From NCBI RefSeq assembly GCF_000003605.2, contig NW_003146281.1, positions 271,377 through 335,376 on the forward strand: DNA of 64,000 nucleotides. Reading direction: 5' to 3'. The position numbers and the translations under genes were made by a program. Shown in pieces: positions 1 to 64,000 of this stretch. The notes under the pieces are model-generated. The model was given only the letters and a program-made list of their open reading frames with translations, had not been told where the DNA came from and did no database searches. Each line of letters starts with the position of its first letter. Positions within the stretch are counted from its first letter, which is position 1. The DNA comes from Saccoglossus kowalevskii (taxonomy: Eukaryota > Hemichordata > Enteropneusta > Harrimaniidae).

Positions 1-1941
1 ACGCGTTAGCATTTTCTCTATAATAAAGTTCAATTATCGTGGCTTCCCGTAGATCGCTTTGATTATTTCTATCTCGCAGTATTCCTACAACTCATGGAAC
101 GACGCGTGTTCATGTATCCCCATTGCCGCTACTGGTCGATCGTTACATAGTATTTACGACTGTTAATATTTTTTTTTTATTTTAAAAATTTAATCATTCT
201 TATTTAACAAAACAGAAATGTGTTACACAAATTCATTGTTCATGGTTCGCGTAATTTCTGTTATCCACAGATATATCATATTTTCACCGCTAGATGCGCC
301 ATCCGTCCATGTACTTGGCACATCAGTACTCAAAAACGTGGTGGAGGGAGGGGGCTGACAACACATTTGAAACGCGATATGGATACTGCTAGCTAAATAC
401 AATAATCGACGCGGTATCATCTTTCTCACAGCGAGGAAAACTGTAGGGATGGGGAACACATTAAGCCGAATACATACATAACCGGAGAATACATGCGGAG
501 TTCGGATGTAAAACCGGCAACTACGATAAAAAACAGCTACTATGGAACGGGTCGATGTTACAATCGCCCTATGGTGGCTTTGCTCAGCTTGCAGAGACAG
601 TGAAAAACTCCGTCATTGAAAGACGGCAGGGAGTACACCAGAAATATCCGGGCTTTTTCCGTTTACTTAATGAAAGTTAATTCGCTTTTCACATCACCGA
701 TGTCTCGCTATAGAAAAGAGCTGAATTCCGTCGGCCATGTCGAATCAGCTTTTAGTTTCACTTGTTTACTGAACCAAATATCGGGTAACAACTAACACTC
801 CTTCAAACCATGTTCAAACTGAATCCATACCGCATTACAGAACCCTGGATACAGGTATAGGTGACATTGACTCGTGTTTTTAGTTATTTCGGTTTTTATT
901 TTGTTTCTCACTTTTACGTCATTGGCTGCTACAGCATCAGCAACAATTGCAACCGGATTTATGTGACTAATCATAAAAAAACATTCAGCTTGCAAATATA
1001 TGGTTCATCTAACATACTCAGTAATCGTAATATTATTTTAACATAAATTTCAAAACTGTAAAACAATTTTTTAGACGGTGTGTCGTTTTTTGATAACAGC
1101 TATGATTGTGTCAAGCTTCTAGTATGAACAGTCATAACAGTTATATTATTCTTCCTATCCAATTTTAATAGTCATTTTTCTCTATTATATTTCTCACTAG
1201 GGGGTCGCATCTAATACCCCCTAAGCCGAGTGTCCAATTCCACTCTCATTACCATTATGATAATCATCACATGAATTCGTTGTAGTGCTTACAGATATTT
1301 CGCAACAGTATTTTTTTTTAAATATAGGTGTTGTGTTTCTGATACGCCTTATCCCATCATTGTGTGAACTTATTTTTACTATTTTCTGAGACGTGTATAT
1401 TGTGTATTATTCCACCTATTTACTAGTATCGTTGTTTTTTTTGGCACTCCAAATTGTCAGATAACTTCTGTAGACAAAAAACAGGCAAATTTAATAATAT
1501 ATAAATAAAAAAACGACAACAAATACAGTGTTGTCAAACTCATTTTAAACTAGATAACATTAAATCATTTCTGACCAATATTTCTTTGTATCGATTCAAT
1601 CCGCACCTGTATAGTACACACTACACTATTGTCTACGTTTTGATTCAGAATGATTTCCGGTTCCGGTACGTCACACAGAGTAAAATGAACGCTTGATTTG
1701 AGTGTTTCTGACATGAATATTGATGTCATTTCCTGTATAAAATACGCCTCGTTATAACATATGATTATGGCGGCACTTTGTTGATACTATAAACTGTCCA
1801 CATTTTTTATAAAAAATAATGTATTGGTGAACTAAATTAGTTGGACTATATTTAGAATTCCAGTTTTATATTCCCTACAATTTTGTATTGAGTTAATGAC
1901 ATTTGATAATAATTGCTCCTTTTTGTATTGTTTATTTGTAG
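1..1941. other. Intron of the + strand ETS gene, no exon recognised
   Basis: This stretch ends in a clear acceptor (T-rich tract then TTTGTAG at 1940-1941). It should be the last intron of the + strand ERG/FLI1-type gene. I looked for the short exon that precedes the ETS exon in this family (DPYQ motif, as found at 32412-32459 for the other copy) and did not find it, so it is probably left of the window. The short open frames here show no family resemblance. Nothing else is recognised. Confidence 0.6.
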
Positions 1942-2462
1942 GTAGCGGACAAATTCAACTTTGGCAATTTCTACTAGAATTATTATCAGACAGCAGTAAC
2001 GCCAATTGCATCACGTGGGAAGGAACGAATGGAGAATTCAAACTCACAGACCCGGATGAAGTTGCACGACGATGGGGAGAACGTAAAAGTAAACCAAACA
2101 TGAATTACGACAAACTGAGCCGAGCTTTACGGTATTACTATGACAAGAACATTATGACCAAAGTACACGGAAAGCGATATGCCTATAAATTCGACTTTGC
2201 TGGACTGGCTCAACAAGTACAGATGCAGTCAGAAGCTAACACATATAAATACCAACCAGATCTATCATATATTTCGGGGTATGGACATGGACATAAATTC
2301 AATTTCATGCCCACTGGCATGCCGTCGTCGTCTACGTCTTTTTTCGCCCCACCAAACTCATATTGGTCATCGCCGACAGCGGGCAACATCTACCAAACCA
2401 GTCACGTGACGCATCATCCACCCAATCATGTATCGTCTAGACTCAGTCCGTACTACAGTTAA
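1942..2462 (+). CDS. ERG: ERG/FLI1-subfamily ETS transcription factor, last coding exon (gene copy 1)
   Basis: This is a DNA-binding transcription factor of the nucleus; ETS proteins bind GGAA/T sites. The exon encodes 173 residues: the ETS domain in the first ~85 (starting [15 protein letters not shown], with the recognition helix [14 protein letters not shown] and the [13 protein letters not shown] end), then an ~85-residue Tyr/Ser/Pro-rich tail with [13 protein letters not shown] and a final YYS. That tail order matches vertebrate ERG and FLI1, which end in a similar SHxxSHLGxYY motif. The exon starts after the acceptor at 1940-1941, so the ATG at 1896 lies in the intron and is not a start. 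Phase 1 entry gives Gly from a G in the preceding exon. The stop is TAA at 2460-2462. All upstream exons are outside the window. Orthology to ERG versus FLI1 cannot be decided here; the subfamily is certain. The ETS core is nearly identical in DNA to the convergent copy at 8724-9241. Confidence 0.95.
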
Positions 2463-3055
2463 GGAGACAATTGACAAACAAACAAACCAGGGGAATAACA
2501 ATTGAAATCACTTTCTCAGGTGAATCGGAGTGACGTCACTTCCCTTCCAGTCTGCAATATATTATTTTACTGTCAAGAACGTTTTGACTGCAAGTACATT
2601 TTTAAAACGTGCAATATTTTAATTAGCATATTAGATCGTTTTATTGAGTGAGAAATATTTATTTTGTAGATGGCGTCTTATTCTGGTGTCATATTTGTCA
2701 CCGAGGTCAAACTGTGAGGTCAACATATTGAGATTAGGTTTCTCGAGAATATGTTCGACGTGTTTCTTCATTGTCTGTACGTAATAATGTGTTAAGCAAC
2801 ACGGTGTATGTTGCATACATTACCCATGATGCATTGCTGTTTATTCACCCGTACATTTCGCCTCACGTGATCTGATAAGACTGCGAGAGTAACAATTAAG
2901 TCCGCCGACCAGCAAAACATTGTATTTATTGAAATCTACTTCTTTTTGTAGGCGTATAAGACAGTTCCATAAACTCGTTTATTTAAGAATAATCGCGAGA
3001 AAGTATGGATATTTTGGATGCATGATGTGAATATTTAAAACTGTGCCGCTAAACA

Positions 3056-3340
3056 TTCTGAATGCACTGTCTCTTTATGGTAAAACTTTCAGAGCGCGCT
3101 GCCCATATATGGTAACAAATTCAGAACGCGTTGTCCTTATATGGTAACAATTTCAGAACGCGTTGTCCAAATATGGTAACAATTTCAGAGCGCGTTGTCC
3201 AAATATGGTAACAATTTCAGAACGCGTTGTCCAAATATGGTAATAATTTCAGAATGCGTTGTCCAAATATGGTAACAACTTCAGAACGCGTTGTCCAAAT
3301 ATGGTAACAATTTCAGAACGCGTTGTCCAAATATGGTAAA
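3056..3340. repeat. 32-bp minisatellite, about 9 copies, in the putative 3' UTR of gene copy 1
   Basis: Units read ATATGGTAACAA then TTTCAGAACGCGTTGTCC, with TCAG recurring every 32 bases (3121, 3153 and onward). The first copies are degenerate and the later ones nearly identical. Several units contain ACGCG. The array lies between the stop codon of copy 1 and a possible polyadenylation signal, so it may be transcribed. It is not a multiple of 3 and has no coding sense. Confidence 0.9.
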
Positions 3341-3404
3341 CGCTCACCGTAACATTAAGTTATAATTTTGTAAAACGTACAATATGCGATTTTTTGAAGT
3401 TGAA

Positions 3405-3410
3405 AATAAA
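3405..3410 (+). promoter_or_regulatory. Possible polyadenylation signal for gene copy 1
   Basis: AATAAA lies about 940 bases after the stop codon, just past the 32-bp repeat array. A second AATAAA is at 4089-4094. Either could end the transcript; such hexamers are common by chance in AT-rich DNA. Confidence 0.3.
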
Positions 3411-4692
3411 TATTATAAATACTTAACATTTTCCTGTTGTGTTGTCTGTTATACGGGTCGTCAGCTTATATTTCGAACATGAACGTGCACAGAGTTGAAA
3501 TTGTGTCCTGGTTTAAAATAGACGCAATTTTAATGAATAACGATATGACAAATATTCTGAACCCTAATTGGCAGAGTGGGTCCACTTCTTTGCAACTTTG
3601 CTTTGTCTGACGAGGAATATAAACATTGTCATATGTCTGTACGTCTAATATCCAGATTTTGGTCCGTCGACACCAAAGCTACACTATCGCACAAGAAGCC
3701 TTTGATGGGAATATTAAAATTAGTTGTTTGCACAATTTTTCTACAATCTCTTTTAATAGTTACCCCCCCCCCCCCAAAGTACCTTCGACTTATGGATTAA
3801 ATGGACATTCTCCATACAGTGTATTCTGCCACCAAAGCAATATTAAATGGAAATTTAATGAAATATCCCGTCGCCAAACAACCTGAAGCTCGGTTCACAG
3901 ACACACATAGAGCTCAGAATCCTACATTCTCCAAATCGAATGAATCTTGGTACATCCCTATTGAATTTGGCGAATTCACAAACAGGCTACGGGTGGACCA
4001 ATTTAGAATTGGATGATGGTTGTAGTGATCCAACCGGTACGCTATCAGTGACGCGACGGGGTGCATTGTGTGCGCTGTGTTCTTCTGAATAAAACAATTC
4101 TCGTTATAATTTCCTGGATTGGCATACTTTTTCATAATTAATATTAGTTTATTACAAACAATTAGGGTATAAATCGTGAACACTATTGTTCTTTTAAATC
4201 AACACGTTTCTTTCAATCATGTATGGTGTGTGTCACGGTAATGTCCCGTAGTTGTTGACTACATATTGTCCCTATTGTCTCGTTCAATCAGAGCGATCAA
4301 ATCATTTAATAAAGAATGGCACAAATCAGTAAATTGTATATTGTTATGGGAATGAGAATTGAGTTCTCACGGATGGTTCTACACGCCTTCATCGTGTAAT
4401 TGTTTGACCAGTCTTAACGTAACCAATCACGCCCACCTGCCATATTCAAACCCGGGCGCATGATAACAGTCAACCTAGCAACCTGACAATCTAGAAATTG
4501 CCACCTTAAAAAATCACAAAATCGATTTTATATATTATTTTTCACAACACCTGTAGCTAATCAAAAGTTTTGATCATTTTGGGTAATTATAGAAAAATAC
4601 ATTTTTGTGCGAATGTAATATTTAACATACATGGTAGGAAACATGTTGTAGCACATTTCCACCAAGTGTAAGTCCAAACTCACTTAATTTAA

Positions 4693-4815
4693 CCTGTTGT
4701 ATGGCTTAATGGTTCTCTGCCCGCCTAACATCAGCGAGATTGTGGTTTTAGCTCCCGTCATGGCTGCATACTTAATAGTAAAAAACAAGTACAGTTGAAA
4801 GGACGTAAAACAGGC
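4693..4815 (+). mobile_element. tRNA-derived SINE-like segment
   Basis: TGGCTTAATGG fits the RNA polymerase III A box. About 40 bases later GGTTTTAGCTCC resembles a weakened B box, as in tRNA-derived SINE heads. It is followed by a GGACGTAAAACAGGCGTAAAAC tail of a kind common in invertebrate SINEs. The boundaries are approximate and no target duplication was established. It is too degenerate to be a tRNA gene. Confidence 0.4.
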
Positions 4816-4903
4816 GTAAAACTGTCGAGTTCGTGTGCTGTTAGTTGTTCAGTTCTCAGTGTATATATACATTACAGCATCCTTGTCACAGCAAGTAGCG
4901 GAA

Positions 4904-5131
4904 TACTGTAGAATACTTTATTTCAGCCGGAATTAATTTTCTCTAAAAAGATTTTTTGGTGTTTTGTATGAAATTTATTTTCACTGATGTTAAATGTAAA
5001 ATCAAAGACATTAGAAAGAGAATGTCTTTGGTAAAATATAGGAAAAAAGGTATAATTGCTGGAGTTTATTTTCACTGAATCATTCCTTCAGCGAAAATTA
5101 ATTCCAAGCGAAAATAAAGTATTTTGCAGTA
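4904..5131. mobile_element. MITE-like element with long terminal inverted repeats (TACTG family)
   Basis: The left end TACTGTAGAATACTTTATTT and the reverse complement of the right end, TACTGCAAAATACTTTATTT, match. The match continues through GGAATTAATTTTC, giving imperfect inverted repeats of about 40 bp around a 228-bp element with no coding capacity. A related element with the same TACTGT end is at 41045-41230. Any TA target duplication is ambiguous because the ends themselves begin and end in TA. Confidence 0.65.
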
Positions 5132-7028
5132 CCGCGGGATGACTGAAATTTACACTTCCATAAAACCACGCCAATCGGAAACTCGTCATATTTTGAAATG
5201 ACTAAAAAAAAATGGAATTTCAGAGACTATGTAGAATACCGTGTCTTCCCCCAACAAGGAGGGTTTGAAGCATGAACACAGTGAATTGGCAAGTATGTAA
5301 TCGACAATTATGATTATTAGATTATGAAATAGAATGGCGATCATACCCATAACTGACAATACAAATCAGAACATCATAGAGTTTATGTATTTATGTTATG
5401 TATTTATGTACACACTATTTATGACATGAGGGAGGGCGTGGGAGATGGGAAGGTACTGCGCCAAACCCAACGATATACAAAATGTCCCTCGAAATATTGA
5501 AGGGAAATTTGATACCGTTCGAATGATTCATTATAACGTTCTCTGTAACTTATGTTGGTGTAAATTTTAAAACGAATGGGCCGCTAAATTTGTTTTATTT
5601 TAAGTTATGCATTAACTTTTTTGAATTAAAAAAAAAAAGCTTGCAAGAGTTCCAACGTTTATGATCGGTGATCTCCTAAGTTTATTTAGTTATTCCAAAA
5701 TAATCATTTGTGTCAAATTTAATTCAAATGAGATTTCTTTGACATCAAAAACCACAGAGTCGTTGATACAGGTAATGAGTAAGAGACAATTTAAAATGAT
5801 ATTACATCGCGACGTCGACGACAACTGCGCGTACATACAAACTAGCCTGGACATGCTCGGATGATAGGGGATATGATCCTCGTCGATATAAAAATACAGT
5901 GAACAATATGGGTAGCCTAGCATGGTCAACATGTGGTCTGAACGGAGTGACATGCCATCGCGCCTGACAGACCACTTTATCGCCATCTTCAGCACCGGCA
6001 TAAACTACTCTAGTGTTTGCATTTTAAGAATGAGTCACGAATACAGTTTGGACTGAATACATAAGCGGCAATCCTCCAGTTATACTGAACATAATTCTTT
6101 GTGTCGAGTTTTGTACGGTACCTATCATAGTTTCGTTTATTTCGTTATATATGTAAATGATTCTCGTGAAATTTTTTTCTGTCAAACGAGAACACGATTG
6201 CAGTCCAATTTGAATTCGTACGTGTACACCTTTTAAAGATGATTATGCCGTTATTTTTGTATTTATAATACTACTAAGTCATTATGATTTTTCATGGAGT
6301 AAGAAGTAAACAGTACATAGACAGCTGGATGTACACATGGGAAACTCTAGACTACATGAAAAGAGGAGTGAAGGGAAACTCGATTGACTGCGTATTACGT
6401 TCATACACAGGTTGAGAGTAAGCGAAGGACACCGGACGCTGGGACCGTACCGTTGTTCGGCGTGCTTATAAATTTTAACTAGAATTATAAGATTATCTGA
6501 TAATAGTTTAACCGAAATACGCGCGTGTCGGAGATCACAACACCACTCGCGTTGCTTAATTGTTTATTTGATTATCATTACGATTCAAAAGAACAATGTC
6601 ATGTAATTGACACAGCCCGGATATTGCGAAAAAAGGTTGTCCGAATAACAAAGAAAAACAGATTTAAAGATTAAATATTAATTGTTTTTAAACAACCGAG
6701 GCTAATTAAATAACATTAAAGTGGGATTTTGACCAAGGATGGTTTACTAAGTGGTGTGTGTTTCCCACGTCATAGATCCGTGCACTGTGTCCACACTTCT
6801 TGCTGACCATGGAATTAATAGTTGTAAAGGACGCATGCGCACACGCATGACTTGGCTTTATGTGCTAGTGATATTACACATTTCTTGGTTGGGGAAAGAT
6901 TTATTTACGGTTGATACCTAAGACATTAACAGAAACTGTCAATTGTACAGCTATATGAAAATAATGTATTAATATTTTATTAGGGCGCGCTCGTCCCGCT
7001 TTGATCGAGCCTGTACGCCGTTTTCGTC

Positions 7029-7070
7029 ATAACGCTGCGGCTATTATAGCCGACTGCTGTTCCGCGTTAT
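7029..7070. repeat. Nested inverted repeat, possible cruciform
   Basis: An outer pair ATAACGC / GCGTTAT encloses a near-perfect inner palindrome, CGGCTAT-T-ATAGCCG (7038-7052), in a locally GC-rich patch within AT-rich DNA. CTGTAC and GTACAG also flank it. It could be a small foldback element or a chance structure. Confidence 0.4.
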
Positions 7071-7473
7071 AAAGTACAGCCAACGGAACGACAGTCACCT
7101 AACCTAATATGAACACGGATGTGAAGGAAACTCTGATACCATCTTCTAACAGATACTAAGTAACCGTTTTATAAAATACGTTATCACACGTAAGATGTTC
7201 TGTGTGGGTTATGCTATATACCGGTTTTTTTTCGCCACACAACACTTTTTTTTCATTGTGTATGATTTTCTGGGGTAGTTTTCACAATATTATAGCTCCA
7301 ATAAACCCAGGAATAAAAAGGTTACATAATTCAAGTTATATGTCGTGTTTCGAGTACGCTGTGCATTTTGGTCACTCTCGAAATGATATTTCTCAACAAC
7401 TTATGTAACTTTCATATCTGTTTATTCTGTGATGAAAATATTTACATTAACAGAAATATAAATAACAAATTCT

Positions 7474-7475
7474 AA

Positions 7476-7538
<63 letters not shown>

Positions 7539-7688
7539 ATNNNNNNNNNNNNNNNNNNNNNNNNNNNNNNNNNNNNNNNNNNNNNNNNNNNNNNNNNNNN
7601 NNNNNNNNNNNNNNNNNNNNNNNNNNNNNNNNNNNNNNNNNNNNNNNNNNNNNNNNNNNNNNNNNNNNNNNNNNNNNNNNNNNNNNNN

Positions 7689-7783
<95 letters not shown>

Positions 7784-7785
7784 AT
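7474..7785. repeat. (TAAA)n microsatellite interrupted by an assembly gap
   Basis: Uninterrupted AAAT tetranucleotide repeats flank a run of N at 7541-7688. The true length of the tract is unknown. Confidence 0.97.
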
Positions 7786-8200
7786 ATTATTATTGTCTTA
7801 TTGTTATTCTGGCTTCAACTTATTTAAAAAGGTAAATTCGAGTACTTATCTACTACTTCCTCCAAAGCTACTACGGTGTTAAAGGTTTCTCACCAAATGG
7901 TGACTCAGTGTAGCCAATGTATGAATAAAAACATGTATAGCAAACTGACATGCAAAGATTGGCAAAACACATCGAGAAAATACAAGATATGTACAATACT
8001 GTTATATAACTATGCATTAACAAATGGATTTGTTTAAATTCCCATTACTTATAAATATAATCAATATGAATTCAAATTGCGTTGACGGTTGTACTTTTTT
8101 GAGATATTATAAAAATAACTGATTGCAACTGACGAACGGCGGTGGTTACCATATCAATAAAATAATCACATTACGAGTTATAAGGACAGGAACAAATTTA

Positions 8201-8298
8201 AAGCGCGGTGGTCGTCGCGCAGCGCGTGTTCGAATTTCATGTAAATAAACAATGTATTTTACACGCGAACAGGAAGCGGCACGACGACTGCCGCCCTT
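8201..8298. mobile_element. Short MITE, AAGSGCGG family, copy 1
   Basis: The left end AAGCGCGGTGGTCGTCGCGC pairs with the right end, whose reverse complement reads AAGGGCGGCAGTCGTCGTGC. The interior (TTCGAATTTCATGTAAATAAA) is shared with the copy at 26522, but this copy lacks about 30 bases of that interior. It is flanked by TA on both sides and has no coding capacity. Confidence 0.7.
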
Positions 8299-8723
8299 TA
8301 AAATGTCACAAATGTCCGGAAGAATAAAGCTGTTCTTCAGTTCTATGGCCTGCAAGCATCGGCGTAATGCTGATACACGTCATTTCAGCCAATCTACGTA
8401 ATTTCAAATACAACACGATAATAAACACAATTTATAACGGAAAACAGACATTTCATGTTATAAATACAAATGTAGCACGTTTCCTATGTACACACCTACG
8501 TCGACTATCCATATAAGGTATGCACACTATCCATATAAGGTATGCGCTACTAGAGAATATGCCTAAATATGGAGTTTAGTATGCCTTAATTGGAGAAGTC
8601 AGTGGTGAATGCACAGACTGGTGTACCCGCGTGTTGGGGGTAAGTCATTCTTGTCCCATGGCAAACAGGGAATTGCTATTGCATGATGGGTGAAACGACA
8701 AAGCTGTTCTCAGGCTGTTTCCA

Positions 8724-9241
8724 TCATCCGTAATATGACCCAAGGTGTGGTGACATGTGACTCGGGTGATGTGTCATGTGACTGCTGGGGTAGATATTTG
8801 CTGCTGCGGACGAGGACCAATACGATGTAGGGTTAGCAAATAAACCCGCGGACGAGGTCGCTATGGGCGTGCTCATAAAATTCAGTTTGGGTGCATGGCT
8901 GTAACTCGAGAGATAGGAATAGTCCGATTGGTACTTGTACGCCGTGGGGTCAGAGTGCATTTGCATTTGTTGAGCCAGTCCAGCAAAGTCATATTTATAG
9001 GCATATCGTTTTCCGTGTACTTTGGTCATAATGTTCTTATCGTAGTAATACCGTAAAGCTCGGCTCAGTTTGTCGTAATTCATGTTTGGTTTACTTTTAC
9101 GTTCTCCCCATCGTCGTGCAACTTCATCCGGGTCTGTGAGTTTGAATTCTCCATTCGTTCCTTCCCACGTGATGCAATTGGCGTTACTGCTGTCTGATAA
9201 TAATTCTAGTAGAAATTGCCAAAGTTGAATTTGTCCACTTC
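8724..9241 (-). CDS. ERG: ERG/FLI1-subfamily ETS transcription factor, last coding exon (gene copy 2)
   Basis: This exon encodes the DNA-binding part of a second ERG/FLI1-type nuclear factor: 172 residues, with the ETS domain first ([15 protein letters not shown], then [14 protein letters not shown] and [13 protein letters not shown]) and then a Tyr/Ser-rich tail with [20 protein letters not shown] and a final GSYYG. The SHMxxHLGSYY end is the family hallmark. The exon begins after a strong acceptor (TTTGATTTTTTAG at 9243-9242) in phase 1, so a G from the exon at 32412-32459 completes the Gly codon. The stop TGA is at 8726-8724. The domain differs from copy 1 by Tyr for Phe near its end, and the tails differ strongly, yet 194 bases of the ETS core are identical. 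It is the 3' end of a gene extending right to at least 49189. Confidence 0.95.
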
Positions 9242-12200
9242 CTAAAAAATCAAACAAATGGGAGAATTATCATAACGTGTCGTGTTATACCGATAATGTT
9301 ATTTTTTTATTGATAACATTTTGTATTTACCACACAATATTAACATAATAATTTACAGAAACAAAAGCGTACACAAAAAAAAATGTTTTGTTTGTGCTAT
9401 TTCAATAATAAAAAAAATTAAAACAATGTTACATTGTTGCCATTGTTATATAAATATTATCACATCGTTGCCAGGCAGATTAGTTAAGCAGAACAATATG
9501 GAAAAGGGCGCGGCAGTTTAAGAATTGTCATGTCATAGTTCAACTTAACCATGCCCGGCCTGCGTGCAATGCTTGGTTGTGGAAATGCAAATATATTATT
9601 TAAAAAAAAAACATATTCGTCAAGTTTACTTCACTGTTATTATTGTATTACCACGCCTGGCAATCGTACCGGATGCACGTGCATGACTTGGATTTTCTTA
9701 CTTTAATTTTGTCACGAAATGGGACTATTCAGTTGGTCTGTTGTCACTTATCCATTGTAATATCACGTGACTTGTTCGATATTCACCATTCCGGCCGCGG
9801 CGATCTTAAAATTAATATTCTTCATCGAACAAAGTTCGGTTGAGCTTTGCTACTTGTTCGCAGATATATATTTAAAACTATAATCTTTTAGAAAATACAG
9901 TAATACAAGAATTCGAATATGCATTATTTCTTTCGTTAATAAAGTGTTAAAGCTGTATTCTATGAAACCATTTTTGTTTTACTTATTTTCTGTACGGTAG
10001 TCAAGGGGAAACAAATAACGAGAATAAGTTTAATTCAAATAATAATAAATTATTACAAAGTCGGAAATAAAGTCGTTGTAATTTATTGGTCAAACGCATT
10101 ACGGCCGGTAAGCATAAACCGTAGAACACGATATAGATGACGGATGGATGAAGATAAACATAAAACGCTTAAACTCTTGAAAATTTATCACCGAGTATCA
10201 ACTGGCTACCTAGACAGGTGCGAATGACAAATGAACATCGTGGTGTTCGAGGTATCCTCGGCAAAATGTCTTGATACGGGGTACCCACTGAACTGTAATA
10301 ACACACCGTTTTATTATTCCAACCGATTATGAGGCGAACACGTATCAAATGCGACTGATGAAGACTGATTTAGGTTACCATGGTGACAAGCCATAACTTA
10401 ATGATCGCCATCTTTCATCGTGTCAACAAATGCGAGGTATGAGATGGATGTCGGAAATGGTGACGGAAATTGAAGAAAGGGTCGACTTGAAATCACCAAG
10501 TGTCATTATTGCTTAAATTTGATTGCTGAATTGCAGACGTTCGTTTTACTGACCCCACTCCTGAACATTGTATAAATAACATTTTGACAGGGTTCTAATT
10601 ACACGAGGCGTCGTCATATTTCCCGGGACGTGGGTTCTGATATATTTCAGAGTGAAAATTTAAATTTTTAAAAAAACTTGTAAATGCACAAGCACAATTC
10701 CACGTGGCAGGTGACACTTCATCCAACTGATATTCTTAATTTTAAGTTACTAACAAAATCTTTACTAATGATAAGTTTAATTGCTTCGATTTCTTTACTG
10801 AATGTGTTGGTTGATGTGAATTCTATTGAATTCGAAACGATTAACTACCCTACTACAACTTACGAAACTTGTCCTGTTTCATTTTGCCACAGATGAAACT
10901 TTCATAGTCGATTGCGATCGTGACAACCAATAGTCGTGACGTCCGTCAGCGGATCAATGGTCGCCTCGCCATTAACAGCGAAGATGGCGACTTATTATTT
11001 GTAGTCATGTAGGGGTGGGCTCTAAGTCGTTGCCGGGTGATGTAATGAACACGTGTCAATAGTCCATAAGATATCAGCCCATCGTTAATTTTTATTTGTA
11101 TTTAAATTATAAAAATAAAGGTTAAATTCATTAAATGCATTTATTCTGTGAATTAGTCGTCGCACTGAAATACAAGGCTTTCAATTACAACATACTATGT
11201 AATTAAAATAATGTCAGATTATTCGTGGGTATACAAATATTTGGTTCGTAATTCAGGTTTTTAAATTAAGCATCAACACCAACGCAAACCGACATCTGCA
11301 TGTATGTGCAATTTTTGACATTACTTCTCTAAGCGAACTCGACTGTCTCGCCATACTAAACGGGTGTAACTCAGAGTGAGAGAGGGGGCAGCACTGAATG
11401 AACAACTCGACAATCAGGTGTATTCATTTGATTCCTTTCCGTCGCATGTAAACGGAAAATGTTCTGGAAATTCTTGAGGAAATTTCAAATTTCTTTTTGT
11501 CAAACAACAGTTATCGGTAACGATCGTGGTGCGTGTAAGAATATATTAGACGAGAAGCTCAGCGATCAAATTGGAGGGGACTCCGAGACGCAAAATTACT
11601 AACACATCTCAATAAAAAGATGACACAGGTTTAGAACGACATATATATAAAAACTAATATTGTCACTCGGTGTGCTGTGTTGCCAATGGAAAGGGTAATT
11701 GGACAAAACGTCGGGTAACACAAAGGGCGAGATGTCAAAAAGACGTTTTATTGATAAACGTGAACTGCGAAAATTAGCTCCAAATAACGGTAAATTACGC
11801 CTGATTAAGGACCGCTTAGAAAAGCAGTACGGAGAGCAGGAAAAGTTAATAAAATCTCATCAAAAACGCATTCACATGAGAAAAAGGTCAAATGGCGAGT
11901 ATTTAGTGAAAGTGTCCTGTATACAAAGGTCGTCTAAAATGGCGTAATTATCGACAACGCTTGTAAAAAAACGTGCATGGCATTTTGTATGTTTTCGTCA
12001 CTCAGTCTATTGGCGTAGATCTGCTTAAACTACGCCGGGATTATGTCGTACGTCATTTATCGCTATTTAAGTTTTAAGGATTTTATCGGACACAATAGTG
12101 AATAAATATATGCGTAAAGTGGATAGGATTTAGGCAGCGTGCAGATGTTTCCCTCATGTACAACATAATAACAAACGACCTCGTCACTGTTAGTGAAGGC

Positions 12201-13583
12201 ACATGGTTTTAACAAGACGGGAAATTGAGGAATACCTGTGTTTTGGTTCTGCACGGCAGTGTCAGTGTGTATATGCTGTTCCATCATGCATACGTGATAC
12301 AAATATTTCGATGTCAAAAGAATGTTTTTGAACGAGGGGATTGCACTTTTCCAAACGGAGTGTTTACATATCTCTATTTATAGAGATGTTCAAGAAAGAC
12401 CAACAAAATGAATATTTCTTTAAAAAAAACATAAATAAAAAAAAAATTTAGACTCGTCGTTACCTATATTTTTATCTGGTATACTGTGTTGGACAAGCTA
12501 AAAATAATTAACGTAACAAAACTGTATCATAGCGCCGGGTCGGTCCCTCGGACCTAACACCCCTCTTTTGCATAATGGCCGATCTTACGTGACTGAAGAG
12601 GAGACAAAAATGAAGGGCACGTCGATTTGACGACAAAATTGGGTGAAAAGAGAGCATCCTTATGTATGGATCGTATTTCTAAAAACGGAAATAATGTCAG
12701 TAACTAGACTAAAAAGTCGTGAAATGCTCATCACGACTTTGCAGTGCCAAACGGGAAATCTTATTTCAACCCGAGTCCAGTAAATGAAATCATGGGAAAT
12801 AACTCAGTGGAATTCAATTTGGTAAGCCGGCAGCAAGTGGTGTTAAATTACGCTGAACACAAATTGTTTTAGTGGAATGTTGTACTTTTAAAAGATGCAT
12901 CCTTTCAGAGGCTGCCTTGGCAACGTGACCGTGGGGCGTCCTCCTGGTCAATGTTGAGGATTTTGGAACGTTGTTGTGTAAAATATAGCAGTAAGGGTAA
13001 GGGTGAACACGCGATCGTCATTACTAAACACATTTAAGTGTTGACGGTGCGTGAACACAGTCTACTATACAGAATCAGATGACAACGAGTAGGAATTTCT
13101 AACAGTCGGAAATTGACGCGCGCTGAGGATCCAACTTGCAGTCACAGACTTCTAATTCTACGCACACTGTACACTTTTCTGTTTATTTATGCAATATGTG
13201 TAAAGACAAATTACTCACGAAATTGTTAAACATAAAAAAATACTAACATAAAGTAGCTTTCTTCCCAGACTCAACCGTCACGCCAAATTCAAATCCAAAG
13301 TTTATCTAAAATTTCAAAATTGGAAATGGGCAGGTGGAACATACTGAAGCGGTCGTTAACCGCTTTTATGTAATATTTGCAGCCAAATATGTTCAAACTT
13401 ACTGATTGTATTAGGCTGAATTTATGTAAATATCAATCTCTTTAAATACGTTTTGTCTTTGTTCGACGTAAGGTGTGATGAGTTCGTTATTTTCTAATTC
13501 TACGCAAATAATCTTTTCCAAATGTGTTATTGATTCGACCCTGACCGGACTTCGCGCCTGAATTGCATCAACGTCACGGTACC

Positions 13584-14050
13584 CCCACACACTCCACAAC
13601 CCCTCTCACACACTCCACAACCCTTCTCACACACTCCACAACCCCTCTCACACACTCCACAACCCCTCTCACACACTCCACAACCCCTCTCACACACCCC
13701 ACAACTCCCCTCTCACACACTCCACAACCCCTCTCACACATTCCACAACCCCTCTCACACACTCCACAACTTCCCTCTCACACACTCCACAACCCCTCTC
13801 ACACACCCCACAACCCCTCTCACACAACCCACAACCCCTCTCACACACTCCACAACCCCTCTCACACACCCCACAACCCCTCTCACACACTCCACAACCC
13901 CTCTCACACACTCCACAACCCCTCTCACACACCCCACAACCCCTCTCACACACCCCAAAACCCCTCTCACACACTCCACAACCCCTCTCACACACTCCAC
14001 AACCCCTCTCACATACCCTCACAACCCCCTCGCATACCCCACCACCCCTA
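13584..14050. repeat. 21-bp minisatellite, about 21 copies
   Basis: The unit is CTCCACAACCCCTCTCACACA with a CCC/CTCC variant. The strand is strongly C-rich, with almost no G on + for about 450 bases. Because 21 is a multiple of 3, several frames stay open and give THSTTPL-type or CERGCGV-type repeats. These are by-products of the array. Confidence 0.95.
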
Positions 14051-17000
14051 CACATAAAAGGTTTCACCCTGGAGTTAAAGAATACTCAGTACAGGTGCAG
14101 AGGGACAACACCATTTTTAGATGCTCGTTTTCATGCTAATTTTTGTACTTTTAGCTTCGAGGTATGACTATTTGAGACAAAGATCAGTTGCGTGTTTAAT
14201 CCAATAAACGTGGAGGAAAGACAATCCATAAAACTTTCCTCATCTCCATCAATACATAATTCGATTATGTTGACGTGAAAGGGGATCCAAGCGTACCACC
14301 TAGCTTACTGTCAACTGATATACATGAGAACTGGTTCTTGTCACGGTTAAGGCATACACTTAATATGTATGTACACCATTAATAATTGTATATTTTAAGA
14401 AATATACCTAGGCGTATACCATGTGATATTGGTATATCTTGTTTCGTGTAAGTCTGTACCAGGAGACCGCAAAGCGAGATTTTTTAGCTATAAGTTATAG
14501 TGGGTGTATGTTTTCATCGATTTCCGGCGTGAAGCAGTCCGATTTGCATAATAAAAACACAACTTCATCTCATATTTTTACCAATAATATGAAAATAAAT
14601 TTCTATTGCAATATAGGCCGCAAAATATTGAAAAAGGCTTGAAAATGTCAGTGATGACGTATTGAATATTACTGACACATTACTAACTAATCACGGCATA
14701 GTCAGAAAACCTTTCGAACAATGATGTGCCGTCGTCTGGTTGGTTAGCGTGTAAAACTCACCGAAAATATTGCAAATCGGCGAAAATTAAATTATTTGGC
14801 GATTTCATTCAAGACTGGCATTCATCCGTGAAAATGGTAGAAAAAAACATAATAATAACACACTTTTTAAAATATACAAAATGTACAAAAATTAAAAGAT
14901 TATTTGACGTACATCTCACAGTAGTGTGTAGATTTGAATTGGAATAACAATACTAAATTAAACACATCCCAGAAATTACAGTAGCATTACAGATATTATT
15001 GAAGTTTTATATCTGAACGGCGGACAGAGGTGTTCTGAGTCACCATACAGCGCACCGAAAGGCTGCCCTAAATAGGATTAAGTGTAAAATTAAAATTGCA
15101 GATGATGATTCGTTTTTAACATGCACATACATATGAGTGGGACGTACAGCAGAGTTAAGGGACCATTCGCTTCTATAAATTGGTCTGAAATATGATATAC
15201 ATTGTAGAACAGCGTAACATCAGACCCTCTTAGACGCTAATTCAATCAAGGCAATAAAAGCTACATTCGGATCTGGTTCCTTTGATCAAAACACTGGGGT
15301 TAACTGCTATACGGAAGCTAACCAACTAAAGCCAGCCGCCATTGCCATCGGACAGACACATTCACAGAGGCGGAAAGAGCTAATATTCATGGAGTTCCAT
15401 CGGTTATTATAAATAGGGAAGTTCTCATATCGTTTACAATTTCATGGGAAATTAGCGGATATTGTCTTAGTTTTGCTCATTTTCCTCTTAATATTCGTTT
15501 TGTATTTAATGTCAGCTGCTAGTAACCTGGTAGCGGTAGTTGCTACAGTAAGCTCATCTCCTTCACGTTCTGCTCCCCTCTAAACGTGAAAATTCGAAAT
15601 CAATCCAGAAACATGAATAGTCTGATTTGTAATGATGCAATAAACACAAACAATCGTTCACGACAGATTACTGTTTTGTTGAACGCCATACACGTCAGAT
15701 GGTGCAACATTTTGTGCGTTCGTTTGTCTATAGTTGAATTTTAGACCAAATACACTTTTCATAGTCTACATTTATCAATATTTTAAAATAAAATAATAGA
15801 ATCAATTATATGCATTTGTACTTGAAGGAGTAAAGGCTGTAAACACCTAATTTCGCGTTAAAAGTAAGTCGTTGTCATAGTGTATAGAAAAAAGACATAT
15901 TTGTGCAGAATTATTGCCATTATATCAATATTTTTTTAGTATAATCATCCCCACATTAATCGTCGATACTTACAACGATATTTTGGCAATTTACAAATTT
16001 TCTGAGAAACGCATGTCCTTCTATAGGCAGCCCGAGTACAAACTCCAAGAATCGATGCAATAAATACAATAAAAATGAACAAAAAAACATGCCCGACGTC
16101 AGGAACCAATTAATCACGCAACAGTGTGAGAAACGTGGAAGAAAAAGTAAACACGTTCCGCCGGTCACGTGACAATGAACTATTTGCAAAGCGATATGCA
16201 AGGTCCGTGCTAAGAATTAAATATTGCAATTGATTATGCATTCCCAACCACTCACGCTCTTTGCTCTCTCACTAAAACAGATTTTAAATCATGCTTATAC
16301 AAACGACTTCAGTTTGTTTTGTCCACGTCAAATTGATCGACGATTTCACGGGGAGCCTGCCTATTTTATTAGGGGCTCGTTGGATTTCAATAAACGGGAC
16401 ATTTCTAAAGAGGCTAGTGTTTGAATTTTTTTTAAATCGATGATGATGCTTTGATTTTAATTATATTGTCCCTCTACATATGAAAAAAACCCTTCACTTG
16501 TTAACCTGTATTCACACACAATTGGGCGATTCGTTTTAATTTACCGTGTCCGCTATATTTTCCTGCCTGTACGGTGGGGTTTAAATCAATTTGGGGTGTG
16601 GAAATTACGCACGTTTTTATAACAAAAGCAATCAACGCGACTGATTCGCTAGTAGATTGTAGGTTAATTGATCGATAATCGGGTTTTGAGCTAATCTTTA
16701 CTGCATTTTGAAAAATAAGAAAACATAAAAAAAAAACGAAAAACTGCGATTCGGTGTGTTTCAGTAGGTTTGGATAGTAAATTAGTATTTCCATAAATGA
16801 TATAGTGCTCGTGTTCAACCATTTATCGTCTCCTTGATCACCCCCCTCTGTGAGGCGAGCTTCGGTTTCGTGTACAGTCGTTATTCACTTTTATTAAAAT
16901 AACCGGGGTTTTCATGTCTGCACGATTCGCATGTATTCCAGCGTCATTTTCTATGAATTAGATGAAATGCAGAGTAGTTTAACGTAGTGCTGGCAAAAAT

Positions 17001-17274
17001 TAACATTACATTGTTTCTAGAAATAAGTAAACAACGAGACTAGAATTATTGATCATTAAACAGGATAAAAAAGTAAATTATATAACACTATATGCCAACG
17101 TTTGGTTGGGTTTGTTCGTGGAGACTCCAAGTCGCACATGCATTTAGAGAAACCCTTCGATATTTTAATTTCTTGTTACTGTGAAACTATAAAAAAAATA
17201 ACACGACATGTCTTTAAATTACTGAAATTGCGGGACGGTAAGCTGATATTATTGTCTTTACGAAAAATTGGTTC

Positions 17275-17330
17275 AGTCCGAGCGGCTCCGCTGGATGTTC
17301 TTTCCAGGTGCGAGTTTGAGTGGTTGAAAA
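17275..17330 (+). mobile_element. tRNA-like SINE head, weak
   Basis: GTCCGAGCGGCTCCGC resembles the A-box side of a Leu/Ser-type tRNA (GCCGAGCGG), and GCGAGTTTGAGTGG lies where a B box would be. There is no complete tRNA fold. Treat it as a degenerate SINE head or a chance match. Confidence 0.25.
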
Positions 17331-20300
17331 ATTCACAGAAATACATACTTGTAAATTTCCATTTTTACAAGAACTGTGATTTGGAGTGGAGAAAATAGCA
17401 TAGCGACAACTATTCTCATTACGTGCAAATAAAATAGCACACGACTTAATGACTGGTAATTGAACATTGCAAATAAAATATCATTATGTCGAAACCAGAG
17501 CAGGATGACACGACATTTTTGACCGATTGCGGGTTAAAGTTACAACTATTTAGTGTTAAAATGTATGATGTCATAATGTAAATGCCAACAATTATGTACC
17601 AGCCAGCGAACAAGTAATTCATTTCACCCATGGGACCATTGCTATCTAACCCTTATCTCTGTACTAAATTTAATTAATTCCTCAGTCCCGTCTTTACAAT
17701 GTATTTAAGCACTAAAGCGAAAAATGTTATCCAACTCAGTCGGGACGTGGAACGTTTTCTCGGCGAACTCGTTCAAGTACCAGGGGACGGTTTTTGTTGC
17801 ATAGACATTGAATCGAATTAGTCGTTTAGCAAGAACAACAGCGTTTTATCGAATCGTTCTCGATTTCACAGTAAAGTGGCAAACTGCGGAGCTATGAAGT
17901 GGCACCACTATCTAACCAGGCGAAAAGCCGGACTCGAGCGGCGGCTATGGCAAGCCATTGTACACGAAACGTGACCCAGTAATTGAATAGCGCCATGTTT
18001 TCGGAAATATGTTAAAATGCTATCAGTTGAGGAAATGAACTAGGGCAGCAGTTGTTGTAGTAGACCCTTGACTTTTCTATAATTTCATTCAGTGATGAAA
18101 GAGCCACCGATTCTGGTTCAGAAATATAAATCGTTTCCATACAATTTTAAATTATAAGCACGCGGAAATTAAAATTAACGCAATTTTGTCTTTAAATTCA
18201 ACGTAAACCAAGATAAATTTGAGTACAAAATGATTATAAAATGATTATAAAATAATTTTGGCGGGAGTGAGTGTGGTAATAAAAGTCGATGATAAGAGAA
18301 ATATGAAATACCTCGCGATTGTGAGAGCATCGAACACAGCATATCAGGAACACATCGAGCTAAAACATAATAGAAAAAAAATTTAAAATATTTTTCATTG
18401 TTACATTGATATTTCTTCCAATGATACAAGATGAAACTGAAAACAGTCAAGCTCCCCTTTTAAGCATCTTTTTTTTTCAAAATGGGGTAACGGATATTGG
18501 TCTGCGGAGAGACTACCAATTCACTAAACAAACCATGCACGCTCACAATTAATAAGTCGGTATAACATTACATTTTTTTATAAAGTTACTCTTTTATCAT
18601 TGTCTCCAGAGGGCGTGGTTTGTGAAGTCAGGCGTCACCGTATTGTTATTGAGAGTGGCCTTGATCGTGAACGCCATAATGGAATATTGGGATATGATAT
18701 CATCTACGGCGCTACATGCCAACTCTCATAGGCATGTAACAGAAGTTGGGTTCAGATTTCCAGTCGATCACTGACTCGGGCGGATTTGATGGGTAGTCAT
18801 AATTAAGGTCATGTGCATGTTTTGACTTTTAGTCTTTAGCACAAACAGTCAAACAAAGGCAATTCTGCGCTGACAGTCTTACTATATACATGGGATGTTA
18901 CATGATTCGTACCAACGAACCACCCCATTTATTTCACTGAAAATCTTCGAAACTTTGAACATTTCAACAAAACATGTCCGACTTGTATGTCAAACTGAAA
19001 CCTGAATTTAACCAAGCCTTTTATTGAGTCGAGCGAGACTTCGATGAAAAAACTAGATGATTTTTAAATCGCGGGCTCTAACATACAAATATCAACATCT
19101 AGTGAGTACTCGTTTTGGGAAACGTTTCCACGGTTTCCAGAAAAGTAAGAAACCAATTGTGTCAAAGTTGGTTTGTACTTGACTCACTGACTCAGTGTCA
19201 AGTAGCCCTACATTTTAAGTCGTTACATTACCGTCAATTTGGGATTTAAGAGCCTGCAATGCTGAACAACGTTTACAATGTCAGTGAACTTTGACCCTGT
19301 TCACCTATTATTTTTAAATAACTACTATATGTTAGGATACGTCAAAATTACAAATGTAAATTAAATTTTAAAAACTGTAACATATTACTGTTCAGTACAA
19401 TAGACCATTTTCCGCACACTGCGAGAATTACGCGCAATGCGTGAAATCGAACGTAAAAACAGGACAAACAAAGGTCATAGCGTCGTAGTCGCGTCAAACA
19501 TCGCGTGGGATTCGACAAACGCGAAAGTATTTCGGGGACATTTCCATGCTTAATAATGTGCTGTCCACATTTGATAATAGGCAATTTCGATTAAGTAAGG
19601 GTATTCGGAAGCAATATTCCTCTGTCGAAGATCGGCCGGTCAATGTAAGCTACGAAATAAAATTTCTAGTTCAAAATCAAATCGTTTGATTTTTGCGGCA
19701 GACGTTCGACGCGCGTCTTTCATGCATCTCGCGAGATCTCGCAATTGTACGGAAAATCACCTATTGGTGAACTCACCGTGCGTCACAGATAATGATTTTA
19801 TAACGCAAATTGTGCACGGGTATTTTTCACAGAAAATACAATTGAATTCATTCAATTTAACTGGTTTGGTTGGATAGCAGACGATGTGGGATATTGCTGA
19901 CGTGTGAGCAGAAGTAATGGCAAAGACAGAGATCGCTCATGCATAGTTCCGTGATCAGTGCTACAACTACTGAGTAAAGCAGAGAATAATCTTAGCTGAG
20001 CGGACAGATAATTACCTGCAAATGTGAATACACATTTCAGAAATAGACGCGGGAACGACACGCAGACGACAGGCGAAGATTGGCCAAGAAATTGGTTCCG
20101 GCTACAAGTTCGCTGACATGTTTTAAAGCGGCAAAGCTTTTATACTGTATCCGGTTGTTAGTCAATATAGAAATGTGAATGTAACTAACGTTGTTGGTAT
20201 TTTCCCCTAAAAGCCTTTAAAATGCGAAATTGGGCGGATTTCACCAAGTTGAAAATGACGTCGACGAAGTTGACCCTATTGTTGCCACCGTTTGAATTCC

Positions 20301-21790
20301 ATAGTGCCCTCTATTTAAAATAGCCGACAAAGATCAGTAAAGCAATTAATTCACCATATTTAGACATTTAATGTCCAACTTATTTCGTATATAAATTATG
20401 ATTACAATAACGGTCATGGGGGTTGATTTGTGCAAGAATACGAGTATGGCCATCGGACGGACATAATATAAATATTATTCTATACATGGAACGATGATTG
20501 TCGTGGACAGATCGTACAATAACTTAGGTTTGCCCAAAAAATAGATAGCAAGCAAAATTTTTCTTCGATATTTTAATAAATATTCCGCCTTGTGATAAAT
20601 TATTCATCTCATGGTGTTTTGTTTCTGTTCAATAGGAAGAGATAAAACAAAAAATACTTCCGAAGATGCAAAAATATTTGCTGCTACGGTCCCGTAATTT
20701 AAATTTGTACAATAATATTTAAATTAAAATTTTGAAATTGTGTAGTTTGTTTACTATGACAGTTGACATGGCAACAATCTATCACAGTATGATTGATACG
20801 AAACCGAGCATTTGAAAGTTTGGTGAAAACGTGTAGACGTATTTTTGGCGGGATTCTACAAACTACAATAGAAGTTGTGTATAATAACCAAACGTTTAAT
20901 AGCTTCACTTTGTTAATGTTCACTAAATTAGTGATAAAGTCCCGTATCCTGCTCGATATCACAGAGAGCCATTTCGTAATTTGCACCACAGGAACTGAGA
21001 CCAGAAAAAGATCTTGATATGAACAGAATGCTAAACCCCAGCAGCGGATACGTGTTGATGACAAAACACGGCAAACCGTGCTCCAGTCGATTCCCCAATC
21101 CCCGTCTCAGTTTTACCAAGTCCGGTTAGTTTAATTTGCCACGGCTCTTAAAAGCTTTCTATTGCAGCGACAATGAACACGCATAAAGCAATTGGCAAAA
21201 AGGCAGCCAACTTCCGTCTGATTGAATGCGCGGCAGAGAGCGCAGGAAGGCACTCCAACACAATCGTGGTGCTTTTAATACTTGTTTACTACTCTACTCA
21301 CGAGCATACTTCGCTTAATGAGTTAAAAGTGTCTTTCTTGCTCGATTAATTAACAACATCGATGAAAGGTTGACGCGAGTACAATAGTATGACAATATGC
21401 TGTCCACTTATCATGGAAATCATACACTAGAAAAAGTCGATATCTTCCTTTGTCGGATATGCAAATGAACGAGAAATGAAAAACAGCTCTATGTCAATAT
21501 TTTTCTACATGAAAAAAAGCCTGGGGTAGTTGCACTACTAAGTGATCACTATATTACGATTCATATCCCATGTATGCAATCAAAATCTACCTGTTGAGTC
21601 TGATAGCCTGTGTCCAAACGATCAAGTTTCCCAGTCCGTTAATTACAAAATATCGACGCATTGGAGAAGTCAACTGCGAGGAATCGATAAAACCAGAGTA
21701 TGATTACTTTTCAATGCAGTATCCCCCATCGGAAACACCCCCCTCCCTTCGGAATGCGATTTTTCCTCAATGACTACTTCTACTCCTAGT

Positions 21791-21845
21791 CTGGCTTCCT
21801 TCCGAGTTCCTTCCGAATTTTTCCGAGTTCCTTCCGAGTTCCTTC
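21791..21845 (-). promoter_or_regulatory. GGAA-rich tandem cluster (possible ETS-binding array)
   Basis: On the - strand AACTCGGAAGG recurs with about 11-bp spacing, giving nine GGAA cores in about 55 bases, several as CGGAAG. GGAA is the core of ETS sites, and ERG/FLI1 proteins bind clustered GGAA repeats in vertebrates. The cluster lies in an intron of an ERG/FLI1-type gene. Function is inferred only. Confidence 0.4.
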
Positions 21846-23390
21846 CAGTAATCGGGGCTTGACGCTTGAATCTCCACTCTTGTCAGTCGCCGTCACGGCC
21901 TCTTCTGTTTTTAAATGCGCCGAAAGCCATAATCACAGCATTCGATAATTGTGTCTTATCGACCAACAACGCATCATTATCACTATCTTCACCAGCGGCT
22001 AAAAAGGATAATCTCTGCACACCTATGTGTTAGTTAAATCAAGCACACTGCATGACAACTTTACGCCATGAAAATAAAATTTTATTTTCAGTTTTTTTTT
22101 AATCTAGTAAATGCACGCACTTCTTCTTGTTTTTGTTTTTTTCCAATTGCTTTCTGTGAGTTATCGTATACCCTCGTGAAATCTTATTATTTTATTTGTA
22201 TACTATCTACTCATATAGAGGTTTCAAGAAAACAATCATTGATGCCAAATTGCTGTGATCAACGGAGCGGAATATTTTGATTTGTGCAAGGTAACGCCTG
22301 TGTGAGCGACTAGGGCGTCTAGGTTTGTAATTGTACTCATATCCCGCTATAACGAATATATCGAGAAATAACACAAACGAAAACTGTCTCTGATTTCATC
22401 TCATACTTGTAATTTTCACGACTAGTTTGGTTAGGCCACAACCATCATAGGTGCTACAAGTGTCTAAATAAATGCCACTGACTTGGGGAGCCCTAAGAGA
22501 AACTTATTTTTATTTAAGAGTAGTGGATATAGGAGGTAATGTGCACAAAGCGATCCCTAATCAATGTGGACATCGGGAGCGTTCATAACTGCTTTACTAT
22601 GCAAGGCAAGAATCGGCCAAGCTAATACGGTCATAATGGGCTTCCGGTGTAGCTGGTGACAGCTCTGACTTGCACTTTAGCTTTACAATCGAGTCAATCT
22701 CGCCCTGTGCCTTGATATGATAGGTTGCCCGCGTGTCATGACATTCGCACATATTACTTAGTTTATTTCACTGGAGATCTTGATTGATTTCTCGAACACA
22801 ATCTCTGTTGTCTTCGTTTTATCAAGAATTGATTTGGTTTATACTTTAACGAATGATTGACTAGCGTACTCCTTCACAAAGTGTGTAGGTTACGATACCA
22901 AGCGATGCAAAATAATCGTTAGCTTTTGATCAAAAAATAACAAAATAGGCCATTCATCTTAAAAATACTGATTCAATATTGTTTAAAGTCTAACCATAAT
23001 TTGATAATAGATAAACTGCTGTGACAACTATGAAAACGGTGTTCTTTCGTTCAATGTAATATCTGTTTATTACATCCTATGCTTCAAACGAAATAAAAGA
23101 ACATCATTCGATGAAAATATCCTGAATCTGTCTAAATGACATATCACACTGGGCTTCATCTCACGAAACACTACAACACAAGTGACTGTGACAATATACA
23201 ACCAGTTGATTTTAGGATAAGTGGAAGCCACTACACACTTTCCCTAAGGAAAATAATAATGTCCGAGTCTGAGCCGAGCGGATTTGACTAGTAAAGCTGC
23301 CACTTATTTTTCAGGCTGTGGGTTTTACAACTCGCGTAGGCAATCCAACCTCTCACGGAAAGTGACGTTTAACATAAGATACTGAATCGC

Positions 23391-23491
23391 CATAGTGCAG
23401 CCTCAGTTCGAATTTCGTGTAAACAATGCATTTCACATGCGTTGCGTAGGACCCATGTCCAACACGACGCATCTCAACGACTACAGTGCTT
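23391..23491. mobile_element. Degenerate MITE, AAGSGCGG family, copy 4
   Basis: AGTTCGAATTTCGTGTAAAC, then CATTTCACATGCGTTGCGTA and CCCATGTCCAACACGACGC follow the interior of the copy at 26522-26648 in the same order. The terminal repeats have decayed (GTGCAG ... CAACGACTAC). Boundaries are approximate. Confidence 0.5.
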
Positions 23492-24574
23492 AGGTTTGGT
23501 CGATCATTATAATTTTTCAGGATTCAACGCGTTTGACAGAGGTGTATCTACTTGAACTGAGCAGGGATGAGTGACAGCTGCTGTGTTCGTATAGCTACTG
23601 TATGCTATGCACGTTGAACAGGGAAATAGCTTGAAAGACCGAGGGCTTGCTAGGAATATTGAAAATGGTTTAGTGATAATACGACTCTTTGTAATTACAG
23701 CAAATAACGACTGTTGGCTGATATATATAGTGAAATGAAAGTCACGCTAAATGATGCAGAAACGATTGAGAACATATCAATTGTGTCCAGGCAACGGAAG
23801 GATGTCGTTTGGACTCTGATGTCGCCATTTTGGATTTCCAAATAAAGTGTTCGACGTTAGCGGGAATTGTTTTGATAGCAAATATTAGCGGGAAGTTTAA
23901 GCACTCAATACTGTTTTCTAGTCATTTTGTTAGCGAATATTGTGTAATCATTGATGAAATAAATTTGAAAATGTACATATTATTTTACTTGACTTAGTGT
24001 CACTCGAGCACGAAGTACAAAAGCAAAATGGAGAAAACATTTAAAACAATTGTTTCTGTCTACCGGAACGTAACAAATACATTCTTATTCAGAATTTAAA
24101 ACGGCAGCGAAAGGAAAATTACTAAAAATGTCCGATTTCTACATTTTGGCACTTTAGCGGGAATTACGCTTCATGGTCGCGTGGGCATGGCGGGAAATAG
24201 CTTGATGCATTATGGCGCGTACATTCCTTTTATTAAAATGAATGCAGCTATTACTGCCAACCGTTGCAATAATGGCCTAGAAAAGAGAACGGAAACTGCT
24301 CTAAAGTAGAAATAAGGTTCTCTGATTGAAGACATGGCAACACAGGAACTATTTTCGCGTTCTACTTTGATGACTTTTCCTCAGCGACATCCAGCCTGAA
24401 TGCATGAAAGTGATTTTCCACGGAAATGCGCGGCATGATACAGGCTAAGTGCGTTACTAATATAAACAGTGCGCAGTTGGGCGAGAATTCGAGTTCACGC
24501 GAGATCTGTTGGCAGGTTTCCGTATAAACTAATAAATCGGCGCACCGTCATTCACCGGTCAGTAGCACATGAAC

Positions 24575-26203
24575 GGTACGCGACCATTCCATGTGAACAC
24601 AGGTCTGGCTGTTGCCTCTATGGACGGTACCATTCCATGTGAATCATAGGTCTGACTGTTGCCACTATGAGCGGTATCATTTCATGTGAATAACAGGTTT
24701 GACTGTTGCTTCTGGACAGTAGCATTTCATGTGAATCATAGGTCTGGCTGTTGCCTCTGGGCAGTAGCATTTCATGTGAATCATAGGTCTGACTGTTGCC
24801 TCTATGGGCGGTACCATTCCATGTGAACACAGGTCTGACTGTTGCCTCTATGGGCGGTACCATTCCATGTGAACACAGGTCTGACTGTTGCCTCTATGGG
24901 CGGTATCATTCCATGTGAATAACAGGTCTGACTGTTGCCTCTATGAGCGGTATCATTTCATGTGCATCATTGGTCTGACTGTTGCCTCTATGGGCGGTAC
25001 CATTCCATGTGAACACAGGTCTGACTGTTGCCTCTATGGGCGGTACCATTCCATGTGAACACAGGTCTAACTGTTGCCTCTATGGGCGGTACCATTTCAT
25101 GTGAATCATAGGTCTGACTGTTGCCTCTATGGGCGGTACCATTCCATGTGAACACAGGTCTGACTGTTGCCTCTATGGGCGGTACCATTCCATGTGAATC
25201 ATAGGTCTGACTGTTGCCTCTATGGGCGGTACCATTCCATGTGAATCATAGGTCTGGCTGTTGCCATTATGGGCAGTAGCATTTCATGTGAACACAGGTC
25301 TGACTTTTGCCTCTATGAGCGGTATCATTCCATGTGAACACAGGTCTGGCTGTTGCCTCTATGGGCGGTATCATTCCATGTGAATCATAGGTCTGACTGT
25401 TGCCTCTATGGGCGGTACCATTCCATGTGAATAACAGGTATGGCTGTTGCCTCTATGGGCGGTACCATTCCATGTGAATCACAGGTCTGGCTGTTGCCAT
25501 TATGGGCAGTAGCATTTCATGTGAATCACAGGTATGGCTGTTGCCTCTATGGGCGGTACCATTCCATGTGAATCACAGGTATGGCTGTTGCCTCTATGGG
25601 CGGTACCATTCCATGTGAATCACAGGTCTGGCTGTTGTCATTATGGGCAGTAGCATTTCATGTGAATCACAGGTATGGCTGTTGCCTCTATGAGCAGTAT
25701 CATTCCATGTGAATAACAGGTCTGACTGTTGCCTCTATGAGCGGTATCATTTCATGTGAATCATAGGTCTGACTGTTGCCTCTATGGGCGGTACCATTCC
25801 ATGTGAACACAGGTCTGACTGTTGCCTCTATGGGCGGTACCATTCCATGTGAACACAGGTCTGACTGTTGCCTCTATGGGCGGTACCATTTCATGTGAAT
25901 CATAGGTCTGACTGTTGCCTCTATGGTCGGTGCCATTCCATGTGAACACAGGTCTGACTGTTGCCTCTATGGGCGGTACCATTCCATGTGAATCATAGGT
26001 CTGACTGTTGCCTCTATGGGCGGTACCATATTTCATGTGAACACATGTCTGGCTGTTGCCTCTATGGGCGGTACCATTCCATGTGAATCACAGGTCTGGC
26101 TGTTGCCATTATGGGCAGTAGCATTTCATGTGAACACAGGTCTGACTTTTGCCTCTATGGGCGGTATCATTTCATGTGAACACAGGTCTGACTATTGCCT
26201 CTA
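24575..26203. repeat. 46-47-bp minisatellite, about 35 copies
   Basis: The unit contains GGCGGTACCATTCCATGTGA, then ACACAGGTCTGACTG and TTGCCTCTATG. GGGCGG recurs 46 bases apart (for example 24852 and 24898). A one-base-longer variant carries AATCATAGG or AATAACAGG in place of AACACAGG, and another carries GGGCAGTAGCATTTCATG. The variants alternate in blocks. Open frames inside it are by-products. Confidence 0.95.
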
Positions 26204-26521
26204 CCACCCCGCACATTCAATCGAAACAACAACACCAGCAAAAGTGTCATAGTAAACTATAAACAGGGAGACTTGATAGTGGGGTGGCCCAACTTACAAC
26301 GCTTCATACAAGAAAATCGGAATTCGGTTTTAGGAGCGCGCAACAATATGAGTCGATATGAACACTGCTGTTAGACAGGATGTTTATTTTTGTATCTACA
26401 CAAACTCACACTCTTTCATGTTTTTAAATTATGAGTACTTAACTCATTGGCTCTGAATAAAAAAATATCCCGGCTGTTCGTGTTTTAACATTGTTGTCTA
26501 TGTGGATTTTATTTATAGTAT

Positions 26522-26648
26522 AAGCGCGGTGGTCGTCGTGCAGCACGTATTCGAATTTCATGTAAATAAACAATATATTTTACACGCGTTGTATACGTCG
26601 CTATGAGTCCCATATCAAACAGGACGCGGCACGACGACTGCCGCCCTT
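26522..26648. mobile_element. Short MITE, AAGSGCGG family, copy 2
   Basis: The left end is AAGCGCGGTGGTCGTCGTGC; the reverse complement of the right end is AAGGGCGGCAGTCGTCGTGC. The interior matches copy 1 and includes the segment deleted there (TTGTATACGTCGCTATGAGT). There are no open frames. Confidence 0.7.
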
Positions 26649-27772
26649 ATAGTGCTCTACGTAGATACATTTATAACGAGTTGCGTCAAACAGCAACACG
26701 GCCACATCAATAAGTTATATTAGTTCTCCAGAAGCCACACAATGCGTCATGGAGAACACATCTCAGATGAGTGTGTTTCTTCCTTCCCGTGGAAACCACT
26801 TGTAATATCATTGCCGCTGTACCGTGTGAGGTTTCCTTGAAGACTATCTTATCACAGCTTTGAGTGTTTATTCCAATCAAGGTAAAAGACCGTGTAGTGT
26901 CACGTGACAATGGTGCCAATATGCTACGAGATTTCTCCGTCTGGTTTATTAAGCGATGGTTTTGAAACGCAATCATCGTCGCATATTGCAATACGTCACT
27001 GGGATAGTTCTTGTATGGTTGCATCATTGCGATATTCTCAGTTATACGTTTGTAATTATTGTTATGCTATAAAGCTTTCAAATATTTAACAAGGATGGTA
27101 GATAAAAATAATTTGAATAGTTGATATAGTTTTGTTTTACGTCGGGAAAATTTGTACGTTATGTGTACCTCCAAACAGCAGCAAATATAACTCCCGGTGG
27201 AGGGACGATGCTGGATCACGTAATTGGTCTTGAATGTTGTTACTGTAGATTTTGCTATTCACGATTCATTCGATTCAATTACGTAGACCTTGGCGTTGTT
27301 TCATGAAATTCAACACTGTGATAACCATTTTATTTAAATTAATCACATTGTGATTAGAAACTAACGAGGAATGTGTTAACGACGTAAGTATCTTGTTCAC
27401 CATGCAATCATATTAAAATCAAATCAAAGTACGCATGCGCAAATGAATGCGCACACGTCGCTGGAAACCAATGATATTGTTAATTTCCTGTGTGGTCATT
27501 ACAGGTGCCAAGTTCTTCATTACTCTGCCAACACGGATAAATCAGCGAATACCGCCTTCTAATTGTTGCTCTCCCAAGAGGTCATGTGATATCCATATAA
27601 CGCAAATTCCCAGTCACGTGAGATGTGAAGTGAATTGCTCCTTTTCCGGTTATTGGGCCCAGTATGACGTCATTAATGATGTTTATTCGCATGGTAGTCA
27701 AGACTACCGTTTCCAACTTTCAAACCTGGTAGATTTCTGTTAAAGTTGTATTTCTTCTCACTATCTCTATCT

Positions 27773-29364
27773 CCTATTGTGTATATCCATATGATACCTG
27801 TTGTGTATATCCATGCGATATCTATTGTGTATATTCATGCGATACCTATTGTGTATATCCATGCGATACCTATTGTGTATATCAAAGCGATACCTATTGT
27901 GTATATCCATGCGATACCTATTGTGTATATCAAAGCGATACCTATTGTGTATACCAAAGCGATACCTATTGTGTATATCCATGTGATACCCATTGTGTAT
28001 ATCCATATGATACCTATTGTGTATATCCATGCGATACCTATTGTGTATATCCATGCGATACCTATTGTGTATATCCATGCGATACCTATTGTGTATATCC
28101 ATGCGATACCTATTGTGTATATCAAAGCGATACCTATTGTGTATATCCATGCGATACCTATTGTGTATATCAAAGCGATACCTATTGTGTATACCAAAGC
28201 AATACCTATTGTGTATATCCATGCGATACATATTGTGTATATCAATGTGATACCTTGTGTATATCCATGCGATACCTGTTGTGTATATCCATGTGATACC
28301 TTGTGTATATCCACGCGATACCTATTGTGTATATCCATGCGATACCTATTGTGTATATCCAAGCGATACCTATTGTGTATATCCATGNNNNNNNNNNNNN
28401 NNNNNNNNNNNNNNNNNNNNNNNNNNNNNNNNNNNNNAAAGCAATACTATTGTGTATATCATGCGATACATATTGTGTATATCAATGTGATACTTGTGTA
28501 TATCCATGCGATACCTGTTGTGTATATCCATGTGATACTTGTGTATATCCACGCGATACTATTGTGTATATCCATGCGATACTATTGTGTATATCCAAGC
28601 GATACCTATTGTGTATATCCATGCGATACTATTGTGTATATCCATGCGATACTATTGTGTATATCAAAGCGATACCTATTGTATATACCAAAGCAATACC
28701 TATTGTGTATATCCATGCGATACCTATTGTGTATATCAATGTGATATCTTGTGTATATCCATGCGATACCTATTGTGTATATCCATGTGATACCTTGTGT
28801 ATATCCATGCGATACCTATTGTGTATATTAATGTGATACCTTGTGTATATCCATGCGATATCTATTGTGTATATCAAAGCGATACCTATTGTGTATACCA
28901 AAGCGATACCTATTGTGTATATCCATGCGATACCTATTGTGTATATCAATGTGATACCTATTGTGTATATCAAAGCGATAACTATTGTGTATACCAAAGC
29001 GATACCTATTGTGTATATCCATGTGATACCTATTGTGTATATCCATGCGATACTTATTGTGTATATCCATGCGATACCTATTGTGTATATCAAAGCGATA
29101 CCTATTGCGTATATCCATGCGATACCTATTGTGTATACCAAAGCGATACATATTGTGTATATCCATGCGATACCCATTGTGTATATCCATGTGATACCTA
29201 TTGTGTATATCCATGTGATACCTTGTGTATATCCATGCGATACCTATTGCGTATATCCATGCGATACCCATTGTGTATATCCATGCGATACCTATTGTGT
29301 ATATCAAAGCGATACCTATTGTGTATATCCATGCGATACCTATTGTATATATCCGCGCGATACA
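27773..29364. repeat. 24-bp minisatellite, about 65 copies, with an assembly gap
   Basis: The unit is TATTGTGTATATCC then ATGCGATACC. Variants CAAAGCG, ACCAAAGC and CAATGTG recur in blocks, giving higher-order units (for example the same four-unit order at about 27883 and 28123, 240 bases apart). A 50-base run of N lies at 28388-28437. Since 24 is a multiple of 3, frames stay open on both strands (IPIVYIHA-type peptides), but these are not genes. Confidence 0.97.
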
Positions 29365-30250
29365 TGCAATATATGCCGTCGCACTGTGACATCATATGTT
29401 TACATTGTTGCCAAACAGCATGCACATGTGTGATAACAAAAGTCGCTTGCTGATCAACACAGGCTCGCGATCTGCTGCTACAACATTACCCAAAAGTTGT
29501 GTTATATATAATAACAGAAACAGACAACAATCCGTTATTTTATCTTCAAGTGCAAGCGACCGGTTCTGGACAACAGTTACTGCGCACGCGCACAGAAAAT
29601 AAACAAGCGTGACGGCCTATACTACCCGCGGTTTTCAGCATCACATGATACCGCTGACCGAGTACGTCACACATTCTGCTGTCTCGTTCGTAGCCAGTCG
29701 TTTCAATGCACACTGAAACGACCCTCTAAATATCTATAAATTACACCACTCCAGACAGAAGGTAAATATTTGATTTGAAATAGTGACAAATCCCGCAGAA
29801 GTTCATTTAATTGTATGCACGAGACGTTGGTCGTCCGCGCCATCAACGTCACCAACCAATTAGAACAAGCCTACAATTTGTTGATACAACAACACGCGCC
29901 AGAAAATCGAGAACAAATTTTATTCTTGTGATAAGAACTTGAGATTTTTCGGAGACAAAGAAGTTGACTATAATTAAATAACTCCTTCAAAGTTGTAATA
30001 TTACAATAACAACCCAAAATTGATCCTAGAATCGAATATTTCTGGTTCTATTGAACGTGCTCATAAATGTTGAAAATATATAGTCTGCCACTGTGTAATG
30101 CCACGTGATTAATGACGTAATCCTTGAAAACGGTTTCAGACGGTGTTTCTTTCACACTTTTTAAAAATCCCAATTTCCTTTTTTCGTGTTTAATATTTCT
30201 ACCATAGTTGAGTCCTAATAGACGCGATCAACTTACTCGAGGCGAGGGTT

Positions 30251-30263
30251 TGACCTCTGACCT
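30251..30263 (-). promoter_or_regulatory. DR1-type nuclear receptor motif
   Basis: TGACCT-C-TGACCT on the + strand (AGGTCA-G-AGGTCA on -) is a perfect direct repeat of the nuclear receptor half site with one-base spacing, the arrangement used by RXR, HNF4 and COUP-TF dimers. It is a single site in a large intron; function is inferred. Confidence 0.3.
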
Positions 30264-31344
30264 CATCATGTTTGTCACGCCACAACCCCAATGACAGGTG
30301 AGATAGCTTTACATCCCCGGTATTAACTGTGATAACTGCTCGGTAGCTGTCAGCCAATCAGCAGCCGCCTGGGGACATGACGAAACTGAGGCCCAGTCCC
30401 GATAACAGTATCATGGCTTTTACTGTCAAATTAAATCTATCACACTGACTGTGTTCTAAGATATCAAGATAAATCAGTCTGTACTGCCATTTTAATGATA
30501 TTCATCATAGTCATTGATTTAAAACATAACTTTTCCATCTCTGTTTAATATAGTTGATAATATGTTAAATTGAAACTACTAAAGTGCTATAGTACAGGAC
30601 ATATACGTATATAATCATTTTTGCCGCCAACATTCACATGCAACATTGTGCACAATTTTATGGAATTTTTAAATAAATTCGTTGTTAAATTTAGACCAAA
30701 AATGTCGTCCATAAAGGTTTAGTTTTATCACGTGACACAATATGTTGAGTTCGACCCCAATCCCATTTTATTTTCACTGCAGAATATTTAGTTAAAAGCT
30801 GTGCCGCGTACGTAACTCGCAACGACCATATCTGGTTAAAACAGGGTGTGTTTAACAAGCTTTTTCTAGCATCTTCAAATTTCACGTGAAAAGAGAGAAA
30901 AATATACTCAAAAGCCAAAAACATAGATTATATTTTAATCAGTTTGCCTGACGACACACTTCCCATCTATCGCAACAACGAGAATAGTCACATTATATCA
31001 GCTTGGTAGCGTTCTGTATCGTGGTGGCCTCGTTTTTGTGTTACTTAGTATCCGATCTCCAGTTCAAGTATTGGATCGGGGCGTTTAAATCTCAATTCTT
31101 TTGGTATCCATAATGCATCACGATTACATCACATGAGTGGGTAAACTCCGCTTCCGAAAAAAAATGACTCGGTAAGGGAACCGCACATACATTAGGTTGA
31201 TTCTGGTGTTTTCTCGAAACCAGAAAAGGCGGCGTATATGGACACAAGATGATCAGATATCGATGGATTCAGCATTGTAATTTCGTAGATGGAACTTAAC
31301 TACAGAGTTGAATCGGAGTATGTGAATATTGGGATCCCGGATGT

Positions 31345-31410
31345 AGATTAGATAGCTGAGTGGCGGAAGGTTTGAGAAGACCTCCAGGGAATTGAATCTA
31401 GAATACAAAT
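31345..31410 (+). mobile_element. tRNA-like SINE head, weak
   Basis: TAGCTGAGTGGCGG fits the A-box consensus, and GAATTGAATCTAG about 40 bases on resembles a decayed B box. No full cloverleaf is visible. Confidence 0.3.
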
Positions 31411-32411
31411 AAGTTTATCGGACTTCGTATCAGGATTAGCGGTGTATATATTATTACAGTCAACTCTCGTGAGAGTGATTTATATTCAATATTGGTTAGA
31501 CAACAAAAAGATGCCCATCAAACCGGAAAATTTCGGATGGCTTTACAGTTTCATTGCCCTGTGATTCGTTGTTGATGTTATTCCGTCATTTGGTCTTTTC
31601 TCGACCGATGACAAGATCGAACGCTCAAATGTACTTGATTCATGACGTTATATAGGTCGCAAAGTCTAAAATAACGGCGATGGTTTTTGAAGTCACGGTG
31701 GCAATAACGACGATGGGCAATTTTGTCAACAGCTTGCGTTCTAATCTTTCAACGAGAAGGGGCATTATCTTTCATTAGGAGGATATCCTAATTAGTTTAA
31801 CTTACTGCACATATTTAGTTGTGCTTTTAACATAAAATAAAAAGTATTTGATTTGGAACAGAAATATCCCGCCGCTGGGGTAGACTCCTAGTTGACTCCA
31901 CCCCTTCTCCCGTGGAGAATATGTCATCATATCTGTACACATCTTCATTGAACTATGTGCATGTTTCAAGAGAGTCTCTGGCAAACAGGAAACGACCAGA
32001 CTCGATTGATGTCAGATCTGCCTCACAGTGGTACTTGCTATCGTCCGGTAATCAAGATATGCATCTCTTCCCGTGCCCTGCTCTTTTTTCCTACTTTAAA
32101 TCACGTTTGTATCCCCGGGTTACGCGCACATTTACTGTTTCAGATACCGTAATTACACAACCAGACGCTGTCACTTTGGGAATTAATCAGAAAGGTTGTT
32201 GTTTTTTGTTTTTTTATTTCATAGTTTATTTATCACACTGTTCAAGTCCTGTGGATTTTTGTAGTGGGCTAAACCGCAAATGTTCTTGTATTTGCAACAT
32301 TTATTAAGATAAACCAGAGTTTCACCAAATACATCTATTGTCGTTTGAATTAAGGATAGAAATAGTCCTTTTTTCACGAGAATTGGTTGACATGTTTGAC
32401 AATAAACTCAC

Positions 32412-32459
32412 CTGACGAAGCTAGTCTGCTACTTGCCGCGCCGAACATTTGATATGGAT
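32412..32459 (-). CDS. ERG: ERG/FLI1-type gene copy 2, exon just before the ETS exon (DPYQ exon)
   Basis: This is a 48-nt exon, phase 1 at both ends. It has a good acceptor (CTATTATTGTATTTTTCAG) and a consensus donor (CAG|GTGAGT). With the G of the previous exon it encodes DPYQMFGAASSRLASS, and the trailing G joins GA of the ETS exon to give G-S-G-Q. In vertebrate ERG and FLI1 the same place reads [20 protein letters not shown], so both position and sequence support it. It is 23 kb upstream of the ETS exon and is short enough to be missed by open-frame searches. Confidence 0.93.
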
Positions 32460-32739
32460 CTGAAAAATACAATAATAGAAGGACATGAGAAACATATTAC
32501 CCAGGTTTTACGGAAACAATATTTTTATCACAGCTGTTTCATAATCCGGGTAAAATGCTATGAGTTGCTTTGCCGCGCCGTGTTCGACACTGGTCCATGC
32601 ATGTGACGCATTATGCAGTCCGTGTAAAAAAATGGTTTTTATATTCACAGATTTTAGAAATAAGCATCACGACGTAAAATACCGTTACCTTTCGGCACCT
32701 TGAAAGCGAGAAAAACGAAACGCGATGACAACAACTTAC

Positions 32740-33470
32740 TAAATGCAATGAAACCAAACTACGAAACGCACTGAAACCAAACTACGAAACGCATTGCAAT
32801 CAAACAACGAAACGTACTGAAACCAAACTACGAAACGCACTGAAATCAAACTACGAAACACACTAAAATCAAACTACGAAACGCACTGAAATCAAACTAC
32901 GAAACGCAATGAAATCAAACTACGAAACGCACTGAAATCAAACTACGAAACGGACTGAAATCAAACTACAAAACGCACTGAAATCAAACTACGAAACGCA
33001 CTGAAATCAAACTACGAAGCGCACTGAAATCAAACTACGAAACGCACTGAAACCAAACTACCAAACGCACTGAAATCAAACTACAAAACGCACTGAAACC
33101 AAACTACGAAACGCACTGAAATCAAACTACGAAACGCATTGCAATCAAACTACCAAACGCACTGAAATCAAACTACAAAACGCACTGAAATCAAACTACA
33201 AAACGCACTGAAATCAAACTACTAAACGCACTGAAATCAAACTACAAAACGCAATGAAACCAAACTACGAAACGCACTGAAATCAAACTACGAAACGCAT
33301 TGCAATCAAACTACCAAACGCACTGAAATCAAACTACAAAACGCACTGAAATCAAACTACAAAACGCACTGAAATCAAACTACGAAACGCACTGAAACCA
33401 AACTACCAAATGCACTGAAATCAAACTACAAAACGCACTGAAATCAAACTACGAAACGCACTGAAACAAA
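32740..33470. repeat. 23-bp minisatellite, about 32 copies
   Basis: The unit is AAATCAAACTACGAAACGC then ACTG, with variants AAACC, ACAAAAC and ACCAAAC. Blocks of variants repeat in the same order (for example around 33120 and 33290), which suggests duplication of several units at a time. The array starts about 280 bases upstream of the DPYQ exon on the - strand, next to its acceptor side. Confidence 0.95.
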
Positions 33471-36400
33471 AACGTCATGATATCAAACTTCGAAGCGCGC
33501 TCACGTGAAACACCCCGTCGCAAAACTGTTAACAAAACTTGAAAGCACTACAAATTCTTGATATTTTAGGGAGTAAAAGGCTTTGCGAATTGCGAGACGA
33601 AGCGTTAATCCCTACTTTGTCGGTTATTTTAGATTGGAACATGGGAAAACCAGTGCATACAATTAAGGTTCATAACTAAAAGTAGTAGTTCGGGCATCCC
33701 AAAGTCTTTTCTTTGGGATTTAAAACGCAAAATCACAAAGAATGTTAGCTACGATCATCCTTACATTCACACCGTCTCGTGTTCGATATGAGTGCCGTTC
33801 GATGTATACAACTTGAATGCATGTAAAACAGCGTGTTTTGAACTTCCAGTATTCGAAACGCGTGCTCCACGACGACTGTGGGGTTTTAATGTTCTTACTT
33901 TTGATAACGAAATTGGACTATCAACTTGACCCCCAATTTGTTCAATACAATTAACAATATAATAATCCGACCTGAGATAAATGTAAGGAGTTGAATTATT
34001 GACATGTGTGTATACTAGTATACACTGCGTCATTTGTCATGCAACTTATTGCAGGTAGCATTGCGTTCAAAGCGTTGACTACCGACTCAGTTTCCCGGCA
34101 TGCTTCCTTCCGTAGCTGCTCGAGTTACCGCCACCAATGCAATTGTCATCTCTTTTCCTGATAAACACTCACGGAAAAGTCGATACGGAAACTAGTTTTC
34201 CAGTTAGCAAGGAAACCGGTGACGACTGGGAAAGACGATTTGGGGGCTCCAGTCGTGATTATTGCCGACTACTACACTGCAAAGTCAAGCTCACTTCCAT
34301 ACTAATGTGTCCTTTCCTCTGATAGAGACGACAAATTGAATATTCAATATTCCTAATCGGCTAGATTCAGTTTGGACCCTTTTTTCATGGGAGATAGTTA
34401 AAAAAAAAAAGCGGCATCGCCACACTGTGATCGGTGCTTTAAACGGAGCAGGTAAACGAAGCATACAGCAACTGTTATCATTAACGCTCCGTGAAGTAAG
34501 CGGTCATTAAAAGGTTTTCTGGAACAATTAATGTTATATTTAATTAGACAATGATTTTGCTAAAACGGCTGAATGTTACAGTCTGGGATGCCGCCGTGCC
34601 TTGAGGGTTGAGTAACTAAATTAAGTTGAAATACGACATAACGATTTCCCATACTGCGCGGCAACTGACTGGTCAAAGCACAGACCCTGCGGGTGGTTTT
34701 AATCGCTTACATGGACTGGTCACCCAGTCCGCTATATTTATTAGTCGTTTAGTCGCCTTTTAACGAACACCGATTACAATGGTATTTACGTTAATTTTGT
34801 TTGCAAACCGTCGTTTATCCATCTCCCTTGTGTGTTTGCGTCGGGTTTCCAATTACCTCAATTCTCTGCACCGTCTTCGCCGTTTTAGCAACTAGATTCG
34901 GTTGTGCTATATTGCCGACGGCTTTTTCGCTTTAAGCTAGTTGATGTGCACCAAAATAATCTAATGACGTAGATTCAAGGCACTCACATAGCTCTGTAAC
35001 ACTTCCTCAAAGTTCTGTCTTGACTTTGAATTTGGCAGATTAATAATACTAATACAATTTTAAACAATTTTACTTTTTTTATGTTCAACAAATATATTTT
35101 TTATGGGTGGGATGCGATCTCTGTTATTAATCTATGATTTCACCAATCTATGAATCAGGAGTTCGTCGTCCATATTTTTTACGTCACAAAGGTATGATGA
35201 CACAGTTTGTACAAAGTTGGTCATCTGAGGTAGACAAAGTGGTGAGATATTGGCAAGTGGTGAATATTTTCTTTAACTTTAATTGTGGTCTATGCTGCTT
35301 CGTTTTCCGGGCCCTTTGCCATGTTTGGTGTACGCTTGGTGTCCGACGACACTTCCGACATGGCGACACCACGTACGTATTAAATGCGGCTGCCTTTAAT
35401 CGTTTTTGTGCTCAATTAACGAAAAAAAGACGAAATAAATGAAATCAACATGACCCAAAACAGCATTGTGAGTCAATTAGTTACGGCAATACGGCTTAAT
35501 TTCAAGGCTACGCTTCATAATCAGAAGTAGCTCTCCCCGAGCAAACTAAAATATAATACCAACTATCCGATATCCGATCAGACACCATAATATATTTTGT
35601 GCGTTTTACGTCCATGTAGACAAATTAATTGACAATATTACCATAATAGTATATATTTCAATTACACGTGATCATATTCAAAGTACCTTTAACGGTCGGG
35701 ATTGACTTATTGACTGACAACGACTTTAAACAGTAACCTGACACGTGACTTATAGCAGCCTGTGTTGGGAATGCCCAAATCCAATCAGCATCCCCTGGGG
35801 GAGTGGGAATTATCTATTGCCGAGAAATAAAGACCGATTGTGCTTTTTTGAAGTCTCAAGCGGGCTACTGAGTATCTGGTTGTCCCATCTCATAGAACTA
35901 TTGAATTAAGTATAAAATCACATTATATCGAAAAGTGATTGTAGGATTTATCTCCGCTACGCTCGATCAACCAGAATAACTGTGTTCGTTTCTCGTACAT
36001 GTTTGCAGCTATCGCAAATACCCCCTCCCTCCGCCGATCGTTCGATGACATTACTCTTCCCGTCAACAGTAGACACGCGGGCGGATAAAATGAGCTATTA
36101 ACCTCCAAAAATCCCCATATTTAGTGTCCATGCTCCTCTTTAATAACACTCATTTGGGATCGCGGCGGGCAGCTGTGAAGGGTACCGTGTTGACCTCATA
36201 TCCCTCTATACGGGAGACAACTCCACCGTTAGACGGTGATGACATGATTACGTTTCCGCATCTCCGTCAGAAGGACGACAATTACAGTGATTGTCGCCTT
36301 CGGGTGATTTTTCAAGATATTGTGATGAATGTAATTCACACATAGAGGTGACATCCATCTAGCAAATGATGGAGATTACATCGAACATCATACCCCGTCG

Positions 36401-36737
36401 TCCACCGTGACTTCGGGACTCCGGAAAACGGCCATATTGTTAGTTTAAAGATTACCAAACTTTATAATATGCAACAAACGAGTGGTAATTAAAGGTGGAT
36501 ATCATTATATATTGCATATAATGTTTTATATAGCTAAAATTATAATGAAAGAATAATAAAATTAATAATAAAGAATAAAATAAATTATTAGTACATACAC
36601 TGAATTTAATTTAGGCTTGGACGGCTTTATATAAAACATATGATCACATGACGGTTTAAAATAACTCGACCAATTACAACGTTTTGGCAGAAAAACACGT
36701 ATGTTTATACTAGTAATTGCATAACGGTTAGTTTTAC

Positions 36738-36752
36738 CTTTGACCCTGCTGC
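36738..36752 (-). CDS. Candidate 15-nt microexon of gene copy 2
   Basis: On the - strand ATTTTCATTTTTAG|GCAGCAGGGTCAAAG|GTAAAACT gives a pyrimidine-rich acceptor and an acceptable donor around exactly 15 bases, with no stop. Inserted between the exons at 41432 and 32412 it would add Gly-Ser-Arg-Val-Lys just before DPYQ. This rests on splice-like signals and phase only. The same bases, GGGTCA-A-AGGTAA, also resemble a DR1 nuclear receptor site, so it may be regulatory or chance. Confidence 0.3.
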
Positions 36753-39700
36753 CTAAAAATGAAAATGTATATCTGCAAAAAATTAATTGCAAGCGTTTTG
36801 AATATATTTAATGGAATCTCTGTTCCACGCAAATCCGTCATCAATGGGGGAAAGACGCAGGGAATTATGGGAAAGTGCGTTACCAGGGATCTTCTCTAGC
36901 CAGTAAAAACTTTTTCTGCTGATTTTAATGTAACACGGAGTAAGTTGTTCAAATTTCTGAAACAACTAAGTAAAATTCAAACATAACAAATAATTATGTA
37001 TAATAGTTGTCTTAAATGAGATACATTGATCAGTTCCAGATAATTTTAGTTTCGCACTTTTTGTCGTGACATCATAGTTTTGGATGTTCTTTACTTGGTT
37101 TGCGGTCATTCAAAATCAAAATGTACTCAGAGTTGAACCGTACTATTTTTGTTTGAAAGTTGTTCTGCCACAAGAACTTATGCTGTGATCGACATCCAGG
37201 TATCTTCCTAATCTAAGCTAGTTTACTATTATGTAGAATTGAATCGTTTCCATGGTGATTGACTTGTCGGTCTACAAACGCGTATTTAACATAGTCACAT
37301 TATTTGTGCCGGAAAACGGAATATTTCATTTCTATTGATATGCCATTGTTTGGAAGTAATAGTCGTAAAATTAACCCATGGCGGGGGACTCTTCGAAAAT
37401 CATACTGCGAAACTGAAATAGACAACTATTATGAAATGTTACCATGTCGCGTGCTGAGCTACACGCGCCTTGTGATTTCAAGCAGATAGCATTGTTCTGT
37501 TGTAGATTTAAATCGAAATTATGTAACAAAAAATGTATACTATTAACAGCTACATTATTGGACTCAAACAAAATATTAAAACATAGCAATTGTATGTAAG
37601 ATGATTCCTGGCTCTTGATCGCCGACGAAGCAGCAGTTTCCTCGCTCATGTATAATACTAGTACAATAGAACAGAGATCGTCACGTGATGATCGTAGATA
37701 GGAACAAGCTGTCTTCTCAAACTGACGCTTGTTCACATCCGGGTTTCACACCTATTCCGATCGATTACCGTATGCGATATCAAAACACGGAAGTCTTTAC
37801 AAATTGTTCATCTGATGTTATTCTTGTTGGGGAATAGGCGTATTTCCTACAGGAAGAATAATTCTCTGGAACGAGGTTGGAGATAGTTGTCTAACTATAA
37901 ACATCCACCTTCAAAAGTGGTAATAATCTACTTGGATGTCGTCGAGTTTGGCGTGCTATACTGATAATCCAAATAAGGAAAAATATCCCACATATAGACA
38001 TTGATGCTTCCCGAGTAAATTAACCGTAGAGTGATACGGCAAAACTAGATGTTTCCTCGTCAACGCGCGTATCGGTTTCTGAAAAGTGTATCACACTATT
38101 TAGGGCGTAATATGCCAAAAAAGAGGGAAAGAAAATAATTTGGCCACCGTACCATGATTTTACCATATCAGGACTAGACGCAAATCGTTATTCTGGGTAT
38201 ACACCGATAGTTCACCGTTCATTGTAAGAAACATATGAAAAACATTATGAACTATTTTTAATATTCAATACAATTATACTATGTGGCTTGTAATCCAATA
38301 TGGCGGTCATTTGAATTTATTACAAAATAGTGGAAAAAAAACACAGGAAACACAAATATGCTGGTACATTTTAAACTAGAACGAGAAAAAAAGAAAACAG
38401 CTAATTTGCTGAGATATTTTGGGGAATTTCACAGACATACCAGTCTAATCTGTCCCTAACTGTGTAAATAATTATCATCTAAACACAGCGCCCTCTCTGT
38501 CTTGTATAATAACGCGAATTATATAGTTTGATTCTAATATAATAGTATATTGTAATATTTAAAATATTTTTTATGCAGTTATTCATTTGCGCCCTATATA
38601 TTTTAAATTATTTCGAATGCATGATTCACTTGGTAGAAAAGAGATAATTGGAAAAAAAAATTCTAAGATTTAATGAGGAGAGCAGAATAACTCAAAGTTG
38701 AAATGTATGACTATCGCATTGCTAAAGCTGTGCATGAGTACGTCACCCCACCCCAAGCGTATTGGCTGATTTAAATGATATCAACCTTTTCAGATGAATC
38801 AAATCGTAAATATTTTTGAAAAAAATAAACGACGCTATCATATTTTTAGAAATAAATATACAGCTGTTGAAAATAAACTTTAGCAAATCAGATAACTTGT
38901 CGTGGAACGAGGCTAAGGTGAGATGGTTGTCGTGGTTTCTTTCCTGGCTGTTTCCTTTGCTACACTGAGAAGTCGATTTCCTTTCATGTTCGTTTCCCAT
39001 GTGTCATTTCATACTGCTATCAGTGCTTAGCGATGAAATCAACAAACAATACCCAGTACAACATATGCTATTGAACAACTACCAACTCAATCTACTGATG
39101 ACGTTATCAACACTATCATCATGCATATCAATGCGCAAACACGTGCGCGTCTCTTACACGTCACTTCCGGCATACTCAGAACCAATTCAATGGTAATTAA
39201 AATCTACGGGCTTTAGTTTAGTGAATGAAAAAAAGCTAAAAATCAATGCTCAGTAAAATTGGTGTAAAAAGATTTATATCTTATTGTCAATTTCACTCGT
39301 TCCTCATTCTTTATTCCATCTTTGGAACTCCGATGCATATCGGGCTCGTTCCAGGATGAATCAGAGCATTTACCCATTGTACCGAAATTCCTGTTTTGCG
39401 ATTGGGGACGAAGATAAGGAAATACACGTCCAGTGCACTGCGCCGAGAATATTAAGTATTTCTTTGTTCACATTCCACGTCGTTTTCTTTCCACGACCAA
39501 GCGGAGGTTCAGCAAAATTAACAACCCTGTTTATCACACAAATGTATAACTCATGTCATACAAACAAATAACATCATGATTGAACTGTTTATCTTAAATG
39601 GAAGTGCTTCTCCATTCTCTCCATAGAAGATACGACACGACGGTTCCCTTGTTATTTCAAAGCGTTGCGAACCCCGAGTATTTCAAATTTATGCCATTTT

Positions 39701-41044
39701 GAATTTATTGTGAATATGATGCGAAAAACAGAATATCTATTTTGAATTCAGAGATAATTTTAAAACATATTATACAATTATCACATCCTAATTTGAATAT
39801 CTGGAGGTGTGACGCAATATCCCATAGAATAAGCAACGTATGAAATTTCGTCTTTCACTCTCAGAGTGGGCTAATGTTTGAATGCCACGACTCTTGAATC
39901 CATTGTCCTGAGTGTCAAACTGTCGTTCAACTTGGGTAACCATACAGCGTTCTCAAACAAAATCAAGCGACAATATTCATAAGATTATTGTAATTATTGA
40001 GTGGCCTCTTAAGGATCAGAAATGTCTCCTTCACGAATCTGAAAAACTCTTTATGTTAACACTCATGTCATGCTGTCCATGTTACAACTATCACGTGTAT
40101 CCTGAAAATACTGTGTCTAAATCTGTCCAACAAATATAAGTATGATTTTAAATCATATCTATGCACAAATTGCTGTATCAGATGCTAAAACTCCAACACG
40201 CCAATAATCACCATCAATTTTTAAACAACGCTTTTATTATTACTACGGATTGTTCGGGGTTTACTGACCGACTAACTCGTTGGCGTACTGAAATGGCATA
40301 ACTTATTAACGAAAGCAAATGTTTGGAATCATGATTTATAATTGATTTTTCCTACACCGTAGCTTTATTAGTTGACATAGTATTACATGTCGTATTTATG
40401 GAAAATTTCCCTTGTGGTTGGATGGTACATCGCCATAAACATTCCCTATGTGGCGACCCCCCACCGATGGTGACCCCGCCCACCCCCACCGATGGTGACC
40501 CTCACCGATGCTAATTATATTTCAGTACAGTGATGCAACTATTGTGTTTCTTCCAATTATTTGTGTAGTTTATAACAAATCGAGAAGACACCTCATATAA
40601 TACCTACGACTAACACAAAATGATGTAGTTTTATACACTACTACGCGTTATGATCATATCATCTGGGTGCCTACAGCAATACAGTATTCACAATGAAACC
40701 ACTATCTACCCCATCGCTTCTGATATAGTTCCGGTCGCAGACAGAGATATGGTATTGTTATTAAAAGACATTTCTATCAGAAAAATATCAGAATAAGGGG
40801 CAACATCCTTCGTATTTTGTACAAATGAACAGACTCTGATTTTAATTATGATAAGAGACTATTCACATCTGTGGCTGGCATACGCACACTCTATCCAGAA
40901 TAAGAGTTGAATACCCGGTATCTCAGTATAGTCGTTTTCATTTACCGCAATGTATCATGGGTGAAGGCAAACTGACAGACGAAGGGTAATACATGTAAGT
41001 TCAAAATGTATTAAATGGCCTCGCGAGTCTGGTGCAGATTTGAG

Positions 41045-41230
41045 TACTGTTAATAGGTTAATTATTCACTGGGTATTAATTTTGCTTATTTCGCTGAATG
41101 GAAATTTAGCATAGAACACATTATCTAAATGATAAAACAGTGAATTTAAAATCCACTGAATATGCCTGAAATCATGGTCACGGTAAATCAGAGAAATTTA
41201 AACCCAGTGAAAATTAGTCATTTTACAGTA
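41045..41230. mobile_element. MITE-like element, TACTG family, second copy
   Basis: The left end TACTGTTAATAGGTTAATTA and the reverse complement of the right end, TACTGTAAAATGACTAATTT, are similar. Both continue into TTCACTGGGTxTxAATTT, giving inverted repeats of about 40 bp around 186 bp with no coding capacity. It lies about 200 bases upstream, in + coordinates, of the exon at 41432. Confidence 0.6.
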
Positions 41231-41431
41231 TTTTAATATGTGCAAAATTATTGGTAATTTGCCACCATCTTGACTCGCTGAATTTGTGGGGATCAGTGAT
41301 GACCCAGTCCCTAGAAACCCCTAGAAACACGTAAAATGACCGCCATCTTGTCGTTACGTTTAAAAACCCACCTGTGTATTATAGTAAGGCTGTATATGTC
41401 TCGTGCAAATACAACTATTATAAATTCTTAC

Positions 41432-41500
41432 CTGGTCGAATATGTGAATGCGAGGATTCCATAGTCGGTTTGGGTACTTGTGGAATGGAGGCCTGATAAC
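41432..41500 (-). CDS. ERG: ERG/FLI1-type gene copy 2, linker exon
   Basis: This is a 69-nt exon with acceptor TTGATTGTTTCCAG and strong donor CAG|GTAAGA, phase 1 at both ends. After the split first codon it encodes YQASIPQVPKPTM then ESSHSHIRP, and the last G completes the Asp of DPYQ in the next exon. It matches in position and length the variable linker of FLI1 that ends in QRPQP-DPYQ. Joined to the exon at 48162 the split codon reads Ser. Sequence conservation in this linker is low in the family, so the call rests on splice sites, phase and context. Confidence 0.82.
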
Positions 41501-41553
41501 CTGGAAACAATCAAATGTTTATGATTATAGTCATAATTTATTACTGTATCTAG

Positions 41554-41694
<141 letters not shown>

Positions 41695-44388
41695 TTGATT
41701 GATTCATTTGCTCAAGTAACTCGTTTGATTATCTCTAATATTATCATACATCTTATAATTGACCAATTCACGGAATTGTCGTATCGACCAAATTTTTGCT
41801 GCGCGACAACTATACGATGAAAAAATCCATAACTTGCTTTCGAACAATGTTCCATACCTCAACTTATCAGTCTAATGCATTTAAAAAAGACAGGAAAGAT
41901 GCGTGAATTTTCGATAAATTTGACTCGGCGGGAAAATTGTAGCGAACGACATGAAGCTATTATCCCATCAGTATGGCGCCACAGCGAGTTGCATCGGAAA
42001 CATGAGCGTGGTTTCGGAAGCAAGACAGGATGATAACATAGTGATCCGGAAATACAACGACTAGATCCAGGGTAAAGTAAGAAATGTATGCACACTAATT
42101 TGCTTCAAGAAATTACTCTTCACTGGAATTCACAAATCTGACTTTAATTTGACATAAAATCAAAAATGTCAGGCAAAACGTCTATTCGAAACTATTAAGT
42201 GTGCGAGTCGTCACCAGTGTAGGGTCGCAATAATCCTGATCCAAATCATCATAAGCTTGTCAGCGCATTAGTAGTGTCTAGATCACGCAATATTGATTAC
42301 ATTTTAGTGAGGACGATACACCAAAAGCGGTTACACTGAATAAATCGGCATTTTTTCTGCCCAAAATAAGTATTGACATTCGTAATTACATATTTCAATA
42401 ACATTTTTTGCCTGTCGTAGAAGAAGGAGTGTATAAATGAATACATACATATCAATGTTATCAAAACATCATCGAATTGTTCTTGTCGGCAGCCAAAGGT
42501 CGTGTAAAACAATTCCATTAAACTAACTATCACGTGACCTTTAGGCGGGAAATCGGATAATGGGATTACGGCATACTCTCAGAAAGTTGAAGATAAAACG
42601 ATTTTGGCGGATTTTGCAATTAAAGGATGATACACTTACATGGCAGGTACTCTTTTTGACAAAAATCCGACGACAACACTAGTCATTAACCTTATTGATC
42701 TCAAAGGTTTTGTGGCGCAGACGACATCACAAATTAAAGTTTCCCACCGAAAGATTATCGGATACTGGTAGTACATTTTAGTAACCGTTTCAGTGAAACA
42801 ATCATTCATGGCCACCAACAACGTTAACCGAAACGGAACGTGTTGTGGCAGACGACACATGATAAATGCTGAGAAATGACCGTCATCTTACTGAGTAAAT
42901 GTTCACCGAATTCATAACCTCTGATTTGTGCACCATTGGCATTATTGGTAGATGTAATAAAACATAATGGTTGCACAATTATACTCATTTGATATCTCAA
43001 CGGACTTTCACACGGTGAGCAGTAAAGTGAATTTGACTTTCTAACGCGTTATCTTTTTTTATAACTGTTAGCTTGTACATGAAATATTTGTGTAGAGTCT
43101 AAGATGTGGTCAGTGTTAGATAACCAATAAAGGAGTCTCTCCTTCAGAAAAAAAACGCAACGAAAACAATCACGATACTCGATAAAACGTTGGATTTAAT
43201 TCCTGTTTTAATCCATTAAAATATCTACCCTCCGAGATCACTATAATGGAGTCGAGTTTGTGAGTAAACCGCGATGTTGGACATTAACGTTCAGGGGGTA
43301 TCACCACGTGGCGGTTCGCCGTGGTTGGTTACTAACACGATATAGATGACCCTTTCCCAAAATTTGATGACAAGTCTATATTTTCCATTTAGCTAAATAA
43401 CCCAATTGCAACATACTCCTAAAGGAAATACAATTAGGAGACAATAAAGTACATTGTTACCAAATGTTGGCGTTTATCTGCGGTGTCCTAAGGGAGATGC
43501 CGGACAGCGTTTCCATTACCATTCCCATATGGCCCTCGGTATTACCCGTCGCCGCAGTCTAAATGCACCGAACCCCCTAACTTAATGACAATAGTATATG
43601 TTGGCACGTTATCGAGTTATCGTTTTCAATTAGGGACCATAAACTGATTGCATTGAGCATGCGCCACAAATAATACATGGTTTTTTTGGGACTGCGAACA
43701 CACATGCCAGGAAATATTTATTATGTTGCTGTATTTTTCCGTAATAATTTCTCAGCAATGATTTTGTCGCACTTTGAAAACTTAATAATAATCCGAAATA
43801 GAATATAGTTGACATAAAATTTGACTTTCTCTGTAAACAGTCAAAACGCATCAGTGAATTTCAGAAAAAAATGTTGCTTTTTATTAATTTGCGTTTAAGT
43901 TGCATAAGAAACCTGCACCGAGGTGACTGTGTTGTAGACACCGATTTGCATTATTTATGATGTAAGTTATTTGTCAGGGTTTGAATGACATATTTTCGGG
44001 AGGGAACTACCGTTGTAAAATCTGAAAATATGTATTCATCTTTGACTTTATTCCCTGTGATTCCCAAAAATCGCTTAAATTCGATTTCAATGACCCGCAG
44101 GTGGAAAGCGGTAGCTTCGCCTGTTTTTGTTGTATTTTTTTTTGTCTTCTTCCCTGTTTACATCGCGAAGCAAATATTCTTTTAATGAATGAGGCGTTAT
44201 TATACCATTCACATGGTTTGCCCAAAGACAAATTACTAGTTGTGGGTTACTAGTGTGTGCACTGTATTTTTCGATTACGTCACCAACGCTCGACGTTTGT
44301 TCACGAAGTGATATAGTCACCAACTTATGCATACGCAGATTACATCCAAGCGATTTTACTCTCGTGGTATTTGAAATCTAACATTTAC

Positions 44389-44435
44389 CTGTTACTTCCT
44401 GGTGAGGATTATTGTAGTGATAATAACGAGATTGG
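44389..44435 (-). CDS. Candidate 47-nt alternative exon of gene copy 2
   Basis: A strong acceptor (CACTTTTTCATCCTCGTTCGTAG) and a CAG|GTAAAT donor enclose 47 bases. In one frame they read QSRYYHYNNPHQEVT and would join the next exon (41500) correctly. But if spliced after the exon at 48162 the frame meets TAA inside it, because 47 is not a multiple of 3. It could be a poison cassette exon, an exon used with a different upstream partner, or a chance splice pair. Skipping it restores the full frame. Confidence 0.35.
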
Positions 44436-45099
44436 CTACGAACGAGGATGAAAAAGTGACAGAGTTGATGGCGTACTCAGACAACATGCAACATGACACT
44501 GGAAGCAGTATACAGTATATTCTAACAAAACATTGCTGTTACATTGAAGCAAAGACTATAGAGAAGATAGTCTTTGATTGAAGTTACTGTGGACTCTATT
44601 GTAACTTCTATACTACAACTGGCAATAATGTATTTTATTCACATAGTTAGGGGGTCCTCTCTCCAGGCCATTTTTATGTCAGGTTAATTAGCTCGCATTG
44701 GTTTTATTTTCTAACATCTATAATGTTTTCAGCTGGATATCACCAGGGGAGTGTACTTTCCATAATCTTCTGTATACCCTTAAACCTTAGTAAATACAAC
44801 TGATTGATATGGCTTCCATGATCTGCTAGAATTTATAACTGAGAATAATTTTTATATTTAATGGCGAAATATATTAAAATATACTACTGATATTTCACTA
44901 ATGCGAGGACTAGGTACCAATAAATAAGGCGCTATATTTTGCGTTGCAATACGCATGTTGTGTGTGCTGGGCTACACTGTTTGTGTTGTGTAACTTTTCT
45001 ATAGTGTGTGTTGTGGGTGTGCCGCTGTGCTGTTGTATTTATTGTATTTTGTTGGGTTTACGAATCGTGCTGTTACATGACACTGTGCTCAATTGCATT

Positions 45100-45155
45100 A
45101 TGTTGCGATGAGTTGCGATGCGTTGCGTTTTGTTGCGTGGCGTTGCGTTTCTTTT
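45100..45155. repeat. GTTGCG-type short repeat
   Basis: GTTGCGATGAGTTGCGATGC and further GTTGCG units follow a 150-base GT-rich stretch. This is a low-complexity tract with no other feature. Confidence 0.7.
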
Positions 45156-45434
45156 ATTTGCATATCTAAATAATTTTGTGCTTTCTGTTTGAAAATGACT
45201 AATTTCACAACATCATTTACTGGTCAGTAAACAGCTTTCTATCCAATGAAATCATGTCTTTTTTCTGCGATGCAACATACTCATTTAAATGATTTCCTTT
45301 TCTATTGAATTTGTTTTTCAATAGAATACATATTTGCCCAGAAACGAAAAAACTGAAACGAAATTACTGAATAATCGGGAACTTTTCAAATATATTTTAT
45401 ATCAACTTGTGGTTTGATGCAACTGATTCATGCT

Positions 45435-45972
45435 CCGGCGTGTTGTATTTCAGGTTTCCAGAATGTTGTATTTCAGGTTTCCAGAGTGTTGTATTTCAGG
45501 TTTCCAGAGTGTTGTATTTCAGGTTTCCGAAGTGTTGTATTTCATGCTTCTAGAGTGTTGTATTTCATGTTTCCGAAGTGTTGTATTTCATATTTCCAGA
45601 GTGTTGTATTTCATATTTCAAAAGTGTTGTATTTCAGGTTTCCAGAGTGTTGTATTTCATATTTCAAAAGTGTTGTATTTCAGGTTTCCGGCGTGTTGTA
45701 TTTCAGGTTTCCAAAGTGTTGTATTTCATGCTTATACGTTCTAGAGTGTTGTATTTTATGTTTCCGAAGTGTTGTATTTCAGGTTACTAGAGTGTTGTAT
45801 TTCAGGTTTCCGAAGTGTTGTATTTCAGGTTTCCAGAGTGTTGTAGTTCATATTTCCAGAATGTTGTATTTCATGTTTCAAAAGTGTTGTATTTCAGGTT
45901 TCCAGAGTGATGTATTTCATGTTTCCAAAGTGTTGTATTTCTTGCTTCCATTGCGACATATTTCATGTTTTC
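45435..45972. repeat. 23-bp minisatellite, about 23 copies
   Basis: The unit is GTGTTGTATTTCA then GGTTTCCAGA, with variants CATATTTC and CATGCTTC. Most units are 23 bp, one carries an insertion near 45735, and the last units are degenerate. Open frames here (CCISGFQSVVF-type peptides) are by-products of the array. Confidence 0.95.
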
Positions 45973-47358
45973 AGATATTTTTTCTTTTTTTGTAATTATT
46001 ATACATATTAAATGTTTCAGTTTTCTGAAATGTATTTTAACGGACTGCCGAACATAAACATATATACGTTACGTGGAGGGGTGCGGGCAGCAAGATAGGG
46101 ATGCACCAATGGACATATTGTGGCGGAGAACAAACGTTATCCCTGAATCATTAAATAAAAGCTTGAGAAAGCACGTCAAAAATGCGATAATAAATCCACC
46201 CTTTCTCTCCAATATTCAACCCTTATACACATAGAAGAACTTGTTTTATTTAATTCTGTTTGTGTTCAGAGAGAAAAAGAAGGTAGATGTATAAACAAAG
46301 TTTTGCTGTAATGAAATTTGAAGGAACGCAATCTTCCATCACTGCTTGCTGTGAATATATCACCCCCCCCCCACCCATGACGTATACATGTTTACCAACC
46401 TTTTAATATAAAGCTCGGAATAATTTCTCACAATCGGATTTTCTGCATTTCCCATATCAACTCGCCAAAAGTCATGGTGGCTTACTACTCACAATGCGCC
46501 GCGATATCGACTAACAGAAAGTCATTTCTGTCGTGTCGACTGCAGGGTTACGGTGTCTGACCGACAATATGCGTTGATATCATCCGGAGAAATTCTACAC
46601 AGCGGGTAATGATAGTGTGTGGGGGGAGACGTGAAAGGAGGAACACTCGGAGCTAGTTGAACATATTTCGAAGGACGAAAATTGTCACAAAAGTGGAAAT
46701 CTTTTTAACAGTTTCATGGTACGACACACAGGCTCGATGGGGTCGCCATTGACAACAACGAAGTACAATAATGACCGTTATTATGGATATAATATTGTTA
46801 CCATCGAACGAACGTTAAAAATCATATCCCCCGTCGTGGCTTTGACGAAGCGCTTCTGACTTAGCACGATTTATTTCCGACCGGCTTTACACGATTCGTC
46901 TGTTTCACCCACGATTATACCCGTATAGTGATTAGAGTAGTTGACTTCGCTGAGTGAAGTGGCGCTGTACTGACTGCACGGTTACTAATAAATGCCACGA
47001 TGCATGTCGATGTCGATGCTACATAATTTGACTGAAGCGCGTTTTAGCTTGATAACCCTTGGCGCCAGTTGCGACTATTTCTTTAATTTACCATTCACGT
47101 TCGATATCCCAACCCAACGAAGATTATCTTTGGTGTTAAATGCAATTGTAATAACGTAAAAGAAGAATGAAGTGCGTCGTTACTACCAATAACAATAACA
47201 TGTAGCGATAAAAGCTGCAGCCGTTCGCTTTCAGTGAGAGACAAGACTACAATCTACGAAAACACTCACTAGCATTAACTTTTTTTTTTACAAAGACCAC
47301 AATAAAATATATTACGACACAGATTTGTGTTGACCGAGTTTTAGCGGAGCATGTATCA

Positions 47359-47625
47359 TTACAGCAGCTCGCGAAGTGGTTGGCGCGGCAGTGCACCGCG
47401 AACCAAACACACCCCGACTTTCTCCACTGCATCTTTGGCCAGCCACAGGCACAAGCCGTTTCGCATACGCCAATCTTTCTCAGCTACCCATCCTCCCCCT
47501 TTACTTTGACAATTATCAAATATGTATTTACTAAAACAGGACATCAGCAGTGAAGTAACGTGTTCCTCTTCAAGTTGGTCGTCTAAGCACTGTACCACAT
47601 ACTTCTTGGCTGGCGGACTGCATTT
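47359..47625 (-). CDS. Unrecognised coding-like block, possible terminal exon or gene fragment
   Basis: An open frame of 88 residues with balanced, protein-like composition runs to TAA. It begins KCSPPAKKYVVQCL, continues DDQLEEEHVTSLLMSC, then GGGWVAEKDWRMRNGLCLW and LAKDAVEKVGVCLVRGALP, and ends RQPLRELL. A CTGCCGTTCAG acceptor at 47628-47627 lies just before it and no ATG starts it, so it would be a last exon or a retrocopy fragment. AATAAA at 46875-46870 could serve as its polyadenylation signal. It is more GC-rich than its surroundings. I do not recognise the family and found no upstream partner exon. It lies inside an intron of the ETS gene, on the same strand. Confidence 0.35.
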   Translation of the reverse strand, partial: KCSPPAKKYVVQCLDDQLEEEHVTSLLMSCFSKYIFDNCQSKGGGWVAEKDWRMRNGLCLWLAKDAVEKVGVCLVRGALPRQPLRELL

Positions 47626-48161
47626 ACTGAACGGCAGCGCGAATTACACTCAAACTAAGAAATACAATTTTAGCGAAAGACACTGACCTAATCAATCGGG
47701 TATTATTGAGTTCCATATTTGCCCTTGAATTGAGATTTGTGTGTCATATTTTGAGAATATTCTGATATCAAGCCGTATAAATATCAAATATATGTTTGGA
47801 TGTGAGACGAGTCTCTTTAAAAACAAGAAAGTAGAATATTGCGTTTTCCATTTCCCCCGAATTTGTATATTTTCTGACAAATTGAAGGCATTTAAAAAAA
47901 AAATAATCCAATCTTCCAACACTTAGAAGAAAGCGGTTATCTTCCAATAGTCATTCAATAACATAAGATACAAATACTAAAAACAAATATGAATACCGGT
48001 AAACTAATGACGCAAAAAATGTTTGTGTATTCTCGACATTTTTTACTTATTTGTTCAGATAGGTTCACAAATTCTTAAAACACTATGGACCTGTTGGCGA
48101 CATGTCTTATGTTTTAAAATTGATGTTTAGATATATATGGCTGATATAGTGATGGACTTAC

Positions 48162-48236
48162 TTTTTTGTTGTGATGACGTAGATCCACCCCATGCGACTT
48201 GACGTTCTCGCATCAAACACTCATATGACGATTCGG
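48162..48236 (-). CDS. ERG: ERG/FLI1-type gene copy 2, linker exon with SYECL / AWGG motif
   Basis: This is a 75-nt exon. It has a long T-rich acceptor (TTTTCATTTTTTTTTGAAG) and a consensus donor (A|GTAAGT). Only the phase-1 frame is open; the other two stop. It encodes ESSYECLMRERQVAWGG then STSSQQK. In FLI1 the segment after the PNT domain reads DPSYDSVRRGAWGNN, which aligns with this stretch, so the exon marks the start of the post-PNT linker. Splicing directly to 41500 keeps the frame. Confidence 0.85.
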
Positions 48237-49119
48237 CTTCAAAAAAAAATGAAAACAAGAAAAATCAATAAAACATGAAATAAAACAAAACATTCTATAC
48301 TTTCTCAGGCCAATCTAAAATATTGGAATGTTGGCGAACGCTGAGTGGAATATAAACATAATACCAACATTCTAAGAAATAACACAAATCCAGCCTGAGT
48401 ATTTAAATTGAAACTACTAGGCAAACGATTATTAAAAATGTATTTTTGTTACAAGAGCAACGGAACAAAATGATACTTTTAAATCTGCAGTTTTCATTTC
48501 TACACTAACTGCGATTCATTCAATGTTTCGTTGTGTATGTGTTATCCCCTCAGTCGTGCATCTCGTGGTTTTCATATACGATATACCGCCACCACACCGT
48601 AGTAATGTGCCATCGTCTGTTAAGCACACTGACCGAAGTGCGCGTTAAAGTGATACGGTATACACCGAAGGGACGATATTCAGAACGATTTATTCCAAAA
48701 TATTTGCCACAAATGCCCCAAGCTGGTAAGATTGTAAATATTGTAAAATATTCATATATAATAGTGTACCACATTCCAAATCGGGAATTTTGAATATATA
48801 CTAAATAAGAAAATGATATTGCCAATTCTTTTTTCATTTTTACAAAAATCTTCTGTTGTTCAAAGTTGACAAAAACAATTCTATAGATTTTAAGTGAATA
48901 GAGCAAAACATAACATGAAAAAATGACGGAGATGGTAGTTATGTGTGCCTTGCACTAAATTTGATACCCAACAACGTCTTTTCAGACTGGCAGGAAGTAT
49001 TTGTCGAACATTCTGACAAAAAACTTATATAAACGAAAGTTTGAAAAATATAATTGTATTTGATCGTTTACTTTCTTTCGTAAATCTCACGGTTGTCATA
49101 ACAACAAAAATGTAAATAC

Positions 49120-49189
49120 CTGTAGGGGTAAGAAACATCGGACAGGCGAATTTGCAACTGCTATTGGCGCAGTCGGTCTGGGACGACAT
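49120..49189 (-). CDS. ERG: Probable first coding exon of gene copy 2 (alternative, PNT-less start)
   Basis: From ATG at 49189-49187 the frame gives MSSQTDCANSSCKFACP then MFLTPT and ends in phase 1 at a CAG|GTATTT donor; the split codon joined to 48236 reads Ala. An in-frame TAG lies 31 codons upstream (49282-49280) with no other ATG between, which favours this start. The block around 49160-49290 is unusually CpG-dense, as expected of a promoter or first exon. One other - strand frame is open here but would hit a stop after splicing to 48236. The N-terminal peptide has no match I recognise, and the + strand is also open, so the exon is less certain than the ones downstream. Confidence 0.5.
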
Positions 49190-49290
49190 CTGCTTACAGG
49201 ACCTCGCGAAGTCGGGGACAAACGGCGGCGCCGGTGATCTTCCGTGGGACTCCGTCTTGGCTGACTGGAAAATTGACTGCTACGTGAATT
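49160..49290 (-). promoter_or_regulatory. CpG-dense patch, possible promoter and 5' exon
   Basis: At least a dozen CpG dinucleotides lie in about 120 bases (for example GGCGGCGCCGG), against a CpG-poor, AT-rich background. It overlaps the predicted ATG of the PNT-less form. No TATA box was seen upstream. Confidence 0.4.
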
Positions 49291-52200
49291 GTTTCCGAGC
49301 CGAGGTGTTTCCTTTTTTTCAGATAAGAGGTTATTTGTGGCTTCACCGAAGGAACAGACGATAGATAGAGACAAAATACTGAACTAACGCAGATAAATCG
49401 AAATCTGTCGGAAGTTGGCGTCAATTGTCACTACACGATGTTGTCGGTTGGAGCGTGGTTGGGGATATGTCGTTCCGTTCACGATATTGGGCACTTTACA
49501 TCAATGAACCCAACCACTCAATTATGACAGAATGCAAGATTTGACATCAACGCTAGGGATGCAGATTTACTGACCCCCTAGCATGATGATGTTTATTTAT
49601 CCAATACAAAGCCAGTTCGATAACACTTCCTCCCTCATCTGTACCAGATCTTCATACTTCTATGTGATTTATTATTATTATGATTTTGTAATCGATTGAA
49701 CAAACGCAAGCTTAATTTGGAAGAAATCGGTGTTATTAATTGAGTATTAATCTAATTTATAAATAGAGCAAATTATAACAGATTTTCATAAAATCACGAT
49801 GATATGCTCGGAGTTGGGAAAACAACTACAACTACAATGTTGTTGACAGCGATAAAAAACATGCAGTATTCCGACGTCCGTCTTTACATACCAGTGATAC
49901 GGGTAGAAGTGAATTCCTTCACAATCTGTTCATCGATTAATGACGTCAGTGAATAGTCAAGAAATAGTTATTGGGGATTGGGTTAACGAATTAGATACTT
50001 GTACAAACTCGACAAATATAACCATTTTATATTTTTATTTTTTTATTTCGCAGAGAAAAAATACTCCTTCTTCCATCTGAGTTGTACAAATGTTCAATTT
50101 GCTGAATTATTCTGCTACAGGATAAAATTAACTTAACCGCATGAATCTGGATGTGACATGGAAATAATTCTTGTAACTTAAGGGGTTTTATAACAACCAA
50201 TCATAACTAGTCTTTTCGAAAATCTTGGTTGTTTACAGCGATGCGTGTCGTCACGTTTTGATCCCATTTACATTGACTGCAACGCGTTTCTAGCGGAGAT
50301 TCCAACATCCGCAGCGTTTCCCGTTGACGCACATTGACATTTAGTTCCGTACAAGAAATGTAACACCCAACCCAGTGAACCAAATACTGTCGGCTTATGC
50401 AGTAATTTGAGTTTAATTAACTCATTGTAACGCAAATAAAATGTCACGTTTCTCTACGTGAACATGGTCAGTTCAACTGTTAGACCATGAACATACGTTA
50501 TTTTTTGTCTTTAACTATTTTTCGCATATTTCATTCATAGGATATCAGATGGTTTCACGGATTCAAAGCCCCTAGACATTCGTGCACTGGTATATCATAT
50601 ACCCGTCATGATGTCGTGGTATTGATAACTTGGTATCGAATTATATTTCACATTATTCGATGTACCAGTAACCTAATGCTTGCGTGCACTTGTCGAGGTA
50701 AAATAAGCCATAGATGCCGCGCAACAAACACAACGCTGTATTTTCCTGGTATTTTAATTTATTTCAGGGATAGCGAACCCAAATAATCAGCATATTCAAT
50801 TTAAATTGCGCACTGTTTCGGAGTCTCTGTTTTACCCCTAAAACTGAAATATATGGGTAGAGCAAAGGTCTCATCCAAATGGCGTAGTTGCGTAACAATT
50901 GTTATAACTCAGCGTGTGGTGTCCGGTATAGACGTTGGGATACCCCACGCAATGCCTCGTTCATTGTAGTCAGGGTCGTTCAGATAGCACAATACACAAC
51001 AATACTAGTACTTACTGTGTTCAGTGTAACTGCTGTCGACCAAGGGAAAGTTACGAACACGTCGTTATTGTGTACAATGAATGGAAAAATACAATATAAC
51101 GAGGAGTAGAGCACCACTGAAGATCAACTTCATGTAATTCGATAGGCGTGCTGCCTACAACGCATATAGGTCGGGTCTGAGAACAAATTGCGGTATGTCA
51201 TTACCAAACTGGCTACAATCGACGTTACAGTGGAAGTCTTGTCACAGGGGAGACGATGTTGTCAGCGGCGTGTGCATTATCACAACTTTACACTGATTAA
51301 CGATGAAAACTAGAGCCTTGGCTGACACACACGAATACGTACACATACGTGCACGGAGATGGGTCTTGCGTTGTAATCTAACATCATCATTCACAGTTCA
51401 GATGAGCAAGCCGGCTTATAGCTTTCCGAATTTCTTTAGCGAAGTGACATGAGCTTCAGTACAATCAAGTACTACGTAATTACAAGAGGGCGGTTTATCG
51501 TTTCATTTATTAACTGTCCGTTAAACTCCTATAAAGGTTCGGGACATTATTGATACATCAAGCTAATCGCAATGCTTTCTACATAGTAAAGCGCAAAATC
51601 ACGAAAATACGATGTGGTCTGTTTGAGAATAAGTGTGACCAGTGTAAGCATGTGAGCCTTTAATTTCCCATCGGATTGGAAGATGGATAGAAGCAGATAA
51701 ATGATTTTTGATAATTCCGTGCCTTTGTAAAAAATACTTTCCTGGGTGTTGGGTGTTGAGGTCGTATTTTATACAGAATTTACAAGAGATTTCCGAGAAC
51801 TGGCAGATCTAAATATAAACTGACAATTGAAAAAAGAAATTGCTCTCAATTGATGGCATATTTATTCATTTATATCAAAAATGACCCTGTTTTCAAATAT
51901 CGCACAAATAATCAAAACGTGTTTTTTTCTACAAGAATTCAGTCGTGGTTATTATGAATGTACATGAAAACTTCTTTTGTTTTGGACGCAATCCCCGGGA
52001 TATAGGGACAGTGTTTTGGTATTGTAATCGTAATGAGCAGAACAATACTACTGGTACGTATAAACTAGTTGTCAGTATAGACTAAATCTGAAACCGTCTG
52101 ATTTTATGAGCGCTCTGACCGACATGCATGTTTTAAAACAATCGTACACGCTTATTGACAATAGTGTTTTCAGCATTCACGTCACAATTTCCAGTGCGAC

Positions 52201-55159
52201 ATCTCAATTATCTTACCATTCATGTCACAATATTATAATATATGGAACTCAAAAATGTTTGATTCCCCGGTATTAATGTAACATGGGGACAGTGCGCCAA
52301 GGACTCCGTATCCGATGCTTCCGGGCACGGTGTATCTCAGTCCACCCTACAGGTTCGATGTATATACGTATGATGTATTTGACGTACATATGGCCGTATG
52401 TATCTCCGTCCACACGTGGGTCTTGGTGATCCTCCGCCCACCCCGGGCCCATAGAACCGGTTGACACGTGCACCTGGACACATGGCCCGGTTGTTCTCTC
52501 CGTTCATGTGGATCCTGTGTTCCAATGTCGACGTCAGGATGATGTTCACCCATCCCGCGGGGACGGCTTTCTCCCGTAACCCGTCGTTCCCTGAACTTGA
52601 ATACCCACGTGTGTCATTTACTAGATGTACCTCGGGTCTGGGTATTCATGTCACTTAAATTGCGGTTACAGGCTTTCACGAAAATCACGTGACAATTAAC
52701 CGAATATTTTCTGATGGAATGTTTTGTTTTGTTTTTTTCATTACTATAATAAACAAGAATGTGGTATGATTATGTATTGGAATCAACGTACATTATTATA
52801 GGTTTACGATAAAATTGATTTCATTTCAATGCCATCAACGCAATACTTCTAGACCTACCCTAGACTATTATTTGCATGCATAATTTTGTTGTTAACATGA
52901 AGAATCAAATAGCATAAAATACGAACCCTCTCTACCCATTGAATTCTTGGCGTTCCGCGTGATACCCAAAAATCTCCGAGACTGATGGATACTGAGTTTT
53001 ATTTTTATTGTTCGTAGTTGCACTTGATTCACGTTCTTTGTGAACCCACTTAACGTACAAGTACGCTATTTACCACCACGCCCTTTAGAACATCCTAATG
53101 ACCACGCTTTATAGATAGCGGTACAGTCAGTGTGTGCTAGGGTCGCGAAAATCACGCGGTTAACCGTCATACGCGATGATCGCAACCTTAAACACTGCCT
53201 TCGTGACACGTTCAATGTACAATTCTCTCAGTTTCAATGACTATGATGTCACTTATTAACCAATGTGTCATATAGTATGCAAACAGCTCTGGAAACGTTA
53301 GATATACGAGGATATAAGTTCATTATTATTTCACTGATACACTAAGGTATCGCAATAAAGTACAACTACAATATCAATAGTATTATTATAAAAAACAGAA
53401 TGGGAATCAAATTCAAGGTTATGGAGTTTAATGGGGTGAACCACCTTATTGATTTCGATGAAAAATATCCTTCCTTTCAATATTTTAATTACACTAGATA
53501 AAAGATGAGATGACGCGGAAGACCCAATATTGTTATAGTGGTCCGTGGGTGGATCCCGTGAAAAAACACGAATTGTATTTCGCACGGGTCTTTGCAGGAT
53601 CAACAAACACTGAACCAAGACTCGGCAAATACGTCTGACGATTAGGCAATATCGAGAATAAGCACGGTAATGAAACTAGTCTCAAATATGGCATCTCAAG
53701 CTATCAACAGCCTGAAACACCCGAATTACTGTAGTTTTGTTCTTCTAACTGAACAATGTTTACGACGTGCATCAATTAAGTGTTTTAAAACAAGCTTAAG
53801 TATGATTAAAAAACACTTGTTGCAAACAATGGAGCCATCTATTTAATGTAAAGTGATCGAAAATGTGTTCCGCTATTGTTCTGGCCTGTGAGAAAATAAC
53901 TTCGTATGTAAATAGAAATTGGCGGAGTGTGTGGTTGTTTGGTAATTCGCTGTATTGAGTGACGTGTGTGGTTGTTTGGTAATTCTGAATTGACTGACGA
54001 GCCACAAAACATTGCCGGATACAAGCGTGTGAAAGAGATAGCGCCATTCTTGTTTGAATAAAGCTTAATTTTCTTGAAAACAATACACAATTAAAAAAGA
54101 CGTTTCAATAATATTCAATATGGTATTTTTTTCCTTCTCACGGGCAAAATATAACAATAAGTGCAGACGATAACCAAAACTTCATAGCAACTGATAAACA
54201 TTGCGTTTATTACGTGGCATTAATAAAGGGGCATGACCTACATTTTTCTTCTGATTTGTTAGTCTATAACACAGAGACAAAATGAACGTTGTGATGAGGT
54301 ACATTGTTAGGATGTTCATATGAAAAGAGTTCATAGAATATGAATTGGTAGACGACCAACAAATCATTGGAGATATTGATCAGTGCATCAAAAAGTCAAG
54401 ATAATGTCTTGGATCAACCGATCTGGAAACGACATTATATATGTTCTCGTACTAGTTAACTGTACCAGAATTTACTGTCTTCATAATTAATGACAATCGA
54501 GAAGTGTTAGAAACTATACGTAATATGTTTTGTAATATTTTGACGTCTCTGTCAACACATTCTAGTTCCGCGGTGTTACGGTACGTCACATCAGAGGAGA
54601 GTCGAACGAGGCTGGCAAAACACTGTGATAAATCTGTACATATCGCTGGCTAGACGTATACAGCTACATACCACCTCACGGTCACTCTCAAGTAAAACTT
54701 GCCGACAGTTTAGAGACATCCAACCAAAACACACTTTTAACTGACCGTATGTGTTGCTAAAACAACACTTGAATATGTTATGCCTTCATACTTAGTTATT
54801 GTTAGTCCTTATATAAACAAAGATAAAAAAAAAATTATCTCGACAGGTTGTAATGTATAATGTGCCATGTTGTATAAACCATATGAATTGTATAGTATTT
54901 GATTTATTTTACCAAAAAATATAAAACAACAGAAAACAAGCAATGTGAGAAAGGAAAAAAAGGATGTTTGATAGTATAGTAGTTATTTTGTCATCCGTGT
55001 TCTGACATTATATCATAATTTTGTAAAAAAAAAAACCCATAAATATACTACATATATGTTGTTTTTAATAGCATGGGGTTTGATTACATGCCGGGCGTGT
55101 CGTTTTTCATTTAAAACGTGGAAGTATAAATACATAGGCACAGTATTGAATGGTCCACT

Positions 55160-55220
55160 TTCTAGCTTAGAGGTATAGCATTAGTTTTCCATTTGGATTA
55201 CAATTTGATTTCAATCGAAT
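55160..55220 (+). mobile_element. tRNA-like SINE head, weak
   Basis: TAGCTTAGAGG fits the A-box consensus, and GATTTCAATCG about 35 bases later resembles a B box. The rest is too degenerate for a tRNA gene. Confidence 0.3.
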
Positions 55221-56132
55221 CATGCAATTAATGCTATCAGTGCTGATCATTGTACAGGATACCCATCGCAACCATATGGAGTTAGTTGTAACGAATGTGA
55301 ATAGCGTGAGAATCTGGTACATTTGCTTGTCGAAGGGAAAATAAATTATATAGTTTTCGTCATGTTCCGCGGAACAGGGGAATTGATAGTTATTTAGTTA
55401 GTTAGCTAGGTAGGTAGGCTAATATTAAGTATCTCATACACAAAGAGTGGAAAATCGTAGAATCCACGGAACAAATATAGAACCAACACACATATATCTA
55501 CATATATATCTACATCTACAAATTTTGACATCGAAATCTTATGTTGATATGAACAGGGGGTCACACGTTAGAATGGACAATCACAACATTAAATTCAACA
55601 CACCTACAGTTAAGTCGGGACATTCATATCGGGACTAGGGGGCAGCTTACGTATTTCAAAGTGCAAACAAAAACCACTGTTTACACCTGATCAATGTACC
55701 CTATCTTTAAAACTAAACAGCTTAAACCCTGATTATACCGTTTTATAAAAACGTTCATGCTATTTTCGTTTGCTTGTTCATTTTCTACAGGCACAAGCCA
55801 CGCGTTCAGGTTTTCAACAAACGACTTGTCAGAAGGCCCCACAATAGCGACGCTTGCTCACTGACTATGCAATTCCAGCCGATGGCAAAACATCGAAAAC
55901 ACCAACCATCTGCGGAGATCTGTTATTTAGTACATACACATTTAAGCTTAAACCCTGTATTTCTTTTACTGCCAATCTTAATGTTAATATAGCTCTTATC
56001 ACAGATGCGGAGTACATGCAATCGCTTTTGTCCGTATTGTACGATCAAAAAATACCCACTCTTTTATACCAAGCAGAAGTAAATGCTTTGCTTTATATGA
56101 TTTGATAGTTTTCCAGTTGTTGACACTGCTCC

Positions 56133-56223
<91 letters not shown>

Positions 56224-56329
56224 TTCATTTATTCATTTATTCATTCATTCATTCATTCATTCATTCATTCATTCATTCATTCATTCATTCATAAATTAAT
56301 TAATTCATTAATTCATTCATTCATTTACA
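56133..56329. repeat. (TTTA)n grading into (TTCA)n microsatellite
   Basis: A pure TTTA tract changes at about 56224 into TTCA units through interspersed single changes, and then becomes TTAA/TTCA mixed. Confidence 0.95.
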
Positions 56330-57022
56330 AACCAAATTAAAAAAAATATCATATACAAACTATGGCAAATAATAAAGATCACAAATTAAGAGTCGAAAAA
56401 AAAAGAATAATAATTGACAATAAAATTAATTTCAACTTTGTTTCGAAGTAGGATGATTTCCAATCAAATCAGCTTAGGTTTGTTTCAAAATGTCATATTT
56501 AGGATGTAAATCGCGATATGTTCGAGAAATATATAAAATGAAATTAATTTATCGTAAACAAAATAACTCCACGATCTTGTCTGTGTGCGACTTGGCAAAT
56601 AATACTTTAAAAGAACGAGTGGGCATATACGGATGCCATCGCCTTGGAGATCGATCAGTATAATCAATTGGTAAAAACCGTTATGACATGACCCCGTATA
56701 GTCGGGATATTTGAAGCACTTAGTCCATACAATACCAACCGACGCTGTCCAACGGCTTCTGGGCATGCTTTCCATTTTCAGCTATTCAATTCATATCTTC
56801 TTTAATCCCAGTTAATCTCGTTTTTTCGAGATTTGTTATAAAAGTACGGGAGACAGGAGTTATAAAACAGGTGGTGAGCACGTGAGTGTAAATGTACACC
56901 AGAAGAAAGGATTTCAAGCCGGCAGTTCAAGTTCTGTTTGAAAAGAAATTTATGCTGCGATTACGTCATATCAGCTGCGTGTATCAACTTGTATATGTAA
57001 CAAACCAATGAAATTAGTAGTC

Positions 57023-57415
57023 GAATCACGATTCACTATTCGGCATATGCAAGGTGACAACTTGAAAAGCGAATCACTATTCGGCATATGCAAGGTGACA
57101 ACTTCAAGTTGAAAAGCGAATCACTATTCGTCATAAGCAGGGTGACAACTTGAAACTATTTGCCATATGCAGGGTAACAACTTGAAACTATTCGTCATAT
57201 GCAAGGTGACAACTTGAAACTATTTGCCATATGCAGGGTGACAACTTGAAAAGTGAATCACTATTTCGCCCTATTCAGGGTTACAACTTGAAAAGTGAAT
57301 CACTATTTCGCCCTATTCAGGGTTACAACTTGAAAAGTGAATCACTATTTCGCCCTATTCAGGGTTACAACTTGAAAAGTGAATCACTATTTCGCAGTAT
57401 TCAGGGTGACAATTT
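57023..57415. repeat. Compound minisatellite with 40-42-bp units, about 10 copies
   Basis: Left units read GCGAATCACTATTCGGCATA then TGCAAGGTGACAACTTGAAAA; some lack the GAATCA part. The last four are regular 42-bp units with TTTCGCCCTATTCAGGGTTAC. These four keep one frame open with a repeated 14-residue peptide. Confidence 0.9.
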
Positions 57416-59240
57416 TAGTATCTCCATTATTGACCAATACTACAATGAGTGACATGGAGCGTTTTCATGATTGACCAGGGTTACACTGGACTGACATGGA
57501 GTATTTCCATTACCAACCAATGATACAATGGATTGGCATTGAGTGTCCCAAAAATTGACCAGTACTAGACTCGACAAAGTGTCTCCATTATTGGCCAGAC
57601 CTAAAAAGAACATGTATTCATTTTTTGTCACCAGTGAATTCATCACATCGTAAAAAAATCAGGCTATCATTGTTACAGTAGATCTCACTGTGTTCTTGTT
57701 GGAGTGTGTCGGTACTTTGCATCATGTGACATGAGTGCGACTGCTTCCGGTGTTGATTAGATCAGCCGGCATCGTTAGGTGTCTCTAATCAAGAAGAACC
57801 AAAACAGGAAGTCATCGATGATTGGATACTTAAGTTATGCGGCTTTAATTGAGAGTAAATCTGTTGAAACTTTGTTAAGAGTTGCCAGTAATGCAATGTA
57901 TATCAAGGTTATTAAATTCAATTTCACCGTGACTCAAAACTATGTAGCAACACCATTATTTGGAGTTGTTCTGCCAAGAACGCGACGATTGGCTATCGTT
58001 ACACACGTGGTACAGTTAGTAATATTTGTTGACTGAGATTTCTCCTTAGCAATCTTGTTTTTTTGTGAACGGAGACTCTCGCTGTGCTCCTAACAAATTT
58101 CCTCCGGACCCATCTCTTCAATATAAATGTCACAGCCAATTGTCGTTTTTATTAAGAAAGATGGCCGACATGTGGTAAGAGCGCTCTGGGTCATCTTCCG
58201 GGGGGCTTATTGTTAAGGTTACGGATCAACACAACTCCGTGTACTGTCATCTCGGATTCGCTAAAATTCAAAAATGTCCGCCGAGGATATCAGTATATTG
58301 CCGTTGCTATGACAACAGGGAAAGCACCCGTGATGATATCCTTCCTTGAATTTACTCGACAAATCAAGTCAAATGGTTTCGTTTTGGCTCGCCGTTTCCG
58401 TTCCCGCGGCTAAATGGAAAATTAGATGGGAATCCCTTGTTGGGATTCTCCCGCGGAAAAAAGGAAGCAGCGATTATTGTCGGGAGTTTTTGTGTTTCAG
58501 CACGGGTGAGGCTAAGTCAAATGAGACATTTGTGTAAAATAATTACTGTACCGTTATGTGTCTAGCACGGGACGGTCGCCGATAGTTATTTGCATTGTCG
58601 TAGTACTACGTGCGTAGTGATCTCGTGGGGAGTGTGGAATAAGGCTGTGATGAAAACCGACTGTGCAAAAGAAAACTGTTTTACCATTATTCGGTCTATA
58701 CGATATGACGAAAATATTTCCACGCCGCCAGAGGGTTAGATCGTGAAAATAAAGGTCGAATGATTTATAAAAACATATTGAGTAGTGAGACACAGACTGT
58801 GAAATCATCGTTTTGGAACGTGTTTGCCGCTTGTTTTTATCACCAATTCATGACGTATGATTTGGCCTCTAGTTTGTATGTATGAATAGTTATCTTTTTG
58901 TTATATTAGTTATCATATCGAAAACATCAACCGATGCGATGCGCCTAATTCTTTTATTCCTGAAAATGAGTTTGTCGCCGAACGTATTGAACAACTATAA
59001 ATAGCGTCGACCGAAAATTGATCAGTTGCGTTTTTCTTATAACCAACTTTCCTAGTTTATGTAGATTTACGCAAGTGTCAGAGTCTGATTAATTTCAAAC
59101 ATATGTCCCATTTCACACCTAAGACTCAAGGACTGTGATAGAAAAATTGTTGAAATGGCAAATTACTGATTTGTAATTTACAGGTAGAAAATGACGAGCA
59201 GCGAAGATTGATACAAGACAAGAAGAAACAAACACATTTA

Positions 59241-59492
59241 AAGGGCGGTGTCGTCGCGCTGCGCATGTGCGACATTTTTGTTGATGAACATTGATTTTCC
59301 CACAATCCTATGCGCTCTTCAAATGGAAATATGTATGAGGTTTGACCTGGGCGCGACTTGCACTAATTACCGCCGGTGACTCCTTCGATATCTTACAATC
59401 ACCTCACAAATACCTAACAGTCAAAGTCGCCATATTTGTTTATATTAGACCCATATATCTCGCGCATTTGTGGCGCGACGACTACCGCCCTT
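59241..59492. mobile_element. MITE, AAGSGCGG family, copy 3 (longer)
   Basis: The left end AAGGGCGGTGTCGTCGCGC and the reverse complement of the right end, AAGGGCGGTAGTCGTCGCGC, are near-perfect inverted repeats of about 22 bp. It is flanked by TA on both sides and is 252 bp long. The interior differs from copies 1 and 2, so only the ends are shared, as expected of elements mobilised by one transposase. Confidence 0.75.
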
Positions 59493-60349
59493 TATGTTAT
59501 GAGATGAATTTGTCTGAATCGAAATTATGAACATAAATATGTGTTATCCATGAAGGTAGTGGTAACTTCTCGATTATTATTGTCATTCTAATTGTGTTAT
59601 GTTAAACATCGTATCCAGTAGAGTAGGATTCCACGAAGTCTGCAAATGCAGTTTTAAATGAGATACGTGTTATTCTACTTACTTGAACCACGCCAGTGTC
59701 TAAAATATGCATATCAAAACAGGTATGCATTTTTAGTAAATTTTAGATACCATCTATTCACGCGACATTCTGTTCGAATACGTCACCAACGTTTTTGCCT
59801 CGTTCGATGATCAATTATACATTCATCGGCCCATGCACAACCAAATCATCATCAATTGAACTCATTCATTTAATTTGAAATATTTCAAATGTAATATTTA
59901 CCTGAAAGTCCTGATCTATAGGTAGAATGGGTTTTTTAATGATATTGATACAAATAGCCGTCAACAAGGATGAAAAAAATGTGGATATCTACTGAAGCAA
60001 AAATACCACGCGACACTGAAACTCGAAAATGAACATACTCGGTGTATATTAACATTATAAATACATAAAAAAAATGTGAATAATTCGTTATGTTTATTTC
60101 ATTATTTTAGTCTGATAACCCGAAAACGCATGAAACGTCAAACAACAAATACAAAAATAGAAAAAGTTAATTTTCTTAAAGAAGCACGAGAAATGTGAAC
60201 AGTCATCACACGGAAATCCGCTACAATTTGCAATGAAATTATGCGAGTACATTTCAAACAAATGAATCAAAATATGTATTTGTGTTACAGAAGTAAATAC
60301 ACCTGAAAAGAAGATAACGATTGTGTTCTAAGTGAATGTGAATATAAGT

Positions 60350-60584
60350 AACATATATTAGACATAGTGCAACATAGACTAGATATAGTGCAACATGGAC
60401 TAGCTACAACGCAACATAGACTAAGTATTGTGCAACATAGACTAATTATTGTGCAACATAGACTAGGTATAGTGCAACATGGACTAGCTACAACGCAACA
60501 TAGACTAAGTATTGTGCAACATAGACTAGGTATAGTGCAACATATATTAGATATGGTACAACATATATTAGATACAATGCAATA
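60350..60584. repeat. 21-bp minisatellite, about 11 copies
   Basis: The unit is GTGCAACATAGACTAGGTATA, with a variant CTACAACGCAACATGGACTA. The order of variants repeats every four units or so (the CTACAACG variant at about 60403 and 60487), a small higher-order pattern. Confidence 0.92.
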
Positions 60585-62354
60585 TTTTATTATAAAGTTT
60601 CCCAACTTGATACTTTTATGACAGTTTTTCATAAGCATGTGTACTGTTTGTTTCCATGCATATAATAACAAACACTGCACATGTATATTAGTGGTTTGGA
60701 TTTTTCTTTGAACGAATACTGCTGCGTGTCCTGTAAATGCATCATTTTTAGTTTATTATAAATCATAATCATATTTGGTCTACAAAATTATTAATATATA
60801 TTCATGTATTGTATATATTCATCCATAATGCATCTTTAAACTCTTCACGATTGTATATGTACTGTGTGTAAAACCGATTTCTATTCCCCGACTATAGATC
60901 GCCAGGTTGACAGTGGACTTACGTAAGGATCAACAAAACTCAACAAATGAATTGCCAAAATTAGAAATGATATGAAGTTTATAAACGTTGAAGTGAATTT
61001 TTATGTTAGTTTCAAAGTAATCAAATGTATTTTACACTGTAGCAATCAATACAAACAGATTCTTTGCAAACTCACCACCTCAGTATATGGAACAAGATAT
61101 TTGATGAAAATGAAAAAAGACATACCGCGGTTGACGTTACATTAATAAAAGCAGTAGCAATGAAAAGTCAATCAATTTAATATTCAAGAGCACATCAAAT
61201 ACCCACTTTTTGCTACGTTTGCCCTAAAAGCTTCCCTTTTTTAGACCCTGACAATGCATATATAAAGAATCCCCGCTATAAATCCTGCCAGTTCTCACGC
61301 ATGATGTGCTGCATTTTGTCAATATTGGTAGCATTTATTCTCGATGCATTTACCCTCGTTTATGCAATCAATGATAATGAGGGCTAAAGCAAATACTTCC
61401 GCAGTAACAGAACCGATGATAATCAACGCGGAGACGCGGTGAAAGTTAAAAGACTGTTGAAAGGAGGCCATTGAAAAAAGGCTTCAACTGGTGACTTTTC
61501 GTAATGGTTCCCCATTCAGAGGTCACCGACTGGTTGCACCCATACAAAGGAATGAGTGACTTAAAATCAGACAGTTGCTACAAAACAACTATTGTATCGC
61601 AAACTACCTGCCTTGATCAAAAAGGAAACATCTATATTTGCTGACTGCTGTGGCTCGATTATGAGTTGCAATCCTTCACTTACAGATCATTGCATTTGTA
61701 CACGGTGTATCGGGAATTTGCACGCCTGACAAGGAAAAGTCACATCAAAGGCGACGGGGCAGACGGATTTAACTTACCCCTTCTTTCAATCCTTTGTCAG
61801 GCTCTACAAACCGCTATGTCCATTAAAAGGCTAACGAGATCAAGTAAGCGTAAAATTGTTGCCACATACAAAAGAAGCTCGTAATATTTTTGAAGGCGTC
61901 AATTTTGTTGCAATATGTGTGTTTTGAAGGTTATCAAACTGATTAGCAATGTGATTGACTAATAGCGGATCAATCGAGCAATATATTGGCTGATTAGTCA
62001 AATCAGTCTGTTAGTTTTGCGGATGATTGTTTGATTGGGTTCGTGTTTACTTATAGAAAGCATGTATGTCTAGCTTGCCAAAGGGAAACCTCAACGACAC
62101 CACTAAACCACCACCAAGCTAGCTAGCACAAAACGTCCATGACTGCAAAGTATCTCCAAATCATAACTGTTGTCTTATCATTGAAGCGTCAGTTCATTTG
62201 AAAATCATGTAATATAGAGTTAAATATCATATTTCCTTCAAAATTGCTTCTCGTCTCTATTAATTTGTGAGCGGCGATCATTTTTTGACCTATATTCTAC
62301 TCCGGAGTGACATTAGGAACTAGAACCCGTTCGTATATATCCTTATAACGGTAA

Positions 62355-62371
62355 CACGTGACGTGACGTCA
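62355..62371. promoter_or_regulatory. E-box plus full CRE cluster
   Basis: CACGTGACGTGACGTCA contains CACGTG (bHLH core) and the palindromic TGACGTCA (CREB/ATF site, 62364-62371) in 17 bases. Other single CREs are at 2531-2538 and 27664-27671. Regulatory function is inferred from motif only. Confidence 0.3.
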
Positions 62372-62636
62372 CAGACTGTTTTCTAAACCATATGTGGAAG
62401 GATTAGTACAAACCATAGTTATGTCGACATGAATTGATATTATCGTCGTCAAGAATTTATTTAATTGACATTTCATCGCATTTTCCTAGACCTGAATATT
62501 TGTTTTAGCTACTTGAGTTAAATGATTCTGTTAGGAATAGAAATACACACTAACACGTCACAGTTATTTACGTCTGCGTTACAGTCATTCAAACAAAAGT
62601 ACCAGAATTTGTGAACTTAAAAGTGAAGGGGATCGC

Positions 62637-63404
62637 CAGGATGGTGCATGTGAGAACCAGTGTATTGGTGAAAAAGCTCAGATGTTTGCATGTGAGAACC
62701 AGTGTATTGGTGAAGGAGTTCAGATGTTTGCATGTGAGAACCAGTGTATTGGTGAAGAAGTTCAGATGTTTACATGTGAGAACCAGTGTATTGGTGAATG
62801 AGTTCAGATGTTTGCATGTGAGAACCAGTGTATTGGTGAAAGAGCTCATATGTTTGCATGTGAGAACCAGTGTATTGTGAAGGAGTTCAGATGTTTACAT
62901 GTGAAAACCAGTGTATTGGTGAAGGAGTTCAGACATTTGCATGTGAGAACCAGTGTATTGGTGAAGGAGTTCAGATATTTGCATGTGAGAACCAGTGTAT
63001 TGGTGAAGGAGTTCAGATATTTGCATGTGAGAACCAGTGTATTGGTGAAGGAGTTCAGATGTTTGCATGTGAGAACCAGTGTATTGGTGAAGGAGTTCAG
63101 ATGTTTGCATGTGAGAACCAGTGTATTGGTGAAAGAGTTCAGATGTTTGCATGTGAGAACCAGTGTATTGGTGAAGGAGTTCAGATGTTTGCATGTGAGA
63201 ACCAGTGTATTGGTGAAAGAGTTCAGATGTTTGCATGTGAGAACCAGTGTATTGGTGAAAAAGTTCAGATGTTTACATGTGAGAACCAGCGTATTGGTGA
63301 ATGAGTTCAGATGTTTGCATGTGAGAACCAGTGCATTGGTGAATAAGTTCAGATGTTTACATGTGAGAACCTGTGTATTGGTTTAGGAGTTCAGATATTT
63401 ACAT
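62637..63404. repeat. 42-bp minisatellite, about 18 copies
   Basis: The unit is GTTCAGATGTTTGCATGTGA then GAACCAGTGTATTGGTGAAGGA. It is a multiple of 3, so several frames stay open over the array (FRCLHVRTSVLVKE-type peptide). One unit has a single-base deletion near 62876 that breaks the frame, which argues against coding use. Confidence 0.95.
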
Positions 63405-63423
63405 ACAAGGTCCAGGGTATAGC

Positions 63424-64000
63424 ATCAGGTATTAGGTCAAATTCACGTCGCCTTCAGTATTAGGTCAAGTGCCCTCAGGTATTTGGTCAATTGGCCTCAG
63501 GTATTAGGTTAATTGGCCTCGGAGTATTAAGTCATGTCTCTGCGGGTATTAGGTCAAGTGCAGTGGCCTCGGGTATTTGGTCAATTGGCCTTGGCGTATT
63601 GGGTCAATTGGCCTCGGCGTATTAGGTCAAACAGCCTTGGCGTATTAGGTCAAGTAGCTTCGACGTATTAGGTCAAGTAGCCTCGGTGTATTAGGTCAAT
63701 TGGCCTCGGCGTATTAGGTCAAGTAGCCTCGGCGTATTAGGTCAATTGGCCTTGGCGTATTAGGTCAATTGGCGTCGATGTATTAGGTCAATTGGCGTCG
63801 ACGTATTAGGTCTATTGCCTCGGGGTATTAGGTCAAGTAGCCTTGATGTATTAGGTCAAGTAGCCTTGGTGTATTAGGTCAAGTAGCCTTGGTGTATTAG
63901 GTCAAGTAGCCTTGGTGTATTAGGTCAAGTAGCCTTGGCGTATTAGGTCAAGTAGCCTCGGTGTAATAGGTCAAGTAGCCTCGGTGTATTAGGTCGAGTA
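63424..64000. repeat. 23-bp minisatellite, about 25 copies, cut by the window end
   Basis: The unit is GTATTAGGTCAAGTAGCC then TCGGT, with AATTGGCC and TTGG variants. The left part is degenerate and the right part more regular. It starts about 20 bases after the 42-bp array ends. Confidence 0.95.

Follow-up and report, generated by a model that had tools for sequence, protein, structure and literature searches.

Three linked ERG-type genes of the hemichordate Saccoglossus kowalevskii share a block of 194 bases in their last coding exon that is identical at every position, silent sites included, whereas the silent sites of their C-terminal tails are saturated. Ectopic gene conversion, confined to a stretch that protein selection holds alike, is very probably the best explanation for this silently identical island in old paralogues. 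The window, that is, the whole stretch of 64,000 nucleotides that was analysed (C3684:271377-335376), contains two of the exons, here called copies A and B, in which an initial annotation had described the block. That observation is confirmed, and it extends further than first described, to a third copy, C, on the same contig.

The three ETS exons and their genes

The features are listed below in window coordinates, unless a contig position is given.

1942..2462, plus strand: copy A, the final coding exon of one ERG-type gene, with the ETS domain and the C-terminal tail (Pfam Ets match; closest solved chains FLI1 and ERG)
1940-1941, plus strand: splice acceptor AG of copy A
2460-2462, plus strand: stop codon TAA of copy A
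1947..2140, plus strand: the 194-base block identical in A, B and C
8724..9241, minus strand: copy B, the final coding exon of another ERG-type gene, facing A tail-to-tail (Pfam Ets match)
Immediately past 9241, minus strand: splice acceptor AG of copy B
8726-8724, minus strand: stop codon TGA of copy B
9043..9236, minus strand: the 194-base block identical in A, B and C, in copy B
C3684:365459-365652, minus strand: the block in copy C
C3684:265767-265814, plus strand: 48-nt exon of A (human ERG query)
32412..32459, minus strand: 48-nt exon of B (DPYQMFGAASSRLASS), preceding its ETS exon and diverged at silent sites from the exons of A and C
C3684:370416-370463, minus strand: 48-nt exon of C (human ERG query)

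An AG acceptor precedes each of the two window exons, which encode an ETS domain and a C-terminal tail and end in separate stop codons. The block (1947-2140 on the plus strand, 9236-9043 on the minus strand) is the same at 194 of 194 bases, at the coordinates claimed, and the silent flanking changes reported in the initial annotation (AGC/AGT; TAT GAC/TAC GAT) are present in the sequence. Taken as a whole, the likeness of A and B forms an inverted repeat of 485 nt with 84% complementarity and 6,344 nt between the arms (bases 1-20000 searched).

A search of the genome (572 Mb, 4,830 contigs) with the block returned three exact copies and one weaker match (72%). Copy C is 85 kb away from B and 30 kb past the end of the window; A and B are tail-to-tail, and B and C run in the same direction. 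The Pfam Ets model had 11 matches in the genome, with A, B, C and another ETS gene at C3684:495152 on this contig, and the other seven on other contigs, including two on C605 that resemble two exons of one gene. Against solved chains, for which only copy A was compared, the closest were FLI1 (E 6.1e-63) and ERG (1.8e-62), followed by FEV (2.7e-53) and ETS1 (4.9e-36). The three exons encode ERG/FLI-type ETS domains.

Upstream exons were sought with the human ERG protein as query. Each copy has its own 48-nt exon before the ETS exon, encoding DPYQxFGxxSSRLA and matching the human protein (DPYQxxGxxSSRLA). A long N-terminal exon was seen for C alone (C3684:399188-398781, the sole match in the genome search), and C also has a PNT (pointed) exon at C3684:392739-392527. 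None of the eight PNT matches found genome-wide lies near A or B. Two assembly gaps, one of 11.4 kb directly after the window end and one of 5.6 kb upstream of A, could contain missing exons, a PNT exon among them. Thus, A and B may be short ERG genes or may have exons concealed in these gaps; for B, a further possibility is that it forms an alternative end of gene C. An unlikely extension of the last idea is that B and C are alternative last-exon pairs of a single transcription unit, with one PNT-bearing N-terminal half and two ETS ends, and that A is an inverted third cassette; conversion would then hold the DNA-binding end constant while the interchangeable tails evolve freely. That N-terminal and PNT exons are recognisable only for C fits this arrangement, but it fits equally well with short genes that have first exons of their own, or with exons lost in the gaps.

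Silent divergence inside and outside the block

ETS codons 1-64 show zero differences of any kind in all three pairs. Further codon counts were restricted to codons that specify the same, degenerate amino acid in both copies. Inside the block, 60/60 such codons are identical in every pair and in the three-way comparison, whereas in the tails agreement falls to 20/44 for A-B, 19/46 for A-C and 19/45 for B-C (three-way 8/31). Codons 65-86 gave 17/20, 15/20 and 17/19 for the same pairs (three-way 14/19), and the 48-nt upstream exon 5/13, 7/13 and 6/13. In the tails (codon 87 on), pS reaches 0.75 for A-B, 0.88 for A-C and 0.81 for B-C with dN of ∼0.3, indicating that silent sites are saturated and that the protein is still constrained. 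Codons 2-65, the slice used for counting silent sites (39.3 sites), contain no silent change in B-C and one each in A-B and A-C, the latter being counted because the slice reaches codon 65.

The clustering of identical codons is not expected by chance. The same-amino-acid degenerate codons of the exon were permuted 20,000 times per pair, and the longest identical runs observed (60 codons in A-B, 61 in A-C and 77 in B-C) were reached in 0/20,000 shuffles for each pair; the longest run in any A-B shuffle was 43, against the 60 observed. Moreover, two sequences drawn from local codon usage would agree at all 64 codons with a probability of about 10^-26.5.

Outside the exons, Blastn (plus strand) of the oriented surroundings of the three copies (14.3, 28.0 and 13.5 kb) matched the ETS exon in all pairs and the 48-nt exon in A-C and B-C. 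The other matches between these neighbourhoods were of at most 53 bases (best E 5e-5), and introns and 3' flanks are without clear similarity. These results bear on the idea that one gene was simply and recently duplicated to give three, which would account for the linkage on one contig and for the identical core. Such an event should have left tails and introns as little diverged as the block, the outcome that the initial annotation had named as contradicting conversion; instead, the tails are saturated with dN at ∼0.3, the upstream exon has diverged, and introns and 3' flanks have lost clear similarity, which refutes this possibility and leaves it with virtually no probability.

The ETS domain might itself fix silent sites. 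As a null, eight ETS genes of the genome (copy A plus seven others) were compared at the same positions in 28 pairs; the other two ERG copies and a redundant locus were omitted (L018, L019 and L027; L026 and L027 overlap and yield the same exon). Only 302/703 such codons were identical (43%; highest pair 57%). This indicates that the ETS domain does not by itself fix silent sites in this genome's ETS genes. Codon bias was rejected as well, since the block mixes five leucine codons (TTA, CTA, CTT, CTC, CTG) and other varied choices and the eight ETS genes agree at so low a level. An RNA element was also rejected: the block folds no better than 189/200 of its shuffled versions (z = +1.69), and neither an Rfam family nor a tRNA was found across the window.

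A more specific form of selection at the DNA level, by which a second code in the block (an exonic enhancer, splicing signals or RNA structure) would fix silent sites in all three genes, seems quite improbable. The block starts at the exon start and sits in the DNA-binding domain, and coding exons acting as enhancers are known in developmental genes. However, such a code would have to fix 60/60 degenerate codons amid unrelated flanks, against the 43% found among the genome's ETS genes, in a block that is unstructured as RNA, and it does not explain why the codon at which identity ends varies from pair to pair. Together, the identical block, the saturated tails, the introns without clear similarity and the lack of a general silent constraint exclude a simple recent duplication and favour conversion.

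Tract borders and the proposed conversion

The longest exact tracts measure 194 bases in A-B, 197 in A-C and 244 in B-C; in copy B, the match with C continues for 50 bases beyond the block, to position 8993. All 5' borders lie only a few bases from the splice acceptor, the point at which likeness between the genes starts anyway. At the 3' side, the tracts end after ETS codon 64 in the pairs with A and early in codon 82 in B-C, and bases private to individual copies occur as little as a few nucleotides from the block. These details also argue against an assembly artefact, in which exons that truly differ at silent sites were collapsed by the assembler to one consensus and placed three times. 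Gaps are numerous in the assembly (39,804 N over the 184 kb examined), and ∼200 bases is near short-read length. However, no N run of at least 10 touches any of the three exons, and a single collapsed consensus sits poorly with tract lengths that differ by pair and with private bases so close to the block. Absent gaps and differing lengths make a collapse less likely, and we give it quite a low probability.

Past the block, three silent changes at codons 65, 66 and 76 set A apart from B and C, and six codons between 84 and 90 are common to A and B against C. This mosaic was rejected as proof of conversion: in a run test on informative codons, the longest run of 6 was equalled in 1,097/20,000 shuffles and is not significant. 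Beyond codon 90, the informative codons group B with C 11 times, A with C 11 times and A with B nine times, so that no pairing is favoured, as expected of old copies. GC3 is lower in the block (0.36-0.38) than in the tails (0.46-0.57), and there is thus no sign of GC-biased conversion.

We propose that old duplications gave rise to three linked ERG-type genes, and that protein selection would have kept the ETS DNA-binding domain alike, so that only the beginning of the last exon would remain similar over a length sufficient for homologous pairing between the copies. Ectopic conversion, probably during double-strand-break repair, would then transfer this stretch from gene to gene and wipe out the silent divergence within it. 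The introns, the 3' flanks, the 48-nt exon and the tails may have drifted too far for pairing, which would give the tracts their sharp borders; diverged surroundings of this kind can explain why the tracts are bounded near the acceptor and at codon 64 or codon 82. The island would in this way sustain itself, conversion maintaining identity and identity maintaining convertibility. Homogenising three copies would require at least two transfers. The three-way identity, the sharp borders, the saturated surroundings and the lack of a general silent constraint are observed, whereas recombination itself, its recurrence, and which copy was the donor and when are matters of inference.

The initial annotation had placed conversion between two inverted arms ∼6.5 kb apart. 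Conversion holds as the best explanation, whereas the two-arm picture is incomplete: there are three copies, and B and C, a direct pair 85 kb apart, share the longest tract, which implies that inverted arms are not essential.

It speaks against conversion that identity stops at the splice acceptor, and upstream of it no intron sequence common to the copies was found. To exclude selection, Carson and Scherer (PMC2720389) relied on intron sequence being shared, which is a filter and not a definition of the process. The same border raises a variant of the conversion reading, in which the template was a spliced cDNA and not a genomic copy. A tract that starts a few bases past the acceptor agrees with a cDNA template, but the 48-nt exon, which a cDNA also carries, was not homogenised, and a genomic template predicts the same border when introns share no clear similarity; we therefore regard a cDNA template as highly improbable.

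Known systems and significance

The process is already known from linked developmental transcription factors, where it affects the region that binds DNA. Among the closest cases is the Dlx pair of Capitella teleta, also tail-to-tail and with diverged proteins, in which part of the DNA-binding domain shows 100% nucleotide identity including silent sites over a main tract of 150 bp; the tracts have the same GC as the rest, just as GC3 is not raised here (PMC3199776). In contrast to the present case, the Dlx genes are two homeobox genes ∼18 kb apart, the tract enters an intron, and related species were compared (PMC3199776). Gene conversion has also been reported for engrailed/invected of hexapods (Peel et al. 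2006, as cited in PMC3199776), which are likewise linked paralogous developmental transcription factors, but of the homeobox type and in two copies. In amphioxus, conversion was suggested for Pax3/7a and Pax3/7b, whose DNA-binding domains are identical while linkers and C-terminus have diverged; unlike here, there are two genes, and the 100% identity refers to amino acids, nucleotides being very strongly conserved (PMC6010424).

In molluscs, ERG forms the largest subfamily of ETS genes and occurs as tandem pairs in three bivalves; the term 'gene conversion' occurs 0 times in that study (PMC10664356). Possible conversion in the argonaut genome concerns reflectin and tyrosinase clusters, not transcription factors (PMC9635652), and mammalian gene pairs are described as converting for >100 million years (PMC2720389). 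Among the matches listed by a literature search, which comprise titles and abstract openings, an ETS-gene case of such conversion was not found. What is distinctive here is the number of participants, three, and their occurrence in both orientations.

The three genes thus appear to carry a conversion island held by protein selection, spanning three old ETS paralogues in both orientations and over distances of 7 to 92 kb. Trees built on the ETS domain alone would make such genes seem very young. The three copies would make a clean example of a known process, in which the part that grips DNA is identical and the remainder has drifted far apart, and the set offers a compact natural test of the homology needed for conversion to persist.

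Repeats and a gap around gene B

Gene B, one of three linked ERG-type genes (A, B and C), has a large intron that, together with its surroundings, contains numerous minisatellite arrays, with listed periods of 21-93 bases and copy numbers of up to 67.

Minisatellite arrays (window coordinates)
3076-3339
13586-14049
24583-26203
27773-29363
32715-33470
45440-45970
57029-57412
60350-60582
62645-63404
63457-64000

Outside the window, on the same contig (C3684), the repeat matches listed include two copies of a ~660-base repeat that lie in inverted orientation and are 84% identical; this pair is possibly a transposon. Upstream exons of gene B may be hidden within the run of N.

Features outside the window
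C3684:240811-241468, repeat copy, upstream of gene A
C3684:335377-346811, 11.4-kb run of N, directly after the window end
C3684:351273-351896, repeat copy, between genes B and C

A further ETS gene on the contig

The contig common to the ERG genes carries another ETS gene outside the window:

C3684:495152-495391, +, ETS gene

Judged from its sequence, it is apparently of ETS1/2 type, and it has a match to the pointed domain (PNT) at C3684:493501. In vertebrates, ERG and ETS2 form one linked pair, and FLI1 and ETS1 another; the presence of ERG genes and an apparent ETS1/2-type gene on one contig brings these pairs to mind.
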